64,000 bases of DNA. Origin: Asaia bogorensis NBRC 16594 (GTDB taxonomy: Bacteria; Pseudomonadota; Alphaproteobacteria; Acetobacterales; Acetobacteraceae). Shown here piece by piece: positions 1 through 64,000 of the stretch (the stretch's first letter is position 1; every line of letters starts with the position of its first letter). The notes beneath the pieces are model-generated. The model saw only the letters and a list, made by a program, of their open reading frames with translations, made no database searches and was not told the origin of the DNA. A program made the translations under genes and the position numbers. The stretch covers positions 310,001-374,000 of the forward strand of contig NZ_AP014690.1 of the NCBI RefSeq assembly GCF_001547995.1, given 5' to 3'.

Positions 1-1
1 T

Positions 2-82
2 TGCCTTTTCTACACCGGGCTGATGGGATTGCGACTGGGGAGGGATCTGCTCTGGCATCGGCTGGCTCCTTGGGTCGAATGA
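2..82 (+). CDS. C-terminal tail of an unidentified membrane protein (partial)
   Basis: Reading from base 2 gives 26 residues rich in Leu and Gly, with a hydrophobic run followed by Arg, His and Trp, ending at a TGA. This composition looks like the last membrane segment and cytoplasmic end of an integral membrane protein whose start lies off the window. A competing frame is open from 1 to 201 from a TTG, but its product is polar, low in complexity and resembles nothing I know. I prefer the hydrophobic frame on composition only. The family cannot be named from this fragment. Confidence 0.4.
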   Translation, partial: CLFYTGLMGLRLGRDLLWHRLAPWVE

Positions 83-472
83 CCACGGATACGATTTCAC
101 GGACCCGTGAAGAATGCCTCACATGGCGTGATGTTCCGTCAGGTCACAGTGTTCAACCCGTTGTGAACGACCCTGCTCACAAGAAGGGAGCGGCAGCCTG
201 AAGCGTGTTCTTTGATCGCCAGAGAGGTTTCATGGAAATTCCATTACGTTGAAACGTTCATCCGACCGCCCTCTGCGATGTCAGGCTGATGGGGGAAGAC
301 TGTCCTGTTCGAGCATGGTGTTGCACGGGCAAAAGGGGGTGGTTCACAAGGATGTAAAAGGCTAGAGAGATTTTCCTGCGTTCTGTCCCGCCCGCTGGGG
401 GGATCGCGCCAGTCGATCAGGTGAAGACACGTTTCCCGGATCCGTTATGTCGCGCTGTCAACCTCGTGTCGC
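83..472. other. 390-base gap with no convincing gene
   Basis: Apart from the weak alternative open frame reaching 201, I see no gene, tRNA or strong hairpin here. The stretch separates the membrane-protein tail from the orphan domain gene at 473 and presumably holds that gene's promoter, which I could not pick out. Confidence 0.4.
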
Positions 473-913
473 GTGCCTTTGTTTTCTTCAGGGAGCCTGG
501 TCCTGACTCGTTCCGATGATCCCAATCTCCATCTGCTTGATGAGAGAGGGCGACGCATAAGAGCCGCACGCAAGAACGGCAGGGTCTGGATATTCATGGT
601 GCCAGGGCAGATCCAGACCGTACGACTGGTGTCGAGGCTTTTTCATCCTGCCTGGGCTGAGGGCAGTCATTACGGCCCATCGCGCGGTGTGCTTGTCGGC
701 AAGATCACGTTCTTCGACTCAAACCGGACCCATACGATGACCGAGCATCTCGACAGCCCTGCGCTAGACGGCTGGTGTGAGAAACACTCAGCCCAGTCAC
801 GCTGGACTTCGGGGGATGCAATGCTGTCTCTGGGTGATCAGGACCAGATCGACCCCGGTGTGCTTTCGGTCGAGATCCTGTCTGACGAAACATATGAGGA
901 CGACGATCTCTAA
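473..913 (+). CDS. Orphan copy of the C-terminal domain of Hint/beta-repeat proteins
   Basis: The 146-residue product aligns with about the last 135 residues of the 761-residue Hint protein at 13311-15596. In the best 64-residue block I count 28 identities by hand, including GVLVG, a DS pair, HL, AL.GW, RWT.G.A.L.LG and PGVL. No Hint cysteine block or Gly/Ser repeats precede it, so this is the tail domain standing alone. The start is uncertain: I use GTG at 473, but the frame is open from 425 and no good ribosome site is visible. There is no signal peptide. It may be a free-standing partner of the large protein or a remnant of a lost longer gene. No biochemical role for the domain is known to me. 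Confidence 0.6.
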   Translation: MPLFSSGSLVLTRSDDPNLHLLDERGRRIRAARKNGRVWIFMVPGQIQTVRLVSRLFHPAWAEGSHYGPSRGVLVGKITFFDSNRTHTMTEHLDSPALDGWCEKHSAQSRWTSGDAMLSLGDQDQIDPGVLSVEILSDETYEDDDL

Positions 914-980
914 GACCTGATGCTGTGATGTTCTTGCGGCTGGACAATGTCGCAAACGGCTGGAAGCGCAGGTGTCAGGT

Positions 981-2246
981 TCAGGACCGGCGACCCGTCT
1001 TGCGTGTTGCGACACGGCGGGCACGTCGCTTGCCAAGCCAGATCAGCACGCCTGTAGCGGCAAGAGCCGCCGTAGCGACACCGCTCAGACAAACCAGAAT
1101 ACGCCCCGGCAGTCCTGCGATCCGCCCGCTATGAAAAGGGTCCTGTATCTGCAGGATCATATCGCCAAGGCGGCCCTGGGGCGCCATTACGGCCTGCTTC
1201 GTCGCACCTGTCTGCAAATCCACTGTGACGAGCGGGCTGCCAAACCCGGCAGGAAAACGATCCGAGTCACTGAACAGATAGAACAGGGCGGTATCGGGCG
1301 CGTGGGTCAGCATGAGGGCAGCGGGTCGGGCAGACCAGCCATGCGTGATAACCCATTTGTGGGCGCGACTCTCGGCCTGTTCTAAGGTCAATGCATGCGG
1401 GCCCCCGGGCAGGGCAATCTCGGCTTGCGGCGGGGCCAGAGGGAACAGGGCACTGACAGCAGGCTGGAAGATCTGGGGGCCGAGTGCCAGCGCCACGCCA
1501 CTGACTGCCATGCCGAGAAACAGCAGCCACAACCATAATCCTGCAGCCCGATGCAGGTCGAAAAACAGGCGCAGGGCATTGCGGGGAGAGGCCACCAGCC
1601 ATGATTTCTTCCATCCCGGCCAGAAGCGCTGCCGCCACGGAGCAAGGGCAGGCGGCAGGGTGAGGAGGAGGCCATTCAGGCAATCCAGACTCCAGATCAG
1701 CGCTGTGATGCCGACAATCCAGAGCCCTGTCTGACCGGCAACCAGCGAATAATGCAGCCGGTAGATAAAGGGCATCAGGGCGCGCCGCCCGAGGCAGCAC
1801 CCCTCGCTCAGTCGCCCCCCCATTTCATGACCATCCGATGGATCGAGAAAGATCTCGTCCCATAACGGGTGTCCGGCATGGTCCCTGAGCGGTGAGAGAT
1901 AGGCATGGATCGTCTCGAAGCGGGCAGGCCTGTAATCGAGCAGGATGAGCGATTGACCGGGGTGCCGCGTTTCGATGGTTCTGATCAGGTCAGATGGCGC
2001 GAGATGGCTATCGCCATGCGTCGTCGTAAACAGATCAGGGTTGAGTATCCGGTCAAGCTCGACCCGGAATACGCTGATGCTGCCCGTCAGACCGAGCACA
2101 ATAAGCAGTGGGGCCAGAACCAGACCGAGATAACGGTGAAAGGCCAGCAGGATGGGGCGCGCAGGGCGCAGCGGCCACATGAAGCGGTCAATATGCCGGC
2201 CGCGGTCCGTTTGACGGGGGGCGCGAGGCCGCAAGGGGGCTGGCAC
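981..2246 (-). CDS. PepSY-associated TM protein, probably iron-uptake linked
   Basis: The product is 421 residues with four or five hydrophobic helices in the PepSY/PiuB arrangement: one helix near residues 28-55, a pair around 165-200, one near 235-255 and a last one near 380-405, with long non-cytoplasmic loops between. Such proteins are often encoded with TonB siderophore receptors and are thought to act as inner-membrane iron-siderophore reductases; that role is inferred for this one. The longest start is GTG at 2246; an ATG at 2180 (MWPLRP) just before the first helix is also plausible. A Fur-like site lies 65 bases upstream. No receptor gene is adjacent on this side of the window. Confidence 0.75.
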   Translation of the reverse strand: MPAPLRPRAPRQTDRGRHIDRFMWPLRPARPILLAFHRYLGLVLAPLLIVLGLTGSISVFRVELDRILNPDLFTTTHGDSHLAPSDLIRTIETRHPGQSLILLDYRPARFETIHAYLSPLRDHAGHPLWDEIFLDPSDGHEMGGRLSEGCCLGRRALMPFIYRLHYSLVAGQTGLWIVGITALIWSLDCLNGLLLTLPPALAPWRQRFWPGWKKSWLVASPRNALRLFFDLHRAAGLWLWLLFLGMAVSGVALALGPQIFQPAVSALFPLAPPQAEIALPGGPHALTLEQAESRAHKWVITHGWSARPAALMLTHAPDTALFYLFSDSDRFPAGFGSPLVTVDLQTGATKQAVMAPQGRLGDMILQIQDPFHSGRIAGLPGRILVCLSGVATAALAATGVLIWLGKRRARRVATRKTGRRS

Positions 2247-2310
2247 GCTGGGAATGGGGCCGTTCCAGTCACGAAGGCTTGAGCTCGCTTCTGGCTAGTG
2301 AGTGCGCAAG

Positions 2311-2325
2311 TAATAGTCAATCGCA
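2311..2325. promoter_or_regulatory. Fur-like site upstream of the PepSY gene
   Basis: The 15-mer TAATAGTCAATCGCA differs at only two positions from TGATAGTCATTCGCA, found 130 bases before the catalase gene at the other end of the window. Both approximate the 7-1-7 Fur consensus TGATAATnATTATCA (9 and 11 of 14 matches). It sits about 65 bases before the PepSY start, a normal operator position, and iron-responsive control suits that gene. No footprint or other data support it. Confidence 0.4.
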
Positions 2326-2464
2326 ATATGACGATAAGGCTGGAACCGGGCCTTCGAACGTACGAAGGCGATATAAGGCGCAGCCGGGCATGCCATAGGA
2401 CGATGTTTGGGGGGGTATGCGGCGATGATCGGTGAAGCGTGGTCCATCTTCTATCGGCCCCGTG

Positions 2465-2495
2465 AAAAAACAGAACCCCGCCTATGGGGCGGGGT
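2465..2495 (-). terminator. Intrinsic terminator of the SDR gene
   Basis: On the minus strand an 8-base-pair GC stem (ACCCCGCC paired with GGCGGGGT, five-base loop) is followed by a run of six T at 2470-2465. It lies 70 bases past the stop codon of the ribitol-dehydrogenase-like gene. Together with the Fur-like site and the PepSY promoter it accounts for most of the 318-base gap between the two genes. Confidence 0.8.
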
Positions 2496-2564
2496 CATGT
2501 TCTTGTCCAGCAGAGTCTCGCAGGCGCTCGGGCTCAGCGAGCCTGGACGCCCTTGATCTCTAAA

Positions 2565-3293
2565 TCAGACGTCAAAGCCGTTCGGCAGCAGAACCAGGTC
2601 ACGAACGACCGTACCCTTGCGGCGCGTCAGCATGAAGATCAGCGCTTCGGCCACATCGGAAGGCTGCATCATGCCGCCGCCTTCGAGAGCAGCCTTGCGG
2701 CGCTCGGGGTCCCAGTCATTGATCAGCGGCGTGACAACCGGGCCGGGCTGAATCGCGCCGACGCGAACGCCATGCGGTGCCAGCTGGCGACGGCAGGTAT
2801 GGGTGAAAGCCTGCACGGCATATTTGGAGCCGGTATAGATCGGCTCAGCCACGATCGGCACAACGCCTGCCACCGAGCTGGTGATGATGATATCGCCGCT
2901 GCCCTGCTTGATCATGGGCACCATGGCGACGCGCGCCGAGTGGAATGCCGCATTGATGTTGAGGTTCAGCATACGGTCCCACACATCCGGGTCGCCTTCC
3001 CAGGCGTTGCCACCGACATAGGAGCCAGCATTGGCGAACATGATGTCCAGGCGGCCCTGCTCGGCCAGTACGGTATCGACAGCCTGCTGGATGCTGGCAT
3101 GACGGAAGAGGTCGACCTCGACGCCGTGCAGCTTTTCACCGAGCTCTTCGCGGGCCTTTTCCATGGCCGCCTTGTCGCGGTCGAGGACATAGACGATAGC
3201 GCCAGCCTTGATGAGATGACGAACGCATTCCAGACCGATGCCGGAAGCACCACCCGTAACGGCGGCGACCTTGTCCTGTAGCGGAAGCGACAT
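2565..3293 (-). CDS. rbtD: SDR, ribitol 2-dehydrogenase-like
   Basis: This 242-residue classical short-chain dehydrogenase has the cofactor motif TGGASGIG at residues 13-20, catalytic Ser around 139-140 and Tyr153-x3-Lys157. Blocks such as GDPDVWDR, LNINAAF, NAG.Y.GG and the VR.LV.LPN.. ending closely follow Klebsiella ribitol 2-dehydrogenase as I remember it, so NAD-dependent oxidation of ribitol to D-ribulose is the most likely reaction. Other pentitols are possible. ATG at 3293 is chosen because AAGAAGG precedes it at good spacing; the frame runs 20 codons further upstream. It is followed by its own terminator and is probably monocistronic. The polyol module at 31.6-36.3 kb could supply its substrate. 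Confidence 0.8.
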   Translation of the reverse strand: MSLPLQDKVAAVTGGASGIGLECVRHLIKAGAIVYVLDRDKAAMEKAREELGEKLHGVEVDLFRHASIQQAVDTVLAEQGRLDIMFANAGSYVGGNAWEGDPDVWDRMLNLNINAAFHSARVAMVPMIKQGSGDIIITSSVAGVVPIVAEPIYTGSKYAVQAFTHTCRRQLAPHGVRVGAIQPGPVVTPLINDWDPERRKAALEGGGMMQPSDVAEALIFMLTRRKGTVVRDLVLLPNGFDV

Positions 3294-3403
3294 GCTTGCA
3301 TACCTTCTTGTGCATCGGTGCCTTCCGGCAGGAGGGCACCGGAGGCCCGACATTCGGGTCGCGCCTCAATATGCGGGTATCATGGCACGGCCCCGCCGCA
3401 GAA

Positions 3404-4249
3404 CTAAATAACGATATTGTCAATAAGGCGCACAGAATCGAGAGCGGCAGCTACCAGTAATCGGAGCGATCCCCGGTCATATTTTGTTGCGAATACATCA
3501 TTGATGGAAGTCAGGCTCTCGGCCTCGCAGCAGGCGAGATAATCAACCGGCTGAAAACCGGACCGGGCAAGCCTCGTTTTGGCCTGAGCCAGCGCCTCGG
3601 TGACAGGGGTGCCCGCTCGCAGTTGCGCGGCAGTTTCCTGCAACGTGGCATGCAGTTCGGGCGCGATGGCACGCGCTTGCGGGGAGAGCCGACGGTTGCG
3701 CGAGGACATTGCCAGACCATCGGCTTCGCGCAGGGTCGGGCACGCCACAATGTTGATCGATATATTCAGATCCTGAACGAACCGGCGGATGATCTGAAGC
3801 TGCTGCCAGTCCTTTTCACCGAAAAAAGCGATATCCGCCTGCGTAATGCCGAAGAGCTTGGTCACCACGGTCGCCATGCCGTCGAAATGGCCTGGCCTGT
3901 GGGCGCCCTCCAGCATTTCCGTCATGGTCATGACCTGCACACGGCTGTTGAACCCCGCCGGATACATGGTGTCGACCGAGGGGATGAAAATCGCGTCCGC
4001 ATCGCCCAGAAGGGCGATATCGGCCTCTTCCGTGCGGGGATAGGTGGCGAGATCAGTCGGATTGTTGAACTGCGTCGGGTTGACGAAAATCGAGACGATC
4101 ACCCGGTCGGCCTGCTTGCGCGCCTGTTTGACGAGGCTCAGATGGCCTTCATGCAAGGCACCCATCGTGGGAACGAGCCCTGTCGTCTCTCCACCCTCTT
4201 TCCAGCGCCGGACGGTCTGGCGCAGTGTCGCGATATCGCGAATGATCAT
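3404..4249 (-). CDS. panC: Pantothenate synthetase
   Basis: The 281-residue protein is a standard-length PanC, which joins D-pantoate and beta-alanine using ATP, the last step of pantothenate (vitamin B5) synthesis. Visible signatures are [14 protein letters not shown] with the HxGH nucleotidyl-transfer motif near residue 33, SIFVNPTQF near 53, FGEKDWQQL near 143 and SSRN near 182 (the KMSKS-like position). The start ATG overlaps the stop of panB by four bases (ATGA) and GGAGAGC sits just upstream, so translation is coupled. Nothing unusual in sequence. Confidence 0.97.
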
Positions 4250-5064
4250 GAGCGCTCTCCAAAGCTGTGCTCGGGCCCCGGAAAGGCGCGCGCCCGAACG
4301 TCCTGCGCATAAGCGGCAAGAGCCTGTTCGGCCTGCTCGGCAAGATGGGCATAACGCTTGACGAATTTCGGCTTGAAATCGGCAAAAAGCCCGAGCATGT
4401 CGTCAATGACGAGTATCTGGCCGTCACATTCAGGTCCGGCGCCAATACCGATCGTCGGGATCGTCAGAGCCTGCGTGATGGATTCACCGAGTATGCGAGG
4501 CAGTTTTTCGAGCACGACGGCAAAAGCGCCCGCCTCCTGCACAGCCCGGGCGTCGTCCATGACGCGCTGTGCATCCTCGTCGCGGCCCTGAACCTTGTAG
4601 CCGCCCAGAGCATGCACGGCCTGCGGGGTAAGTCCTACATGGCCCATGACCGGAATGCCGCGTGCCACCAGAAAGGCAATTGTCTCCTTCATATGCACGC
4701 CGCCTTCGAGCTTGACCGCGCTCGCGCCGGTTTGGGCCAGCAGGCGCGACGCGTTGCGAAAGGCCTGGGCCGGGCTTTCCTCATAGGAGCCGAAGGGCAT
4801 GTCCACCACGCACAGGGCACGCGTGATGCCGCGCATGACGGCCTGCCCGTGCAGGATCATCATCTCCATGCTGACACCCAGCGTGGAGGGTAGGCCATGC
4901 AGGACCATACCGACGCTGTCGCCCACCAGAACGATATCGCAGGCCGCATCGGCAAGGCGTGCCACCGGTGTCGTATAGGCGGTAAGGCACACAAGGGGCG
5001 CGCCACCTTTTTGCGCTTTTACGGCCTGCGGGGTGAGGGTCCGGATGGGGGTCGATGCGCTCAT
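4246..5064 (-). CDS. panB: 3-methyl-2-oxobutanoate hydroxymethyltransferase
   Basis: The 272-residue PanB transfers a hydroxymethyl group from methylene-tetrahydrofolate to 2-oxoisovalerate, giving ketopantoate. Its TIM-barrel motifs are clear: [18 protein letters not shown] with the metal-binding Asp, [24 protein letters not shown] and the active-site Glu in VLEKLP. A ribosome site (GAAGGGC) precedes the ATG at 5064. It is the first gene of a two-gene panBC operon. The folate it consumes is made by the fol operon 2 kb away, and its 2-oxoacid substrate links to IlvE next door, encoded divergently. Confidence 0.97.
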
Positions 5065-5280
5065 GATACGCCCTTCTGCTCATCAGCCTCTGTCACAGGC
5101 CTGTCTATGGTCCGTTTGCCTGATCCGTTTAGGGAGTTGCCGCCAGCATGGCCCTCCACCTTGCCGGGTGGCAGGAAAGGCTCACGAAAGCGTCAGGCGA
5201 GGGGCTGTTCTTCTCTCTCCCTATCAAAGGGTGTCAAGATGCAGCGAACGGGATAGAGTGCGCTGACTGTTGACACGAAA

Positions 5281-6390
5281 ATGGATCAGACCATGGTTTC
5301 CGAGAGCGCAGCCCTGCATTTCACCATCGAGCCCACCAGTAATCCGACTCCTGCGGATCACCGTGCGGATCTTATTGCCAATCCCGCTTTCGGACGTGTC
5401 TTCACCGACCATATGGCCATTGTGAAATACACCGAGGGCCGCGGCTGGCACGATGCGCGCATCACCGCGCGCAAGCCGCTCACCCTCGATCCGGCGGCTT
5501 CGGTCCTGCATTATGCGCAGGAAATTTTCGAGGGCATGAAGGCCTACCGCACCGAAGGAGGGGGTATTGCGACTTTCCGTCCCGAGGAGAATGCCAGGCG
5601 CTTCCGGGCTTCGGCAGAGCGTATGGCCATGGCCGACCTGCCGCAGGAAATTTTCATGCAGGCCGTCGATGAACTCGTGAAGATCGATCAGGACTGGGTG
5701 CCGACCGGTGAGGGCAAGAGCCTCTATCTGCGGCCTTTCATGATCGCGACGGAAGTGTTCCTTGGCGTCAAGCCTGCATCCGAATATCTGTTCATCGTCA
5801 TTGCCTGTCCTGTGGGCGCCTATTTCGGTTCCGGCTGCGTCTCCGTATGGGTGTCGGAAGATTACACGCGTGCCGCACCGGGTGGCACGGGGGCTGCCAA
5901 GTGTGGTGGCAATTACGCTGCAAGCCTTGTGGCCCAGCGCGGTTCCAAAATGCATGGCTGCGATCAGGTGCTGTTCCTCGATAGCCGCGAACAGCGTTTC
6001 GTCGAGGAGATGGGGGGCATGAATGTCATGTTCCTGCGCGATGACAACACATTGGTCACGCCTCCGCTGACGGGCACCATCCTGCCAGGCATTACGCGCG
6101 ATGCCATCCTGCAGCTTGCGAAGGATCGCGGTCTGAAAATCGAGCAGACCCCGCTTGAGATCGACGAGATTTTCGCCGGTGCCGCTTCTGGCCGCTACAA
6201 GGAGGCCTTTGCCTGCGGAACGGCTGCCGTTATCAGCCCGATCGGCGCCCTGCGTCGCACGGGTGGCGAGGCTGTCTTTGGCGACGGCAAGACGCCGGGT
6301 GAGGTCTCGCTTGCGATCAAGAAAGCCTTGACCGATATTCAGGCTGGCAAGACCAATGATGCGCATGGCTGGATCCACGCCATCACCTGA
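5281..6390 (+). CDS. ilvE: Branched-chain amino acid aminotransferase
   Basis: The 369-residue fold-type IV PLP enzyme interconverts valine, leucine and isoleucine with their 2-oxoacids. Seen in sequence: QEIFEGMKAYR near residue 80, LRPFMIAT near 148, the PLP lysine in GGTGAAKCGGNYAASL near 203, FVEEMGGMN and TPPLTGTILPG. The length fits the BCAT group that includes the eukaryotic-type enzymes (about 360 residues). No clear ribosome site precedes ATG 5281; ATG 5293 is an alternative with GGATCAG before it. Two hairpins follow the gene. It diverges from panB across about 215 bases, which must contain both promoters. Confidence 0.95.
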   Translation: MDQTMVSESAALHFTIEPTSNPTPADHRADLIANPAFGRVFTDHMAIVKYTEGRGWHDARITARKPLTLDPAASVLHYAQEIFEGMKAYRTEGGGIATFRPEENARRFRASAERMAMADLPQEIFMQAVDELVKIDQDWVPTGEGKSLYLRPFMIATEVFLGVKPASEYLFIVIACPVGAYFGSGCVSVWVSEDYTRAAPGGTGAAKCGGNYAASLVAQRGSKMHGCDQVLFLDSREQRFVEEMGGMNVMFLRDDNTLVTPPLTGTILPGITRDAILQLAKDRGLKIEQTPLEIDEIFAGAASGRYKEAFACGTAAVISPIGALRRTGGEAVFGDGKTPGEVSLAIKKALTDIQAGKTNDAHGWIHAIT

Positions 6391-6428
6391 AACCAGTTTC
6401 CAGGGTTGCCAGGGATCCTTTCGTGGAA

Positions 6429-6450
6429 GGGCCCTGTCATGGCAGGGCCC
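6429..6450 (+). terminator. Hairpin after ilvE
   Basis: A perfect 8-base-pair stem GGGCCCTG/CAGGGCCC with a six-base loop begins 39 bases after the ilvE stop. The downstream T content is modest (TATTTTAT ten bases on), so this is a probable but not canonical terminator. Confidence 0.55.
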
Positions 6451-6471
6451 ATCAGTGGCGTATTTTATGCG

Positions 6472-6509
6472 GACAGGGCCGGTCAGGATGATATCCGACC
6501 GGCCCTGTC
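6472..6509. terminator. Long perfect hairpin between convergent genes
   Basis: A 13-base-pair perfect stem (GACAGGGCCGGTC with its complement) encloses a 12-base loop that is itself partly self-complementary (GGAT..ATCC). It lies between the ends of ilvE (+) and the small gene at 6533 (-). Neither side has a strong T run, so it may be a shared terminator or an RNA-stabilising structure. Confidence 0.5.
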
Positions 6510-6532
6510 TCGTTCTGACCTGCGTTACGTGA

Positions 6533-6844
6533 TCAGTAGTTTTCGTCCATGGCCTCCGGGGGCGGGGCATGACGCTCGGGTTCGATGGTGCGGCTCATGG
6601 CAGCCACTTCCTCATCCTTCGAGGCTGGCTGCGGGCTGAAGCCGGGGTGCTCGCTGCGTCGTTCAAGCAGGACGCTCTCGAGCGCTGATGGATCAGCGGC
6701 TTCTGCCTGACGGAAAAGCTGCTCCGCTTTTTCCTGTTCGCCTTCCTCCTCGGCGCGCAGGGCCGCCTCTGCAAGGGCGCGGGCGCTGTGATGCTTGTTG
6801 TCTTCCCCATCGAATACGGGGGTGTCGAACTGGTCGTTGGCCAT
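6533..6844 (-). CDS. Small acidic hypothetical protein (103 aa)
   Basis: I do not recognise this 103-residue protein. It is very acidic and rich in Glu and Ala. A central segment around residues 22-50 (ALAEAALRAEEEGEQEKAEQLFRQAEAADP) has the heptad-like pattern of a single helical hairpin, reminiscent of one TPR-like unit. There is no signal peptide or membrane segment. ATG 6844 is chosen because GAGAAGGAGAC precedes it at ideal spacing; the open frame extends 25 codons upstream without a site. It stands alone, convergent with ilvE and divergent from folP. A soluble cytoplasmic protein is the most that can be said. Confidence 0.75.
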   Translation of the reverse strand: MANDQFDTPVFDGEDNKHHSARALAEAALRAEEEGEQEKAEQLFRQAEAADPSALESVLLERRSEHPGFSPQPASKDEEVAAMSRTIEPERHAPPPEAMDENY

Positions 6845-6954
6845 GATGCGTCTCCTTCTCGCAGGATAGAACAGCGGGCGAAGGGGCCGGTTCGTTTTTC
6901 TGGACCTGTCCGCTCCCATACTCTAAGAGCGTGGTTCCCTCAGTCCCGACATGA

Positions 6955-7860
6955 ATGGATGTTATGGAAGCGGTCGGCTCCGCGGTTCACAAGGCCCAGT
7001 GGCAGGACAGGCGCGATGCGCTCAAAGCCGCGATATGGGGTGCGCATGAGGCGCATGAACCGCTGATCATGGGTATCGTCAATGCGACGCCTGACTCGTT
7101 CTCCGATGGCGGCTTGCACGACGCCCCCGACCTGGCCATCGACCATGCGCGCCAGCTGATTGCCGAAGGGGCGGCCCTGATCGATGTCGGGGGTGAATCC
7201 ACACGGCCCGGCGCGGCTTTTGTCCCCGCGTCTGAAGAGATCATGCGCACACGCCCTGTCATGCTGGCGCTGCGCGACCAACCCTGTTTCCTGTCCATCG
7301 ACACCTACAAGGCCAGTGTGGCGCGTGAAGCAGTGCGTGCCGGGGCGGTCATGATCAACGACGTATGGGGCATGCAGCGCGACCCCGCCATGGCGTCGGT
7401 GATGGCCGAAACCGGGGCAGTGGCCGTGCTGATGCATAATCGCGAGACCATCGACCCTGGACTGGACCTGCGTGACGAATTCCGGCGCTGTTTCGATGCC
7501 ATCCTGACGCAGGCGCTGCGTGCCGGCATCAGGCGCGAGCATATCGTGCTCGACCCCGGTGTCGGGTTTGGCAAGACAGACCCGCAAAATCTTGAGAGTA
7601 TCCGGCTGATCGGTTTCCTGCGTGAGACATATGGCGTGCCGGTGCTGCTGGGCCTGTCGCGCAAATCGCTGTTCGGCCGCCTGCTTGGCCGCGACGTGAA
7701 TGAGCGTCTGGCGGGTACTCTGGCCGCCAATCTTGGCGGTCTGACACAGGGCGCGGCCATTTTGCGTGTTCATGATGTGGCCCCGCATGTCGATGCGGTG
7801 CGTATTGCTGCAATGCTGGGCACCTTCCGCCCGCAACCCGAGAGGTCCCCCCTGTCATGA
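6955..7860 (+). CDS. folP: Dihydropteroate synthase
   Basis: The 301-residue protein condenses 6-hydroxymethyl-dihydropterin pyrophosphate with p-aminobenzoate in folate synthesis and is the target of sulfonamides. Family signatures are MGIVNATPDSFSDGG near residue 38, DVGGESTRPGA near 79, SIDTYK, INDVWGMQ, LDPGVGFGKT near 200 and GLSRKSLFG near 232. The N-terminal 35 residues before the barrel are longer than in compact homologues, and no clear ribosome site marks a start; ATG 6955 and 6964 are both possible. The stop overlaps the next gene by four bases, placing it first in a coupled folP-folBK-folE operon. Confidence 0.95.
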   Translation: MDVMEAVGSAVHKAQWQDRRDALKAAIWGAHEAHEPLIMGIVNATPDSFSDGGLHDAPDLAIDHARQLIAEGAALIDVGGESTRPGAAFVPASEEIMRTRPVMLALRDQPCFLSIDTYKASVAREAVRAGAVMINDVWGMQRDPAMASVMAETGAVAVLMHNRETIDPGLDLRDEFRRCFDAILTQALRAGIRREHIVLDPGVGFGKTDPQNLESIRLIGFLRETYGVPVLLGLSRKSLFGRLLGRDVNERLAGTLAANLGGLTQGAAILRVHDVAPHVDAVRIAAMLGTFRPQPERSPLS

Positions 7861-8735
7861 CCCAGTCGGTCATTCGCCTTGACGGCATACAGGTCTTTGC
7901 CCGGCACGGCGTACTGCCTGAAGAAACACGGCTCGGGCAGAAATTCCTGATCGATCTGGTTGTCACAGCCGATACCGCCCAGGCCACGGCCAACGACGAT
8001 TATCGTCACGCAGTCTGTTATGCAGCGCTGTGCGACCATGTGATGGCGATTGCCGCTGGTGAGCCGGTGCAGCTGATCGAAACGCTGGCCGACCGCATCG
8101 CGCAGGATCTGCTGGCGCATTTCCCCACCATTGCGCGCCTGACCGTGCGGGTCAGCAAGCCGGGTGCACCCATCGCCCATCCATTCGGCATGGTGAGTGT
8201 CGAGACAACCAGAGAGCGAACCCTGCCGGTCGGATTTTCGCTTGGGTGCAATATGGGGGATCGGCAGAGTGCGCTCGCGCTTGCGGTCACATGGCTTGGC
8301 CTTACGCCGGGTCTGGAAATCACCGCGGTGTCAGGCCTTTATCGTACGGCGCCATGGGGTGGGGTTGAGCAGCCCGATTTCTATAATCTTTGCGTCACGG
8401 GTCGCAGCAGTCTCGATGCCATGGCGCTCTTGCGCGTCTGCAAGGATATCGAGACCCGTCTCGGGCGCGTGCCTTCGGTGCGCTGGGGGCAGCGCGCGAT
8501 GGATGTCGATCTGCTTTATCTGGGGACGCAGGAAATCAGCAATCCCGTTCTGACCCTGCCGCATCCCGGTATCGCGCAGCGGGCTTTTGTGCTCGTTCCC
8601 CTTGCAGAAATCGCATCGGAACAGAAAATCAGTGGACTTTCGGTTTCGGACATGTTGGACAGGCTCCCCCGCGAGGCTGATGACGTTGTCCCCTGCGCGG
8701 AAGACCCGTCTTGCATTGCCGAGGACCAGAAATGA
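7857..8735 (+). CDS. folBK: Fused dihydroneopterin aldolase / HPPK
   Basis: One 292-residue chain carries two folate enzymes. Residues 1-120 are a FolB domain ([18 protein letters not shown]..., then [12 protein letters not shown]), which cleaves dihydroneopterin to 6-hydroxymethyl-dihydropterin. Residues about 125-285 are FolK, which pyrophosphorylates that product: [44 protein letters not shown] and [14 protein letters not shown] are diagnostic. FolK's product is the substrate of FolP, encoded immediately upstream. Both flanking junctions are four-base ATGA overlaps. FolB-FolK fusions are known elsewhere, so the arrangement is not new, but it is clearly one frame here. Confidence 0.95.
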
Positions 8736-9388
8736 CCAAACCGACTGCCGATCTCGTGGCGCTGGATGCCGCCCGCCACAAGGGGCAGGGTGGCGAGCGC
8801 CCCATCGCACCGATTGCCAGGCCGGATGATGCCGAGACACGCATCGCCGGTGCCGTGCGCGAAATTCTTGAGGCTCTTGGTGAGGATCCTGACCGGGAAG
8901 GGCTGTTCGAGACGCCGGGTCGTGTGGCGCGCATGTATCTGGACGTGCTGGGTGGCTTGCATGAGGACCCGCGCGACCATCTGCACAAGCAGTTTCTGGC
9001 GGACCAGCATGAAGGGGCAGTTATCGTGCGCGATATCGGCTTCCATTCGATGTGCGAGCACCACCTCCTGCCGTTTTTCGGCAAGGCTCATGTGGCCTAT
9101 CTGCCTGAGGGCGGGCGCCTGACCGGGCTGAGCAAGATTGCGCGCACGGTCAATGTTCTGGCCCGTCGCCCCCAGTTGCAGGAGCGCCTGACAGACCAGA
9201 TAGCCGCGTCCATCATCGAGGTTCTCGAACCCAAGGCAGTCATGGTGCTGGTCGAGGCCGAGCACATGTGCATGGCCATGCGCGGCATACGCAATGTCGG
9301 CAGTCGTACGGTTACGACAGTTGTGCGTGGCACCTGGCAGCGTGATGCGGCGTTACGTGCCGAGATCATGTCCTTGCTCAAGGGCTGA
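8732..9388 (+). CDS. folE: GTP cyclohydrolase I
   Basis: The 218-residue FolE converts GTP to 7,8-dihydroneopterin triphosphate, the entry step to folate and, in many bacteria, to queuosine. The core shows [24 protein letters not shown], the zinc and catalytic motif [10 protein letters not shown] near residue 110, [16 protein letters not shown] and [11 protein letters not shown] with the third zinc ligand near 179. The N-terminal 35 residues are poorly conserved. ATG 8732 overlaps the folBK stop (ATGA); a frame-open start 21 bases earlier lacks context. It closes the fol operon and may also feed the queDCE genes at 17 kb. Confidence 0.96.
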
Positions 9389-9454
9389 ACGTCACGCTGC
9401 TGTGGTTTGACGCGAGAGCCCTGATCGCCTTGATGACGGACAGGAAGAGGGAAT

Positions 9455-10633
9455 ATGAAAACACGTCTGACCCTGTGTACCCTTGCGCTGTCTCTCGCAG
9501 CCACACTTGTAGCGCCGCCCTCATACGGGGCTGACGACGCCTCCATGCCGGATATGACCGGCATGGGCGATCCGCCTGCCGACAGTATCGACGCTGGCTA
9601 CAAGCCCAGCGGCAATGTGACGGTCATCGGCCGGTTTCACGATGCCCAGCCCTCCGGCATCGCCATTCTGTCCGATCATCGCATGGTGCTGGGCTTTCCC
9701 CGCAGCCTGCACGATCATGATGGCCCCCGTCTTGCCCTTTACAGTCATGGCCAGCTCACGCCTTTCCCCGATGCTGAAAGCCAGGGAAGGTTTGTGTCGC
9801 CGCTGGGCATGACCGTCGATGCAAGCGGGCAGCTTTGGGTGCTGGATGAGGGTATTCTTGCAGAGAAGGGCACTGTGCCGGGGGCAGCGCGTCTGTTTCA
9901 TATCGACCCGGTAGCAGGCCGGATTGTGGAGGAGATCGCGCTCACGGCGCCGGCATTGCGCTCTGACAGCCATCCCAACGATGTTCGCATCGATCTGACG
10001 CATGGCGATCGGGGGACGGCGTTCATTACCGATTCTTCCCTGACCGTGCATCCTGCGTTGATCGTGGTCGACATCGCCACCGGCCATCAGCGTCGCCTTC
10101 TGGCTGATACAGAGCCGGTCATGCCCCGTCATGGCTTCATGGCCGTGCTCGATGGCAAGGCCTCGCGGTACAACCCGGACAAGCCGACAATGGCGCAGGC
10201 AGGCGCCAACGGGATCGGGCTGAGTGCCGATCAGCAAACGCTTTTCTGGCAGCCTCTGACCAGCCGTGAACTCTACTCAGCCCCGACAGCCGTTCTGGCA
10301 GACCCACGGGCGACCGAAACCGAAATCGAGTTCAGCGTGAAGGATGAGGGCGAGGCAGGCATGGGTGATGGCATGGCCACCGCTCCCGATGGACGCCTTT
10401 TCCTGACCGATATCGAGCGTCACGGTATCCTGCAAAGGGCGCCGGATGGCACGATTTCTGTTGTTGCCCATGACCCGAGACTGATCGCCCCTGATGGTCT
10501 GGCCTATCAGGGCAACGCACTCTATGCGACGATCGGCCAATGGTCGCGTCAGCCTGCTTTCCATAATGGGGTAAACCAGGAGCAGCGCCCCTGGCTTGTG
10601 GTCAAGATCACCCTGCCATCCCCGGCACCCTGA
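9455..10633 (+). CDS. Secreted royal-jelly/yellow-family beta-propeller protein
   Basis: The 392-residue product begins with a Sec signal peptide (MKTRLTLCTLALSLAATLVAPPSYGA) and is predicted periplasmic or secreted. The mature part resembles the major royal jelly protein/yellow family: GFPRSLHDHDGP near residue 80, LWVLDEG near 126, SHPNDVRIDL near 172, GANGIGLSADQQTLFWQPLTSRELY near 248, DGMATAPDGRLFLTDIE near 305 and APDGLAYQGNALY. Bacterial members are six-bladed propellers of mostly unknown activity, sometimes annotated as lactonase-like. A GAGGG site precedes the ATG. It follows folE by 66 bases on the same strand but is functionally unrelated, and probably has its own promoter. Confidence 0.8.
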   Translation: MKTRLTLCTLALSLAATLVAPPSYGADDASMPDMTGMGDPPADSIDAGYKPSGNVTVIGRFHDAQPSGIAILSDHRMVLGFPRSLHDHDGPRLALYSHGQLTPFPDAESQGRFVSPLGMTVDASGQLWVLDEGILAEKGTVPGAARLFHIDPVAGRIVEEIALTAPALRSDSHPNDVRIDLTHGDRGTAFITDSSLTVHPALIVVDIATGHQRRLLADTEPVMPRHGFMAVLDGKASRYNPDKPTMAQAGANGIGLSADQQTLFWQPLTSRELYSAPTAVLADPRATETEIEFSVKDEGEAGMGDGMATAPDGRLFLTDIERHGILQRAPDGTISVVAHDPRLIAPDGLAYQGNALYATIGQWSRQPAFHNGVNQEQRPWLVVKITLPSPAP

Positions 10634-10706
10634 GAACGTTACGGGCTGGACCGCTTACAGCCGTGTGAATTTGCCTGTTCTGGTGTTTTTATCTCTTCGT
10701 GGTCGC

Positions 10707-11423
10707 TCAGTTATCGGTGTTGAGCGACCACGACGCGGCTGTGACACGGCTGTCAGTCATCAGACTGGCGACAAGCTGTTCCAGCGCAGCGGGGCCATTC
10801 GATGACACCATGAGGGAAATGGCGATGGCAGTCTGGTCGTCTTTCTCATCGCTGAGCGCCAGTTTGCCGATCGTATAATCGGCCTCTTCCAGACGTTCCT
10901 TGATCAGCGCCGTCACCGTCTGGATATCGAGCGCGCAGGTGACGATGCGCAGAGCGTATCCCGTCTCCATGGTCTTGGCCTGCAAGGGAATACGATCGAT
11001 GGCTCTCACGATCGGTCTCAGAAGGGTATTGCCTGCGATGATGAAGAAGGTGAGCAGGAACCCTTCTGCCAGCATATCGCTGCCTACGCACGCGCCTACC
11101 GCTGCCGAACACCAGAGCGTGGCGGCCGTGTTCATGCCGCGTACATTCGCCCCTTCTTTGATGATCGCACCGGCCCCCAGAAAGCCGATGCCTGACACGA
11201 CATAGGCAATAACCCGCAGGGATTCGACATCGCCGGCAATACGCTGCGCCAGATCGACGAAAGCCGCGCCCCCAAGCGCCACCAGCGCATTGGTGCGCAC
11301 ACCGGCTGTTCGCTGTCGGTATTGCCGCTCGGCACCGATCAGGGTGCCGAACACGAAGGCGCTGAGCAGGCTGATGCTCGAATCAGTGAAGGAATGAAGG
11401 TCGAACGTTTCGATAAAGCGCAT
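10707..11423 (-). CDS. MgtC/SapB family membrane protein
   Basis: The 238-residue protein has the MgtC architecture. Hydrophobic helices occupy roughly residues 18-150, with the hallmark FGTLIGAERQYRQRTAGVRTNALVALGGA, GIGFLGAGAIIKEG and RGMNTAATLWCSAAVG stretches. A soluble ACT-like C-terminal domain runs from about 160. MgtC proteins modulate F-type ATPase and growth under low magnesium in pathogens; the role in environmental bacteria is unsettled. GGAG lies seven bases before the ATG. A 9-base-pair inverted repeat (10702-10729) covers the stop codon but is not followed by T residues. The gene lies downstream of, and codirectional with, the SDR at 11548. Confidence 0.9.
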   Translation of the reverse strand: MRFIETFDLHSFTDSSISLLSAFVFGTLIGAERQYRQRTAGVRTNALVALGGAAFVDLAQRIAGDVESLRVIAYVVSGIGFLGAGAIIKEGANVRGMNTAATLWCSAAVGACVGSDMLAEGFLLTFFIIAGNTLLRPIVRAIDRIPLQAKTMETGYALRIVTCALDIQTVTALIKERLEEADYTIGKLALSDEKDDQTAIAISLMVSSNGPAALEQLVASLMTDSRVTAASWSLNTDN

Positions 11424-11547
11424 CGGGCGCTCCAGTCTTGATCATGGGCTGGTCCGGCCTGTCTAGAACATGGCGCTAGGCAAGGGGAATATCTGTAAAC
11501 GTGCTTTGTGCAGCTGGCCGATATCTGGTCTGGACGTTCTGAGGCTC

Positions 11548-12327
11548 TCAGCCTGGCTGGGCGGCAGAACCAGCAAGCAGACCGCCATCAATCGAGAATT
11601 CCGACCCCGTTATGTAGCCTGATTCATCGGAAGCCAGCATGACACAGAGTGAGGCTACCTCATCGACCGTTCCAAAGCGCCTGAGTGGCGTATCGGCAAC
11701 CAGCGCTGCCATACGCATTTCGCGGTCAGGGCCCTCTCCCAGCATGGCATCCCATATCGGGGTCAGAATGGCGGCCGGGTGTACGGAGTTGCAGCGTATC
11801 GCCCAGCCTTTCTGCGCGGCATAGAGCGCGACCGTCTTGCTGTGGTTGCGTATGGCGGCCTTGGATGAGGCATAGGCCGCTGCGGCGGGTATACCGACGA
11901 GCCCGGAGCGCGATGAAATGTTGATGATGGAGCCCGTGCCCCTGCCGCCCATCTGGCGCAGGGCGTAGCGACACCCCAGAAAGGTACCATCCAGATTGGT
12001 GGCATGGACGGCGTGCCAGTCGGCAAGGGTGGCATGTTCGGGGTTATGCGCCACCATGCCCTGCTCGAAGCCGGTAATTCCCGCATTATTCACAACGATA
12101 TCGGGTTCAGGACAAAGGGTTTCGAGCGCAAGCCAGTCAGCCTCGCGCCGCACATCAAGCGGTATGAAACGACATGACAGCACCTCGGCAGATTGCTCGC
12201 CGTTTTCGCGGTCGATATCGGTCATGATCACCTTGCAGCCTTCGTCACGAAAATGCCGGGCGATGGCCAGCCCGATGCCGCGGGCCGCCCCGGTGATAAC
12301 GGCGGTTTTGTTTTCGAGACGGCGCAT
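11548..12327 (-). CDS. SDR-family oxidoreductase
   Basis: A 259-residue classical SDR with TGAARGIG at residues 12-19, an Asp (D37, in the TDID stretch) at the end of beta-2 favouring NAD, NNAG at 80-83, Ser138/139 and Tyr152-x3-Lys156, ending in the usual [11 protein letters not shown]. It most resembles cyclohexanol/secondary-alcohol dehydrogenases and other alcohol or sugar SDRs in general, and the substrate cannot be told from sequence. AGGAG lies upstream of the ATG at correct spacing. It diverges from the 12426 gene and is followed at 125 bases by mgtC, so a shared transcript is possible but not indicated. Confidence 0.85.
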
Positions 12328-12425
12328 GGCTTTCTCCTGCTCTCAGGATCTATGTTCCGGTTGTTTCCCGGCTGGATCATACAGGCTCCCGTCAGAACAG
12401 GCTTAAACAAACAGGAGTGGGTTGG

Positions 12426-13013
12426 ATGACAGGGCTGCGAACGCATCGGTCGCGCGGGGATACGGAGAATTCCACCCTGGGACATGCGGATTTTCGGGAA
12501 GAGCATGCGCGTGTCATCGAAGCTGATGCAAAATCCTGTCTGGATGCAGCCGAGGCCTTTGAGATCGATCAGGACTGGCTGATCAGGCTTTGCCTCGCCT
12601 TGCGCGATCTGCCCGGCAGGGTGCTCAAGGGACGAGAGGCTCATCGTTTCAGCAAGAAGAGCTTCGTCTTTCTCGGTCGGGAAGGGGACAGGTTCCTGCG
12701 TTATGGGCTCAGCGGGCAATTCTGGCGTGCGGATTACGGCCTGTCCAAAAGTGGGATGTGTACGCCAGAGGCATGGCAGGCGGCGTGTGGCCTGACCCGC
12801 CTCCTGCTGGAGTTTGAGGCTCACCCTGACGGACCAGACCGGACATATCTCGTAACCCGTACTCTCATTGCATGCCCGGATGAGGCAGAGCGGCGGCAAA
12901 TGGCGCTCTACTGGGCTCTCATACGTCCTGTCAGTGGCTTGATCAGGCACCGTATCCTGCGTGGAATTGCGCACCAGGTCAGCAGGATGACGGACAACAA
13001 ACATTCTTATTGA
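12426..13013 (+). CDS. Conserved hypothetical protein (195 aa)
   Basis: I recognise the pattern but cannot name the family with certainty. The sequence contains LALRDLPGRVLKGRE, a block around residues 70-135 of alternating strands (FVFLGREGDRFLRYGLSGQFWR) and a helical ending (MALYWALIRPVSGLIRHRILRGIAHQV). That ending is typical of a widespread family of uncharacterised actinobacterial and proteobacterial proteins that I associate with an SRPBCC-like fold. No signal peptide or membrane helix is visible. ATG 12426 is preceded by CAGGAG nine bases away; a GTG at 12417 lies inside that site and is rejected. It is divergent from the SDR gene. Confidence 0.7.
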   Translation: MTGLRTHRSRGDTENSTLGHADFREEHARVIEADAKSCLDAAEAFEIDQDWLIRLCLALRDLPGRVLKGREAHRFSKKSFVFLGREGDRFLRYGLSGQFWRADYGLSKSGMCTPEAWQAACGLTRLLLEFEAHPDGPDRTYLVTRTLIACPDEAERRQMALYWALIRPVSGLIRHRILRGIAHQVSRMTDNKHSY

Positions 13014-13310
13014 TCACGATGGAACACGACGCGGTCGCTCGACCGGAATGCCCTGGACGAGATCTCAAATAAATAATCATTACGATTGGTTATCATGGCC
13101 ATATGGAAATGGCTGGGTCCCATTCAGAGTGCCTGAAATAGTTTATATACAGAACAAACAAGCAGGAATGTCGCATGCACCATGCGAAATCGCTTGTCAT
13201 GCAGCGACATAATCCTCTATCACGGCGCCGTTACCGTTAAATATCAGGATATTCTCCCATATTTTGGTGAGTATTAATTAATATCCATTAATTATCGTTA
13301 AGGAGCAGCC
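13014..13310. other. AT-rich leader of the Hint-protein gene with hairpin and Fur-like site
   Basis: The 297 bases are far richer in A and T than the flanks. A Fur-like AAATAATCATTACGATT lies at 13071-13087 (10 of 14 matches to the core). A structured inverted repeat spans 13170-13208: GTCGCaTGCA pairs with TGCAGCGAC, one base bulged, with a smaller GCGA/TCGC pair inside. The last 60 bases are nearly all A/T up to the ribosome site AGGAG at 13301. The promoter probably lies in 13120-13160, leaving a long 5' untranslated region containing the hairpin. Confidence 0.45.
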
Positions 13311-15596
13311 TTGCCTATTCGCCGTACAACAAGTGGCGCCACGATCACCAGTGGGGCGACCAATTACGTCACTGGCGGTCAGGTGACGTCGGGCGATCTT
13401 GTTTACGGCCTTAATGGCGGCACCGATTATCCGGCGGTCGATCTCGCCTCGGGTGGTACCATATCAGGGGCAACGGTTCTCTCCGGTGGCGTGGTTGCTG
13501 CTGCCGCCAATGGCACGACTTACGGCGGTACGGCTTATGAGAGCGGGTCGTTTGCGGCGCTCAATCAGGGTGTGGTCATCAGCGCGACCATCACCTCACG
13601 CGCTGGTCTCGCTGTTGGTAACTTGTCCGGTTACAACGGCGCACAGGCCAGTGCGATTGCCCCTCATGTGCTCAATGGCGGTCAGGCGATTGTTGGCGGC
13701 GGGTTCACTATCAAGGGCCAGACCTTTGCCGGATCCGGGGTTGTTTCCGGCGGGACTTTCGAGGTGGGCTCGACCGAACAGCTTGCCAGCGGCGGGACGG
13801 ATATCGGCGGTATCTTTGGCGGCACACAGGTTGTCTCGTCGGGTGCTCTGGCAGTCCGGGGTATTTTCAGTGCGGGCGTGCAGCTGGTGCAGGGTGGCCT
13901 GGCGTCGAGCTCGGTTGTCTCCGCCGGTGGAACGGTTGTCGCAGGAAGCGGGGGCACGATCAGTGGCCTGACGATCGGGAGTGGCGGCACCGGGCTGACG
14001 CTATCGGGTGGTCTTGTCGTCAATCAGCTTGTCGCTGCACGCGGTCTGGCCGTCGTGTCATCTGGCGGCGTAGTCAGTGGTGCCACAATCGCGTCCGGTG
14101 GGTCGGAAACTGTTCTTTCCGGCGGGGTGGTCAGCGGCGCGACCATTCTCTCGGGTGGAACCCAGAGCGTGTCTTCAGGAGCTACAGTCCAGAAGGCCGT
14201 CATCTCCGCCGGTGGCTCCATGATCGTGGCATCCGGGGCGACCATCGCTGGCCTGGTGGTGGCCGGCGCGACGTCCAGCACGGGGGCAGCGGGATTGCTG
14301 ACAGTCTCACCCGGTGCTGTTCTCACCAATCTGAGCGTCGGGTGGCGTGGACGTATCGATATCGAGGGACTGGCGTACAAACCGGGCGGCAAGATCACAG
14401 TCAGCAACGGTATCCTGACAGTCACCCACTCAGACGGCACGAGCTGGTCCACGGCGCTCACTGGCTCGTACAAGGCGGGTGATTTCCATCTGGAAGCCGA
14501 TAGCGATGGCAGTACCGAACTCGTCTATGACAAGTGCTTCCTGGCTGGCACCATGATCCGCACGCCTGAGGGCGAGCGGGCGGTTGAGACATTGCGCGTT
14601 GGTGATCTGGTCTCGGTGAATGGTGCTGGCGGGTCCAATATCCGTCGGATCGAGTGGGTCGGTTCGGCTGAAATCGTGGTTGACCCGGCGCGTTCTGATG
14701 ATGTTGCGGGATACCCTATTCGCTTTAGGGCCGGGGCTCTGGGCGGTGGCGTTCCAGATCGTGATCTCTTCATTACGCCCGAGCACTGCGTCTATATTGA
14801 GGGGGCTCTGGTACCGGCGCGCATGCTGGTCAATGGTCACAGCATTGCCTATGACCGTACGCGGACCCGCTTCAAGATCTATCATTTTCGTACCGAGACC
14901 CATGCGATTGTCTGGTCGAACAATATGCCGACCGAGACCCTTCTCGATCATGGCGAGATCATGGGTCTGAAGCCCCATGAGGCGCCAATATCTGCGATTT
15001 CGGCAGGGATACCTGTCGCGCGGGGGGACGTCACAGGCAGCCCCCTTCCGCTGCTTCCGGCTATTGCAGAACCCGAGAGAGCTGCTCCCTTGCGTGTCGA
15101 GCGCAGCTTTGTCGAGCCCCTGCACCGTTCACTGGCCGATCGAGCAAGCCTGTTGTCATCCGAAGCCCCGCGGGAAGGAAGTGCGACGGGTCATGAAGAT
15201 GCCGAGCTGCATCTTGTGAGTGCCGATGGACAGATCATCAAGCCGGTCAGGCGAATCGATGATATGGTGATCTTCCAGATCCCGTCCGAACTGGAGGAGG
15301 TCCGCATACGCTCACGTGCAGCTCGTCCCGATATGGCCGAGGGGCCGTTTGTGGATGACAGGCGCCATCTTGGCGTGCTGGTGGGCGATGTCCATTTCTG
15401 GGATAGCTGCGGCATGACCCGGATCGACACCCATCTGAGCGATGCTGCCCTCGAGGGTTGGAATGGGCTCGAAGCGGCCCCGATGCGCTGGACCGGAGGC
15501 AATGCACGGCTACCTCTGGGGATGCGCCGGGCTGGGGCGCCGGGTGTGCTGGGCCTGACCATCAAGGCAACAGCACGATACGGCGCGGCTGCCTGA
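13311..15596 (+). CDS. Large Gly/Ser beta-repeat protein with Hint domain
   Basis: The 761-residue protein has three parts. Residues 1 to about 400 are imperfect repeats of about 20 residues of the type SGG..SGAT..SGG, as in AIDA-type autotransporter passengers, predicted to form a beta-helix. From Cys409 comes a Hint (hedgehog/intein) domain starting CFLAGTMIRTPEGE with RVGDLV, followed by ITPEHC.Y near residue 490 and a NMPTETLLDHGE ending near 550. The final 140 residues are the domain found alone at 473-913. There is no N-terminal signal peptide and no C-terminal barrel, so export, if any, would be by a non-classical or type I route. Translation starts at TTG with AGGAG five bases before it. 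Such proteins are common in acetic acid bacteria; their function is unknown. Confidence 0.85.
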   Translation: MPIRRTTSGATITSGATNYVTGGQVTSGDLVYGLNGGTDYPAVDLASGGTISGATVLSGGVVAAAANGTTYGGTAYESGSFAALNQGVVISATITSRAGLAVGNLSGYNGAQASAIAPHVLNGGQAIVGGGFTIKGQTFAGSGVVSGGTFEVGSTEQLASGGTDIGGIFGGTQVVSSGALAVRGIFSAGVQLVQGGLASSSVVSAGGTVVAGSGGTISGLTIGSGGTGLTLSGGLVVNQLVAARGLAVVSSGGVVSGATIASGGSETVLSGGVVSGATILSGGTQSVSSGATVQKAVISAGGSMIVASGATIAGLVVAGATSSTGAAGLLTVSPGAVLTNLSVGWRGRIDIEGLAYKPGGKITVSNGILTVTHSDGTSWSTALTGSYKAGDFHLEADSDGSTELVYDKCFLAGTMIRTPEGERAVETLRVGDLVSVNGAGGSNIRRIEWVGSAEIVVDPARSDDVAGYPIRFRAGALGGGVPDRDLFITPEHCVYIEGALVPARMLVNGHSIAYDRTRTRFKIYHFRTETHAIVWSNNMPTETLLDHGEIMGLKPHEAPISAISAGIPVARGDVTGSPLPLLPAIAEPERAAPLRVERSFVEPLHRSLADRASLLSSEAPREGSATGHEDAELHLVSADGQIIKPVRRIDDMVIFQIPSELEEVRIRSRAARPDMAEGPFVDDRRHLGVLVGDVHFWDSCGMTRIDTHLSDAALEGWNGLEAAPMRWTGGNARLPLGMRRAGAPGVLGLTIKATARYGAAA

Positions 15597-15618
15597 TGTA
15601 CTGGATCACGATGGGGCG

Positions 15619-16239
15619 TCAGGTAAAAAGCTGCTCCTGACGCTGCATATCGCGCCCGGCACGCAAGGCCGCGCCACGGCGGATATGGCGCGTCTGTGTG
15701 AGCCGCAGCAGCGCCTCGGGGTCGGCCAGGGCAAGCTGTCGTTGCAGGATATGGGCGGTGACATAGGCATCGGGTCCTGCCCGGTGGGCGGGTGAGGCAC
15801 TTGCGCGGTCCAGATCGAGCTTGAGCCAGTAGCGCAGGATCTGGTTTGTATGTCGTGGGGCGTCGGGCCAGAGTTTCTGACCGATACGCAGCGTACAGAG
15901 CCAGGGCAGACCTTCCGTCATCGTGTCGGTCAGAAAATGCCGCTCGAAAGCGATATGATGGGCGCAAAGCATGTCCGGCACGGGATTGCGCCGCACCAGC
16001 GCACTCAGGGTTTCCGGCGTGGCCGTGGGCAGTTCATCGGAAAAATCCTCGTCCATCAAATGGTGAACGGCCTGTGTCTCCGGTGTCAGCGGCGCCTTCG
16101 GTTTGAAGAGTTGCGTGTGGACAGGCTCGATCAGCCATGTATCGCCCTGCAGGACAAGATCGACCGAGCCGAACTCGATGACCTCAGAGGCGGTGGGGTG
16201 AGCCCCGGATGTTTCAAGATCAATAACGCGCAGTCTCAT
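15619..16239 (-). CDS. 3'-5' exonuclease, DnaQ/ExoX-like
   Basis: The 206-residue protein is a DEDDh exonuclease: Asp6-Leu-Glu-Thr (motif I), a middle HHIAFERHFL (motif II region, near residue 94) and HRAGPDAYVTA near 152, containing the His and Asp of motif III. The compact length and the short helical C-terminus match exodeoxyribonuclease X-type proteins rather than the polymerase III epsilon subunit. It probably degrades DNA 3' ends in repair or processing. The ribosome site is weak. It converges with the Hint gene, with only 22 bases between the stops. Confidence 0.85.
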   Translation of the reverse strand: MRLRVIDLETSGAHPTASEVIEFGSVDLVLQGDTWLIEPVHTQLFKPKAPLTPETQAVHHLMDEDFSDELPTATPETLSALVRRNPVPDMLCAHHIAFERHFLTDTMTEGLPWLCTLRIGQKLWPDAPRHTNQILRYWLKLDLDRASASPAHRAGPDAYVTAHILQRQLALADPEALLRLTQTRHIRRGAALRAGRDMQRQEQLFT

Positions 16240-16478
16240 GGCTCTGTTTAGACCTGTTTTTCTGATGGAGCGCGAGTCCTGAACGCCTGGTTTCTTGATC
16301 TGCCTCCCGTGACGTCAAGAAATTAAATCCTTCGATCCATCGATGATTCAGAACCGCTCAGGGCATTGGGCGTTAACGAGGCACGGGAACAAATCGATGG
16401 GCTCATGCCCCATTCTTTCATGGCAATGCCAGATTGGCGCCACGTTCCCTTGTTGTCGTTCCAGTGAAGGAGATAGTC

Positions 16479-16637
16479 ATGAGCAAGACGGTAACCCTGC
16501 CTCAGACTGAACTGCCCGCTAGCAGCGAGCCTGCCAAGCTGGGCGTAACATCACCACGTGACATCAAATCCGATGACCATGGCGCTTTTCGTGTCCATGT
16601 GCAGCTGCTCGGTCATGAGTGGTCACAGACGCATTGA
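16479..16637 (+). CDS. 52-residue hypothetical protein
   Basis: A short frame of 52 codons starts at ATG 16479, seven bases after a strong GAAGGAG ribosome site. The product is mostly polar with no membrane segment, ending in a HVQLLGHEWSQTH tail. Extension upstream to 16434 has no ribosome site. The 239-base gap before it is intergenic and holds nothing else I recognise. The strong start context supports a real small gene, but I know no family for it. Confidence 0.5.
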   Translation: MSKTVTLPQTELPASSEPAKLGVTSPRDIKSDDHGAFRVHVQLLGHEWSQTH

Positions 16638-16752
16638 TAGCCGGTGCCTGACCCGACTGTAACCGGTGAACCTCCGGACGACCAGGAGCGCGTTGTGTTG
16701 CCCAGCTTCGCTTGGAGCAGATATAGGCGGACCTGACGGGGCAGGCGTCTCG

Positions 16753-17301
16753 TCAGTTCTGCGTCAGAAGATCGGAAATCGTATCGTCCGCACGGTTCCA
16801 CCAACAGGACTCCGGAGGAGCTTCTGTCACCGGCAGGTAGAATTCAGGGCCGCCAGTCAGGCAGACCGTGTTGGTCGGTGTTTCCTCGAGTGACAGGCTG
16901 GTGCAGCATAGCACGTCACCATCAGCACGCAGGAAGGCCTGCAGCTTTGCATAGAGCAGTGCGGCCATCATTTCCGTGGTCGGATCCCCCGGTGTCACGA
17001 CCAGCCTGTCTGCCCGGGCGGGCTCATTGGTGAGAAACCAGCTCAGCAATGGATCTGATGAAGAAATCTGAAAGGCATGGTCGAGGCGTGTATCGATAAA
17101 ATCGTGCCAACGCCGTTTCGCGTCAGCAAACGGGATGACCATGTTCTGCGCGCCGTCCAGCCGTGCAGGTTCCCGAGCCTGCAACGTGACGGTCACGAAT
17201 TCATTATGGCCATGGGGAATGGCACAACGCTCCGAGCTACCGGCGATCAGCCGATGCCCCATGCTGAACCGCCTTGTGAAGCTTAGTTCAAGCGCTGACA
17301 T
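16753..17301 (-). CDS. queD: 6-carboxy-tetrahydropterin synthase-like (QueD)
   Basis: The 182-residue protein belongs to the PTPS/QueD family, which converts dihydroneopterin triphosphate to 6-carboxy-5,6,7,8-tetrahydropterin in queuosine precursor synthesis. Visible residues are the zinc histidines in MGHR (near 16) and the HGH of CAIPHGHNE (near 31), with the nucleophilic Cys before them, and an acidic LDHAF and PTTEMMA further on. It is longer and more divergent than standard QueD (about 120-150). The ATG at 17301 lies 14 bases inside the queC gene, so it is translationally coupled as the third gene of queE-queC-queD. Confidence 0.88.
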
Positions 17302-17989
17302 AACTGGCCCATCCCTTGGCACGAAGCTCACAGGCAGGGCAGGTGCCACAGCCATAGCCCCAGTCATGCAGATGGGCGCGGTCGCCCATATAGCAGCTAT
17401 GGCTCTCACGATTGATGAGCGCCACCAGCCCGTCACCCCCGATACGCTCGGCCAGACGCCAGGTTTCCGCCTTGTCGAGCCACATCAGGGGCGTATGCAG
17501 CACAAAGCGTGTTTCCATGCCCAGATTGAGCGCGACCTGAAGGGCCTTGATGGTGTCATCGCGGCAATCAGGATAACCGGAGTAATCAGTCTCGCACACG
17601 CCTGTCACGATGTGTCGTGCGTTGCGCCGAACGCCAAGCGTCGCGGCAAAACTCAGGAAGAGCAGATTGCGCCCCGGCACGAAGGTTGAGGGCAGGCCGT
17701 TCTCGTTCATCTCGATCGCCGCTTCGCGCGTCAGGGCCGTTTCCGAAATCCGCCCCAGCACCGAGAGATCGAGCGTATGGTCCGGACCAAGACGCTCACG
17801 CCATTGCGGGTTCTGGCGCATCATGGCATCGCGCAAGGTATCGCGGCATTCCAGCTCGATCGCATGACGCTGGCCATAGGCGAAACCGAGAGTCTCGACA
17901 TGGGCAAAGCGGTCGAGCGCCCAGGCAAGACAGGTTGCCGAATCCTGCCCACCTGAGAAAAGAACGATGGCCGTGTCATCAGAGAGCAT
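17288..17989 (-). CDS. queC: 7-cyano-7-deazaguanine synthase
   Basis: QueC, 233 residues, makes preQ0 from 7-carboxy-7-deazaguanine, ammonia and ATP. The PP-loop motif [15 protein letters not shown] sits near residue 12, YGQRHAIE near 39 and the zinc-binding cysteines at the C-terminus (SCYMGD...[12 protein letters not shown]), all as expected. The start ATG shares one base with the TGA of queE. It is the middle gene of the preQ0 operon. No preQ1 riboswitch is visible upstream of the operon. Confidence 0.96.
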
Positions 17990-18639
17990 CAGGGAATCCC
18001 GATCAGCTTGTGGGTTTGCAGGGACAGACGCCAGCGCGGGTGCTTCAGGCAGTAGGCGACGGCCTTGGCGGTATTGGCGATGCGATCCGGCCCGTCCATG
18101 GGTTGCAGCCAGAAATGCTCGAAATCCCAGCCCTCAAACAGCTCGGGGGGCAAGCTTTCCTGCGGAAAGACCAGCTTGAGTTCCTGGCCGGTCTGCTGCG
18201 TGACAACGCTGGACGGTTTTGGACTCACGCAGATCCAGTCGATCCCCTGAGGGGCGTTGATCGTGCCATTGCTCTCGATTGCAATCTCAAAGTCCGCTGC
18301 CTTGACAGCAGCGATCAGCGCGGGATCGATCTGCAAGAGCGGCTCGCCGCCTGTGAACACGACATAGCGTCCTGCCTGATCGCCCGCCTCGCTCTTCCAG
18401 CATTGCACAAGCGCCTCAGCCAGAGCGTCGGCTGTTGCGAAACGCCCGCCGCCTTCGCCATCTGTTCCGATGAAATCGGTATCACAGAACTGACAGGCCG
18501 CCTTGTGACGATCTTCTTCGCGACCCGACCAGAGATTGCATCCGGTAAAGCGGCAGAACACGGAGGCACGCCCGGTATGAGCCCCTTCTCCCTGCAGTGT
18601 CGCAAACATTTCCTTCACAGCGTATGGCATGCTCCGCAT
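17989..18639 (-). CDS. queE: 7-carboxy-7-deazaguanine synthase
   Basis: The 216-residue radical-SAM enzyme rearranges carboxytetrahydropterin to 7-carboxy-7-deazaguanine. The iron-sulfur motif is the expanded form C-x14-C-x2-C (cysteines flanking [14 protein letters not shown], then CQFC) near residues 34-52, the subclass that includes the Burkholderia enzyme. FTGGEPLLQ near 94, ESNG near 121 and VSPKP near 138 are further radical-SAM landmarks. The start could be 18639 or the ATG at 18630; neither has a good ribosome site. It leads the operon. FolE upstream at 8.7 kb would provide the pterin substrate for QueD. Confidence 0.94.
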
Positions 18640-18696
18640 GTCGGCGAGGCGGGCTGTATATGCAAGTGAAAAAACAACGAATAAGGGGCGGTCGGG

Positions 18697-19701
18697 TTAT
18701 TTCGTTACCGGTGTAACGCCAGCGACCGGGGTGATGGGAATGGGCGGAGCATCCTTCATTTCCGAGACGTGCTGCACATACATCACATCCTTCGTGGTCA
18801 GCCAGATGCGGGTCTGATGCAGGAAACGCGCACCGAACAGGGCATGGTCGATATTATCTGCATCATCAATGGTCACCCACGCATTGCTGATACGGAAATC
18901 TGCCATATCGAGATGGTCGAATTGCTGATGATAGCTTGTAACCGTGTCATCTCCAACGGCCATGCTGTCCGTGCTTGACGGGTCTTTCTTGAGGTCGCGA
19001 CGGGTGATTCCGAGTTTCTCATGGGCCAGCGAATAGGGTAGCAGAACGTGGGATGAGCCTGTGTCGAAAATTGCCGGGATCGGTTTGCTGCCATCAATGG
19101 TGAATGTCAGGCGAACCTTGTTGTCGTCCCAGTCCCGTTCAATCGGTATCTTATGAACCGTTCCCTGCCAGTAGGGGGTGATATAGGGGCACCGGCGCAT
19201 GTCGAGCATGTACATCGCATGATGCGGCATATCGATCACCAGATCGGACGCCATCAGCAGCTCTGCGCCGAGCAGTCCGACAATGGGGGGCAACCCTTTG
19301 GGCGTTCGGGGCGCCATCGACTCTGTGAGGACAAATGCATGGTCGGTCGTGGCTCCGGAGCCCAGATCAAGCCTGTCGATGCGAACAACGGCGCTGCTTT
19401 CGATGCCATGCACACCTCTTACCTGAGCTGTCGCGCCTGTGTAGTTCAGGCTGAGCATGCTGGCATTTTTTTTGAAGATGACAGAGTTGAAAGCGCCGGT
19501 ATCGACCATGAACAATACGGGCTTGCCATCAATCCTGGCCTCGACAACCGGGATTGACGCCAGACTGCGCAGCCTCAGGCGGCCCAATGTCCGGATCTCG
19601 CAATGACCGGGCTGAAGCGGTGGCTGGTCATCGCACCCTGCCAGTAAGAGAGGGCCCATCATCAGGGGCAGGCAGCATATGAAGGTGTTTCTGCGGGACA
19701 T
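18697..19701 (-). CDS. Putative lipoprotein with two aspartic-protease motifs
   Basis: The 334-residue protein begins with a signal sequence ending LLLAGC, a lipobox, so it is probably a lipoprotein. It contains two retropepsin-type catalytic motifs in one chain: VDTGAFNS near residue 66 and FDTGSSHV near 210, each followed downstream by a hydrophobic-Gly segment (VGLLGAELLM, HALFGARFL). A single chain could therefore form the two-lobed active site that retroviral enzymes build as dimers. Bacterial proteins of this type are usually annotated retropepsin-like aspartic protease, mostly untested. The ATG at 19701 best fits the signal peptide; one at 19719 is possible. It lies 57 bases upstream of queE on the same strand. 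Confidence 0.8.
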   Translation of the reverse strand: MSRRNTFICCLPLMMGPLLLAGCDDQPPLQPGHCEIRTLGRLRLRSLASIPVVEARIDGKPVLFMVDTGAFNSVIFKKNASMLSLNYTGATAQVRGVHGIESSAVVRIDRLDLGSGATTDHAFVLTESMAPRTPKGLPPIVGLLGAELLMASDLVIDMPHHAMYMLDMRRCPYITPYWQGTVHKIPIERDWDDNKVRLTFTIDGSKPIPAIFDTGSSHVLLPYSLAHEKLGITRRDLKKDPSSTDSMAVGDDTVTSYHQQFDHLDMADFRISNAWVTIDDADNIDHALFGARFLHQTRIWLTTKDVMYVQHVSEMKDAPPIPITPVAGVTPVTK

Positions 19702-19927
19702 TTCGGCGCTCTTTACCAAGGCGGTTCGTCCAACTGTTACATGCGTTGCGATTGCTTGCCAGTCATGACGCGTTTTATTACTGCTGATCAGCCGGTGCCA
19801 CCGCTTTGCTGCGGGTCAGGACCGGGTTGTTTTCATGCCGGACTGAACTGCGCCTGAGCCCTGCCAATCGGGTGCGGCTTACTGGTATCGCTGCCAAATA
19901 TTTTCCGTCATGCGGGGAGAAGCTGGC

Positions 19928-20989
19928 ATGGGGTTCAGTCGTCATGATGCCGGAGGCCCGATGATTTCTTACCGATTACCCGCGAATCTATTGCCTGCGC
20001 TCCCTTCAAGCATGATCAGGCTATTGCTGCTGCTTGCCCTGATGGTACCGGTTGCCACCGTTCAGGCGCATGAGTTTGACATAACTGTCCTGGGGGCGGC
20101 CGGCGGGCTCGAGGATGGTAATCTGAGCGCCTATCTGGTCCGGGAAGCGGGAACGTCGTCCGGTGTGCTTCTGGATGCAGGCACAGTGCTCAACGGCATC
20201 GAAAAAGCCGATGCGGCCCATGCCTTCGATGGCCTGGATCTGGGCGCCGACCCATCAGCCTCACGCAGTGGGGTGATCCTCCATCGTGTGATCAAGGGCT
20301 ATCTGCTGAGCCATGCCCATCTCGATCATGTGGCAGGTCTGGTGGCCATCTCGCCTGAGGATCCGGGCAAGTCAGTCTATGCCCTGCCGTCGGTCCTGTC
20401 GGTGCTTCAGGAGGATCTGTTCAATCACCGTGTCTGGCCCAATCTGGGTGACAGAGGGTTGAAACCGGCTTTCGGGCTGCTTCACTATCATGACCTCACG
20501 CCGGGTCAGACAATGCCGCTCTCAGGAACGCCGCTGAGCGTCACGGCTTATCCGCTGAGTCATGGCGGGGTGGAATCCACGGCCTTTCTCCTCCATTCCG
20601 GTCAGGATGCCCTGCTTTATCTCGGGGATACCGGCCCGGATGCCATCGAACCGGGAGGCCATCTGGCGGCGCTCTGGCACGAGGTGGCCCCACTGGTAAG
20701 AACTGGCCATTTGCGCGGGATCATCATCGAATGTTCGTATGACAACCGACGGGCGGATAAACAGCTTTTTGGTCATCTGACGCCTCGATGGCTGCTGTCA
20801 GAGCTCGCCGCACTTCAGGCCCTTGCAGGCGTGTCCATGACGGGTTTTCCCGTTCTGGTTTCGCACATCAAGCCCCTGCTTGACGCCGGACCGACGGCGC
20901 AAACGCGTATCCGCAACGATCTGGATCGGGATAACCGGTTGGGATTTCATTTTACTCTGGCCAGACAGGGAATGACGCTGCGTCTTTGA
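19928..20989 (+). CDS. Class II 3',5'-cyclic-nucleotide phosphodiesterase, exported
   Basis: The product (353 residues from this start) has a hydrophobic signal segment (IRLLLLLALMVPVATVQA) followed by a metallo-beta-lactamase-like domain. The metal motif LLSHAHLDHVAGL, the spaced PLSHGGVESTAFLL and YLGDTGPD, and a late VSHIKP match class II cyclic nucleotide phosphodiesterases (yeast PDE1, Vibrio CpdP), which hydrolyse cAMP or cGMP. The signal peptide suggests periplasmic location, as for CpdP. ATG 19928 has GGGGAG before it but leaves a long N-region; ATG 20012 gives a compact signal peptide. The 220 bases upstream show no gene. Confidence 0.85.
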   Translation: MGFSRHDAGGPMISYRLPANLLPALPSSMIRLLLLLALMVPVATVQAHEFDITVLGAAGGLEDGNLSAYLVREAGTSSGVLLDAGTVLNGIEKADAAHAFDGLDLGADPSASRSGVILHRVIKGYLLSHAHLDHVAGLVAISPEDPGKSVYALPSVLSVLQEDLFNHRVWPNLGDRGLKPAFGLLHYHDLTPGQTMPLSGTPLSVTAYPLSHGGVESTAFLLHSGQDALLYLGDTGPDAIEPGGHLAALWHEVAPLVRTGHLRGIIIECSYDNRRADKQLFGHLTPRWLLSELAALQALAGVSMTGFPVLVSHIKPLLDAGPTAQTRIRNDLDRDNRLGFHFTLARQGMTLRL

Positions 20990-21103
20990 TGCTTTGGGAG
21001 TGCCTTTTATCAACAGCGAAAGTGTATGAGGAGGGTGGTTCGGGCAGCTCCCCCTGTCTTGAAAGCGCGAGCCAGGCAAAGGCGTGGCAGGTTGACGCCT
21101 GAT

Positions 21104-21229
21104 CTAGTCGTCCTGCTCTTCAAACAGGCCTGACCGGTTGATACGTCGTACCAGAAAGGCAGCCAGCAGCGGGCCGATCGCGTATGTCGCGAAGACAAAA
21201 CCGATCATGAAGTAATCGCCACCGTCCAT
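21104..21229 (-). CDS. 41-residue single-span membrane peptide
   Basis: This short minus-strand frame encodes 41 residues: a brief acidic start (MDGGDY), a hydrophobic span of about 20 residues (FMIGFVFATYAIGPLLAAFL), a positive VRRINR and an acidic end (FEEQDD). The charge pattern is that of a single-pass inner-membrane peptide with a cytoplasmic C-terminus. The ribosome site is weak (AAGCAGGC). It fills an otherwise empty gap between the phosphodiesterase and the ABC exporter and is antisense to neither. I know no function for it. Confidence 0.55.
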   Translation of the reverse strand: MDGGDYFMIGFVFATYAIGPLLAAFLVRRINRSGLFEEQDD

Positions 21230-21423
21230 GCCTGCTTGCTTGTCCCGCACAATGAACAGCAATCATAGCCGACTCTACCGTCGTGAATCCATCTCAAGAC
21301 CTCGTCTGCCGCCGCAGGACACCGGATTTTGTCCGGAACGGAATGCATCGCGCGCGCCCGCTCTTGGAGGAAGGCGGCGGAGCAGGTAGAGCTTTCCTCC
21401 TGATCCAGCGAAGAGCAAGAAGC

Positions 21424-22275
21424 ATGAACACAATCAAGGCAGAGTCAGGTCGAAAAGAGCCTATCCTCGATCTGTTCCCCCTGACCGCCGCCGGACGTTT
21501 CAGGGCAGCCCTGGCCGATTTGCGTGCAGGGCTACGCCTGTTGCCCCTTGCGATGATGCTCGGTTGGCTCGATATCAAGATGCGATATCGTGGTTCGATG
21601 CTGGGGCCGTTCTGGTTGACCATCACCACTGCCGTCATGGTGGCAGCGCTCGGCTTTCTCTATGCCGAACTCTTCAACATGGTCATCAAGGATTATCTGC
21701 CCTTTCTCGCGCTGTCGCTGGTGTTGTGGGGGTATATCTCAACACTGATCGGAGAAAGCACGACAGTATTTTCTCAGGAAAGTCGCATGATCCAGGCGGC
21801 ACGTATGCCGTTCAGTGTCTTTGCCCTGCAGGCCATCACGCGCAATATCCTTGTTCTGCTGCATAATGCGGTGGTCGTGCTGGTCGTGTTTCTCATCTTC
21901 CATGTGACACCGCTTCATATCTGGCTGGTTCTGCCAGCACTGGCACTCTGGCTGGTGGACAGCTTCGCACTGATGCTGTGTCTGGGTCTGTTGGGGGCGC
22001 GCTTTCGCGATATCCCTCCCATTGTGCAATCCCTGCTTCAGGTGTTCTTTTTTATCACCCCCATCATCTGGCGCCCCGAACTGGTCGGGACGCTCCAGCA
22101 TTGGATATTGCTCGACCCGTTCTATTCGCTGATCGCCATCATGCGCACGCCGCTGCTGGGAGAACCAACCCCTCTTGCCCTGTGGGAGGTCGCCCTGGCG
22201 CATAGCGCTGTTCTGATCGGTTTTGCGGTTCTCGTCTTCACGCGCTTTCGCGCACGCATCGCGTACTGGGTTTGA
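21424..22275 (+). CDS. ABC-2 type polysaccharide/polyol-phosphate export permease
   Basis: The 283-residue protein has the six-helix ABC-2 layout of KpsM, Wzm and Tag[21 protein letters not shown] before the first helix (near 43-62), helices through residues 65-260, [30 protein letters not shown] (the typical R-FRD-I..I segment) and a late FYSLI.I.R.PLLG. It would form the channel of an exporter carrying lipid-linked polysaccharide across the inner membrane. ATG 21424 follows GAAGAGCAAGAAGC; upstream open codons look non-coding. The ATPase gene starts two bases after its stop, so they form one operon. Confidence 0.88.
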
Positions 22276-22277
22276 AC

Positions 22278-23042
22278 ATGACCAGAGTTCTTGTAGATGG
22301 CCTCTCGCTCAGTTTTCCGGTCTATCACGCGGACAGCCGAACCCTGAAACGCTCCATGGCCCGGGCTGTGGCCAACCGGTCGGTTCATCGCGCGGGAAGT
22401 GCCCTCATCGAGGATGCCCGTCATCGCGTTACAGTAGACGTGCTCAGGGACGTTACCTTTGGCTTGCAGAGCGGTGAGCGGCTCGGTTTGATCGGTGGCA
22501 ATGGTGCTGGCAAGACGACCCTGCTGCGGGCGCTGGCCGGTATTTATGAGCCTGTTGCAGGCCGGGTGCGCATCCGCGGTACGATCGGTACGCTTCTTGA
22601 TACCCAGCTCGGCATGAACATGGAGCTGACAGGCCTGGAGAACGTGCGACTGCGCTGCCTCTCTCATGGCATGAGCGGCGCGGGGACGAAATCCGTGCTC
22701 GAGAATGTCGCCGAATTCGCCGAACTGGGTGACTTCATCGCCCTGCCAGTCAAGACCTACAGCAGCGGCATGCTGGTGCGTCTGGCTTTTGGGCTTGCGA
22801 CAGCCATCACGCCCGACGTGCTGCTGATGGATGAATGGTTCATGGCGGGTGACATCACCTTCATGGAAAAGGCGAAAAAGCGTCTGGAAGCGCTCGTACA
22901 GGACGCGGATGTGCTCATCATGTCATCGCATCAACCCGAAATTATGCGTAAATGGTGCACGCGTTTGATCTGGCTTGAGGAAGGGCGTATCCGCCTCGAT
23001 GGTCCATCCAGCGCGGTGCTGGATGCCTATCTCGCGACATGA
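22278..23042 (+). CDS. ABC exporter ATPase, Wzt/KpsT-like
   Basis: This 254-residue ATPase powers the permease encoded just before it. Walker A is GGNGAGKTT near residue 75, the signature [14 protein letters not shown] near 160, Walker B DVLLMDEW and the switch SSHQPE near 217. The N-terminal [13 protein letters not shown] region is typical of Wzt/TagH-type exporters. It lacks the C-terminal carbohydrate-binding domain that long Wzt proteins use to select O-antigen, so it is the short KpsT-like form. No glycosyltransferase genes are adjacent, so the exported polymer is unknown. Confidence 0.88.
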
Positions 23043-23167
23043 GACAAGGTCGCGTGGTGCCCGGGGCTGAGGCAGGGCGCCTCGGCCCGGCATGATCGGT
23101 CGATCAATGGGTAATACGCGCACGATGGCAGCGTAATGCACCATTTTCTCATATTTTCATGGGAAAG

Positions 23168-23244
<77 letters not shown>

Positions 23245-23340
23245 ATGGAGCGTTTCCGCTCCGGCGACCGTGTCGGAGGAGGCTTGTAGCGACCTCGTCT
23301 TCGGTGAAGGGGGAACTACCAGCCCTCATTGTGTTTGGCA

Positions 23341-23390
23341 ACAGGGGGAAAGAAAGAATTTTGCATTTTCTTCCCCTTGCCCCTGTTTTC
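23341..23390. terminator. Imperfect hairpin between exporter/tRNA region and PI-PLC gene
   Basis: ACAGGGG (23341) pairs with CCCCTGT (23380), followed by TTTT on the plus strand. An alternative inner stem pairs GGGGAAaGAAA with TTTCTTCCCC. It could end the exporter transcript, or on the minus strand the first phospholipase gene. The pairing is clear but neither T run is strong. Confidence 0.4.
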
Positions 23391-23409
23391 CTGTGTTCCG
23401 GGGCGGCGC

Positions 23410-24636
23410 TCAGAGTTTGGGCGCGGTGGGTTCCAGCGCCGAATCGCGGCAGGAAGCAGGGGCATTGACCGGGTTGCAACGCATCATGGCCCCACCCGGA
23501 AATGACACGCTGTAATCGTGCCAGCGGGCAGGGGCATAAAGCGGATAATCCGTGCTGATCAGCTGTGCACCATCCTCAAACGCGGTCTGGCGACGAGCAA
23601 GGTCGTTGTGACGCGCCTCCAGCGTATCGCCATCGGCACGTGTTCTAATGAGATAACCTTGTCGGACCAGATCGGGCACGATCTTTGCCGCTTTGGCATT
23701 ATCTACCGCCTCGAAATCACCGACCTTCTTGCCTACAAAACCTTCGTTGATTTCGGTAAAGGCACATGTCGGCTCGCCGGGCCTGCCATTGGGAAAGATC
23801 AGCCGTCCCTTGAGCGCTGGGTGCCCTACCAGATAGCGCGCAGTGTCATGAGGGCGCTCGAACACGAAGACAATCTTGCCCCGGGCTTTGGCGAGGCTGG
23901 GCCAGCCTTTGCTGCGTATGGCGGTGTTCAGGTCAGGCGCGTCACCACGCACATCATCGGGCGCCAGAATGCGGTTGCGTCCGAAAACTTCCAGCAGCTC
24001 GGCGTCAAGACGGTCATAGGTGGCCGGAGTGAAAATTTCAGGCTGCGTGAAGGGGACTTTTCCCGGTGGCGCAGATTGCTTCGTCTCCAGATCGACGAAA
24101 ATCGGCAAATGCCCCGGATGCGCGTCTGACCAGGTGCGAATGATGCCAAGGCAGGCCTTGAGCGGCTGGCAGGTCGAACGCTGGTCGATATCGACGATAT
24201 GCATGACCTTGAAGTCATTGCCTTGCATGATGGCTGGATCGACAGGATCGGCCTCCGGGGTGAGGCCTGCCTTGCGCAGCCAGTCGGGACCCTTGGGATG
24301 GGCATAACGCCCGCCCTTCATGTCGGCATAAAGGTCGAGCTCGATTTGCCTGATACCGTGATCGAACTGCACGGCAAGCGGCGCGTGCTGATAGTCGAGC
24401 GTGATTGCGGCGTCAGGAGCGACTTTTGAAAGCCACTGCATGGTGACGGGCGACATGGCGGCACGGTAGGAATTATGTGTGCCAATCACCTGAATTTCGT
24501 TGAGGTGAACCGTCTCGTCGGGCGATGCCGGCACGGCGCCTGGCGCATTCTGCGCATGACCGGACGATGAGAGTACCGTGAGCGCGGAGGCGGCGAGAAA
24601 AAGAGATAAGCGTTTCATGAACATGTCTCGGATCAT
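23410..24636 (-). CDS. Secreted Ca-dependent PI-PLC-like phosphodiesterase (copy 1)
   Basis: The 408-residue product has a Sec signal peptide (MKRLSLFLAASALTVLSSSGHAQ) and then a phosphatidylinositol-specific phospholipase C catalytic barrel of the bacterial PI-PLC-C1 type. Motifs include IQVIGTHNSYR with the first catalytic His near residue 54, a QIELDLYAD metal segment, HIVDIDQRSTC near 145 and FVDLETKQ near 178. It would act outside the cytoplasm on inositol phospholipids or related phosphodiesters. Starts at 24636, 24624 or 24618 are possible. It lies about 100 bases downstream of a close paralogue, probably on one transcript. The inositol catabolic genes at 52-63 kb are a possible metabolic partner, which is inference. 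Confidence 0.82.
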   Translation of the reverse strand: MIRDMFMKRLSLFLAASALTVLSSSGHAQNAPGAVPASPDETVHLNEIQVIGTHNSYRAAMSPVTMQWLSKVAPDAAITLDYQHAPLAVQFDHGIRQIELDLYADMKGGRYAHPKGPDWLRKAGLTPEADPVDPAIMQGNDFKVMHIVDIDQRSTCQPLKACLGIIRTWSDAHPGHLPIFVDLETKQSAPPGKVPFTQPEIFTPATYDRLDAELLEVFGRNRILAPDDVRGDAPDLNTAIRSKGWPSLAKARGKIVFVFERPHDTARYLVGHPALKGRLIFPNGRPGEPTCAFTEINEGFVGKKVGDFEAVDNAKAAKIVPDLVRQGYLIRTRADGDTLEARHNDLARRQTAFEDGAQLISTDYPLYAPARWHDYSVSFPGGAMMRCNPVNAPASCRDSALEPTAPKL

Positions 24637-24740
24637 TTGGCCTGGACATGAAGAAATGAAGCAAGAGGCGGAAATATCGGCATGACATTCCCGCCGTCAT
24701 CAAAGATTAACAGACCAGCGTGACGCCGGCGCCGAGTGCC

Positions 24741-25988
24741 TTATGGCTCAAGAGCCGGAGAGCGGCAGGAGGCTGGCGCATTGACCGGGTTGCATCGGGC
24801 CACCAGCCCATGCCCGAACCCGACCGAGTAGTTGTGCCAGGGCGCTGGCTCGAAGGTCGGATAATCGGTGCTGATCAACTGTGCGCCGGATGAAAAAGCC
24901 ACGTCACGACGCTCAAGCGCATTCTGACGCGCCTCGATCGTGTTGGCATCGGCCCGGGTGCGCACGAGATAGCCCTGTTTCACGAGGGCAGGGATGGTCG
25001 TTGCCGCTGCCTTGTTGTCCACCGCATCGCTGCCATTGCCCTTGGCCCCGATGAATCCCTCATTCACTTCGGTAAAGCCGCAATCCGCATCGCCGGGATG
25101 TGCATTGGTGAACACGATACGATTGCGCAGGGCCGGGTGATCCTGGACGTAGCGCGCCGTGTCATGCGGGCGATCGAACAGGAACACGATTTTGCCCCGT
25201 GCCTGTGACAGTGCAGGCCAGCCATGCTTTCTGACCCCTTCATCGAGTGTCGGGGCATCGCCACGCACGTCATCGGGGGTGATGATGCGGTCGCGACCGA
25301 AAACTGCCACCAGTTCGGCGTCGAGCCGGTCATACGTGGCTGGTGTGAAAACTTCAGGAGGCGTGAAGGGCAGTTTGCCTCCGCCGAAAGGGATATCCTG
25401 CTTGGTTTCCAGATCGATGAAGACCGGCACATGGTTGGGGTGGGCGTCCGACCATGCCCTGATCTGTTCAAGACAGGCGCGGAAAGGCTGGCAGCTCGAT
25501 CTCTGATCGATATCGACAATATGCATCACCTTAAAATCCGTGCCTTGCATGGCCTGTGCCGGGGTCGGATCGGCATCGGGTGTCAGCCCTGCCTTTCGCT
25601 CCCATTCGGCACCTTTGGGATGGGCATAACGGCCGCCTTGCGTATCGGCATAGATGTCGATCTCGAGTTGGCGGACACCGTGATCGAGTTGGGCTGTCAG
25701 GGTGTCGTGATGATAATCGAGTGCAATCGCGGCCTGAGGGGAGAGGCTGGTCAGCCATTGCAGTGTCATCGGCGAGATATCGCGCCGATATGAATTATGG
25801 GTGCCGATCACCTGGATCTGATTGACATGTACGGCGTCGTCCACGGCGTGCGAGATTGCGTGCGTTTCCAACGGGGCATGATCTTGGGCCCATGATGCCG
25901 GGGCAGAGGCAAATCCCACGGTAAGCCCCGAGACAAGCATCGTGTGGCTGATCGTTGGAAATGAATGAAGTAGGTGGCGAAAGCGCAT
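24741..25988 (-). CDS. Secreted Ca-dependent PI-PLC-like phosphodiesterase (copy 2)
   Basis: This 415-residue paralogue shares about two thirds of its residues with the neighbouring copy over the catalytic region by eye, including IQVIGTHNSYR, HIVDIDQRS, the DLETKQ metal segment, PATYDRLDAEL, the C-terminal ARWHDYS/APWHNYS and CNPVNAPASCR. The signal peptide runs from MRFRHLLHSF to about ASWAQ. ATG 25988 is chosen for CAGGATC upstream and the signal peptide; an ATG at 26036 gives an unlikely N-terminus. Both copies keep the catalytic His residues, so neither looks inactive. As first gene of the pair it carries the promoter in the gap upstream. Confidence 0.82.
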   Translation of the reverse strand: MRFRHLLHSFPTISHTMLVSGLTVGFASAPASWAQDHAPLETHAISHAVDDAVHVNQIQVIGTHNSYRRDISPMTLQWLTSLSPQAAIALDYHHDTLTAQLDHGVRQLEIDIYADTQGGRYAHPKGAEWERKAGLTPDADPTPAQAMQGTDFKVMHIVDIDQRSSCQPFRACLEQIRAWSDAHPNHVPVFIDLETKQDIPFGGGKLPFTPPEVFTPATYDRLDAELVAVFGRDRIITPDDVRGDAPTLDEGVRKHGWPALSQARGKIVFLFDRPHDTARYVQDHPALRNRIVFTNAHPGDADCGFTEVNEGFIGAKGNGSDAVDNKAAATTIPALVKQGYLVRTRADANTIEARQNALERRDVAFSSGAQLISTDYPTFEPAPWHNYSVGFGHGLVARCNPVNAPASCRSPALEP

Positions 25989-26406
25989 CGACAGATCCTG
26001 AAAAGGCAGGGAATGACGCGGCGCATCAAAGAGCATTGCAGAAGGACCGACTACTTAAAACGGGGAAGTCATCAAGAATTCATCGAACAGAATTCAATTC
26101 GACATATAGTGTTGGTCTCGGGTTGATGCGTGACTGGTTGATAATGCAGCTCTAGCAGGCAGTGAACTGTACTGCCGCGGATCGATACGCATGGGAGAGA
26201 CCTGCAAAGGCCCGCACGCAGGCAAGGTTATTCAGAACGCATCACGCGTTGCCTGGCGATTGATCGGGCACGAGCTGGGGTTGTCATCGCGTCAAATGGA
26301 ATGGTCTTTGTGCGGTCTGTATATGCCCACCCGGGCTGGAGGCCGGTATTTTATCGAGTCGCTCGGCAGGATAGAGAACCGGGGGTAGTATGAAGGGCAA
26401 GAGAAC
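25989..26406. other. Intergenic region between divergent phospholipase and methyltransferase genes
   Basis: Near the phospholipase gene the gap contains an AT-rich stretch with two spaced GAATTC boxes (26078-26102), likely promoter DNA. A 65-codon plus-strand frame at 26191-26388 has no ribosome site and an unremarkable product, and I do not call it. Nothing else is recognisable. Confidence 0.4.
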
Positions 26407-27027
26407 ATGGAGCGTCGTCAGGATTACTGGGACAGGGTCTATACGGACAAACCCTCGACAGGCTGTAGCTGGTACGAGCCCTATCCAACCCTGTCGCTTG
26501 ACCTGATTATGCAAGCGGCCCCCGGGAAGGGGCCGGTAATCGATATCGGGGGCGGGGCCTCATTCTTGCCCGATAGGCTTCTTGAAGCTGGATTTTCCGA
26601 GGTCACGAGCCTCGATCTTTCTGCTGTCGCCCTGTCTGGTGTTGCCAGACGGCTCGCGCCTTTCGGCACGCGGCATCATGTGATTGTCGCTGATGTCACG
26701 GCATGGTCGCCAGACAGGCACTACACGGTCTGGCACGACCGCGCGGCGCTGCATTTCCTGACAGAAGCCGCCGATCAGGCACGCTACGTTGCCGCCTTGC
26801 GATCAGCTCTCCTGCCCGGTGGCATTGCAGTCATAGGCGGTTTTTCCCCAGATGGGCCCCTTCGCTGTTCCGGCCTGCCTGTCATGCGTTATGACAGCGC
26901 ATCGCTGTGTGCCCTGTTGGGGAAAGATTTTACCCTGCTCCGAACGGTCGATCACTTACATGAAACGCCGAACGGCACGATTCAGGCGTTTCAGTTCAAT
27001 GTTTTCTCAAGAAAGCATGAACGATGA
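26407..27027 (+). CDS. Class I SAM-dependent methyltransferase
   Basis: The 206-residue protein has a class I methyltransferase fold: YWDRVYTDK near the N-terminus, the SAM motif VIDIGGGASFLPD near residue 44, SLDLSAVAL near 68 and a WHDRAALHFL motif near 110 (the D/N-PPY-equivalent position). WHDRA.LHFL and the short helical insertion are typical of small thiopurine/tellurite-type methyltransferases annotated only as class I SAM-dependent. The substrate is unknown. A GGCAAGAG site precedes the ATG. Its stop overlaps the start of the broken LprI-like gene by four bases. Confidence 0.85.
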   Translation: MERRQDYWDRVYTDKPSTGCSWYEPYPTLSLDLIMQAAPGKGPVIDIGGGASFLPDRLLEAGFSEVTSLDLSAVALSGVARRLAPFGTRHHVIVADVTAWSPDRHYTVWHDRAALHFLTEAADQARYVAALRSALLPGGIAVIGGFSPDGPLRCSGLPVMRYDSASLCALLGKDFTLLRTVDHLHETPNGTIQAFQFNVFSRKHER

Positions 27028-27470
27028 AGAGGATCGTACGCCAGTTTGCCATCGCTGTGCTTTGCGGCATTTCCCCTGGCGCCCATGCCCAGAGGATGAA
27101 CGAGGACGAGCCGCTCATGGAAGCCTGTAGGGGCCAGAATGGGCAAATGGGACAGGCTGGAACCTATGACTGTCTTGAAAAGGTCAGGCGGCAGGAGGAC
27201 GCTGCGCTCAACAGGTATTATCAACGAATTATTGCCCTTTTTTAGCGTAGCGACCAGCCGCGATTAAGCGATCGTGAGCCGCTGAGGCAGGCTGAGCGCT
27301 TGTGGCTGGTCTACCGGGACCAGCTCTGCCATGCCGAATATGGGCGCTATGGCGGTGGAACAGCGGGCCCCCTTGAGGATGTCGCCTGTCTGGCCGCGCT
27401 GACACGCCGGCATCCCGAGGATCTGTTGGCTGGCTATGGCTGGCTTTTGACCAAGTTTGAAGTGCCGTGA
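27024..27470 (+). pseudogene. LprI/DUF1311-like secreted protein interrupted by an in-frame TAG
   Basis: The reading frame starts with a signal peptide (MKRIVRQFAIAVLCGISPGAHAQ) and a lysozyme-inhibitor LprI-like region (TYDCLEKVRRQEDAALNRYYQRI) and stops at TAG 27243-27245 after 73 codons. Exactly the same frame continues without shift for another 74 codons to TGA 27468. That part reads ...EPLRQAERLWLVYRDQLCHAEYG, then ACLAALTRRHPEDL, which is the conserved second half of this family. Replacing one codon, for example CAG or AAG, would restore a normal protein of about 148 residues. It is therefore a recent nonsense mutation, a sequencing error, or a readthrough case. The start overlaps the methyltransferase stop (ATGA). 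Confidence 0.75.
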
Positions 27471-27514
27471 TCGGGCGAATGGGTCTGATTGCGGAGCGGG
27501 TCATTGATGGCGGG

Positions 27515-28273
27515 TTATCGTGGTGAAAAACCATATTCCTTGAAAAGGGTGCGAAGAATGGCACGTCGTCGCTTGGCTTTTGGCGTTTCCGCGTTGATGG
27601 CCCAGAATGAAAGGTGAGGCATGTTTATGACGGGAATGGTCCGACCGGCAATCGCGCATGTGCCTGAGTGAATCTTCCAGCCAGCATGATGCGCCTCGTG
27701 ATTTTCGGTAAAATGCGCGCCTATTCCCCGTCTGAATGTATCGCGGTTGCCGTGCGTAAGAATTAATTCCGGCTGGATAGCGTCGATAAAGAATTCATGA
27801 ACAGGGCGGCATTGCGCAATGGCGTTCTCAAAATTCATATGCAAACGCAGATTGCGTGACCGGGTAAATACTAGATTGCTCGCGGCAATCTTGCGTGTCT
27901 CCAGCCCCATCATCGCAAACAGTTTGCGTATACGGCACTGTAATGGCGCCTCTCCTGAGGGCGAGTTTCTTGGCGGGTCACCCCATGACTGATCCAGAAA
28001 CGCATTTATCCCTGCTCGGCTGGCAGTTAGTGAGTGTCGTATGGTGCCGTCACGGTTGTTGTCAGGGCTCCCCCCGGGATTAAGGCCAAGGAAATAGACC
28101 GGACCCGGTACAAGCGTCATGACGTCGCTATAGAGGACGGCGCCGGATGCATCGAGCAAGGTGCCTCCACCCTGAATTGGCTGGGAAGCCAGATACGCTT
28201 CGGCCTGGTCGAGAACGCTGTGCGGAAAAATGGCTGACAAAGGTAACGATCCTTGGGAAGGTGTGCCCATCAT
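27515..28273 (-). CDS. Uracil-DNA glycosylase-superfamily-like protein
   Basis: The 252-residue protein contains YFLGLNPGGSP near residue 65, like motif A (GxDPG/GxNPG) of the uracil-DNA glycosylase superfamily. It also has ELILTHGNRDTFRR near 170, where that superfamily has its hydrophobic-H/N motif, and NMPHLSFW near 215, a possible second catalytic-loop His. This is a motif-level match only; a mismatch glycosylase or an unrelated nucleotide-binding role is possible. Start candidates are GTG 28303, ATG 28273 and ATG 28270, none with a clear ribosome site. It converges with the broken LprI-like gene and diverges from the GNAT gene. Confidence 0.5.
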   Translation of the reverse strand: MMGTPSQGSLPLSAIFPHSVLDQAEAYLASQPIQGGGTLLDASGAVLYSDVMTLVPGPVYFLGLNPGGSPDNNRDGTIRHSLTASRAGINAFLDQSWGDPPRNSPSGEAPLQCRIRKLFAMMGLETRKIAASNLVFTRSRNLRLHMNFENAIAQCRPVHEFFIDAIQPELILTHGNRDTFRRGIGAHFTENHEAHHAGWKIHSGTCAIAGRTIPVINMPHLSFWAINAETPKAKRRRAILRTLFKEYGFSPR

Positions 28274-28368
28274 CAGGCAAATGCAGGAGAGCGCAGGGGG
28301 CACGGACTACTTTGCGATCATTCTCCTGCTTTGGATCTGCTCAGGCAACAGGGGAGGCATATTGGCTC

Positions 28369-28824
28369 ATGGAAATAGGGATCGACGATCTCTCCAGCGC
28401 GGAAAGTCGGGCGCTGCTGGCCTTGCATTTGTCGGGCATGGCGGAAAGCACGCCAGAGGCGTTTCGCTTTGCCCTTGATCTCTCCGGACTGACCACGCCC
28501 GAGGTTACGGTATGGACTGCGCGTATGGAGGGGCGTGTCGCCGCCATTGGGGCGCTGAAGCAGTTCGGTGAGGGTGTGGGAGAGGTCAAATCCATGCGGA
28601 CCCACCCCGATTTTCTCGGGCGTGGCGCTGGAGCGGCCATACTGGGCACGCTTATCGAGGCTGCCAGAGCGCGTGGTCTGTTGCGATTGAGCCTCGAAAC
28701 CGGGACGTCACCATCGTTCGAGGCTGCGATAAGGCTCTATCGCCGCTACGGGTTCGAGAGTGGTCCGCCCTTCGGCCCGTATAAGGCCACCGCGCATAAC
28801 CAGTTCTTCCATCTGGCGTTGTAA
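28369..28824 (+). CDS. GNAT-family N-acetyltransferase
   Basis: The 151-residue protein is a compact GNAT: strands around VTVWTARMEGRVAAIGALK, then VGEVKSMRTHPDFLGRGAGAAILGTLI near residues 68-95 with the acetyl-CoA loop (Q/R-x2-G-x-G/A form LGRGAGA), and LSLETGTSPSFEAAIRLYRRYGF near 107-130. It resembles YsnE/PA4866-like amino-group acetyltransferases; the substrate is unknown. ATG 28369 has GGGGAGG about 12 bases upstream. A perfect hairpin separates its 3' end from the convergent decarboxylase gene. Confidence 0.88.
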   Translation: MEIGIDDLSSAESRALLALHLSGMAESTPEAFRFALDLSGLTTPEVTVWTARMEGRVAAIGALKQFGEGVGEVKSMRTHPDFLGRGAGAAILGTLIEAARARGLLRLSLETGTSPSFEAAIRLYRRYGFESGPPFGPYKATAHNQFFHLAL

Positions 28825-28857
28825 AAGTGGGTCTAACGCAGCGAGGCCCCGTGTCGA

Positions 28858-28878
28858 GGCGAGGGCAGAACCCTCGCC
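28858..28878. terminator. Hairpin between convergent GNAT and decarboxylase genes
   Basis: Perfect 8-base-pair stem GGCGAGGG/CCCTCGCC with loop CAGAA. There is no T run on either strand, so it is a terminator candidate only by position. The GGGCAGAACCC core recurs at 31563-31573. Confidence 0.45.
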
Positions 28879-28885
28879 GCAACAT

Positions 28886-30577
28886 TCAGCGGCTGATCAT
28901 GATCTCGATCAGATTGGCCTTGCCGCTCGCAATACCGGCCTGGATGGCGGGGGCGATATCGCCAGCGCGTGTCAGGCGCTGGGCAGGCAGGCCCATGGAG
29001 GTGGCGAGTGCCTGATAATCGATGGTGGGGTTGACGATATCCATCGCGATGAAGCGTCCGGTCTGTGCAGCCGTGTAGTTCTGCTGACCACGCATGAAGT
29101 TTTTCAGCACGTTATATTCGCAGTTATTCATGACAACGAAGGTGATGGGGAGGTTTTCGTGAGCGGCCGTCCAGAGCGCCTGGGGCGAATAAAGCGCCGC
29201 GCCATCACCCACGAGGCACACGACAGGCTCGCGCTTCAGGCCGAGTGAGCAGCCGATGGCAGCGGGCATGCCCCACCCCAAAGCCCCGCCGCGCAGAAAG
29301 GAGTATTGGGACGGATCGCTGCTTTCGAGAAAGCTGCGGACAAAACCCGATGTTGCAATGGCCTCATCCACGATCGGGGTGTCGGGGCCGACGGCCCGTA
29401 CAGCCTCACGCGCAGCAAGAATGGGTGGGATAACTGCCTCATTCATGGCCGCATCAGCGCGGCCATGAAGGGTGGCGCGCTCCGAGGCGCGTTGCGTGGC
29501 CGCTTTGCGGCGCAGGGCGTCATAGGCGGGGGCATGGGCAAGCGAGGCGTTTTCCACCAATGACTGTAGCGCGTTGAGCGATGCCTTCAGATGGCCGCAG
29601 GTCGAGAGCGCCGTGGGATAGGTGCGCCCAAGATCGTTCACATCGGCAGAAAGCTGATAGACGGTACACCCCTCAGGAATAGCCGAGCCTTCGGTATAGA
29701 GAATGGTAATGAGCGATTTGCCGCCAATGGCGAAAATGGCGTCATACTGGGAGAGCACTTCGGCAATACCGCGCGCCGTGGTGGGCAGGTTGCCACGCCA
29801 TAGCGGATGGGCGGTCGGGAAGGGGACGCGCGAGGGCCAGGAAGAGCCATAGACGGGCGCACCCAGTGTCTCGGCCAGAGCGGCCGTTTCGGCGGCGGCG
29901 CGGCTGGCATGGATTTCGTCGCCTGCAATCAGGGCAAGGCGCCCGGGCGCGATGGCGGCAAGGGCATTTGCCAGTTCTGGCAGGGCGCCGGCGACGGCAT
30001 TGCGGTCGATGCGTGAAGGGGCCCCGGCACTGACGGTGCTCATCTCCTCCATCACGTCCATGGGCAAGGACAGAAAGATCGGGCCGGAAGGTGCGGCATC
30101 GGCGTCATGAAAGGCGCGCCGAACCAGCGTGGGAAGTTGCTCGGCAGAGGCAACTTCCTTGCCCCATTTCACCGCAGGCTCGGCAATTTTCAGAAGATCA
30201 CCAAACAGGAGCGGATCGGTCACGGCGTGGCGCAGATCCTGCTGCCCTGCCGTGACGACAAGAGGTGTTTGCGAGACATGGGCGTTGAGCAGGTTACCCA
30301 TGCCATGACCCAGGCCGCCTGCTGTATGCAGGTTGAGAAAACCTGGTCGGCCCGCTGCCTGGGCATAGCCATCGGCCATGGCCACGGCGCTCGCCTCCTG
30401 CAGGCCGAGGATGTAGCTGATATCGGGCCGGCGCAGCAGACTATCCATAAGAGGAAGCTCCGTCGTGCCGGGGTTGCCGAAGATATACTCGACCCCCTCG
30501 CTTGCGAGGATTTCGAGCAGGATATCGGCACCACTGCGGGCGTCGAGCGTGCTTGTCTTGGCGAAGCTGGCTGACAT
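28886..30577 (-). CDS. ThDP-dependent decarboxylase, benzoylformate decarboxylase-like
   Basis: The 563-residue enzyme has the three-domain ThDP fold: GNPGTTELPLMD near residue 34, catalytic Glu61 in LQEASAVAMADGY, and the ThDP-Mg motif VGDGAALYS...NN near 450-480. NLHTAGGLGHGMGNLLNAH near 83-100 has a His at the position used by benzoylformate decarboxylase, and GQQDLRH follows as in that family. It most likely decarboxylates an aromatic or other 2-oxoacid to the aldehyde; acetolactate synthase-type activity is less likely. CTGGAG precedes ATG 30577. The divergent Lrp-type regulator next door and a 15-base dyad between them suggest local control by an amino acid. Confidence 0.85.
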   Translation of the reverse strand: MSASFAKTSTLDARSGADILLEILASEGVEYIFGNPGTTELPLMDSLLRRPDISYILGLQEASAVAMADGYAQAAGRPGFLNLHTAGGLGHGMGNLLNAHVSQTPLVVTAGQQDLRHAVTDPLLFGDLLKIAEPAVKWGKEVASAEQLPTLVRRAFHDADAAPSGPIFLSLPMDVMEEMSTVSAGAPSRIDRNAVAGALPELANALAAIAPGRLALIAGDEIHASRAAAETAALAETLGAPVYGSSWPSRVPFPTAHPLWRGNLPTTARGIAEVLSQYDAIFAIGGKSLITILYTEGSAIPEGCTVYQLSADVNDLGRTYPTALSTCGHLKASLNALQSLVENASLAHAPAYDALRRKAATQRASERATLHGRADAAMNEAVIPPILAAREAVRAVGPDTPIVDEAIATSGFVRSFLESSDPSQYSFLRGGALGWGMPAAIGCSLGLKREPVVCLVGDGAALYSPQALWTAAHENLPITFVVMNNCEYNVLKNFMRGQQNYTAAQTGRFIAMDIVNPTIDYQALATSMGLPAQRLTRAGDIAPAIQAGIASGKANLIEIMISR

Positions 30578-30703
30578 GGTCTGGCTCCAGAAAGGGCGTT
30601 TTTGCGGGATGTTGGCCAGTTGAGCCAGCATCCTTTTGCCGGAACGGTATCATGCAATCTTCTGATAAAAATTGCGTTTTCAGCTTCCAGAATATGGATC
30701 ATA

Positions 30704-30718
30704 CGCATAAAATATGCG
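30704..30718. promoter_or_regulatory. 15-bp perfect dyad, candidate Lrp-type operator
   Basis: CGCATAAAATATGCG is a perfect 6-3-6 inverted repeat. The usual Lrp/AsnC site is 15 bases with an A/T centre, and this dyad lies 28 bases before the lrp start and 127 before the decarboxylase start. Autoregulation plus control of the divergent gene is the standard arrangement for this family. No data beyond position and symmetry. Confidence 0.55.
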
Positions 30719-30745
30719 GATAGAGACCGTTTTTGAGGTATGAAG

Positions 30746-31225
30746 ATGCTTGAAGATCTGGATGCGATTGACCGCCATCTGCTGCAGTTGCTCCAGCAGG
30801 ATGCATCACGCCCGACGGCCGAGCTGGCCGAATCTGTCGGGCTCTCGCAGGCGCCATGCTGGCGTCGCATACAGCGCCTCAAGGAATCCGGAATCCTGCA
30901 AAAACAGGTCTATCTGGTGGATCGGCGCAAGATCGGGCTGAACGCGCAGGTTTATGCTCTGGTGAAGCTCACAGCCCATGCCCGCGCCAATCTGGCTGCG
31001 TTCGAGGAGGCCATACGTGAATTCCCTGAAGTGCAGGATTGCTACGTTCTGCTTGGCTCGGTTGATTTCATCCTGCGCATCGTGACGCGGGATATCGAAT
31101 CCTACGAGCAGTTCTTTCTGAAAAGACTGGCCCTGATCCCGGGAATACAGGAGGTCAACTCAATGGTGGCTCTGTCGGAAATCAAGCACACGCTCGAACT
31201 TCCCATAGAGCGTCTTGCCTCCTGA
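30746..31225 (+). CDS. Lrp/AsnC-family transcriptional regulator
   Basis: The 159-residue protein has an N-terminal winged helix-turn-helix (LDAIDRHLLQLLQQDASRPTAELAESVGLSQAPCWRRIQRL) and a C-terminal RAM/ACT domain from about residue 65 (YALVKL, EFPEVQDCYVLLGSVDFILRIV). Such regulators sense amino acids and form octamers on DNA. ATG 30746 is preferred over the ATG at 30740 because GAGG is then seven bases away. It is divergent from the ThDP decarboxylase, which is its likely target; aromatic amino acid or 2-oxoacid metabolism is a reasonable guess for the signal. Confidence 0.92.
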   Translation: MLEDLDAIDRHLLQLLQQDASRPTAELAESVGLSQAPCWRRIQRLKESGILQKQVYLVDRRKIGLNAQVYALVKLTAHARANLAAFEEAIREFPEVQDCYVLLGSVDFILRIVTRDIESYEQFFLKRLALIPGIQEVNSMVALSEIKHTLELPIERLAS

Positions 31226-31581
31226 AGGCCGAAAATAAGGGCCTGTTTTCGAGTCCGAGCGCGCAGATCCTCTGCGACACGAAACGCAGTGACGCAGGAC
31301 AAGGCGTGAAGGGCGCGTCGAATGGGTTCTGCTTACAAGGCCGATATGTCCGGCCTTACGTCCCGCCCCATGAGTAAAAACTGAACGGCACAATAATGCG
31401 GGATTAAAGGGGCCAACGCCCCTTTGCGGGTACCAGGGCAGCGCCCTGAACAGCCGTGCCAGCAACAGGGATTTCCCCATCCACAGATGAACGGCGGAAC
31501 GGGCGAAAGACAGGATGACGCAAAACAGGTTTCGCAGGTTTCCGCCCCTCTGAGGGTCTCGGGGCAGAACCCTGCGCACCC
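31226..31581. other. Non-coding gap with several perfect hairpins
   Basis: The 356 bases between two convergent genes hold AAGGCCG/CGGCCTT (31337-31357, 7-base loop), AAAGGGGC/GCCCCTTT (31406-31425, 4-base loop) and CAGGGC/GCCCTG (31434-31448, 3-base loop). Further on is a GGGCAGAACCC core at 31563. The second hairpin may terminate one or both genes although T runs are short. A 66-codon minus-strand frame across part of the region looks like a translated repeat, not a gene. The region resembles the hairpin-rich dispersed intergenic repeats of these bacteria. Confidence 0.5.
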
Positions 31582-32349
31582 TCACCAGCAGCAGAAACCG
31601 CCATCTACAAGCAGGTCGACTCCGGTGCAGAAGGACGCAGCGCGGGAGGAGAGGAAAATGGCGGGCCCCACCATTTCGCGCGGGACGGCAATGCGGTTCA
31701 TGGGGGTGTCGTTCTCGAACACCTTCACACGCTCGGCCCATTCGGGGCGTGTGTTCATGGGGGTAGCGGTATAGCCGGGGCTGATGGTGTTCACACGTAC
31801 GCCGCGCGTTGCCCATTCCATTGCAAGGCTCTTGCTCAGATGAATGACGGCGGCTTTGGACGCATTGTAATGCGCCTGCATCAGACCGCGATTGACGATC
31901 ACGCCGGACATGGAGGCGATGTTGACAATTGACCCACGACCATTGGCCAGCATGGCGCGACCCTCGGCCTGAGAGGAGAGAAAGACGCCTGTCGTATTGA
32001 TATCGAGCACGCGCTGCCACTGGTCGCGTCCCATCTCCTCGGCCGGGGCGGCATTGGCGATGCCTGCGGCATTGACGGCAACCGAAAGCAGGCCGAGCTC
32101 GGCCTGTGTGGCCGCAATGGCATCGGCCAGACTGGTTTCGTCGGTTGCATCACCCGTGCAGACCAGCGCGGCATGTTTGAGACCGCGGATACGGTCGGCA
32201 GTCTCGTCGAGGCCCTGACGTGAGCCGGGGAGGTCGAAACAGGCAACCGAAGCTCCGGCTTCGGCAAGGCCGATGGCGATCTGTTGCCCGATGCCGCTTC
32301 CGGCCCCGGTGACAAAAGCGACATCGCCGGAGAGATCGAAAAGGTCCAT
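31582..32349 (-). CDS. SDR-family oxidoreductase, polyol-type
   Basis: The 255-residue SDR has VTGAGSGIG at residues 13-21, Asp39 after beta-2 favouring NAD, Ser146, Tyr161-x3-Lys165 and the ending VDGGFCCW. Similarity in general layout is to arabinitol, xylitol and L-xylulose-type reductases, and the adjacent transketolase and polyol permease support a polyol or ketopentose substrate. That assignment is from context. ATG 32349 is chosen from the alignment of the N-terminus (MDLFDLSGDVAFVTG). It lies 72 bases downstream of tkt and is probably co-transcribed. Confidence 0.85.
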   Translation of the reverse strand: MDLFDLSGDVAFVTGAGSGIGQQIAIGLAEAGASVACFDLPGSRQGLDETADRIRGLKHAALVCTGDATDETSLADAIAATQAELGLLSVAVNAAGIANAAPAEEMGRDQWQRVLDINTTGVFLSSQAEGRAMLANGRGSIVNIASMSGVIVNRGLMQAHYNASKAAVIHLSKSLAMEWATRGVRVNTISPGYTATPMNTRPEWAERVKVFENDTPMNRIAVPREMVGPAIFLSSRAASFCTGVDLLVDGGFCCW

Positions 32350-32421
32350 GAATTTATCCAGTATGGGTGGGGGCGGCATGGGTGGGTGCCGCCCGCAGAA
32401 ATGCCGGGAAAGAGCGTGCTG

Positions 32422-34443
32422 TCAGGCGCTAAGGCGCCTGGCGTGACGGGCGAGAAGCGCTTCGGCGCGCGTGACGACATTGGCCGTCGTGAAGCCGAAA
32501 TGGCGGAACAGATCCTGTGCCGGGCCGGATTCACCAAAGCCCGTCATGCCCACGACATCACCATCGAGCCCCACATAGCGTGCCCAGTACATCGTGCTTG
32601 CGGCCTCGATGGCCAGACGGGTGCGCACGCCATCGGGCAGGACGCTTTCGCGATAGTCTGCGTCCTGGGCATCGAAGGTTTCGGGTGAGGGCAGGGAAAC
32701 CACCCGGACCGCGAGATTCCGGTTGCGCAGGAGGGTGGCGGAGTCCATGGCCAGTGTGACCTCCGAGCCTGTAGCAATCAGGATGAGGTCAGGGATGCCC
32801 GCGCAGTCGGAAAGGATGTAGCCACCGCGCCAGGCATTGCACAGTTGTTCCTCGCTGCGGCTGTGTTGCTTGAGCGGCAGGCGCGAGAGCGAAAAGGCGG
32901 TGGGTCCGTCACGACGTTCAAGCGCGCTGACCCAAGCGATGGCCGTCTCGACCTGATCGCAGGGGCGCCAGGTGACCATATTGGGCGTCTGGCGCAGGCT
33001 CGCGAGCTGTTCGACAGGCTGATGGGTGGGCCCGTCCTCGCCCAGACCGATGGAATCATGCGTATAGACCAGAATCTGACGCTGTTTCATGAGTGCTGCC
33101 ATGCGCACGGCATTGCGCGCATATTCCATGAACATCAGGAAGGTCGCGGTGTAAGGAATGAGGCCGCCATGCAGGGCAATGCCATTGGCCATGGCGACCA
33201 TGCCGAATTCGCGCACCCCGTAATCGACGTAATTGCCGGCTGCGTCGAAGCAGACAGAGGAAGACCCTGACCAGCGTGTGAGGCAGCTTGGGGTTATATC
33301 GGCACAGCCGCCGAACATTTCGGGCAGATGGGGGGCAAAGGCCTCAATGGCGTTCTGCGATGCCTTGCGCGAGGGAATATCCCTGGGGGCTGCCTGCAGG
33401 GTAGCGACGAACTCACGCGACAGGGTTGCCCAGTCTGCGGGGAAGGCGCCGGCCTGACGGCGGGTGAATTCGGCAGCCAGATCCGGGTAGGCATCGCGAT
33501 AGCGGGAGAACAGATCGTTCCAGGCGGCCTCGGCCACCTCACCGGCAGGGCGATGATCCCAGTCACGATAGATGGCGTCAGGAATCTCGAAAGCCCGACT
33601 GGCCCAATCCAGACGCTCACGAATTCTGGCGATCTCATCGGCAGGAAGAACACCGCCATGCACCTTGTTGGTGCCGGCATAGCCTTCGGAACAACCCTGA
33701 CCGATGGTGGTACGGCAGATGATCAGGCTAGGGCGCGTGGTTTCGGCGCGTGCCGCATTGAGTGCGCCAAGCACAGCATCGGGGTCATGCCCGTCAATCT
33801 CGCCGATTACCTGCCAGTCATAGGCCTCGAAACGCTTGCGCGTATCATCGGTATAGACCCCGTCGATCGGCCCATCATTGGTGACCATATTGCGATCATA
33901 GAGGGTGATCAGCTTGCCGAGCCCGAGCGTGCCCGCCAGAGCGCAGGCTTCATGCGAGATGCCTTCCATCAGGCAACCTTCACCCACATAGGCATAGGTG
34001 TGGTGATCGACGATGGGTAGACCGGGGCGATTGAACTGGGCGGCCAGAGTCTTTTCTGCCAGCGCCATCCCGACAGCGTTGGCGATACCCTGTCCCAGTG
34101 GGCCGGTGGTGGTTTCGATCCCGGGTGCATAGCCGAATTCGGGATGTCCGGGCGTTCTGGAATGGAGTTGGCGGAACTGCCTGATGTCCTCGATTGTCAG
34201 ATCGAACCCGCTCAAATGAAGCAGGGCATAGAGCAGCATCGAGCCGTGGCCGTTGGAATAGACAAAGCGGTCACGGTTGCACCAGCCAGGGTTGGCCGGG
34301 TTGTAGCGCATCACCTCACGCCACAGCACTTCAGAGATATCAGCCATGCCCATTGGCGTGCCGGGATGGCCGGACTGGGCCTTGAAGATGGCATCTATGG
34401 CCAGGATACGGATGGCGTTGGCGCGTTGCTTGCGGGTTGTCAT
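32422..34443 (-). CDS. tkt: Transketolase
   Basis: The 673-residue full-length transketolase moves two-carbon units between sugar phosphates in the pentose phosphate pathway. Visible are [13 protein letters not shown] near residue 24, the ThDP motif [15 protein letters not shown]...NMVTN near 155-190, [25 protein letters not shown] and TGSEV. Substrate residues such as TRWSGSSS are also present, and the acidic [19 protein letters not shown] near 475 is standard. Its position beside a polyol permease and an SDR suggests a copy dedicated to pentitol or hexitol catabolism rather than the housekeeping gene, although I cannot see whether another copy exists. ATG 34443 fits the family N-terminus. 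Confidence 0.96.
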
Positions 34444-34973
34444 GAGAAGCCCTCGGTCTGATCCGGCCAGTGGCCGCAATGTTAGATTCGGCTGATGAAA
34501 TGATATGTATTAAACTCTGTTCATGAAGCTTGTTTTGCGAAGCATGAATAATACCCATTTTGTTGCATTAAGAGAATACTACAAAAGCAATGTAGCCATC
34601 GAATAAAAATATCTAACTATGAGATTTTCATACAATCCATGCACGATAGCGTGATGGTTAGTCGGAATGCGTCCTAGGTATAAGCGTAAGACTTATATCT
34701 GTGGAATACATAGTTTCATGGGTAGACAATTCAAATTCTTGTCATCTTGGGGTGGTAATACATATTTCGTTCTATAAAAGTTCTTATATGATCTCATTAA
34801 AAAACGTTTATCATACCAACTCTGACAGCCTGAATGTCTCATACGAACAGACCGTCTGGTAACTATAACTCTTTTTTGTGATTTGCCGGAGGGGGGCAAC
34901 CCGCGCAAAGGAGGACGGGCCAGGCACGCTGCAGGGCAGCAAGATGCCTTTTTTGAGACTCAGGAGAAACACA
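34444..34973. promoter_or_regulatory. Long AT-rich divergent control region
   Basis: Between tkt (-) and the polyol permease (+) are 530 bases, the first 400 strikingly AT-rich against a GC-rich background. It contains a perfect TATAAG-N7-CTTATA dyad at 34679-34697, a bulged inverted repeat TTCATG..GCTT/AAGCATGAA at 34520-34548 and TATGA-N5-TCATA at 34619-34633. The last 80 bases before the permease are GC-rich. No coding frame on either strand looks real. It is the obvious place for a polyol-responsive regulator to bind, and no regulator gene is adjacent. Confidence 0.5.
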
Positions 34974-36317
34974 ATGGCAGGCGGGACATTCGTCGGCGGG
35001 GCACGGTCCGCAACCGACACTTTGCCAGACATTGAGCCACAGACGGCTTTCGGACGGTTCATCTCATGGGCCGGCATTCCGCCGATCATGATCTGGGGCT
35101 TTATCGGTACTCTGCTCTTCATGATCGGGGACGGCGTAGAGAGTGGTTACCTCTCTCCCTATCTCGTCTCGCTCGGCTTTCAGGAGCATGACGTCGCCGG
35201 CCTGTTCACCATCTATGGCCTGACGGCAGCTGTATCGGCCTGGGCCTCGGGTGCCCTTTCCGACATGTGGGGCAGCCGCAAGGTCATGCTTGTGGGTCTG
35301 GCTATCTGGATCCTGTTCCAGATCGGGTTCCTGGGTTTCGCCCTGCCGTCCAAGTCCTGGACACTGATCACGCTGTTCTACGGTCTGCGTGGCTTTGGCT
35401 ATCCGCTCTTCGCCTTCGGCTTTCTCGTCTGGGTTGTGAACACGGCGCCCGTGCAGAAACTGGGCTCCGCCGTCGGCTGGTTCTGGTTCTGCTTCACGGC
35501 AGGCCTGCCCACGCTGGGTACGACGATTGCCGGTGTCCTGCTGCCCATCATCGGTGGTTATGCAACCCTCTGGGTCGCCCTGAGCTTCGTCGTCTTCGGT
35601 GGTGCGCTGGCCCTGCTCGGCATGAACCGCGTGCCTCGCGTCGAAACTGGCAACAAGGGAGCCATCAAGACCCTGTTCATGTCGCTGGCCATCGGCTGGC
35701 AGCGTCCGAAAGTGGGTATTGGCTGCATTGTGCGCGCCATCAACACTTCAGCCGAGTTCGGCTTCCTGGTGTTCATGCCGCTCTACTTCACCCATACGCT
35801 CGGCTTCACCATGGGGCAGTGGCTGGCTGTTCTTCAGGCCATCTTCATCAGCAACATCTTCTTCAACCTGTTCCTGGGTATCATCAGTGACAAGCTGAGC
35901 TGGCGCTACACGGTGCTGATCATGGGTGGTATCGGCTCGACGCTGAGCACCATGGCACTGTATTTCGCACCGACGCTGCTGGGCCCTGACCACCTGTTCA
36001 TCGTCATGATTGCCGGCGCCTTCTATGGCATGACCCTGGCTGGCTATGTGCCGCTGTCCGCGCTGATGCCTTACCTCGCTCCCGAGAACAAGGCAGCCGC
36101 CATGTCGCTGCTGAACCTCGGTGCAGGTGCCAGTGTCTGGATCGGCCCGGCCATCGTCTACATCTTCGAGCCTGCCTTCGGGGTGTTCGGTGTGATGGTT
36201 GTCTACTCCATCATCTACTTCATCAGTGCGGTTCTGACCTACTTCCTGAAGCTGGACCCGGAAGTGGAAGCTCATCTCCACTCCACCCGCGCTTCAGCCA
36301 AGGGTTTCTCCCACTGA
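34974..36317 (+). CDS. MFS polyol permease
   Basis: The 447-residue transporter has 12 predicted helices and matches the polyol permease branch of the major facilitator superfamily (ribitol RbtT and D-arabinitol DalT of Klebsiella): IPPIMIWGFIGTLLFMIGDGVESGYLSPYLVSLGF at residues 35-75, then GALSDMWGSRKVM as the MFS loop 2-3 motif. It would import a pentitol or hexitol by proton symport. AGGAG lies seven bases before ATG 34974; upstream open codons are rejected. A strong terminator follows. With the divergent transketolase and SDR it forms a compact polyol-use module. Confidence 0.88.
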   Translation: MAGGTFVGGARSATDTLPDIEPQTAFGRFISWAGIPPIMIWGFIGTLLFMIGDGVESGYLSPYLVSLGFQEHDVAGLFTIYGLTAAVSAWASGALSDMWGSRKVMLVGLAIWILFQIGFLGFALPSKSWTLITLFYGLRGFGYPLFAFGFLVWVVNTAPVQKLGSAVGWFWFCFTAGLPTLGTTIAGVLLPIIGGYATLWVALSFVVFGGALALLGMNRVPRVETGNKGAIKTLFMSLAIGWQRPKVGIGCIVRAINTSAEFGFLVFMPLYFTHTLGFTMGQWLAVLQAIFISNIFFNLFLGIISDKLSWRYTVLIMGGIGSTLSTMALYFAPTLLGPDHLFIVMIAGAFYGMTLAGYVPLSALMPYLAPENKAAAMSLLNLGAGASVWIGPAIVYIFEPAFGVFGVMVVYSIIYFISAVLTYFLKLDPEVEAHLHSTRASAKGFSH

Positions 36318-36347
36318 GTGACCGGTTTCCTTCTTGAGACGAAGGAG

Positions 36348-36379
36348 AAAAAGGCGGGGCGCGAAGCCCCGCCTTTTTT
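36348..36379 (+). terminator. Strong terminator of the polyol permease
   Basis: A 10-base-pair stem AAGGCGGGGC/GCCCCGCCTT with loop GCGAA is followed by TTTTTT. It begins 33 bases after the stop codon; on the other strand AAAAA allows bidirectional function. Confidence 0.93.
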
Positions 36380-36718
36380 GTTTCATGCGACCCCCATTCA
36401 TGCCGATGCCCGCGCAGGGGAATGATGTGTGCTCCTGTCAATAGTTAACGATTAATGGTTCCCAAAAATTTCGGTTTTTCTCGAAATAGAGCTGAGCCAC
36501 CCGAGAGCCCGATGATCTGTGATCGTTGTAAGTAACTGACAGAAAATGATTTCTGATTGGTAACGGTGCTTCAGGCAGTGTGACTTTGTTGCACAGCATT
36601 GCTCGAACTATGTAATATAAATGTAACGCGCCTTGCGGGCGTTAACAATCTTCCGTTACGGCTTGGGAACGTTGCGATGCGTAATATCGCGAATTAACCC
36701 ATTTTGACGGAACGTTCC
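36380..36718. other. Leader/promoter region of the TonB receptor gene
   Basis: The gap after the terminator is AT-rich and holds no gene I can support. Short dyads such as GTAACG...CGTTAC are scattered through 36555-36660, and the last 100 bases hold the likely promoter and leader. No Fur-like site comparable to those at 2311 and 63663 is visible. Confidence 0.35.
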
Positions 36719-39700
36719 ATGACGCTGCTCCCAAGAGAGACGCACGATTCGGGTCGCCATAACCCGATCGTCGCCCCGTCAACCCGACGCAAGCGACCGC
36801 TTGCCGCCGGTCTCATGAGTGCCACAGCCTGTGTCGCTCTGTTGCATTTCGTCAGTGACGCACGGGCACAGAGTGTTTCGGCCTCTGAAACATCGACAAT
36901 CCCTGTCAATGCTGCCAAGGCTCCTGCCAAGAGCAAGGTGAAGGTCAATGCCCAGAGCCGCTCGACGCGTGCCAGGGCTGTTTCCGCACCGGTTGGGGAC
37001 GCTCCTGCGACCTCGCGCCCCGAAACCATCATGGTGACGGGCTCGCTGTTCCGCGATCCGAACACGACCAGTGCGTCACCGATTACGCACATCACCATGA
37101 AGGACATGCAGCAGCGTGGCATCAAGACCGTGACCGATGCGCTGCAGCTCCTGTCTTCCAACGGTGCAGGTAATCTGACCAATGCCTGGTCGGCGGGTGG
37201 TGGCTTTGCCGCCGGTGCATCGGCTCCGTCGCTCCGCGGTCTCAGCACGGATTCGACGCTGGTCCTCATGGATGGGCAGCGCCTGTCGTACTATCCGCTG
37301 GCCGATGACGGCGAGCGCAACTTTGTCGACACCAACTGGATGCCGCAATCCATCATGCAGGGCGTGGACGTGCTGCAGGATGGCGGCTCGGCAACCTATG
37401 GTGCTGACGCCGTTGCCGGTGTGGTCAACATGATCACCCGTAAGGAAATCAAGGGTTTCGAGGGTAACGCCGAAGGTGGCCTGACGCAGCGTGGCGATGC
37501 GGGGCATCAGCGCCTCTACGCCACCTGGGGTCATGGCGACCTGCACAAGGACGGCTATAACTTCTACATCAACTCGGAATATCAGCAGGACGATCCGCTT
37601 TATTACCGTCAGCTCAATTCACCGTATAACAATGGTGACCTGACCGGGATCGGTGGCAGCAACGGTAACGATAACATCGTCTCGGGTGGCTCGATCACCA
37701 ATTTCGCGCCGTCGACCGTAGCGCTCGTACGTCCTGTAACGGGAACCGGCACCAATACGGCACCCTGGTCGCTTCTGAACCAGCAGGCGGGTTGCCGTGG
37801 CCTCGATGGCCTGGTTACAGGAACTGTTGGCGGAAGCACCGGCATAAGCCAGGCCTGCTCGTGGAATACACAGAAATACGCCCAGGTCGCGCCTGACCTG
37901 CGTCGCGTCAGTGCCACGGCTCACTTCACGGCTAATGTCACCGAGCGTTCACAGCTGACAGCCATGTTCACCTGGTCGCAGGCGCGTTCCATCATCACCG
38001 GTACGCCCTACTCGACCTATGGCGGCACGTCCTACAGCCAGGCAAAGCTGGCGACAGCGCAGAACACCTATCTGCCTGTCTATCTGGCTGATGGCTCGCT
38101 CAACCCGAACAACCCTTACGCCGCACAGGGTGAGCAGGCTCAGGTCAATTACCGTTTCGGCGATCTGATTCCGACCACCATGGACACGAGCCAGAACTTC
38201 CGTGGCTCGGTGCGCTACAATGGCTGGCATCCGTCGCGCTGGGGTTCAGACTGGAATTACGACGTCAACTTCGTTGGCATGAACACGCTGCTGAACCAGA
38301 CGATCACGGGCGTGCCGACCATCTCCGGCATCCAGAACGCCATTACCAGCGGCAGCTACAATTTCGTGGATCCGTCGCAGAACTCGCAGTCGGTGCTGAA
38401 CGCCATCGCGCCGCGTAATGTCATCAATGCGCGCACACAGGAATATTCAGGCGAAGCCACGCTCAGCAAGGGTCTGTTCCACCTGCCGGGTGGTATGGCC
38501 AAGCTCGCCATCGGCGGCAACATTCGTTACGAAGCCCTGAACGATCCGAACGCCAACCCGCTCGATACGGCCAATCCGGCCAACCAGTACACCAGCTATA
38601 TCAATCCTGTGAATGCTCAGGGCAGCCGCTGGGTCGAGTCAGGTTTTTTCCAGGCTGAGGCGCCGATTGTTAAGATGCTGAGTGCCGATGCCTCGGGCCG
38701 TTACGATCATTATTCAGAAGGCTTCAGCCATTTCTCGCCGAAATTCGGCGTGCAGTTCAAGCCGACCGAAAAGCTGACGATCCGCGGCACGTTCCAGAAG
38801 GGCTTCCGCGTTCCCAGCTTTGCTGAAACGGGCGGGTCGAATGTAGGCTACACCACCTACACGCCCAACAATGCCAACTTCATCAGCCAGCATCTGAACG
38901 CCAACGGTACGCCCAACAACTACGCGCAGAATTACTATATCGGCTCGAACACGGCCGGTAACCCAAACCTGCGTCCTGAAACCTCGACCAATTTCTCGGG
39001 TGGGCCGATCTTCCGCCCGACCCGCTGGCTGACCCTGATGGCGGATTACTATTATATCCGCAAGAACCACTACATCGCGCCTAACCCGGTTGGCACCACC
39101 AACGTGGCCAATGCCTATCTCGCAGGCGAAGCCCTGCCGACCGGTGTAACGGTTACCCCGGATATCGCCGATCCGCAGAACCCCAGCGGTCAGCTGCGCC
39201 CCGGCATCATCAATCTGGGCTACGTCAACACGAACAAGCTCGTGACTGACGGTTTCGACCTGTCCTTCGAAGCCAACACGCAGCTTCCCGGCGTGTTTCA
39301 TGAAGTCCACTGGTACAGCAAGGGCACAGCAACCTTCGTTCGTCGCATGAACCTGACCAATCCGGATGGCTCGGTCTATCGCTATGCCGGAACGCTTGGG
39401 CCGTATGGTGCGGTTTCGGCCTCGGGAACGCCCCGCTGGCGCGCCAACTGGTCCAACACGCTGTCATGGCGCAAGCTGGCTGTCACGCCGACAGTCTATT
39501 ACACCAGCGGTTATCGCACGACGGCTGAAGATCAGACCGGATCTGGTACGGCAGGCAATTGCGCAGACGCGCTCCAGTCGAGCAGCTTCGTTCCGCTGGG
39601 CCAGTGCAAGGTCAAGGGCTTCTGGGATGTCGACCTGACGGTGAACTATCAGTTCAACCGCCGTTGGAGCGCCTATGCCAACGTCTACAATCTGCTTGGC

Positions 39701-39814
39701 TTCAAATCGCCTTACGATTTCGGCACCTATGGCGGTTATCTCTACAACTCTTCCTGGACCCAGAACGGTGTCGTTCTTCGCTCCTTCCAGTTCGGCGTGA
39801 AGGTCGTTCTCTGA
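36719..39814 (+). CDS. TonB-dependent outer-membrane receptor (1031 aa)
   Basis: After a long twin-Arg-free signal region (SATACVALLHFVSDARA, cleavage near residue 50) comes a plug domain: ETIMVTGSLFRDPN near 102, LRGLSTDSTLVLMDGQRL near 173, then DVLQDGGSATYGADAVAGVVNMITRK near 216. A 22-strand-type barrel follows, ending FQFGVKVVL. It resembles the large Xanthomonas/Caulobacter-type receptors for carbohydrates or other nutrients more than siderophore receptors; the substrate is unknown. ATG 36719 is preferred over TTG 36704. A strong terminator follows, so it is monocistronic. It sits between the polyol module and the 40-50 kb cluster and could serve either. Confidence 0.9.
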   Translation: MTLLPRETHDSGRHNPIVAPSTRRKRPLAAGLMSATACVALLHFVSDARAQSVSASETSTIPVNAAKAPAKSKVKVNAQSRSTRARAVSAPVGDAPATSRPETIMVTGSLFRDPNTTSASPITHITMKDMQQRGIKTVTDALQLLSSNGAGNLTNAWSAGGGFAAGASAPSLRGLSTDSTLVLMDGQRLSYYPLADDGERNFVDTNWMPQSIMQGVDVLQDGGSATYGADAVAGVVNMITRKEIKGFEGNAEGGLTQRGDAGHQRLYATWGHGDLHKDGYNFYINSEYQQDDPLYYRQLNSPYNNGDLTGIGGSNGNDNIVSGGSITNFAPSTVALVRPVTGTGTNTAPWSLLNQQAGCRGLDGLVTGTVGGSTGISQACSWNTQKYAQVAPDLRRVSATAHFTANVTERSQLTAMFTWSQARSIITGTPYSTYGGTSYSQAKLATAQNTYLPVYLADGSLNPNNPYAAQGEQAQVNYRFGDLIPTTMDTSQNFRGSVRYNGWHPSRWGSDWNYDVNFVGMNTLLNQTITGVPTISGIQNAITSGSYNFVDPSQNSQSVLNAIAPRNVINARTQEYSGEATLSKGLFHLPGGMAKLAIGGNIRYEALNDPNANPLDTANPANQYTSYINPVNAQGSRWVESGFFQAEAPIVKMLSADASGRYDHYSEGFSHFSPKFGVQFKPTEKLTIRGTFQKGFRVPSFAETGGSNVGYTTYTPNNANFISQHLNANGTPNNYAQNYYIGSNTAGNPNLRPETSTNFSGGPIFRPTRWLTLMADYYYIRKNHYIAPNPVGTTNVANAYLAGEALPTGVTVTPDIADPQNPSGQLRPGIINLGYVNTNKLVTDGFDLSFEANTQLPGVFHEVHWYSKGTATFVRRMNLTNPDGSVYRYAGTLGPYGAVSASGTPRWRANWSNTLSWRKLAVTPTVYYTSGYRTTAEDQTGSGTAGNCADALQSSSFVPLGQCKVKGFWDVDLTVNYQFNRRWSAYANVYNLLGFKSPYDFGTYGGYLYNSSWTQNGVVLRSFQFGVKVVL

Positions 39815-39835
39815 TCCTCTCGCTCGTCTGACATG

Positions 39836-39872
39836 AAAAACCCTCCGGGCCGCGAAGCCCGGAGGGTTTTTT
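39836..39872. terminator. Strong bidirectional terminator
   Basis: A 10-base-pair stem CCCTCCGGGC/GCCCGGAGGG with loop CGCGAA, flanked by AAAAA on the left and TTTTTT on the right. It ends the TonB receptor transcript and can also stop minus-strand transcripts from the aldolase operon. Between it and the aldolase gene are a 12-base palindrome GCATCCGGATGC (39893) and a CCATGGG/CCCATGG hairpin (39921-39940). Confidence 0.93.
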
Positions 39873-40025
39873 ACGTTCTGGGCCGCTCTCAGGCATCCGG
39901 ATGCACAGCCCGGATAAGAGCCATGGGAAGTGCCCCATGGAATAGGCTTCCGGATGGGCGTCTTGTGAGGGCGACTAATTTTCCGAGCGGTTGCCTCATG
40001 CCCTGCAAAGGGCGCATTCCCTGGC

Positions 40026-40760
40026 TCAGTTCTTGTAATCCGGTTGCTCACGATCCAGCTTGCGGCGCAGGGCCTTCCAGATCATCTGCCCCTGATCGGG
40101 GTCTGTCTCGAATTGCTGGCGCGCGCGCAGCACCTCGGCCTCGCTCGGGCAATGCAGCCTGGCCCCGGTCGATTGCGCGGCCAGCTGCACGCGGCAGGCC
40201 TGTTCCAGATAATACATGCGGTAAAAGGCCTGAGCCACGGTGCTTCCAATGGTCAGCAGGCCGTGATTTTGCAGAATCAGCCCCATATGGTCGCCCAGAT
40301 CGCGCACCAGACGCTCGCGCTCGCTCAGATTGTCGTCCGCCGCAATACCCTCATAGGGGTGAAAGCCGATGCGCCCGTAGAACTCCATATTGATCTGGTT
40401 CAGGGGCAGGATTCCCTCTTCCTGCGCGGCAATGGCCATGCCCGCTAGAGTATGGCTGTGCATCACGCAGTCTGCCTCGGGATGGGCCCGGTGCACGGCG
40501 GAATGGATCACGAACCCAGCCGGATTGACCGGCCAGCTCGTCTCCTGCTGGGGGTGCCCTTCTGAATCCACCACTACGAGCGAGCTCGCCGTGATCTCCT
40601 CGAAAAGCAGCCCATAGGGATTGACCAGAAAGCGATGCCCCTCTCCGGGCAAACGCACGGAAAGATGGGTGTAGACCATGTCGGTCAGGCCGAACTGCGC
40701 GTAGAGCCGATAGGCGGCGGCCAGTTCCTCGCGCAATTCCTTTTCGGTCTGGGCGGTCAT
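40026..40760 (-). CDS. Class II aldolase/adducin-family protein
   Basis: The 244-residue protein has the class II (FucA/RhaD/adducin) fold: YTHLSVRLPG near residue 30, FLVNPYGLLFEEITASSLV near 44-62, zinc ligands in MHSHTLAG (His101, His103) and QNHGLLT (His166). The Glu found at the FucA catalytic position (Glu73) is not obvious here (a QQET follows at 71-74), so aldol cleavage is likely but not certain; decarboxylase or dehydratase variants exist. GGGAGTG precedes the ATG, which overlaps the oxygenase stop by four bases. It is the last gene of the minus-strand cluster with the oxygenase, isomerase and receptor. Confidence 0.88.
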   Translation of the reverse strand: MTAQTEKELREELAAAYRLYAQFGLTDMVYTHLSVRLPGEGHRFLVNPYGLLFEEITASSLVVVDSEGHPQQETSWPVNPAGFVIHSAVHRAHPEADCVMHSHTLAGMAIAAQEEGILPLNQINMEFYGRIGFHPYEGIAADDNLSERERLVRDLGDHMGLILQNHGLLTIGSTVAQAFYRMYYLEQACRVQLAAQSTGARLHCPSEAEVLRARQQFETDPDQGQMIWKALRRKLDREQPDYKN

Positions 40761-41791
40761 GCGGTCACTCCCGTCTTGCTGAAATGCCCAAATGTATTGG
40801 TGCGTCGTGTTCCCTCAGGCAAGGCAATTTCACCCCGCTCGCGTTTGGCAATGAGATAGGAATAGGTCTGCATGGCCTGCGCCCACATGTGATCCCCGAT
40901 TTTCACGGCCTCATAGGCGGTGTCGCCCTTCTCGAAAGCGGGGAGGGGGCGTATTTCGTGATGATAATCGCAGGCATAGAAAAGCGGGAAGGAATAGCGT
41001 TCCTCCTTCACGCTGCGCACGCGATGGGCGGTGGCGACAAAAGCCCCCGCCGTCATCATTTCGAGCATATCGCCGATATTGACCACAAAACTCCCCGGAA
41101 TGGGCGGCGCATCGATCCACTCACCCTTGCCGTTCAGCACTTCCAGACCCGGCTGGTCAGCCAGCAGGATGGTGAAGCACTCATAATCCGTATGCGCGCC
41201 AATGCCCGGTGCGTCATGCGCCTCACCATCGAAGGGATAATGGATCATGCGCAGCTTCGACGGGGGAAATTGCGCGACATCGTCGAAACTATGCTCATCG
41301 AGCCCCAGCGCGAGGGCGAAACCACGAAACAACACGCGCCCCAACTCGAAAACGGCCTTGTAATAGGCGCTCGCCCGCTCGCGGAACAGCGGGATGTCGG
41401 GCCAGTCATTGGGGCCGAGAAGCGGCGTTCCGGCCTGGACCAGAGGGTGATCGGCAGGAACCTCGAAGCCAATATCGAAGGCTTCCTTATGGTCGGGGCG
41501 GGATTTGTTGTAGATTTCCTCCCCTTCCGGAACGAAGCCCTTATGAGAGGCGGAACTACCAATATAGCGCTTCATTTTCTCCTCCAGAGGCTGGGAGAAG
41601 AAATCCTTCGCCGCCTGGCGCAGATCGGCGATGAGTTCGGGCGCAACGCGATGGCCGGCAATATAGAAAAACCCGATCCTGCTGGCTGCTTCGTGCAGCG
41701 CCGCCGCCACTTTCTGACGATCGGTCTTGTCTGCCGAATACAGCCCGGCAATATTGATTACCGGAATGGACGTGAAGGTCTCTTCTGTCAT
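40757..41791 (-). CDS. Fe(II)/2-oxoglutarate oxygenase, isopenicillin-N-synthase family
   Basis: The 344-residue enzyme has the N-terminal non-haem dioxygenase segment (IPVINIAGLYS, FFYIAGHRV) and the double-stranded beta-helix with Fe ligands His200 and Asp202 (GAHTDYECF) and His256 (TAHRV). Arg265-x-Ser267 binds the 2-oxoglutarate carboxylate, so it is a true 2-oxoglutarate oxygenase rather than an oxidase of the IPNS type. The substrate is unknown. ATG 41791 has GGAG nine bases upstream and follows the isomerase stop by one base. Coupling to an aldolase suggests hydroxylation followed by carbon-carbon cleavage, which is inference. Confidence 0.9.
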   Translation of the reverse strand: MTEETFTSIPVINIAGLYSADKTDRQKVAAALHEAASRIGFFYIAGHRVAPELIADLRQAAKDFFSQPLEEKMKRYIGSSASHKGFVPEGEEIYNKSRPDHKEAFDIGFEVPADHPLVQAGTPLLGPNDWPDIPLFRERASAYYKAVFELGRVLFRGFALALGLDEHSFDDVAQFPPSKLRMIHYPFDGEAHDAPGIGAHTDYECFTILLADQPGLEVLNGKGEWIDAPPIPGSFVVNIGDMLEMMTAGAFVATAHRVRSVKEERYSFPLFYACDYHHEIRPLPAFEKGDTAYEAVKIGDHMWAQAMQTYSYLIAKRERGEIALPEGTRRTNTFGHFSKTGVTA

Positions 41792-41792
41792 G

Positions 41793-42647
41793 TCAGGACT
41801 CTCCTGCTGAAGCGGGGAAGCACCCCGCAAAGGATCTGACCTGATCCTGCCTGAGCCAGTCATTCATGGCATGGCGGTCGGCAAGGGGCAGATCGGTGAA
41901 GGGCAAGGTATGGGTGTAGCCATCGGGGCCACATTCCGGTGTCAGCGTTGTGACATCGTAGCCGCGTGCGCGCTGCGACACCCAGATTCGGCGCCAGAAA
42001 TCGCGGTGAAAATCGAGTGCCTTCTGGTTTTCAGGTGCCGCCGGATGCGAAACCTGCGGTCCCTGATCATAGCCCACGCGTGCCTGAACGTGATGCACAC
42101 GCGCGATGAATCCACTGAAATCATCGCAGGGGTCATCGAGCAGTCTTTCGCAGCCCACCACCCAATGGCTGATATCGGCGGTAAAAAGCGCTTCGGGTAT
42201 TTGCACGATAACATCGAGCGTGATCCAGGGCGTGGCGCAGAGCCGGGCGCGATGGGTCTCGAAGCTGAGCGTCAGCCCGTGCTTCTGTCCCAGCCCCATC
42301 GCACGACCGATGAATTCGGCCTGAAGCGCAGCATTCCAGCGATCATTGCCGCCCAGCACGTTCACGAAGCGGGGGGAGAGGAGCACGGCGCGCCCGAGGG
42401 CCTCATCCAGATCGGCTAGATGGTCGTCCAGCGTCGCGCACTGGCGGGGGATGACCCCGCCGCCGGTCAGGGCAATGGCGATATAGGGGCAATCGGTGTC
42501 GCGCAGGGCCGTGCGGCAGGTAGCGAGGTTTTCCGGCTCCGGGATACGCGCCTCGATCCCGTCATAACCCCGACGATGGGCATCGGCGATTGCCTCAACC
42601 CAGGGACGCGTATCGCCCCAGAGTGTTAGGAAGCTGTCGAGGCGCAT
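41793..42647 (-). CDS. TIM-barrel sugar isomerase/epimerase-like protein
   Basis: The 284-residue protein belongs to the xylose-isomerase-like TIM-barrel group (AP endonuclease 2 family). Metal-binding-type positions are seen in YDGIEARI near residue 36, LSFETHRAR near 140, ADISHWV near 168 and ARVHHVQARVG near 196 with a distal TPECGP. These enzymes isomerise or epimerise small sugars, hydroxy-acids or inososes. ATG 42647 has GGGAGA upstream; the earlier ATG 42668 has none. It follows the TonB receptor gene within 35 bases and is followed immediately by the oxygenase gene. Confidence 0.82.
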   Translation of the reverse strand: MRLDSFLTLWGDTRPWVEAIADAHRRGYDGIEARIPEPENLATCRTALRDTDCPYIAIALTGGGVIPRQCATLDDHLADLDEALGRAVLLSPRFVNVLGGNDRWNAALQAEFIGRAMGLGQKHGLTLSFETHRARLCATPWITLDVIVQIPEALFTADISHWVVGCERLLDDPCDDFSGFIARVHHVQARVGYDQGPQVSHPAAPENQKALDFHRDFWRRIWVSQRARGYDVTTLTPECGPDGYTHTLPFTDLPLADRHAMNDWLRQDQVRSFAGCFPASAGES

Positions 42648-42680
42648 CGGCGTGTCGTCTCCCGTCATGCTTGTATCGGA

Positions 42681-45014
42681 TCAGAAATTATAGCGCAGAT
42701 CGCAGCCGATCCAGCGTGGCGTCTGAAGGAACTGCACGCGGGAATTATCCGAGCCTGTGAAGGAATAGGTGTTGCCGTGCTTGTTGAGCATGTTGTCGAC
42801 ATACACGGCGGCCGTCCATTTGCCGGTTTTCGGCCCCACCTCCATCCGCATCCCGAAAGAGCTGATCTTGTCGGTCACGCCATTGGGGTCACCCAAGGCC
42901 ACCAGCATATTGTCTTTCCAGGTATAGCTGGTCTGGAGCGTCATGCGATAGGCGCGGGGCAGGTCGATGCCATAACGTGCCACGGCATTCCAGGAGAAGC
43001 GCGGGGCGAAAGGCAGCACCGAATGAGCGGTGACGGAGGAAAGCAGCGGCAGACCGCCGATATCATTCACCGCATTGGTCGCCTGTGCATCGAGATAGGC
43101 AAAGGAGCCGCGCAGATCGAGATTGGGGATCAGATCATGCAATGTGCTCGACAATTCGCCGCCGCGGGTACGGGCACGGGGGATAGGCCCAAGGCTGAGT
43201 GAGGTGATGTTCATGGGCATTTCAGCCACGAACAGCGTCTGGCGGTTGTGATATTCGTAATCGAACAGCGCGCCTTCGATCTGCACATGGTTGTGCAGCA
43301 GGCTTGTCTTGGCGCCGACTTCATAAGCGATCATGTTTTCAGGACGCACATAATCGAGTGCCTGAGGGGCAGAAACAGGGGCCGCAAAATAGGCGCCCGC
43401 CTTGTAGCCGTTGGAAATGGTGGCATAGACCTGTGTGCCGGGCATGATAGTGTAACGCAGCCCCACGCGCCCTGTCAGGCGGGCATAGGAATGGGTGGTG
43501 TCGAGGCGTGAGAGATAGGCACCCTTGGTCGTGAGTGCGCCAGCATCGTCGATCGTCCCGCCATTGAAGCCACGATCATCCCAGGAGAAACGGCCCGAGG
43601 CGATGAAATCGAGATTACGCAGCACATTGGTGACCGTGTTGATATAGAGCCCGGTCGAGACATTCTGCTGCACGAAACGGTCTGTCAGATTGCCGTTGGG
43701 CACGCCGAGCAGAAAGGAACGGTAGCTCGTATAGGCCCCGTTGATCTTGTCCCAGGATTCATAGACGCCCACCGTCAGGTGAAAACGTTTCGCCAGATCC
43801 ATCCTGAGATGCATGTCATGGGACTGGGCGAGGGACGTGTCATTCCAGTGATAATCACCGACGTTGATTGATTCGCCATCGTAATTATCATAATCGCTGC
43901 GACGGAAGGCGTCGAAGGCGGTGGTCGAGACGAACTGCCCCCAGTTGAAATCATGGGTGTAATTGATCGAGACGCCGCCGCCATTTTCGTTACGGCCGAC
44001 GCGGTTCGTACCCACATTGACCGCGTTATAGGACGCATTTGGCCCCACACCCACCGTTCCGGTCGGAAAGCCGTTGACCGCATCGCCATCCGTATCCTGC
44101 GGCGACATCGAAATGCCCTTGTCGCGCGTGTAATGGATGTTCAGCAAAAGGCTGGAACGGTCATCGATCAGAAAGCGCGTGAGATTGCGCAAGCCCAGCT
44201 GATCCTGCGAGCCATAGCGTTTGTTCGTGTGGATATCGCGCTGCCAGCCATCGCCATTGATATAGGAAAAGGCGGTGCGGTTCTGGACACGGTCGGAGAT
44301 CGGCACATTGACCGCTGCACTCGCCGTGTTGGTGCCATAGCTGCTATAGCCCCAATCCACATAGCCGCCGAATTTGCCATCGGGCTTGACCGTCTCGACC
44401 GCAATGTTCCCACCTGTCGAACTGCGCCCGTAATCGAAACCCTGCGGCCCCTTCTCGACGGCGACGGACTGGGTGTCGAACATCTGCCCCGTATAGAACA
44501 CGGGATAGGGGGCAAAGACGCCGTCCTGATAGATGCCGATCCCGCCCATGTTATTGCCGGTATAATCGTCGAGCCCGATCCCGCGGATCGAGAAGACAGG
44601 CGTGCTGCCCGAAGTGGCATTCACCGCGGTAAGGCCCGGCGTATAGGCTGCAATATCCTTGGGGCTGGTGATGTGCAGTTCCTGCAACTCGCGGCCACTC
44701 AGCACATTGACCGTGGCCGCCGTTGTCAGGAAGCGCTGAGCGCGTGATCCCGTGACCTGAATGGCCTCCGGGTCGGAATGGGGTGCTGCATGGCGCCAGG
44801 CATGGGTGCTGCTGCGCGGCGTATGGGTGGCGCGGGATGGGGAAGCGCCATGAAGGGGATGATTGGGTGTCGTGGTGTACGGGCTTGTTGCTGCATGGGC
44901 CACACCGCCCATACAGGACCCCTCCAATCCCGAGCCAACCAGAACGATCCCGGCAGAGAGCGAAAGCGCCGTGCTGGTGAGGCGGCGAAATCCTTTGGGC
45001 AGGCGCGTCATCAT
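42681..45014 (-). CDS. TonB-dependent outer-membrane receptor (777 aa)
   Basis: The receptor has a signal peptide (TSTALSLSAGIVLVGSG region, cleavage near AHA at residue 41). A TonB box-like EAIQVTGSRAQ follows near 83, then a plug with SPKDIAAYTPGLTAVNATSGSTPVFSIRGIGLDDY, KGPQGFDYGRSSTGGNIAVET, and a barrel ending IGCDLRYNF. It resembles FpvA/FhuE-less, short-plug receptors of the type annotated for carbohydrates, thiamin or xenobiotics. Encoded first in a tight run with the isomerase, oxygenase and aldolase, it probably brings their substrate through the outer membrane, with the ABC importer acting next. GGGAG lies upstream of ATG 45014. Confidence 0.88.
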   Translation of the reverse strand: MMTRLPKGFRRLTSTALSLSAGIVLVGSGLEGSCMGGVAHAATSPYTTTPNHPLHGASPSRATHTPRSSTHAWRHAAPHSDPEAIQVTGSRAQRFLTTAATVNVLSGRELQELHITSPKDIAAYTPGLTAVNATSGSTPVFSIRGIGLDDYTGNNMGGIGIYQDGVFAPYPVFYTGQMFDTQSVAVEKGPQGFDYGRSSTGGNIAVETVKPDGKFGGYVDWGYSSYGTNTASAAVNVPISDRVQNRTAFSYINGDGWQRDIHTNKRYGSQDQLGLRNLTRFLIDDRSSLLLNIHYTRDKGISMSPQDTDGDAVNGFPTGTVGVGPNASYNAVNVGTNRVGRNENGGGVSINYTHDFNWGQFVSTTAFDAFRRSDYDNYDGESINVGDYHWNDTSLAQSHDMHLRMDLAKRFHLTVGVYESWDKINGAYTSYRSFLLGVPNGNLTDRFVQQNVSTGLYINTVTNVLRNLDFIASGRFSWDDRGFNGGTIDDAGALTTKGAYLSRLDTTHSYARLTGRVGLRYTIMPGTQVYATISNGYKAGAYFAAPVSAPQALDYVRPENMIAYEVGAKTSLLHNHVQIEGALFDYEYHNRQTLFVAEMPMNITSLSLGPIPRARTRGGELSSTLHDLIPNLDLRGSFAYLDAQATNAVNDIGGLPLLSSVTAHSVLPFAPRFSWNAVARYGIDLPRAYRMTLQTSYTWKDNMLVALGDPNGVTDKISSFGMRMEVGPKTGKWTAAVYVDNMLNKHGNTYSFTGSDNSRVQFLQTPRWIGCDLRYNF

Positions 45015-45177
45015 GAAAAGGACTCCCGTCAGTGGCTTCCCAGTCATTGAAGAGGCGAAACGACATCCTGTTCGATTGAAAAAAACCAAACCTCACTTTG
45101 TCAGATCGTTACCCATATCGCGTCATTCATGGAATTATGGCAAATCTTCCGGGATCACGCGTTTTGAGACGCCTTTG

Positions 45178-45939
45178 TCACGTGTGGTGAATCATCTGGT
45201 CCAGAAACTGGCGCGCACGGGCCGTATCGGGTGCTGTGAAAAACTTCTCCGGGGGGGAAGCCTCCAGCACGACGCCCTTGTCCATGAACACCACGCGGTC
45301 GGCAATATGGCGCGCAAACCCCATTTCATGCGTGACGCAGATTGTGGTGATGCGTCGCTCAGCCAGGGCGTTGATAATGCTGATCACACCCTTGATGGCT
45401 TCCGGGTCCAGAGCCGCAGTAGGTTCGTCGAAGAGAATGATATCGGGCGCCATGCACAGGGCGCGGGCAATCGCGACACGCTGCTGCTGCCCGCCTGAAA
45501 GCTGGATCGGGTATTTATCGGCCTGTTCGCCGATACCCACCTGCTCCAGATAGCCTCGGGCGAGCGATTCCGTTGCATCGCGATGGGCCTTGCGGACAAG
45601 ACGCGGGGCGAGTGTGCAGTTTTCCAGCACGGTGAGGTGCGGAAAGAGATTATAATTTTGGAACACCATCCCCACTGCCCCGCGCAGCAGGGGCAGGCTT
45701 GTCTTGTTGTCGATCACCTCACCATCGATCATGAGCACCCCACTATCATGGGGCTCGATACGGTTCAGTGTGCGGATAAAGGTCGATTTCCCTGATCCTG
45801 ATGGCCCCAGAACGACAATTTTCTCGCCATGATCGATATCGAGGCTCACCCGGTCCAGCGCGAGAAACTCGCCATAGAATTTGCTGAGCTTGCGCAGGCT
45901 GAGGGCGCAATCGGGGTTGGGGGGCAGATTATGCAACAT
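45178..45939 (-). CDS. Polar amino-acid-type ABC importer ATPase
   Basis: The 253-residue ATPase is of the GlnQ/HisP type: Walker [14 protein letters not shown] near residue 44, [15 protein letters not shown] near 90, signature [15 protein letters not shown] near 147, Walker [14 protein letters not shown] and THEMGFAR near 205, all characteristic of polar amino-acid importers. It overlaps the fused binding-protein/permease gene by 11 bases, so the two form one importer. The substrate is probably a charged or polar amino compound. Confidence 0.93.
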
Positions 45940-47536
45940 GGTTTGATGTCTCCACAGCTGCGGTGCCAGCCGCTGCCCTGTCTGCAGGGTTTTCCGTGGT
46001 CATCCCGGGTCTGGCGGCGCTCCCGGCGCGGCTTGCCCAGACAAAGCGTGTTTCAATGCGCTTTTGCAGGTGCAGGAAGGCAAATACCATCACAAGGTAA
46101 TAGACCAGCGCCGCAGCGTAATATTCGGTAAACTCGAAGCTTCGCGCCACCTGAACCTGCGTGATGAACAGCAGCTCCTGCAGGGAGATGACCGAAGCCA
46201 GCGAGGTTGTCTTGAGCAGTGAAATGAATTCATTGATGGTAGGCGGCAGTGCCACGCGCAGGGCCTGGGGAAAGATCACATGGCGGTAGATCTGTGCCTG
46301 ACTCATGCCCAGAGCCTGCCCCCCTGCCAGCTGTCCGGGGTCGATGGCGCTCAGCGCCGCCCGATTGATCTCGACCTGATAGGCCGATTCATTGATCGAC
46401 AGACAGATCCATGTGGCCAGAAAAGGCGAAAACCAGCTCTCGCGAAATACCGGAAAGAATTGCGGCAGCGCATTCCAGATGAAGAGAAGCTGCAGCAATG
46501 TCGGCGCACCACGAAAAACGGCGACGTAGGCCCGCAGGAAAGGATGCCAGAGTGAGCGCGGGGCATTGAGTTTCAGGGCAATGGGAATGGAAATAACGAT
46601 GGCCGCTGCATGAGAGGCGAGCGCAATCGCCAGCGTCATGACGGCGCCCTTGAGGAACGCCATCGAAAAAAGGGCTGAGAAAAACGTGGTTGTGTTGAAG
46701 CGCGGTCTTTCACTGTGCACACCGAGCGCCGCTCGAGCAGCCGGGCCGACATTCCATTTTTTCTCAAGGGCTGCGATCTTGCCCTGCTGCTTCAGCGTGG
46801 CGATGGCCCCATCCAGCAGCGCCTTGTCCTGCCCGGTGCGGCGCAGATAGATCGCGAACTCCGAATAGCCCGGTAGGGAAGGGGTGAAGATGACATGGAG
46901 CTTGCTGCCCAGCTGGGCCTGTCGATAGAAAAGCTCGACATCCTGACTCAGGAAATTCTGTGACCGTCCAACCAGAACCTGCTGCACCACCTGATCTTCG
47001 CTCGGATATTGCTGAAGCATGATCGGGGCCTTGCCGCGTGCAGCCAGGCCCTGGTTGATTTCCTCGATACGGGCGGCATAGCTCGTGCCTGATTCAACAG
47101 CGAGGCTCTGCCCCGCGAGGGCGTCGAAACTACTTACCGAAGCGATCTGGCTGGGGGCCACCACAACCGGCGAGGTTTCGAGATAGGCAACCGCATCAAA
47201 CAGCCGCTCGCGCGACGCCTGTTTGAGCACCCCGCTCATGACCAGACTGCACCGCCCCGCCCCGAGGCTCGGGAAAAGCCCTGTGAAATCCATCGTCTCG
47301 AACTGAACGGGGACATGCCAATAGGCGCCCAGCTCACGCGCCAGCGCGATATCGAACCCGTCCAGCGCCGAGAGATCTGCCCCGTTGACGAATGTCATGG
47401 GGGGCAGGGTCGGATTGGTGCAGATACGCAGCGTTCCGTTTTCGATGAAGGCCGGGCGTTCCTGGGCATAGCCTGAAGCTGGCGAGAGGAACACGACCAG
47501 CAGCGCGAGGCAGGCGATGAGGCGGCGCATCAGCAT
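45929..47536 (-). CDS. Fused ABC substrate-binding protein and permease
   Basis: One 535-residue chain contains a signal sequence (LIACLALLVVFLSPASGYAQ), then a periplasmic binding-protein domain (residues 30-270: GTLRICTNPTLPPMTFVNG, SLGAGRCSLVMSGV, a duplicated-lobe layout). A HisM/GlnP-type permease domain with five helices follows at about 285-500 (LKGAVMTLAIALASHAAAIVISIP, RGAPTLLQLLFIWNALP, GQALGMSQAQIYRHVIFPQALRVALPPTINEFISLLKTTSL with the EAA loop). Fusion tethers the binding protein to the membrane. The domain order and family point to uptake of polar amino acids or related nitrogen compounds. It starts within the last codons of the LysR gene. Confidence 0.92.
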   Translation of the reverse strand: MLMRRLIACLALLVVFLSPASGYAQERPAFIENGTLRICTNPTLPPMTFVNGADLSALDGFDIALARELGAYWHVPVQFETMDFTGLFPSLGAGRCSLVMSGVLKQASRERLFDAVAYLETSPVVVAPSQIASVSSFDALAGQSLAVESGTSYAARIEEINQGLAARGKAPIMLQQYPSEDQVVQQVLVGRSQNFLSQDVELFYRQAQLGSKLHVIFTPSLPGYSEFAIYLRRTGQDKALLDGAIATLKQQGKIAALEKKWNVGPAARAALGVHSERPRFNTTTFFSALFSMAFLKGAVMTLAIALASHAAAIVISIPIALKLNAPRSLWHPFLRAYVAVFRGAPTLLQLLFIWNALPQFFPVFRESWFSPFLATWICLSINESAYQVEINRAALSAIDPGQLAGGQALGMSQAQIYRHVIFPQALRVALPPTINEFISLLKTTSLASVISLQELLFITQVQVARSFEFTEYYAAALVYYLVMVFAFLHLQKRIETRFVWASRAGSAARPGMTTENPADRAAAGTAAVETSNHVA

Positions 47537-48513
47537 GTCTCTTCCAGAATGGCGCGGAAGGTTTCGGCCATGAGCCCGTTTTCCGGGGTGGGATGTATCA
47601 GGAAGTAGAAATGATTCACCAGATGCAGGTCATTGAACACGATATGGCGCAGCCTGTCCTGCTGGACCATCTGCGTCACGAACAGCTCGGGCAGAAAACC
47701 GACATACATGCCCGACAGGATCAGCAGGGCGCGTGAGTCGATATTATCGGCGCGCGCCGCAAAATTCATGGAGGGGCGCAGTTCATCCCATCGCGGGGAA
47801 GATGCGGCATCGCTGACACTGATCATGCGTGCCTCGGCGAGGGCGGCGATATCGATCGTGTCTTCCGGGCGGTCAAAAAGCGGATGGCGGGCGCCGCAGT
47901 AAAGATTGGACCGTTCGCTGAAGAGGGCGGTTGCTTCCATTTCGGGCTGCTGGTGCGGATAGAGCGTAATCCCGGCCGTTGCCGTCCCGTTACGCACGGC
48001 AAATTCCACATCGCGTGTCGAGGCCGAGCGCACATCCATCTCAACCGCAGGATAGCGGCTGGTAAAGATCTGGATGGCCCGCAACAGGGCGGTTTCGCCA
48101 TGAAACTGGATGTTGTCGGGCAGATAGAGGCAGAACCGTCCCGAGAGCGTTCCGCTGACATCATTGATGCGCTGCTGGAACAGATCGATATCGGTAAAAA
48201 GGCGCGTCGTGGCATCGAGTACCCCCTGGCCCTCATTCGTCAGGGCAAAACCCGCGCGCCCACGGTGGCACAACACCATGCTCAGCCGGTTTTCAAGGGC
48301 GGCAATGTCAATGCTGATCGAGGATTTGCTCTTGCCCAGCGCCAGTTCTGCCGCAGCGAAACCGCCATGCTGGGCCACGCAGGCAAAGACACGCAGAAGG
48401 CGCAGATCGACCTCGGCGATACGCCCCTGAAACCCGCTGGCGCGAGGTGGGCGTCGTGGCGTGGCGTTGGGGCGGATACGTGACAAAGGCGGGAATCCTG
48501 CTTCAGCAAACAC
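47530..48513 (-). CDS. LysR-type transcriptional regulator
   Basis: A 327-residue LysR protein with an N-terminal helix-turn-helix (DLRLLRVFACVAQHGGFAAAELALGKSKSSISIDIAALENRL) and a periplasmic-binding-like sensor domain from about residue 120. The GTG at 48513 gives 35 residues before the usual start, and a TTG start around residue 10 is possible. The stop overlaps the fused transporter gene by seven bases, so regulator and importer are co-transcribed. A LysR-type dyad lies 142 bases upstream and equally far from the divergent hydrolase gene, the expected geometry for a regulator of both. Confidence 0.9.
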   Translation of the reverse strand: MFAEAGFPPLSRIRPNATPRRPPRASGFQGRIAEVDLRLLRVFACVAQHGGFAAAELALGKSKSSISIDIAALENRLSMVLCHRGRAGFALTNEGQGVLDATTRLFTDIDLFQQRINDVSGTLSGRFCLYLPDNIQFHGETALLRAIQIFTSRYPAVEMDVRSASTRDVEFAVRNGTATAGITLYPHQQPEMEATALFSERSNLYCGARHPLFDRPEDTIDIAALAEARMISVSDAASSPRWDELRPSMNFAARADNIDSRALLILSGMYVGFLPELFVTQMVQQDRLRHIVFNDLHLVNHFYFLIHPTPENGLMAETFRAILEETC

Positions 48514-48654
48514 GTGATGATATCTCCCCTTGCGACACGATCAACCGTTCATCTGCCAGCCTTCTGTCGGGCTTTGGCAAAAGCCAGGTCGGTTACAGGG
48601 AGTATGCCGGGTGGAGCGCAGGCGATAATTTATGAAACGCCAAACCAAACTCCA

Positions 48655-48671
48655 TCTCATTGTAATTGAGA
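48655..48671. promoter_or_regulatory. Textbook LysR-type operator in the divergent gap
   Basis: TCTCATTGTAATTGAGA is a perfect TCTCA-N7-TGAGA dyad containing the T-N11-A core (T48657, A48669). It lies at the centre of the 299-base gap 48514-48812, 142 bases from each gene start. The rest of the gap holds AT-rich promoter sequence on both sides and no gene. Confidence 0.65.
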
Positions 48672-48812
48672 AATGATCCAGTGGCTTCTAGCCTCGCTCA
48701 TACCTGACGGGCGTTGATGGCCTGCCAGATGCCTCATCGGGCCTTGCGTCAGGCAGGGTCGCAGCCGGCAGAACCTGCCCCGCCGGGTCTGCCTTCAACA
48801 GGAGCGCCGTGC

Positions 48813-49679
48813 ATGACTGCCAATCGCTGGTTCATTGATAGCGAAACCGGAACATTGTCGGATGTGCTGCTCTGCCCGCCTGATTTCTACACCTGGAACC
48901 CGAGCAACGATATCGCCATACGCACCCTTGCCACGGGCGCACGTCCGGACCCGGCAAAGCTGAAAGCGCAATTTGCCGGGTTGGTACACGTGCTGGAAGA
49001 GGCTGGCGTTCATTGCCATTTCCTCACCCCGCGGGAGGGCCAGCCCTATCAGGTCTATACACGCGATTCGTCGCAAACGACCCCATGGGGCACGGTTGTC
49101 ACGCGCCTGATGCGCCCCGAGCGCCAGCCCGAGCAGGAGGGGATCGAGGCTTTTTACGCCGAAGACGAGATCACCGGATACTGCACCGAGGGTTATGTCG
49201 AGGGGGGTGATATCCATATCATCCGTCCCGGCCTGGTTGTGGTGGGTGTCAGTGGCGGCCGTACAACCGTCGAGGGGGCGCAGGCCTTTCTCAAGCCTTT
49301 CGAAGCGGCAGGCTGGATATGCCGCATGGTCCATTTCCCCGAGCATTTCCTGCATCTGGATGTGATTTTCACGATGGTGACCGAAGGCCTCGCCATTGGC
49401 GTCACGGATGTGCTGGAGGATGAAGACCTTGCCTGGTTCGAGGCGCAGGGCATCCGTATTCTTCCCGTGACCTACAAGGAGGCCATGCGTGATATGGCGT
49501 GCAATGTGCTGGCGCTGGGTGAGGGGCGTGTGGTGAGCCCCCGACATTCGCGCCGCGTCAACGCCATGTTGCGCGATCATGGTCTGACCGTGCTGGAGCC
49601 TGAACTTGACGAGTTCTCGCAAGGCGGTGGCAGCATACACTGCATGACGATGCCGCTCAGACGTGCCAGTCTGGCCTGA
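48813..49679 (+). CDS. Arginine-deiminase/DDAH-superfamily hydrolase
   Basis: The 288-residue protein is of the guanidine-modifying superfamily: Arg84-Asp85 (TRDS), E130-GGD, catalytic His181 with Asp183 (HLDVIF) and the nucleophile Cys277 (GGGSIHCMTMPLRR). All catalytic groups needed to hydrolyse a guanidino or amidino carbon are present. The length fits dimethylargininase better than arginine deiminase (about 410). The true substrate may be a modified arginine or another guanidino compound, giving a ureido product or an amine. GGAG precedes ATG 48813. It faces the LysR-importer operon across a shared operator and is followed by a hydroxyacid dehydrogenase gene. Confidence 0.85.
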   Translation: MTANRWFIDSETGTLSDVLLCPPDFYTWNPSNDIAIRTLATGARPDPAKLKAQFAGLVHVLEEAGVHCHFLTPREGQPYQVYTRDSSQTTPWGTVVTRLMRPERQPEQEGIEAFYAEDEITGYCTEGYVEGGDIHIIRPGLVVVGVSGGRTTVEGAQAFLKPFEAAGWICRMVHFPEHFLHLDVIFTMVTEGLAIGVTDVLEDEDLAWFEAQGIRILPVTYKEAMRDMACNVLALGEGRVVSPRHSRRVNAMLRDHGLTVLEPELDEFSQGGGSIHCMTMPLRRASLA

Positions 49680-49723
49680 CGACACGGTATCATGTTTTTT
49701 GATGCAGGCAGGAGAGCGTATTC

Positions 49724-50674
49724 ATGGCACCACGTCTGATCATCAGTGCTGATGGGCCGGAAGCCTTTGCAGGCTGGCGCGATTCCTTTGCCACCCATGC
49801 GCCCGATATCGAGATCCTGTCCTGGTTCGATCCTGCCACGCCCCGTGATGCGGCGCAGTATGCGCTGGTCTGGGAGGCCGATGACGATGATTTGCGCGCC
49901 ATGGGGCATCTGCACGGTATCCTGTGCACGGGCGCAGGCGTCAATCACCTCGTCAGAAGTCCGGCCTTTCCCCGTCATGTGCCGCTCGTGCGCATGGGGG
50001 GTGGCGATACGGCGCGGCTGATGGCCGATTATGTTTTATGGGCGTGCATGACCCTCTTGCGTGATGCCCGGACATGGGCCTTGCAGCAGGCGCGGCATGA
50101 ATGGGCGCGTAATCTGGTTTCGCGTACCAGCGCCAATACCCGCGTCGCTGTGCTCGGTTATGGGCAGATCGGGGCGGTGGTGGCGCAAAGCCTAGCGCGT
50201 GCCGGATTTGAAGTCTGCGCCTGGCGTCGCTCGCGAGGGGAAACCGCAGACGGGCCTGTCAGTCTTTTCAGCGGGTCGCAAGGGCTTGAGCATGTTCTCG
50301 GTCAGGCCGATCTGCTGGTCAATCTCCTGCCCAGCACCCCCCAGACACGACACCTCCTGAACGAGGCAACCCTAACGCAATTGCCGCGCGGTGCAGGGCT
50401 TATCAATGTCGGTCGTGGCGATCATCTGGTAGAGGCCGATCTGCTGGCCCTGCTGGATGCGGGGCATCTCTGCGGTGCCGTGCTGGACGTGGTGGCCGAA
50501 GAGCCCCTGTCTACGCATTCGCCGCTATGGGATCACCCGGCCATCACGCTGACCCCCCACGTGGCCTCCGAAGCCTCACGGGAGGAACAGGTCCGTTATG
50601 TGGCGGAGGTTATTCGTGAGATGGAACGCGGGGGAAATCCGTCGCTTCTCTATGACCACCAGCGTGGGTACTGA
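49724..50674 (+). CDS. D-2-hydroxyacid dehydrogenase, GhrA-like
   Basis: The 316-residue protein has the D-isomer 2-hydroxyacid dehydrogenase fold: a catalytic-domain start, Rossmann motif VAVLGYGQIGAVVAQSLARAGF near residue 142, LPSTPQTRHLLNEATL near 204, NVGRGDHLVE near 226 with the catalytic Arg, VLDVVAEEPL near 253, and LTPHVASE with the catalytic His near 276. It resembles glyoxylate/hydroxypyruvate reductase A. It probably reduces a 2-oxoacid made by the pathway of the neighbouring genes. GGAGA is upstream; the gap from the hydrolase stop is 44 bases, so one operon is likely. Confidence 0.88.
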   Translation: MAPRLIISADGPEAFAGWRDSFATHAPDIEILSWFDPATPRDAAQYALVWEADDDDLRAMGHLHGILCTGAGVNHLVRSPAFPRHVPLVRMGGGDTARLMADYVLWACMTLLRDARTWALQQARHEWARNLVSRTSANTRVAVLGYGQIGAVVAQSLARAGFEVCAWRRSRGETADGPVSLFSGSQGLEHVLGQADLLVNLLPSTPQTRHLLNEATLTQLPRGAGLINVGRGDHLVEADLLALLDAGHLCGAVLDVVAEEPLSTHSPLWDHPAITLTPHVASEASREEQVRYVAEVIREMERGGNPSLLYDHQRGY

Positions 50675-50853
50675 CTGCTTCGCTCATGCGCGGCTGGGTG
50701 ATCTGCGCAAGCCCTGACGGGTATGTGGCTCGCCCCATGGGGCAACTGTCTGTCAGTGTCCCGGTATGATTTTACCCCTGCGTTTTTCCCGTCGCCCGGC
50801 ATTATGCTAGAATGGCTTTCCTGCAATGGTGGCAGGTATGGCAGGGGAGTATT

Positions 50854-51597
50854 ATGCGCAGGGTCGTCATCAACAGGGCATGTGATACGGAGAGACTGCA
50901 GGCATTTCGGCTTGCCAATGCCCATATGCCCGATATTGAACGCGTTGAGGGAACAGAGGGGCGCGATATCCCGCTCGCGTCACTGGTCGAGCGTGGCATG
51001 GCCGATGCCGGGCTGGTCTATAAGCCTGGCGCCATAGGGGCAGCCTTGTCCCATCTGGGGTTGTGGAGCCATGCAGCGCATCAGAACGAAGCACTGATGA
51101 TTTTCGAGGATGACGCCCTGTTGTGCCGAAACTTCGAGGCGGAATCCGCGCGATTGATCGCGACCCTTCCGCCCGAGTGGGACGTTGTCCTGCTGGGTTA
51201 TAATTTCAATGCACCGATCACGATCGACGCCTTGCCAGGCGTGACACGCAGCGTGATCACGTTTGATGAGCGGCGCATGCAGAAAAACGCTGCATCGTTT
51301 GTGGCGCAGGATCGTCAGAGCGTTGCCTATCGTCTGCTTCAGGCGTTCGGTCTATGCGCCTATGTGGTGTCGCCCAAGGGCGCGCGCCGGCTGCTCGAAT
51401 GTTGTCTGCCGCTGCGGGCGCAGGAATATCAGCAACTCGGTCTGGATCGGATGGTGCGTAATGTCGGTATCGACGTCGTGACGTCCTATTATTTTTCCCA
51501 GCTAGAGGCTTATGGCGCTTTTCCGCCGCTTGCCCTCTCGCCCAATGACAAGACGATCTCCACTATCAGCCCACGCGTGACAGGCCGCCTGGTCTGA
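50854..51597 (+). CDS. Glycosyltransferase family 25 protein
   Basis: The 247-residue protein matches LPS-type family 25 glycosyltransferases: RVVINRACDTERLQAFRLAN at the start, GAIGAALSHLGLWSHA near residue 57, the nucleotide-sugar DxD-like FEDDALL near 84, WDVVLLGYNFN near 106 and YVVSPKGARRLLE near 168. It likely adds a sugar to a surface glycan. GGGGAG precedes ATG 50854. It is isolated between the hydroxyacid dehydrogenase and the iol regulator and shares no obvious pathway with either. Confidence 0.85.
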   Translation: MRRVVINRACDTERLQAFRLANAHMPDIERVEGTEGRDIPLASLVERGMADAGLVYKPGAIGAALSHLGLWSHAAHQNEALMIFEDDALLCRNFEAESARLIATLPPEWDVVLLGYNFNAPITIDALPGVTRSVITFDERRMQKNAASFVAQDRQSVAYRLLQAFGLCAYVVSPKGARRLLECCLPLRAQEYQQLGLDRMVRNVGIDVVTSYYFSQLEAYGAFPPLALSPNDKTISTISPRVTGRLV

Positions 51598-51643
51598 AGC
51601 CGGATGCGGGATTTCCAGTACGCCGGCGCGCTCTGCTGATCGC

Positions 51644-52534
51644 CTAGCCCCGGCGTTCGGCAATGGCGGCAGCAAGGGTTGAAACGAGCACCAGCGAGGC
51701 TGCGTTGGAGCGAAATCCCTGAAAATCGGCTTCATGCACTTCCAGCCACAGGCCTGACTGCGGGATGACCGGGCTGGCTGCGCTGTCCGTCATGGCGATA
51801 ACCGGCACATGGCGCGCCTCGAGCGCTTGAAACAGCTCGATCGTGCGGGGTGCGTAATCCGTATAGCTCAGCACCAGAGCTGCATCCTCTGGTCCGGCAT
51901 GGGCAAAGCTTTCCTCTTCCATACCGGTTTCGAGCCCAATGATCTGATGGCGAATATCGAGTTTTGCCAGAAGATAGGACAGATAGCGTATGACTGGCAT
52001 GGAACGGCGCAGCCCCAGGAGATAGAGGCAGTTGGCCTGCGCCATGGTGGTGACAGCAGCCTCAAGCCGTTCAGGCAGCAGATGGGCCTGCAAGGCACGC
52101 AGGGAGTCATGCGCTGCCTCGTAAAAACCATTGAAAATAACTGAGGCTTCGAGCGGCTCGCCATCGACGCGATGCAGCGCATTGACGCGCTCGCGATAGG
52201 TCACGTTGCGCACGCGCAAACGGTCACGAAAAACCGCCTGCATTTCCGAAAAGCCGCCAAAACCCAGCGTGCGGGCAAAACGCACGACGGTCGAGGGCTG
52301 CACGCCGGCCTGTCTTGCCAGGGAGCTGACCGTTCCGAGCGCCACTTCATCGGGATCCTCGGTCACGAAATCAGCAAGCTGGACCAGCCTCTTGGGAAGC
52401 TGCGCATAGCATTGGCGCAGGCGATGGTGGAACGCGTCAAAATCGGACTGGGTCGGCACGGCGTCTTCAGCAATATCGGTCAAGGCAAGGTGATCCGCAA
52501 AAGGGAATGGATATTCCATAGCAAAACCGGGCAT
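51644..52534 (-). CDS. iolR: RpiR/MurR-type regulator, probable iol repressor
   Basis: The protein (296 residues from ATG 52534, or 291 from 52519) has an RpiR-type helix-turn-helix (LGTVSSLARQAGVQPSTVVRFARTLGFGGFSEMQAVFR) and a C-terminal SIS sugar-phosphate sensor domain from about residue 120 (LYLLGLRRSMPVIRYLSYLL, DAALVLSYTDYAPRTIELFQALEARHVPVIAMTDS). RpiR-type IolR proteins control inositol operons in other alphaproteobacteria and enterobacteria. Being divergent from iolC with two matching dyads between them, it is most likely the iol regulator; the name follows context, not a measured function. Confidence 0.85.
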   Translation of the reverse strand: MPGFAMEYPFPFADHLALTDIAEDAVPTQSDFDAFHHRLRQCYAQLPKRLVQLADFVTEDPDEVALGTVSSLARQAGVQPSTVVRFARTLGFGGFSEMQAVFRDRLRVRNVTYRERVNALHRVDGEPLEASVIFNGFYEAAHDSLRALQAHLLPERLEAAVTTMAQANCLYLLGLRRSMPVIRYLSYLLAKLDIRHQIIGLETGMEEESFAHAGPEDAALVLSYTDYAPRTIELFQALEARHVPVIAMTDSAASPVIPQSGLWLEVHEADFQGFRSNAASLVLVSTLAAAIAERRG

Positions 52535-52615
52535 CCGGGCGAAGTGTCCCGGTCGCTCATGACGCCCTTGCCACGCAGTTAATCACATCAGCGTGCGAAG
52601 TTAAAGAAAATTAGG

Positions 52616-52659
52616 GAATGTACGTTCTATGACGTGACCAAGAACAGAATGTATGTTCT
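52616..52659. promoter_or_regulatory. Two spaced operator-like dyads before iolC
   Basis: GAATGTACGTTCT (52616-52628) and GAATGTATGTTCT (52647-52659) are near-identical, each a partial dyad (GAA..GTAC..TTC), with starts 31 bases apart, about three helical turns. They lie 38-81 bases before the iolC start, in the promoter shared with the regulator gene. They are the best candidates for IolR binding. Confidence 0.6.
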
Positions 52660-52696
52660 TATCATGCGCAACGTAACATGCTTGCAGGAGTCGGGG

Positions 52697-54622
52697 ATGC
52701 GCGGACAGGATCTCGATATCATCGCCATAGGACGTTCCTCAGTCGATCTATACGGGCAGCAGATTGGTGGCCGGCTGGAAGATATGGCCAGTTTCAGCAA
52801 GGCAGTCGGTGGTTGCCCGGCCAATATCGCTATCGGCACATCGCGGCTCGGCCTGAAATCGGCCATCATCACCCGTGTGGGTCATGAGCATTTCGGGCGC
52901 TTCATCACCGAGCAATTGCAGCGCGAGGGTGTGTGCACCGATGGTGTGCGCGTCGATCCCGATCGGTTTACGGCGCTCGCCATTCTTGGGGTGCGTGATC
53001 GTGAAAACTTCCCGCTTCTGTTTTATCGCACCGATTGTGCCGATGCAGCGCTGGACGAAAACGATATCGATCCCGCACTGATCGCCCGCGCCAAAGCAGT
53101 TGTCGTGACCGGCACGCATTTCTCGCGCCCGGCTTCGGCCAAGGCGCAGCGCAAGGCGATGGATCTTGTGCATGCGCATGGCGGCAAGGTGGTATTCGAT
53201 GTGGATTACCGCCCCAATCTGTGGGGTCTGGCCGGCATTGGCGATGGTGAGTCGCGCTATGTGAAATCCGAGAATGTCACGCGGCATCTCATGGAAATCC
53301 TGCCGGAATGCGATCTGATCGTCGGTACCGAGGAAGAGCTGCATATTGCAGGGGGCAGCGAGGATACGCTTGAGGCCATTCGGGCCATCCGGGCTGTTTC
53401 CAGTGGCACGATCGTCTGCAAGCGTGGCCCGATGGGATGTGTCGTGTTCGATGGTGCCATTCCCGATACGCTCGAAGACGGTATTTCGGGCCCCGGCTTT
53501 CCGGTTGAGGTCTATAATACACTCGGGGCGGGCGATGCCTTCATGTCGGGCTTCCTGCGCGGCTGGGTCAGGGGCGAGAAGATTGCCGAGTGCTGTCGCT
53601 TCGCCAATGCCTGCGGGGCCTTTGCTGTCTCGCGCCTTCTGTGCTCGTCGGAAATTCCGACATGGGAGGAACTGAGCTACTTCCTCGAAAAGGGCAGCAA
53701 TGAGCGCGCCCTGCGTCGCGACACTGCCATCAATCACCTGCACTGGGTCACGACGCGCCGTCAGCAGACAACGCCCATCATGGCGCTTGCGTGCGACCAC
53801 CGGTTGCAGCTTGAGGAAATTGCCACGGCAGTGGGAGCCTCATTCGACCGTATTCCCAAATTCAAGAAACTCGCTGTCGAAGCCGCAAAATCTGTCTCTC
53901 AGGGGCGTGCCGGTTTTGGTGTATTCATGGATGGTCGCTACGGGCAGGATGCGTTGTTCGAGGCCTCTCATGCCGGGCTATGGACTGCACGCCCTATCGA
54001 GAAAACCGGCTCGCGTCCGCTCGATTTCGAGTGCGGCGGGTCGCTTGGGGCGCATCTGGTGGAGTGGCCGAGTGAGCAGGTGATCAAGTGCCTGTGTTTC
54101 TACCACCCCGATGATCCTGAGGAACTGAAGCAGCGTCAGGAGCGCGAGTTGATCCGGGCCCAGGATGCCTGCCGCAAGCTGGGCAAGGAAATTCTGATCG
54201 AGATCATTGCGGGCAAGAACGGCGCGCTTAATCCCGATACCGTCTCGTCCATCCTTTCGCGTCTTTACGATACCGGGCTGCGCCCCGACTGGTGGAAGCT
54301 CGAGGGGCAGCGCGACAGGAAGGCGTGGGAGAAAATCGGTGCTGTGATTGAGGCGCGCGATCCGCATTGCCGTGGCGTGGTCATTCTTGGCCTCGATGCG
54401 CCAGCCGAGGAGCTGATGGAAGCCTTCGAGGCTTCTGCCGCGACGCCCTGGGTCAAGGGCTTTGCAATCGGTCGCACCATTTTCGCCCAGCCTGCCCGCG
54501 ACTGGCTTGCCGGCAAGACAACCGACGACCAGGCCGTGGCCGAAATGGCGCGCCGGTTTCAGGCCTTCGTGACCGCCTGGGAGTCCCGCGATCAGGCGGT
54601 GCTCTCCGGGGCCAGTGCGTGA
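52697..54622 (+). CDS. iolC: Fused 5-dehydro-2-deoxygluconokinase / DUF2090 (aldolase-type)
   Basis: The 641-residue chain joins two inositol-pathway modules. Residues 1-325 are a PfkB-type kinase (IAIGRSSVDLYGQQIGG, GGCPANIAIG near 36, and the GAGDAFMSGFL catalytic motif near 276) that phosphorylates 2-deoxy-5-keto-gluconate. Residues about 355-640 are a DUF2090 domain (LACDHRLQLEEIA, FGVFMDGRYGQDALF, WWKLEG, GFAIGRTIF), thought to be the class I-like aldolase doing the job of IolJ. Such fusions are known in alphaproteobacteria. ATG 52697 follows GGAG; 21 upstream codons are open but lie in operator DNA. First gene of the iol operon. Confidence 0.92.
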   Translation: MRGQDLDIIAIGRSSVDLYGQQIGGRLEDMASFSKAVGGCPANIAIGTSRLGLKSAIITRVGHEHFGRFITEQLQREGVCTDGVRVDPDRFTALAILGVRDRENFPLLFYRTDCADAALDENDIDPALIARAKAVVVTGTHFSRPASAKAQRKAMDLVHAHGGKVVFDVDYRPNLWGLAGIGDGESRYVKSENVTRHLMEILPECDLIVGTEEELHIAGGSEDTLEAIRAIRAVSSGTIVCKRGPMGCVVFDGAIPDTLEDGISGPGFPVEVYNTLGAGDAFMSGFLRGWVRGEKIAECCRFANACGAFAVSRLLCSSEIPTWEELSYFLEKGSNERALRRDTAINHLHWVTTRRQQTTPIMALACDHRLQLEEIATAVGASFDRIPKFKKLAVEAAKSVSQGRAGFGVFMDGRYGQDALFEASHAGLWTARPIEKTGSRPLDFECGGSLGAHLVEWPSEQVIKCLCFYHPDDPEELKQRQERELIRAQDACRKLGKEILIEIIAGKNGALNPDTVSSILSRLYDTGLRPDWWKLEGQRDRKAWEKIGAVIEARDPHCRGVVILGLDAPAEELMEAFEASAATPWVKGFAIGRTIFAQPARDWLAGKTTDDQAVAEMARRFQAFVTAWESRDQAVLSGASA

Positions 54623-54644
54623 CGTCAGGGAAGAGTATACGCCT

Positions 54645-56501
54645 ATGAAAACCATCCGTCTGACCATGAGCCAGGCCCTTGTTCGGGCCATGATGGCGCA
54701 GAAAACCGAGATCGACGGGCGCATCGAGCCCTTTTTTGCCGGTGTCTGGGCCATTTTCGGTCATGGCAATGTCGCCGGTCTGGGCGAGGCGCTTCATGCG
54801 CAGCGTGACATCCTGCCGACATTGCGTGGTCATAACGAGCAAGGCATGGTCCATGCGGCCACGGCTTTCGCCAAGGCCGCCCGCCGCCGTCAGGTCATGG
54901 CCTGCACGAGTTCGATCGGGCCGGGTGCGCTCAACATGGTTACCGGCGCTGCCGTTGCTCATGTGAACCGTCTGCCTGTCCTGCTGCTGCCGGGCGATGT
55001 TTTTGCCAATCGTATTCCGGATCCCGTGTTGCAGCAGGTTGAGGATTTCGGCGATGGCACGGTCAGTGCCAGCGACTGCTTCAGGGCTGTCTCGCGCTAT
55101 TTCGACCGTATCACACGTCCCGAGCAGATCATTCCGGCCTTCAACCGCGCCATGACCGTGCTGACCGATCCGGCTGAATGTGGCCCGGTGACGCTCTCGC
55201 TCTGTCAGGACGTGCAGGCAGAAGCCTTCGATTATCCCGAAAGCTTCTTTGCAGAGCGCATCCATCGCATACGCCGCCCGGTTGCCGACGAAGTCGAACT
55301 GGAAGAGGCCATTGCCCTGATCAGCCAGTCGCGCAAGCCGCTGGTGATTGCAGGGGGCGGCGTCCTTTATGCCGGGATCGAAAAGCAGCTTGCGGCTTTC
55401 TGCGCGGCTAAGGGTATCCCGGTTGGAGAGACACAGGCCGGTCGGTCCTCTCTGCCCACGTCGAACACCCTCAACATGGGGGGTATCGGGGTGAGCGGCA
55501 GTTCAGCCGCCAATGAAATGGCCGCCGAGGCCGATCTCGTCATTGCCGTCGGAACGCGTCTTGCCGATTTCACGACGGGTTCCTGGGGGTTGTTCGCCAA
55601 CCCGGATATGCGGATCGTCTCGCTCAATATCCAGCCTTTCGATGCCACCAAGCATCAGGCACTGGCCGTGGTGGGCGATGCCGGCAAGTCGCTCTCTGCC
55701 CTCGAAGCAGGGCTGAAAGACTGGAAAGCCATACCGGAATGGACCGGCAAGGCCGAGCGTGCGTATCGCGACTGGATGGACATCTCGGCGCGTTATCAGG
55801 CGCTGCCCGATGCGAGCCAGACCTCCCTGCCAACCGATGCCCAGGTGATTGGCGCCGTGCAGCGGGCAGGGCGACCCACCGATACGGTGGTTTGCGCCGC
55901 AGGCGGTCTGCCTGCCGAGTTGCAAAAGCACTGGCGGGCTGAACAACCGGGCGGATACCATATGGAATATGGCTTTTCCTGCATGGGTTACGAGCTTGCC
56001 GGGGCACTGGGCGTGAAGATGGCCTGCCCGGAGCGCGAGGTGATCGTGATGCTGGGAGACGGATCCTGGCTGATGCTCAATGCCGAGATCGCCACCTCGG
56101 TGGTGCTCGATCAGAAGCTGATCATCGTGCTGCTCGATAACCACGGTTATGGCTGTATCAACCGCCTTCAGCAGGAATGTGGCGGGGCGCCTTTCAACAA
56201 TCTATGGGAAGATTGCAGGCAGGTTCAGCCGTTCAAGATCGACTTTGTGCAACTCGCTCACGGGCTCGGTGCCCATGCCGAGAAAGTGCCCGATCTGCCG
56301 TCCCTGACAGCCGCTGTCGAGCGTGCCCGCGCTGCCGACCGCACCACGGTGATCGTGATCGATACCGATCCCGCACCCACGACTACCGATGGGGGCGCCT
56401 GGTGGGATGTGGCCGTGCCAGAGGTCTCGCCGCGAAGCCAGGTCGGCAAGGCCCGCGAGAGCTATGAGCGCCAGCGTGGCACCCAGCGTATCGGCAACTG
56501 A
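54645..56501 (+). CDS. iolD: Trihydroxycyclohexanedione hydrolase
   Basis: The 618-residue ThDP enzyme hydrolyses 3D-(3,5/4)-trihydroxycyclohexane-1,2-dione to 5-deoxyglucuronate in inositol catabolism. Catalytic Glu65 is in RGHNEQGMVHAA, AVAHVNRLPVLLLPGD follows, then AGGLPAELQKHW and EYGFSCMGYELAGALG. The ThDP-Mg motif is LGDGSWLMLNAEI...NHGYGCINRLQ near 470-510. EYGFSCMGYEIAG is distinctive for IolD among ThDP enzymes. ATG 54645 has GGGA upstream; it follows iolC by 22 bases. Confidence 0.96.
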   Translation: MKTIRLTMSQALVRAMMAQKTEIDGRIEPFFAGVWAIFGHGNVAGLGEALHAQRDILPTLRGHNEQGMVHAATAFAKAARRRQVMACTSSIGPGALNMVTGAAVAHVNRLPVLLLPGDVFANRIPDPVLQQVEDFGDGTVSASDCFRAVSRYFDRITRPEQIIPAFNRAMTVLTDPAECGPVTLSLCQDVQAEAFDYPESFFAERIHRIRRPVADEVELEEAIALISQSRKPLVIAGGGVLYAGIEKQLAAFCAAKGIPVGETQAGRSSLPTSNTLNMGGIGVSGSSAANEMAAEADLVIAVGTRLADFTTGSWGLFANPDMRIVSLNIQPFDATKHQALAVVGDAGKSLSALEAGLKDWKAIPEWTGKAERAYRDWMDISARYQALPDASQTSLPTDAQVIGAVQRAGRPTDTVVCAAGGLPAELQKHWRAEQPGGYHMEYGFSCMGYELAGALGVKMACPEREVIVMLGDGSWLMLNAEIATSVVLDQKLIIVLLDNHGYGCINRLQQECGGAPFNNLWEDCRQVQPFKIDFVQLAHGLGAHAEKVPDLPSLTAAVERARAADRTTVIVIDTDPAPTTTDGGAWWDVAVPEVSPRSQVGKARESYERQRGTQRIGN

Positions 56502-56539
56502 TCCCTTCTGACGCATCAATCCTCATTCTGGAGGCAGAC

Positions 56540-57439
56540 ATGACCATCAAGATCGGCGCAAATCCCATCATCTGGTCCAACGATGACATGCAATCGGTGG
56601 GGGCATCCACCACGCTGGAGATGTGCCTGGCCCAGGCTCGCAAGGCGGGCATACAGGGTATGGAACTGGGGCATAAATTTCCCCAGACCGTTTCAGGCAT
56701 GAAGGCCGCGCTCGACCCGTTCGGTCTCGAGTTCATCTCGGGCTGGTGGTCCACCGAGCTGTTGACCCGCAGCGCAGATGAGGAAATTGCCGCGCTCAAG
56801 CCCCGTCTGGAACTGCTCAAGGGTATGGGCTGCAAGGTCTGTATTGCGGCCGAAACCTCGAATGCCATTCATGGCCAGATCGACACACCGCTCTCGGCAC
56901 GCCCCTATCTGAAGGGCGGCGAATGGACCGAATTTACACGCCGCATGACCGTGGTGGCTGACTTCCTTGCCGATCATGGCATCGACCTTGTCTATCATCA
57001 TCATATGGGCACTGTGGTGCAGTCGCGCGAGGATATCGCACGCTTCATGGATCTGACGGGCCCCTCGGTGAAGCTGCTGCTCGATACCGGCCATGCGCTA
57101 TGGGGCGGGTCTGACCCGGCTGAGCTGGCACGATCCTATCGTGATCGTATCCGCCATGTGCATGGCAAGGATATCCGACCGTTCAAGCGGGCCCAGGCCG
57201 ATGTGTATGACTGGAGCTTCCTGCGCTCTGTCCTTTCCGGCGTCTTTACCGTGCCGGGTGATGGCTGCATCGATTATGCCCGCGTCATGCGCGAACTGCC
57301 CGACTATTCCGGCTGGATTGTGCTGGAAGCCGAGCAGGACCCCGAGATTGCCAATCCGCTCGTCTATGCCCGCATGGGCCGAAATTATCTGGTCGATACG
57401 CTGATTGCGACAGGCCATATGACAGGAGCGGCATTATGA
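56540..57439 (+). CDS. iolE: Inosose dehydratase
   Basis: The 299-residue xylose-isomerase-type TIM barrel dehydrates 2-keto-myo-inositol, the second step of the pathway. Start IGANPIIWSNDDM, GMELGHKFP near residue 44, YHHHMGTVVQS near 151, LLLDTGHALWGG near 179, VHGKDIRP near 209 and DYSGWIVLEAEQDP near 255 all follow IolE. GGAGG sits before the ATG. The stop overlaps iolB by four bases. Confidence 0.96.
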   Translation: MTIKIGANPIIWSNDDMQSVGASTTLEMCLAQARKAGIQGMELGHKFPQTVSGMKAALDPFGLEFISGWWSTELLTRSADEEIAALKPRLELLKGMGCKVCIAAETSNAIHGQIDTPLSARPYLKGGEWTEFTRRMTVVADFLADHGIDLVYHHHMGTVVQSREDIARFMDLTGPSVKLLLDTGHALWGGSDPAELARSYRDRIRHVHGKDIRPFKRAQADVYDWSFLRSVLSGVFTVPGDGCIDYARVMRELPDYSGWIVLEAEQDPEIANPLVYARMGRNYLVDTLIATGHMTGAAL

Positions 57440-58236
57440 GTTCGAAGCTTCTGGTCCATTCCCACAAGCGCGATGATTCGAAATGCACGGTTTCGGTCAC
57501 ACCGCAATCGGCGGGCTGGGGCTATATCAGCTTCAATGTGCGCGTGCTTGAGGCGGGTGAACAGGTGGCGGACCGTACCGGCCCGAACGAAACCTGTCTT
57601 GTCCTGATCAGCGGGAAGGCCCGCATCATCGGCGCAGATCAGGATTTCGGTGTGATCGGCGAGCGCATGGACCCGTTCAGCGGAGCACCCTGGTCGGTCT
57701 ATCTGCCCTCCGGGGCAGACTGGCGCGTTGAGGCCGAGACCCCTGTTGAGCTGGCTGTTTGCGCGTCGCCCGCCAAGGGAAAATATCCGGCAAGGCTGAT
57801 CCCGCCCGAAGAGGTGGGTGAACTGACACGCGGCACAGGCACCAATCAGCGTTTTGTGCGCAATATCCTGCCCGATACGGCCCCGGCTGAAACGCTGCTG
57901 GTGGTTGAGGTCATCACACCGGGCGGTCACTGGTCCAGCTATCCACCGCACAAGCATGACACGGATGACTTCCCGAACGAGACCTATCTGGAAGAGACCT
58001 ATTATCACCGCCTGAAGCGCGGCAGCGGGTTCGCCCTCCAGCGTGTCTATACCAAGGATGGTTCGCTGGACGAGGCGATGGCCATTGCTGACCGCGACGT
58101 TGTTCTGGTGCCCAAAGGGTACCATCCGGTCGGCGCCCCTCATGGTTTCGATCTCTATTATCTCAATGTCATGGCAGGCCCGCGGCGGGTGTGGAAATTC
58201 TCCATGGATCCCGACCAGGCCCATCTTCCCTATTGA
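57436..58236 (+). CDS. iolB: 5-deoxy-glucuronate isomerase
   Basis: The 266-residue bicupin isomerises 5-deoxyglucuronate to 2-deoxy-5-keto-gluconate, between IolD and IolC in the pathway. Landmarks are WGYISFNVRVLEAGE near residue 24, VYLPSGADW near 91, a cupin metal motif WSSYPPHKHD near 170 and YYHRLKRGSGFALQRVYTKDG near 190, then VLVPKGYHPVGAPHGFDLYYLNVMAG. GGAG in the iolE end and the ATGA overlap indicate coupled translation. Confidence 0.96.
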   Translation: MSSKLLVHSHKRDDSKCTVSVTPQSAGWGYISFNVRVLEAGEQVADRTGPNETCLVLISGKARIIGADQDFGVIGERMDPFSGAPWSVYLPSGADWRVEAETPVELAVCASPAKGKYPARLIPPEEVGELTRGTGTNQRFVRNILPDTAPAETLLVVEVITPGGHWSSYPPHKHDTDDFPNETYLEETYYHRLKRGSGFALQRVYTKDGSLDEAMAIADRDVVLVPKGYHPVGAPHGFDLYYLNVMAGPRRVWKFSMDPDQAHLPY

Positions 58237-58260
58237 TCCGACATACCGGAGCACAGACCC

Positions 58261-59289
58261 ATGTCTTACAAAACCGAGACTCTCAAAATTGGCGTTATCG
58301 GCACAGGCGCGATTGGTGAAGACCATATCCGCCGCTGCATGCAGTCACTCTCGGGCGCGGAAATTGTGGCCGTTACCGATGTGAACCTCGTGCGAGCCCG
58401 TGAAGTGGCTGACAAATATGCCTCTCAGGCCAAGGTGCCAGAGGATGGTGAATCGCTCATTGCCCTGCCCGAAGTCGAGGCCGTGATCGTAACCTCCTGG
58501 GGTGGGACGCACGCACAATATGTGCTCGAGGCCATCCGCCACGGTAAATACGTGTTTTGCGAAAAACCGCTCGCGACCACGGCTGCAGATTGCCTGAAAA
58601 TCGTCGAAGCCGAGGCGGCGCATGGCAAGCGCCTTGTTCAGGTGGGCTTCATGCGCCCCTATGATTCCGGGTATCGCGCCCTCAAGGCTCTGATCGACAA
58701 GGGCGAGATCGGTGAAGTGCTGATGATTCACGCAGCCCATCGCAATCAGCGTGTCGGTGCGAATTACAAGACCGATATGGGCATTACCGATACGCTTGTG
58801 CATGAGCTTGATGTCTTTCGCTGGATGCTCGGCGATGACTATGTGAGCGCGCAGGTGATTTTCCCGCGCCGCACGTCAAAGGCCATGGAGCATATGCGCG
58901 ATCCGCAGATCGTCCTGCTGGAGACGAAAAAAGGCATCCGTATCGATGTCGAGATATTCGTGAACTGCCAGTACGGCTATGACATCAAATGCGCCGTCGT
59001 CGGCGAACTTGGCGAGGCCAGCCTGCCGGCACCGCCAGCCGTGGAACTGCGCAAGGCGGCCTCGCTCTCCACTGAAATCATGACTGACTGGAAGGAGCGT
59101 TTCATCGCTGCCTATGATGTCGAGGTGCAGGATTTCATCAATGGTGTGAAAGCCGGCAAGCTCAACGGTGCCACGTCCTGGGATGGATATTGCGCGTCGG
59201 TCGCCGCCGATGCCTGCGTCAAGGCGCAGGAAAGCGGCAGGATCGAGCCAATTACCATGTCACCCAGGCCTGGCCTGTATGGCGGTTGA
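58261..59289 (+). CDS. iolG: Inositol 2-dehydrogenase (Gfo/Idh/MocA)
   Basis: The 342-residue enzyme oxidises myo-inositol to 2-keto-myo-inositol with NAD. Rossmann motif [13 protein letters not shown] near residue 11, CEKPLATT near 99 with the catalytic-domain Lys, [11 protein letters not shown] near 126 and a His-containing catalytic stretch ([14 protein letters not shown] near 178, Asp-x3-His form) are typical of IolG. A GGAG site is before the ATG and only 24 bases separate it from iolB. A second family member follows the transporter gene. Confidence 0.93.
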
Positions 59290-59460
59290 AAGCCGATCGA
59301 TCTGGAAAACTGATATCTCACGAGGCCGGACGGGTCTGTCGCATGTTCTCGCAACGGGGTGCGATGCAGCGCAGGGCGCTCAGGATCACCATGGCCATCT
59401 GAAACCCGGTCTCTGACTGTCTCACCCGGCGGAAAAACCGTCGGGACAGGAGAATCTTCG

Positions 59461-60927
59461 ATGAGAAGAGTAAAAGACGTCGTCATGGTCGCGTCCGAGC
59501 GACATGACGTAGGCTATGTCCTGCGTATCTGCGCTATTGCCGCTCTGGGCGGAATTCTGTTCGGTTACGATACATCGGTCATTTCGGGGGCGATTTCGCC
59601 CTTGCAGGAATATTTCCACCTCTCCCCTGCGCAGACTGGCTGGGCCGTATCCAACGTGGTGATCGGCTGCATGGTCGGCGCCATGATTTCCGGCACGATG
59701 GCCGACAAACTGGGGCGGCGCATGACGCTGTTCATCTGCGCCCTGCTTTTCAGCCTGCAATCGGTCGGGACAGCGCTCGCAACAGACCTCACCTGGTTCG
59801 TGGTCTATCGCATGCTCGGTGGCATCGCTGTGGGTGTCGCATCGGCTATCTCGCCCATGTACATGTCCGAGGTTTCGCCCAAGGATATGCGTGGCCGTGC
59901 GCTCAGCATGGAGCAGTTCGCCATCGTGTTCGGTCAGGTGGTTGTGTTTATCGTCAATTACCTGATCGCGCGTTCCGCTACGCCGGAATGGCTGCTGGAT
60001 ATGGGCTGGCGCTGGATGTTCGGCTCTGAAATCGTGCCCTGCATCCTGTTCTGCGCGACGATCTTCTTCATTCCGGAATCACCACGCTGGCACGTCCTCA
60101 AGGGCCGTCACGACGAGGCGCTGAAAACGCTCACCCGTATTTCGAATGAGCATCACGCCCGCAACCTTCATGCTGAAATCAAGCAGTCTCTGGGTGCCGT
60201 CGCACAATCGTCCCTGGGCTTTACGAAGGTTCTGGGTGATGCGCGTGCACGCTGGATCATTTTCGTCGGGGCCAGCATTGCTGCGCTGCAGCAGGTCACC
60301 GGCATCAATGTCATGATGTATTACGCCCCGATGGTGCTGAAATCGACCAGCGGGAGCCTTCAGGCTGCGCTGTTCCAGACGATCTGGATCGGTTTTGCGC
60401 TACTGGCCGGCTGCATCATCGGCGCCTGGATCGTGGATCGTCAGGGTCGCAAGCCGCTGATGCTCTGGGGATCGATCGGTATGGTGCTGGGTCTGCTCGT
60501 CGTGTCATGGGGGCTCTACACCCAGTCCACTGGCCTCATGGCGCTGACAGGGATGCTGGTATTCATGCTGATGTTCGGCCTGTCATGGGGCCCGGTATGC
60601 TGGATCCTGATTTCAGAGATTTTCCCCAATCGTTTCCGTGCGGTCGGCATCAGCCTTGCTGTCACGTCGCAATGGGGCATGAATTTCGTGGTCAGCCAGT
60701 TTTTCCCGATGCTGAGCGAAAACAAATATCTGACCGAGCACTTCCATGGCGCCTTCTCCATGTGGCTCTTCGCAATCCTTGGATTGTTTGCCCTGTGGTT
60801 CGTCATGAAATTTGTGCCTGAGACCAAGGGCGTTTCCCTCGAGAAAATTGAGGATACGATGATCAATCATCGTGCCCAGTCGAATACGGCGGCCAGTGTC
60901 GCGGCCAACTCCACCCGTCATGTCTGA
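59461..60927 (+). CDS. MFS sugar porter, probable inositol symporter
   Basis: The 488-residue transporter has 12 helices and sugar-porter family signatures: GYDTSVISGAI near residue 36, MADKLGRRMTLF near 81, PESPRWHV near 205, QQVTGINVMMYYAPM near 277, DRQGRKPLM, then PETKGVSLE at the end. It is of the IolT/galactose-proton type. Its place inside the iol operon makes myo-inositol (or another inositol) the likely substrate. AGGAG lies upstream of ATG 59461; the 171-base gap after iolG has no other gene. Confidence 0.92.
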   Translation: MRRVKDVVMVASERHDVGYVLRICAIAALGGILFGYDTSVISGAISPLQEYFHLSPAQTGWAVSNVVIGCMVGAMISGTMADKLGRRMTLFICALLFSLQSVGTALATDLTWFVVYRMLGGIAVGVASAISPMYMSEVSPKDMRGRALSMEQFAIVFGQVVVFIVNYLIARSATPEWLLDMGWRWMFGSEIVPCILFCATIFFIPESPRWHVLKGRHDEALKTLTRISNEHHARNLHAEIKQSLGAVAQSSLGFTKVLGDARARWIIFVGASIAALQQVTGINVMMYYAPMVLKSTSGSLQAALFQTIWIGFALLAGCIIGAWIVDRQGRKPLMLWGSIGMVLGLLVVSWGLYTQSTGLMALTGMLVFMLMFGLSWGPVCWILISEIFPNRFRAVGISLAVTSQWGMNFVVSQFFPMLSENKYLTEHFHGAFSMWLFAILGLFALWFVMKFVPETKGVSLEKIEDTMINHRAQSNTAASVAANSTRHV

Positions 60928-60942
60928 GCGAGGGGAAATCTG

Positions 60943-62064
60943 ATGAGAAAGTCCATTCGTGTCGGCCTGATCGGCACAGGTTTCATGGGCAAGGCCCACG
61001 CTCTGGCCTATCAGGCTGCAGGCAACGTTTTTGATGATATCTCGCGCCCGGTCCTGCACGCCGTGGCTGATATCGATGGCAGCAGGGCCGAGCAGTTCAA
61101 AAACCAGTTCGGTTTCGCTAAGGCATTGACTGACTGGCAGGCGCTGGTGGCTGATCCTGAAATCGATGTGATCTCGATCACGACACCGACGCTGTTTCAC
61201 AAGGAGATGGCCCTTGCCGCCATTGCCGCAGGCAAGCATGTCCATTGCGAAAAGCCGCTGGCTATCAGCGCGGCCGACGCTCTGGAAATGACGCTGGCAG
61301 CTGAAAAGGCCGGTGTGCGCAGCGCCAGCGGATTCAATTATATCAAGAACCCTCTCCTGAAATATGCCCGTGACATGATCGCCTCGGGCGAACTGGGCGA
61401 GATTACCGATTTCAACGGGATCCACGCCGAAGGCTTCATGGCTGACCCGGCCACGCCCTGGTCATGGCGTTGCGATCCGGCAGGCGGGCAGGGAGCCATT
61501 GCCGATGTGGGCAGCCACATCATCGCGATTGCCCGTTATCTTCTGGGGCCGGTCAATACGGTCTTTGCCAAGCTCGACACACCCATCAGAACCCGTCCCG
61601 TCAGCCCCGGTGCCAGCGAGCACCGCCAGGTGGGAGTGGATGATATCGCGCGTATGCTGGTCTCGTTCGAGCGGGGATGCTCTGGCACATTACAGGCTAA
61701 CTGGCTCGCGACCGGTCGCAACATGCAGCTTGCGTTTCAGGTTTCCGGCAGCAAGGGCACGCTTGCTTTCGATCAGGAGCGGATGAATGAACTCCAGTAT
61801 TTTAAGGCTGGTGAAGATCCGCGCAGCAACGGCTTCAGGTTGATCGAGTCCGGACCGCAGCATGCGCCCTATGGCGCGTTCTGCGTGGCGGGCGGGCATC
61901 ATCTGGGCTTCAACGATCTCAAGACGATCGAGATGGCCGAGTTTATCCGCGCCATCGATCAGAACAGGCCGGCCAGCCCCGATTTCCGCGAAGCCTGGGA
62001 AGTTCAGCGCCTCATCGATTCAGCGGTGATGTCCGACAGGGACAAGAGCTGGATCACGCTCTGA
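60943..62064 (+). CDS. Second Gfo/Idh/MocA dehydrogenase, inositol-type
   Basis: The 373-residue NAD(P)-dependent oxidoreductase has RVGLIGTGFMGKAHALAYQ near the start, CEKPLAISAADA near residue 103, and SGFNYIKNPLLKYARDMI near 128. GAIADVGSHIIAIARYLLGP near 187 carries the Asp-x3-His catalytic pair. The layout is that of scyllo-inositol/inositol-epimer dehydrogenases such as IolX and IolW. It probably extends the operon to other inositol stereoisomers. It begins 15 bases after the transporter gene with GAGGGGA before the ATG. Confidence 0.9.
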   Translation: MRKSIRVGLIGTGFMGKAHALAYQAAGNVFDDISRPVLHAVADIDGSRAEQFKNQFGFAKALTDWQALVADPEIDVISITTPTLFHKEMALAAIAAGKHVHCEKPLAISAADALEMTLAAEKAGVRSASGFNYIKNPLLKYARDMIASGELGEITDFNGIHAEGFMADPATPWSWRCDPAGGQGAIADVGSHIIAIARYLLGPVNTVFAKLDTPIRTRPVSPGASEHRQVGVDDIARMLVSFERGCSGTLQANWLATGRNMQLAFQVSGSKGTLAFDQERMNELQYFKAGEDPRSNGFRLIESGPQHAPYGAFCVAGGHHLGFNDLKTIEMAEFIRAIDQNRPASPDFREAWEVQRLIDSAVMSDRDKSWITL

Positions 62065-62248
62065 CGCGTCCTGAGACTGTATCCTCGGCGCGTATCGCCG
62101 GGGTGCCGTCAAGGAACGCTGCTCGGGGGACAACAACGGACGCCCCGCAGGGATGATGGGGCGGTGCGCCTGTCATCGTCCCTGCTTCAACACATCATCA
62201 GGGTGCCGGTCATGCGTTGTACTGGCATCCACCATTCGGGAAAAAACA

Positions 62249-62638
62249 ATGCCGCTACTTCATTTCCACGTGGTCGAAGGGCGAAGCGACGACGATATCA
62301 AGGCGATGCTCGACGCGGCTCATGAGGCCATGCTCGAAACGTTCGAGGTACCGCGTGGCGATCGCTATCAGATCGTTTCGGAACACAAGAAAACACATCT
62401 GATTGTTGAAGATACCGGTCTCGATATCCCAAGAACAGACAAGGTTCTTCTTTTGCAAATGTTCACAAGACCAAGAGGTGATGCCAAAAATGCTGCATTC
62501 TATAAATGTCTGACTGAGAGACTCCAGACAAGCTGTGGTATGGCCCCTTCGGATGTCATGGTTTCAGTGGTCGAGAACAACGATGCCCATTGGTCCTTCG
62601 GCCATGGTCGCGCCCAGTTCCTGACTGGAGAATTGTGA
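62249..62638 (+). CDS. Tautomerase-family protein
   Basis: The 129-residue protein begins MPLLHFHVVEGRSD, leaving Pro at the N-terminus after Met removal, the catalytic base of the 4-oxalocrotonate tautomerase superfamily. The two beta-alpha-beta units (to about residue 60, then KVLLLQMFTRPRGDAKNAAFYKCL) match the longer, fused-unit tautomerase group with the ending WSFGHGRAQFLTGEL. Its role next to inositol genes is unclear; keto-enol tautomerisation of a dehydrogenated inositol product is a guess. GGGA lies before the ATG. The 184 bases upstream hold no other gene. Confidence 0.85.
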   Translation: MPLLHFHVVEGRSDDDIKAMLDAAHEAMLETFEVPRGDRYQIVSEHKKTHLIVEDTGLDIPRTDKVLLLQMFTRPRGDAKNAAFYKCLTERLQTSCGMAPSDVMVSVVENNDAHWSFGHGRAQFLTGEL

Positions 62639-62663
62639 GCATTCGCCTCCAGGGAGAAGAGCC

Positions 62664-63494
62664 ATGATGCCCCCCGAGACCGGTTTGCCTGATCAGACGG
62701 ATGCACAGCCTTTCACGCTGGCTGTCTGCGCCGAAATGCAGTTTCTTGATCTGCCCTTTATCGAGCGTGTCAGACATATCGCGCGTGAAGGATTCATGAT
62801 CGAGATATGGGACTGGACGCGCCACGATCTCAGGCGGCTCGCCGCTACGGGGGCGCAATTCTCGTCCATGACCGGCTATATACGCGGCACGCTGGCTGAC
62901 GAAAGTGGCGCACGGGAAATGCTGCACACGGCGGCGCAGTCAATCCGCGCTGCGCATGAGCTGGGGGCACCAAGGCTTAATCTGCACGGCACTGGCCTCG
63001 ACTCCCGCGGGCTACCTGTGCGGCCCAGTCCGAACGGTGCCGATGGAAGCATGTGGATGAAGGCGCGTGACACGCTGGCGCGTCTTGCCGAACTGGCGGC
63101 GAGAAACGACGTGATGTTCGTGCTTGAGAATCTCAATGCCGCAGTCGATCATCCCGGCGTGCCCTTTGGCCGCGCACAGGAGTGTCTGGCATTGGTGCAA
63201 AGCGTCGATCAACCGTCCCTGCGCCTGATGCTCGATCTGTACCATGCGCAGATTGGCGAGGGGAATCTGATCGCCCTGATCGAGCAGGCGCTTCCCTATA
63301 TCGGGGAAATACAGGTGGCCGATGTGCCCGGCCGATGTGAGCCGGGGACGGGCGAGATCAACTATCCGGCTATTGCCCGTGCGTTGAAGCGACTGGGCTA
63401 TACGGGCGTGATCGGGCTCGAATCCTGGGCTGAGGATGGCAATAGCGAGCGCGCGTTGCGACGCTTCGCGTCCAGTTTTCAGGTGGGGCTGTAA
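62664..63494 (+). CDS. Hydroxypyruvate isomerase-like TIM-barrel protein
   Basis: The 276-residue protein has the Hyi/IolI-type barrel: CAEMQFLDLPFIERVRHIAREGF near residue 22, EIWDWTRHDL near 48, LENLN near 155, LDLYHAQIGEGNLIALIE near 192, IGEIQVADVPGRCEPGTGEINY near 212 and GLESWAE near 253, which hold the Glu, Asp, His and Glu metal positions. Hydroxypyruvate isomerase itself fits best. In the iol context an inosose isomerase role like IolI is an alternative. GGGAGAA lies before the ATG, 25 bases after the tautomerase gene. Confidence 0.85.
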   Translation: MMPPETGLPDQTDAQPFTLAVCAEMQFLDLPFIERVRHIAREGFMIEIWDWTRHDLRRLAATGAQFSSMTGYIRGTLADESGAREMLHTAAQSIRAAHELGAPRLNLHGTGLDSRGLPVRPSPNGADGSMWMKARDTLARLAELAARNDVMFVLENLNAAVDHPGVPFGRAQECLALVQSVDQPSLRLMLDLYHAQIGEGNLIALIEQALPYIGEIQVADVPGRCEPGTGEINYPAIARALKRLGYTGVIGLESWAEDGNSERALRRFASSFQVGL

Positions 63495-63662
63495 AGGGCC
63501 GCGTCCTGTCTGGTCAGGCTCGTTCCTGTTTCTTTAGAACATTGCGAGCATGTCAGCACGTACCGGAAAGTTCTGTGCGTCGTCTGGTGCAACTGCCGAA
63601 TCTTCGGAGCGTTGACGACTCACCAGCAAGAATGGCGGGCTGGCACAACAATACAGACCAAA

Positions 63663-63677
63663 TGATAGTCATTCGCA
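63663..63677. promoter_or_regulatory. Fur-like site upstream of the catalase gene
   Basis: TGATAGTCATTCGCA matches 11 of 14 core positions of the 7-1-7 Fur consensus and 13 of 15 bases of the site at 2311. It is 130 bases before the catalase ATG. The rest of the 312-base gap (63495-63806) is AT-rich promoter DNA near 63690-63780 and holds no gene. Confidence 0.45.
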
Positions 63678-63806
63678 TTTAGGGTTGGTGTGATCCTGAA
63701 TCCGTTCTACGGGCTTTCTTCATAAATATTCTCGATAAGAGATCTTCGGAACCAGCAAGCGGATACGTGCTTATAGCCACACGTATTCCACCACCGGAGA
63801 GCTCCG

Positions 63807-64000
63807 ATGTCTGATGAACGTCTGAAGAACACGACCACCGATTCTGGCGCGCCAGTCGCCAGCACCGATTATTCACTGAGTGTCGGGGCCGACGGCCCGA
63901 TCCTGATGCATGATCATTATCTGATCGAGCAGATGGCGACCTTCAACCGGGAAATGATTCCCGATCGTCAGCCCCATGCGAAGGGTGGCGGTGCCTTCGG
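63807..64000 (+). CDS. Catalase, N-terminal part (runs off the window)
   Basis: The first 64 codons and part of the next are present. The sequence ([41 protein letters not shown]) is the N-terminal arm and start of the barrel of a monofunctional haem catalase. HAKGGGAFG carries the catalytic distal His. It decomposes hydrogen peroxide in the cytoplasm or periplasm. GGAGAG precedes the ATG. The remainder of about 420 or more residues is beyond the window, so clade and completeness cannot be judged. Confidence 0.92.

What the first reader, a model, noticed from the sequence alone, without database searches (positions are those of the whole stretch)
40026..50674. Candidate undescribed uptake and catabolism system for a polar nitrogenous compound
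Nine genes share one architecture: TonB receptor, fused binding-protein/permease plus amino-acid-type ATPase, LysR regulator, TIM-barrel isomerase, IPNS-family 2-oxoglutarate oxygenase, class II aldolase and, divergently, a guanidine-superfamily hydrolase and a GhrA-like dehydrogenase. Catalytic residues are intact in the oxygenase (H200, D202, H256, R265, S267) and the hydrolase (R84, D85, E130, H181, C277). Amino-acid-type import plus a guanidine hydrolase suggests a guanidino or ureido compound that is oxidised, cleaved and reduced. I know no described pathway with this set.
Basis: partly seen in the sequence, partly recalled or inferred. Interest (0 to 1): 0.75.

Follow-up and report, generated by a model that had tools for sequence, protein, structure and literature searches.

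The report
Guanidino-acid uptake and breakdown gene cluster
A vinegar-family bacterium carries a conserved set of genes that very probably imports an arginine-like nitrogen compound and breaks it down by an uncharacterised route, which would add a new way for bacteria to feed on such compounds.

Summary
Nine intact genes at 40026-50674 of an Asaia bogorensis chromosome form a unit that recurs in Acetobacteraceae: all nine lie in the fetched stretch (up to 10 kb each side of the hydrolase) in 20 of 55 related loci. The substrate is very probably a guanidino acid. The hydrolase is an ADI/DDAH-fold enzyme with both guanidino-binding aspartates, and a carbamoylase gene lies downstream of it in 24 of 55 loci. 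Best reading: an arginine-type acid goes to 4-guanidinobutyrate, 4-ureidobutyrate and GABA. The 'aldolase' lacks FucA's Glu73 and resembles TqaM/NovR, so it is probably a decarboxylating oxidase. Oxygenase and TIM-barrel genes were never found one without the other in the 55 loci; other TIM relatives sit with guanidine carboxylase genes and guanidine riboswitches. The substrate and the oxygenase/TIM step are inferred, not shown. Five literature searches aimed at the set found no description; their listings were partial.

The parts
40026..40760 (-). class II aldolase/adducin-family protein (ald); probably a TqaM/NovR-like decarboxylating oxidase rather than an aldolase
   Evidence: PF00596 and NF005451 335 bits over 207; FucA Glu73 not conserved, His100/102/165 kept; TqaM 94.9 and NovR 89.1 bits
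40757..41791 (-). 2-oxoglutarate/Fe(II) oxygenase (oxy); overlaps ald by 4 bp
   Evidence: PF14226 + PF03171; H200/D202/H256/R265/S267 invariant in 16 of 16
41793..42668 (-). TIM-barrel protein (tim), xylose-isomerase-like superfamily
   Evidence: model matches UlaE and ketose 3-epimerases; E131, D159, H187, E239 invariant in 28 of 28; start probably 42647-42668
42681..45089 (-). TonB-dependent outer-membrane receptor
   Evidence: PF00593 + PF07715; in 28 of 30 Acetobacteraceae tim clusters and 0 of 22 others of the Asaia class
45178..45939 (-). amino-acid-type ABC ATPase
   Evidence: PF00005; best NCBIfam models GlnQ, TcyN, EhuA, ArtP, all under cut-off
45929..47536 (-). fused substrate-binding protein (family 3) and ABC permease
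   Evidence: PF00497 + PF00528
47530..48513 (-). LysR-type regulator, divergent from the hydrolase
   Evidence: PF00126 + PF03466
48813..49679 (+). guanidino-acid hydrolase (hyd) of the arginine deiminase/DDAH superfamily
   Evidence: PF02274; AlphaFold2 model mean pLDDT 93.1, Foldseek hits DDAH, ArgZ/AgrE, ADI; TRD and H181/D183 invariant in 27 of 27
49724..50674 (+). GhrA-like 2-hydroxyacid dehydrogenase
   Evidence: PF02826; NF012013 192.7 bits, under its cut-off of 403

Best explanation
The cluster takes up an arginine-type guanidino acid (arginine, D-arginine or a keto, hydroxy or N-substituted form) and degrades it through 4-guanidinobutyrate. Proposed order: (1) TonB receptor and fused binding-protein/permease import. 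(2) oxy and tim act together to open a C-N bond and deliver the 2-oxo acid, 5-guanidino-2-oxopentanoate (inferred). (3) GhrA reduces it to the 2-hydroxy acid where present (inferred). (4) ald removes one carbon by decarboxylative oxidation, giving 4-guanidinobutyrate (inferred from TqaM/NovR similarity). (5) hyd hydrolyses the guanidino group to 4-ureidobutyrate + NH3 (superfamily chemistry). (6) An M20 carbamoylase, encoded elsewhere in Asaia, releases GABA, CO2 and NH3. In Klebsiella and in many clusters of a family that looks like Pseudomonadaceae, steps 5-6 are done by guanidinobutyrase, and in some loci AruI can decarboxylate the 2-oxo acid. Shown by comparison: conservation of the unit, the guanidinobutyrase in place of hyd, adjacency of AruI, catalytic residues. 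Inferred: the substrate and steps 2-4.
For: hyd keeps both guanidino-binding aspartates, TRD and HLD; PMC9007349 passages say that members acting on guanidino groups have two conserved Asp and that the citrullinase-like CtlX has Asn there (FTRD to FPNN, HLD to HTN). Arg104 and Arg150 are invariant in 27 of 27 and match ADI's carboxylate-binding arginines (recalled). An M20 carbamoylase gene (TIGR01879 453 bits over 204) lies downstream on the same strand in 24 of 55 loci and overlaps hyd by 4 bp in 5 of the 6 sphingomonad/caulobacterial loci that have it. Of 52 tim loci with amino-acid-type ABC genes, 30 hold hyd, 12 a ureohydrolase (at least 55% identity to Klebsiella's), none both; 46 hold at least one of ald, AruI, hyd, ureohydrolase within 9 kb, against 0 of 15 other tim loci. 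Klebsiella ureohydrolase: guanidinobutyrase 495 bits, guanidinopropionase 291.6. L127 ureohydrolase: 661.7 bits to guanidinobutyrase 3NIO, 291 of 319 identical. AruI model NF005712 858-879 bits over 500 in the four tested, L085, L086, L127, L132; the other five AruI calls rest on at least 50% identity. A. bogorensis has no ureohydrolase, urease alpha subunit or urea/guanidine carboxylase over cut-off, so a urea-free route fits. A ghrA-ald pair with RidA and an FAD oxidoreductase in Paraburkholderia. TqaM: decarboxylative oxidation of a 2-hydroxy acid (PMC11880133 passages). 2OG oxygenase VioC oxidatively deaminates D-Arg to the 2-oxo acid (PMC9513391 passages).
Against: No biochemistry. Asaia's cluster lacks the M20 gene; the 60% homologue elsewhere also occurs in relatives without hyd (G001, G009). 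No GABA aminotransferase over cut-off in the genome, four weaker hits. Three of nine Asaia genomes have urease and one of these a ureohydrolase, and these three also have hyd, so hyd is not tied to their absence. In L126-L129 and L132 ald and AruI occur together, so they are not clean substitutes, and the AruI-guanidinobutyrase pair may be an older arginine operon beside which the cassette landed. Six of the 22 non-acetobacterial clusters show none of ald, AruI or ureohydrolase within 9 kb. Four loci (L018, L025, L046, L067) show ABC, ald and hyd but no oxy/tim nearby, and 13 of 55 show, of the genes probed, only hyd or hyd + ghrA. The AruI and most ureohydrolase cases come from related genomes of one family, so the counts are not independent. 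Four of six other ald contexts read show neither RidA nor a gene named GhrA. GhrA and binding-protein specificities are untested.
Confidence: 0.5

Rival explanations
1. oxy and tim are an N-demethylase pair: oxy hydroxylates an N-methyl group on the guanidino nitrogen (methylated arginine or its 2-oxo acid) and tim releases formaldehyde; the other genes then degrade the demethylated compound.
For: MgdH, a 2OG dioxygenase, with a lyase MgdL does this to methylguanidine in a guanidine carboxylase operon (PMC12508155, part 1 of 7 and passages). tim relatives lie with CgdA/CgdB in L069, L108, L109, L111 (carboxylase model checked in L069 and L111), three of them with guanidine riboswitches. L110 has frmA/frmB beside tim. 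Four clusters show no oxy/tim nearby (the rest of those genomes was not searched).
Against: No frmA match near any of the 52 loci of the Asaia class (other formaldehyde genes not counted). The carboxylase-linked tim proteins lie outside the clade of the Asaia class. MgdL's model has a beta-barrel, tim is a TIM barrel; homology of oxy to MgdH was not tested.
Confidence: 0.2
2. oxy is an EFE-like hydroxylase that releases free guanidine from an arginine-type substrate; tim speeds the collapse.
For: The closest PDB chains are 9OVH, from a study of reconstructed ancestral EFEs, and PaIPNS 6JYV. tim-oxy lies inside a guanidine-riboswitch region in Paraburkholderia.
Against: A. bogorensis has no ureohydrolase, urease alpha subunit or urea/guanidine carboxylase over cut-off and no Rfam riboswitch hit in the window. 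PaIPNS makes no detectable P5C from arginine (PMC12329707 passages). hyd, guanidinobutyrase and AruI would have no role.
Confidence: 0.12
3. hyd is an ordinary arginine deiminase or DDAH beside a general basic amino-acid importer; the oxidative genes serve another compound.
For: Fold and motifs of ADI/DDAH; of the genes probed, hyd stands alone in 9 of 55 loci and with ghrA only in 4.
Against: The nine-gene unit in 20 of 55 loci and the guanidinobutyrase in place of hyd elsewhere. hyd scores far below the ADI, DDAH and ArgZ cut-offs that it matched, and ADI's Asn before FTRD is Tyr79 here (motif recalled).
Confidence: 0.12

Closest known systems
Arginine transaminase/oxidase route (AruH or arginine oxidase, AruI, KauB, GbuA) of Pseudomonas (pathway recalled)
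   Same: passes through 2-ketoarginine and 4-guanidinobutyrate to GABA; AruI and guanidinobutyrase genes lie beside many of the non-acetobacterial clusters
   Different: no transaminase, amino-acid oxidase, AruI or ureohydrolase in the Asaia cluster; a 2OG oxygenase, a TIM-barrel protein, a TqaM/NovR-like protein and an ADI-like hydrolase instead
MgdH/MgdL methylguanidine demethylation (PMC12508155)
   Same: 2OG oxygenase plus a partner protein, linked to guanidino compounds
   Different: TIM barrel instead of MgdL's beta-barrel; no guanidine carboxylase or riboswitch in the window; homology to MgdH untested
Arginine deiminase, DDAH, ArgZ/AgrE
   Same: fold and Cys/His/Glu/Asp catalytic set (ArgZ differs at one Asp, recalled)
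   Different: far below the curated cut-offs; linked to a carbamoylase in 24 of 55 loci; probably acts on an omega-guanidino acid
TqaL/TqaM (AIB biosynthesis, PMC11880133) and NovR
   Same: 2OG oxygenase (TqaL) in one pathway with a class II aldolase-like decarboxylating oxidase (TqaM)
   Different: catabolic setting with importer, guanidino hydrolase and TIM barrel
CtlX putative citrullinase (PMC9007349)
   Same: PF02274 superfamily, catabolic use
   Different: hyd has Asp in both guanidino-binding motifs, CtlX has Asn

Membership tests
Guanidino-group hydrolases (ADI/DDAH superfamily, PF02274) | Cys/His/Glu catalytic set and two guanidino-binding Asp | tested here: met
   D85, E130, H181, D183, C277 invariant in 27 of 27; fold match
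Arginine deiminase or DDAH proper | curated model score | tested here: not met
   arcA 63.6 bits vs 489.1; DDAH models 46.6-58.6 vs 300-450; ArgZ/arginine dihydrolase 54-56 vs 450 and 1025
Class II (FucA-type) aldolase | three His metal ligands | tested here: met
   H100, H102, H165 invariant in the alignment with E. coli FucA
Class II (FucA-type) aldolase | catalytic Glu73 of FucA (role recalled) | tested here: not met
   Pro, Ser or Val in the aligned column of 9 of 9 family members; a two-residue gap lies nearby, and the neighbouring columns hold no Glu either
Fe(II)/2OG oxygenase | HxD...H and RxS | tested here: met
   invariant in 16 of 16
EFE / arginine 5-hydroxylase | release of guanidine and P5C from arginine | not testable with these tools
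   PaIPNS, second-best PDB relative, gives no detectable P5C (PMC12329707 passages)
AruI-GbuA (4-guanidinobutyrate) route | guanidinobutyrase in or beside the cluster | tested here: not met
   no ureohydrolase in A. bogorensis nor, at 55% identity, within 9 kb in 30 of 30 Acetobacteraceae tim clusters; present in 12 of 22 clusters elsewhere
AruI-GbuA (4-guanidinobutyrate) route | 5-guanidino-2-oxopentanoate decarboxylase | tested here: not met
   none over cut-off in A. bogorensis; beside 9 of 22 clusters elsewhere
MgdH/MgdL system | guanidine carboxylase operon with guanidine riboswitch | tested here: not met
   no carboxylase over cut-off in the genome, no riboswitch in the window

The most novel reading that the evidence does not exclude
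tim plus an oxygenase is a hitherto unrecognised two-protein module for oxidative C-N cleavage of guanidino compounds. Its oxygenase half is exchangeable between a soluble 2OG enzyme and a membrane fatty-acid-desaturase-type enzyme, and it serves two pathways: operons with guanidine carboxylase genes and guanidine riboswitches, and (Asaia, Acetobacter, Klebsiella, probable Pseudomonadaceae) an amino-acid-importing route through 4-guanidinobutyrate that in Acetobacteraceae ends with a deiminase and a carbamoylase instead of guanidinobutyrase.
Probability: 0.4. Interest if true: 0.75.

Novelty: new variant of a known kind. Interest (0 to 1): 0.6.

Why it matters
It would give a directly testable function to several uncharacterised groups (a TIM-barrel family, a 2OG oxygenase group that includes a Klebsiella pneumoniae gene, a TqaM/NovR-like 'aldolase', and an ADI-like hydrolase clade). 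It would also add a urea-free exit from 4-guanidinobutyrate for bacteria without urease or ureohydrolase. The link of TIM/oxygenase pairs to guanidine riboswitch operons bears on the open question of where biological guanidine comes from.

Tried and rejected
Rejected readings. Sugar-phosphate aldolase: FucA Glu73 absent. Citrullinase: both Asp present. Free guanidine as main product in Asaia: no known route to use it in the genome. Guanidine riboswitch control in the window: none.

Led nowhere. Search for the MgdH gene by a published primer sequence in 46 genomes: 0 hits. Papers for PA4191/PA4192, for Asaia + guanidin and for TqaM + class II aldolase + NovR gave nothing useful. The GntB-like score of a desaturase-type protein is far below cut-off and was dropped. 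The ureohydrolase-like hits near hyd in L049 and L050 were not pursued. The first ORF caller mis-called high-GC loci and was replaced.

Rows dropped before counts. One search leaves out L001-L012, the short duplicate loci L074-L082 and L091-L104, and L113-L123. One search uses 25 of the 52 Asaia-class tim loci (26 chosen, L125 dropped) and 15 of 15 others. One search fetched 20 of the 59 places listed; with four that makes 24. Presence means a tblastn hit over a set identity and at least 40% or 45% of the query length. Family-scan tables show only the best 25 rows where more matched.
Full report
What is there. The window lies in a one-contig genome whose cluster is near-identical to that of Asaia bogorensis GD-01 (L058). 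The nine genes are ald, oxy, tim, a TonB receptor, an ABC ATPase, a fused substrate-binding protein/permease and a LysR regulator on the minus strand, and hyd and a GhrA-like dehydrogenase divergently on the plus strand. Eight have family-model hits; tim was placed by its relatives' Pfam hits and by fold. ald and oxy overlap by 4 bp, and the ATPase, permease and LysR ORFs overlap their neighbours.

It is a unit. A scan of one genome per species found 55 loci with hyd. In 20 of 55 all nine genes lie in the fetched stretch; in 29 of 55 both oxy and tim are present and in none only one of them; ald is in 33, the ABC genes in 34. The set is on a plasmid in Kozakia baliensis and, without oxy, tim and the TonB gene, on one in Komagataeibacter saccharivorans. 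In some Komagataeibacter tim-oxy-ald stand together downstream of hyd. Of the genes probed, 13 of the 55 loci hold only hyd, or hyd with ghrA.

The missing tenth gene. Downstream of hyd on the same strand, after ghrA in Acetobacter and without it in Komagataeibacter and sphingomonads, lies an M20 hydrolase of the hydantoinase/carbamoylase family, in 24 of 55 loci; it overlaps hyd by 4 bp in 5 of the 6 sphingomonad/caulobacterial loci that have it. Deiminase followed by carbamoylase is a two-step removal of a guanidino group without urea. Asaia has a 60% homologue elsewhere. A. bogorensis has no ureohydrolase, no urease alpha subunit and no urea/guanidine carboxylase over cut-off. Three other Asaia genomes, of nine in all, have urease, one of them a ureohydrolase too, and yet have hyd.

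The replacement that names the intermediate. In one bacterial family (f66, Pseudomonadaceae by its gene content, an inference) tim occurs in 57 of 298 genomes at E up to 1e-70. I read 24 of the 59 places, 19 of them of the Asaia class. Several show LysR | tim - oxy - SBP - permease/ATPase - ald - ureohydrolase, with AruI further on, or AruI directly after the permease/ATPase gene. The ureohydrolase of L127 aligns over 319 of 319 residues with solved guanidinobutyrase (661.7 bits; 291 identical). AruI matches the model '5-guanidino-2-oxopentanoate decarboxylase' with 858-879 bits over a cut-off of 500 in four of four tested. Over all 67 tim loci counted, 46 of 52 with amino-acid-type ABC genes hold at least one of ald, AruI, hyd or ureohydrolase within 9 kb, against 0 of 15 of the other class; hyd and ureohydrolase never occur together. 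Many loci are close relatives, so the Fisher value printed there overstates the case.

The 'aldolase'. ald keeps the three His ligands of E. coli FucA but not Glu73. After an uncharacterised class II aldolase/adducin-domain protein (3OCR), adducins and a structure labelled fuculose-1-phosphate aldolase (4XXF, 122 bits), its best PDB relatives are TqaM and NovR. TqaM oxidatively decarboxylates a 2-hydroxy acid (passages of PMC11880133); NovR chemistry is recalled. A ghrA-ald pair also occurs in Paraburkholderia beside RidA and an FAD oxidoreductase, and RidA beside ald in Cupriavidus. Four other ald contexts read show neither RidA nor a gene named GhrA. So GhrA plus ald plausibly turns a 2-oxo acid into the acid one carbon shorter, which for 2-ketoarginine is 4-guanidinobutyrate. 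Against this, five loci carry both ald and AruI.

oxy and tim. tim has the E131/D159/H187/E239 metal-site pattern of the epimerase superfamily (pattern recalled) and its model matches sugar 3-epimerases only loosely (TM about 0.6). The tim proteins of the Asaia class form one side of a branch with 100/100 support. The other 15 pair tim with a 2OG oxygenase (4) or a fatty-acid-desaturase-type protein (8 by BLAST, plus L110 and L111 by Pfam); the fifteenth, L109, is a 3.6-kb contig. In 4 of 15 tim lies with CgdA/CgdB, and in 3 of the 7 loci scanned (L069, L108, L111) guanidine-I or -II riboswitches are present. Both classes therefore point to guanidino substrates. For the Asaia class the neighbouring AruI suggests that the pair delivers 2-ketoarginine; a 2OG oxygenase that oxidatively deaminates D-arginine is known (VioC, passages of PMC9513391). 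N-demethylation, as by MgdH/MgdL (PMC12508155, part 1 of 7 and passages), is the main rival.

Rhizobial relatives. hyd homologues at 45% lie in operons with a binding protein, permeases, an amidase, a class III aminotransferase and a beta-keto-acid-cleavage-type enzyme, again fitting guanidino acid to ureido acid to amino acid to keto acid.

Literature. Ten searches of the open PMC library were run. Five aimed at the gene set or pathway and five at single proteins. None showed a description of this set, but three listings were cut (15 of 319, 15 of 22 and 12 of 197 papers shown), and subscription papers and preprints were not searchable. Papers seen only as listings are not used as evidence.

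Verdict. The cluster is real, conserved and very probably for a guanidino acid (about 0.85). A route through 4-guanidinobutyrate is the best reading (about 0.5). The oxygenase/TIM step and the imported compound are open.

Noticed in passing
window 51644-54622: RpiR-type regulator and a 662-aa fusion of an IolC-like kinase with a DUF2090-like C-terminal part (domain names recalled), near the cluster in Asaia and Swaminathania; PMC9007349 passages suggest DUF2090 is the most common aldolase of that step of myo-inositol catabolism.
   Followed up: no
window 36704-39814: A large TonB-receptor-like ORF (1036 aa, recognised by eye) just outside the cluster; its end is also at the edge of loci L014 and L015.
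   Followed up: no
L112 (Kozakia baliensis plasmid pKB16680_2): A second guanidino-type cluster: TonB receptor, amino-acid ABC genes, ADI-like protein (29% to hyd), two M20 hydrolases, ald (68%) and two polysaccharide-deacetylase-family proteins; no oxy or tim in the 14 kb seen.
   Followed up: partly
L111:3291-17722: One stretch with an ABC importer, creatininase-family protein, type III glutamine synthetase, desaturase-type protein, tim, CgdA/CgdB, carboxylase and an AtzF-like protein, with a guanidine-II riboswitch.
   Followed up: partly
L110:7166-11095: frmA and frmB (formaldehyde oxidation) directly before a tim relative and a desaturase-type protein, hinting at formaldehyde release in that class.
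   Followed up: no
L070:10199-11008: A short stretch like the M20 carbamoylase (47%) at the end of the Sinorhizobium operon that holds the hyd homologue; it may be an incomplete gene.
   Followed up: no
L054, L055 (Inquilinus limosus and a record labelled Mycobacterium sp. KBS0706): hyd homologue followed by an aminotransferase (NF005732 over cut-off in L054) and what looks like a polyamine-type ABC importer; the Mycobacterium record has the same gene order as Inquilinus, so its label may be wrong.
   Followed up: no
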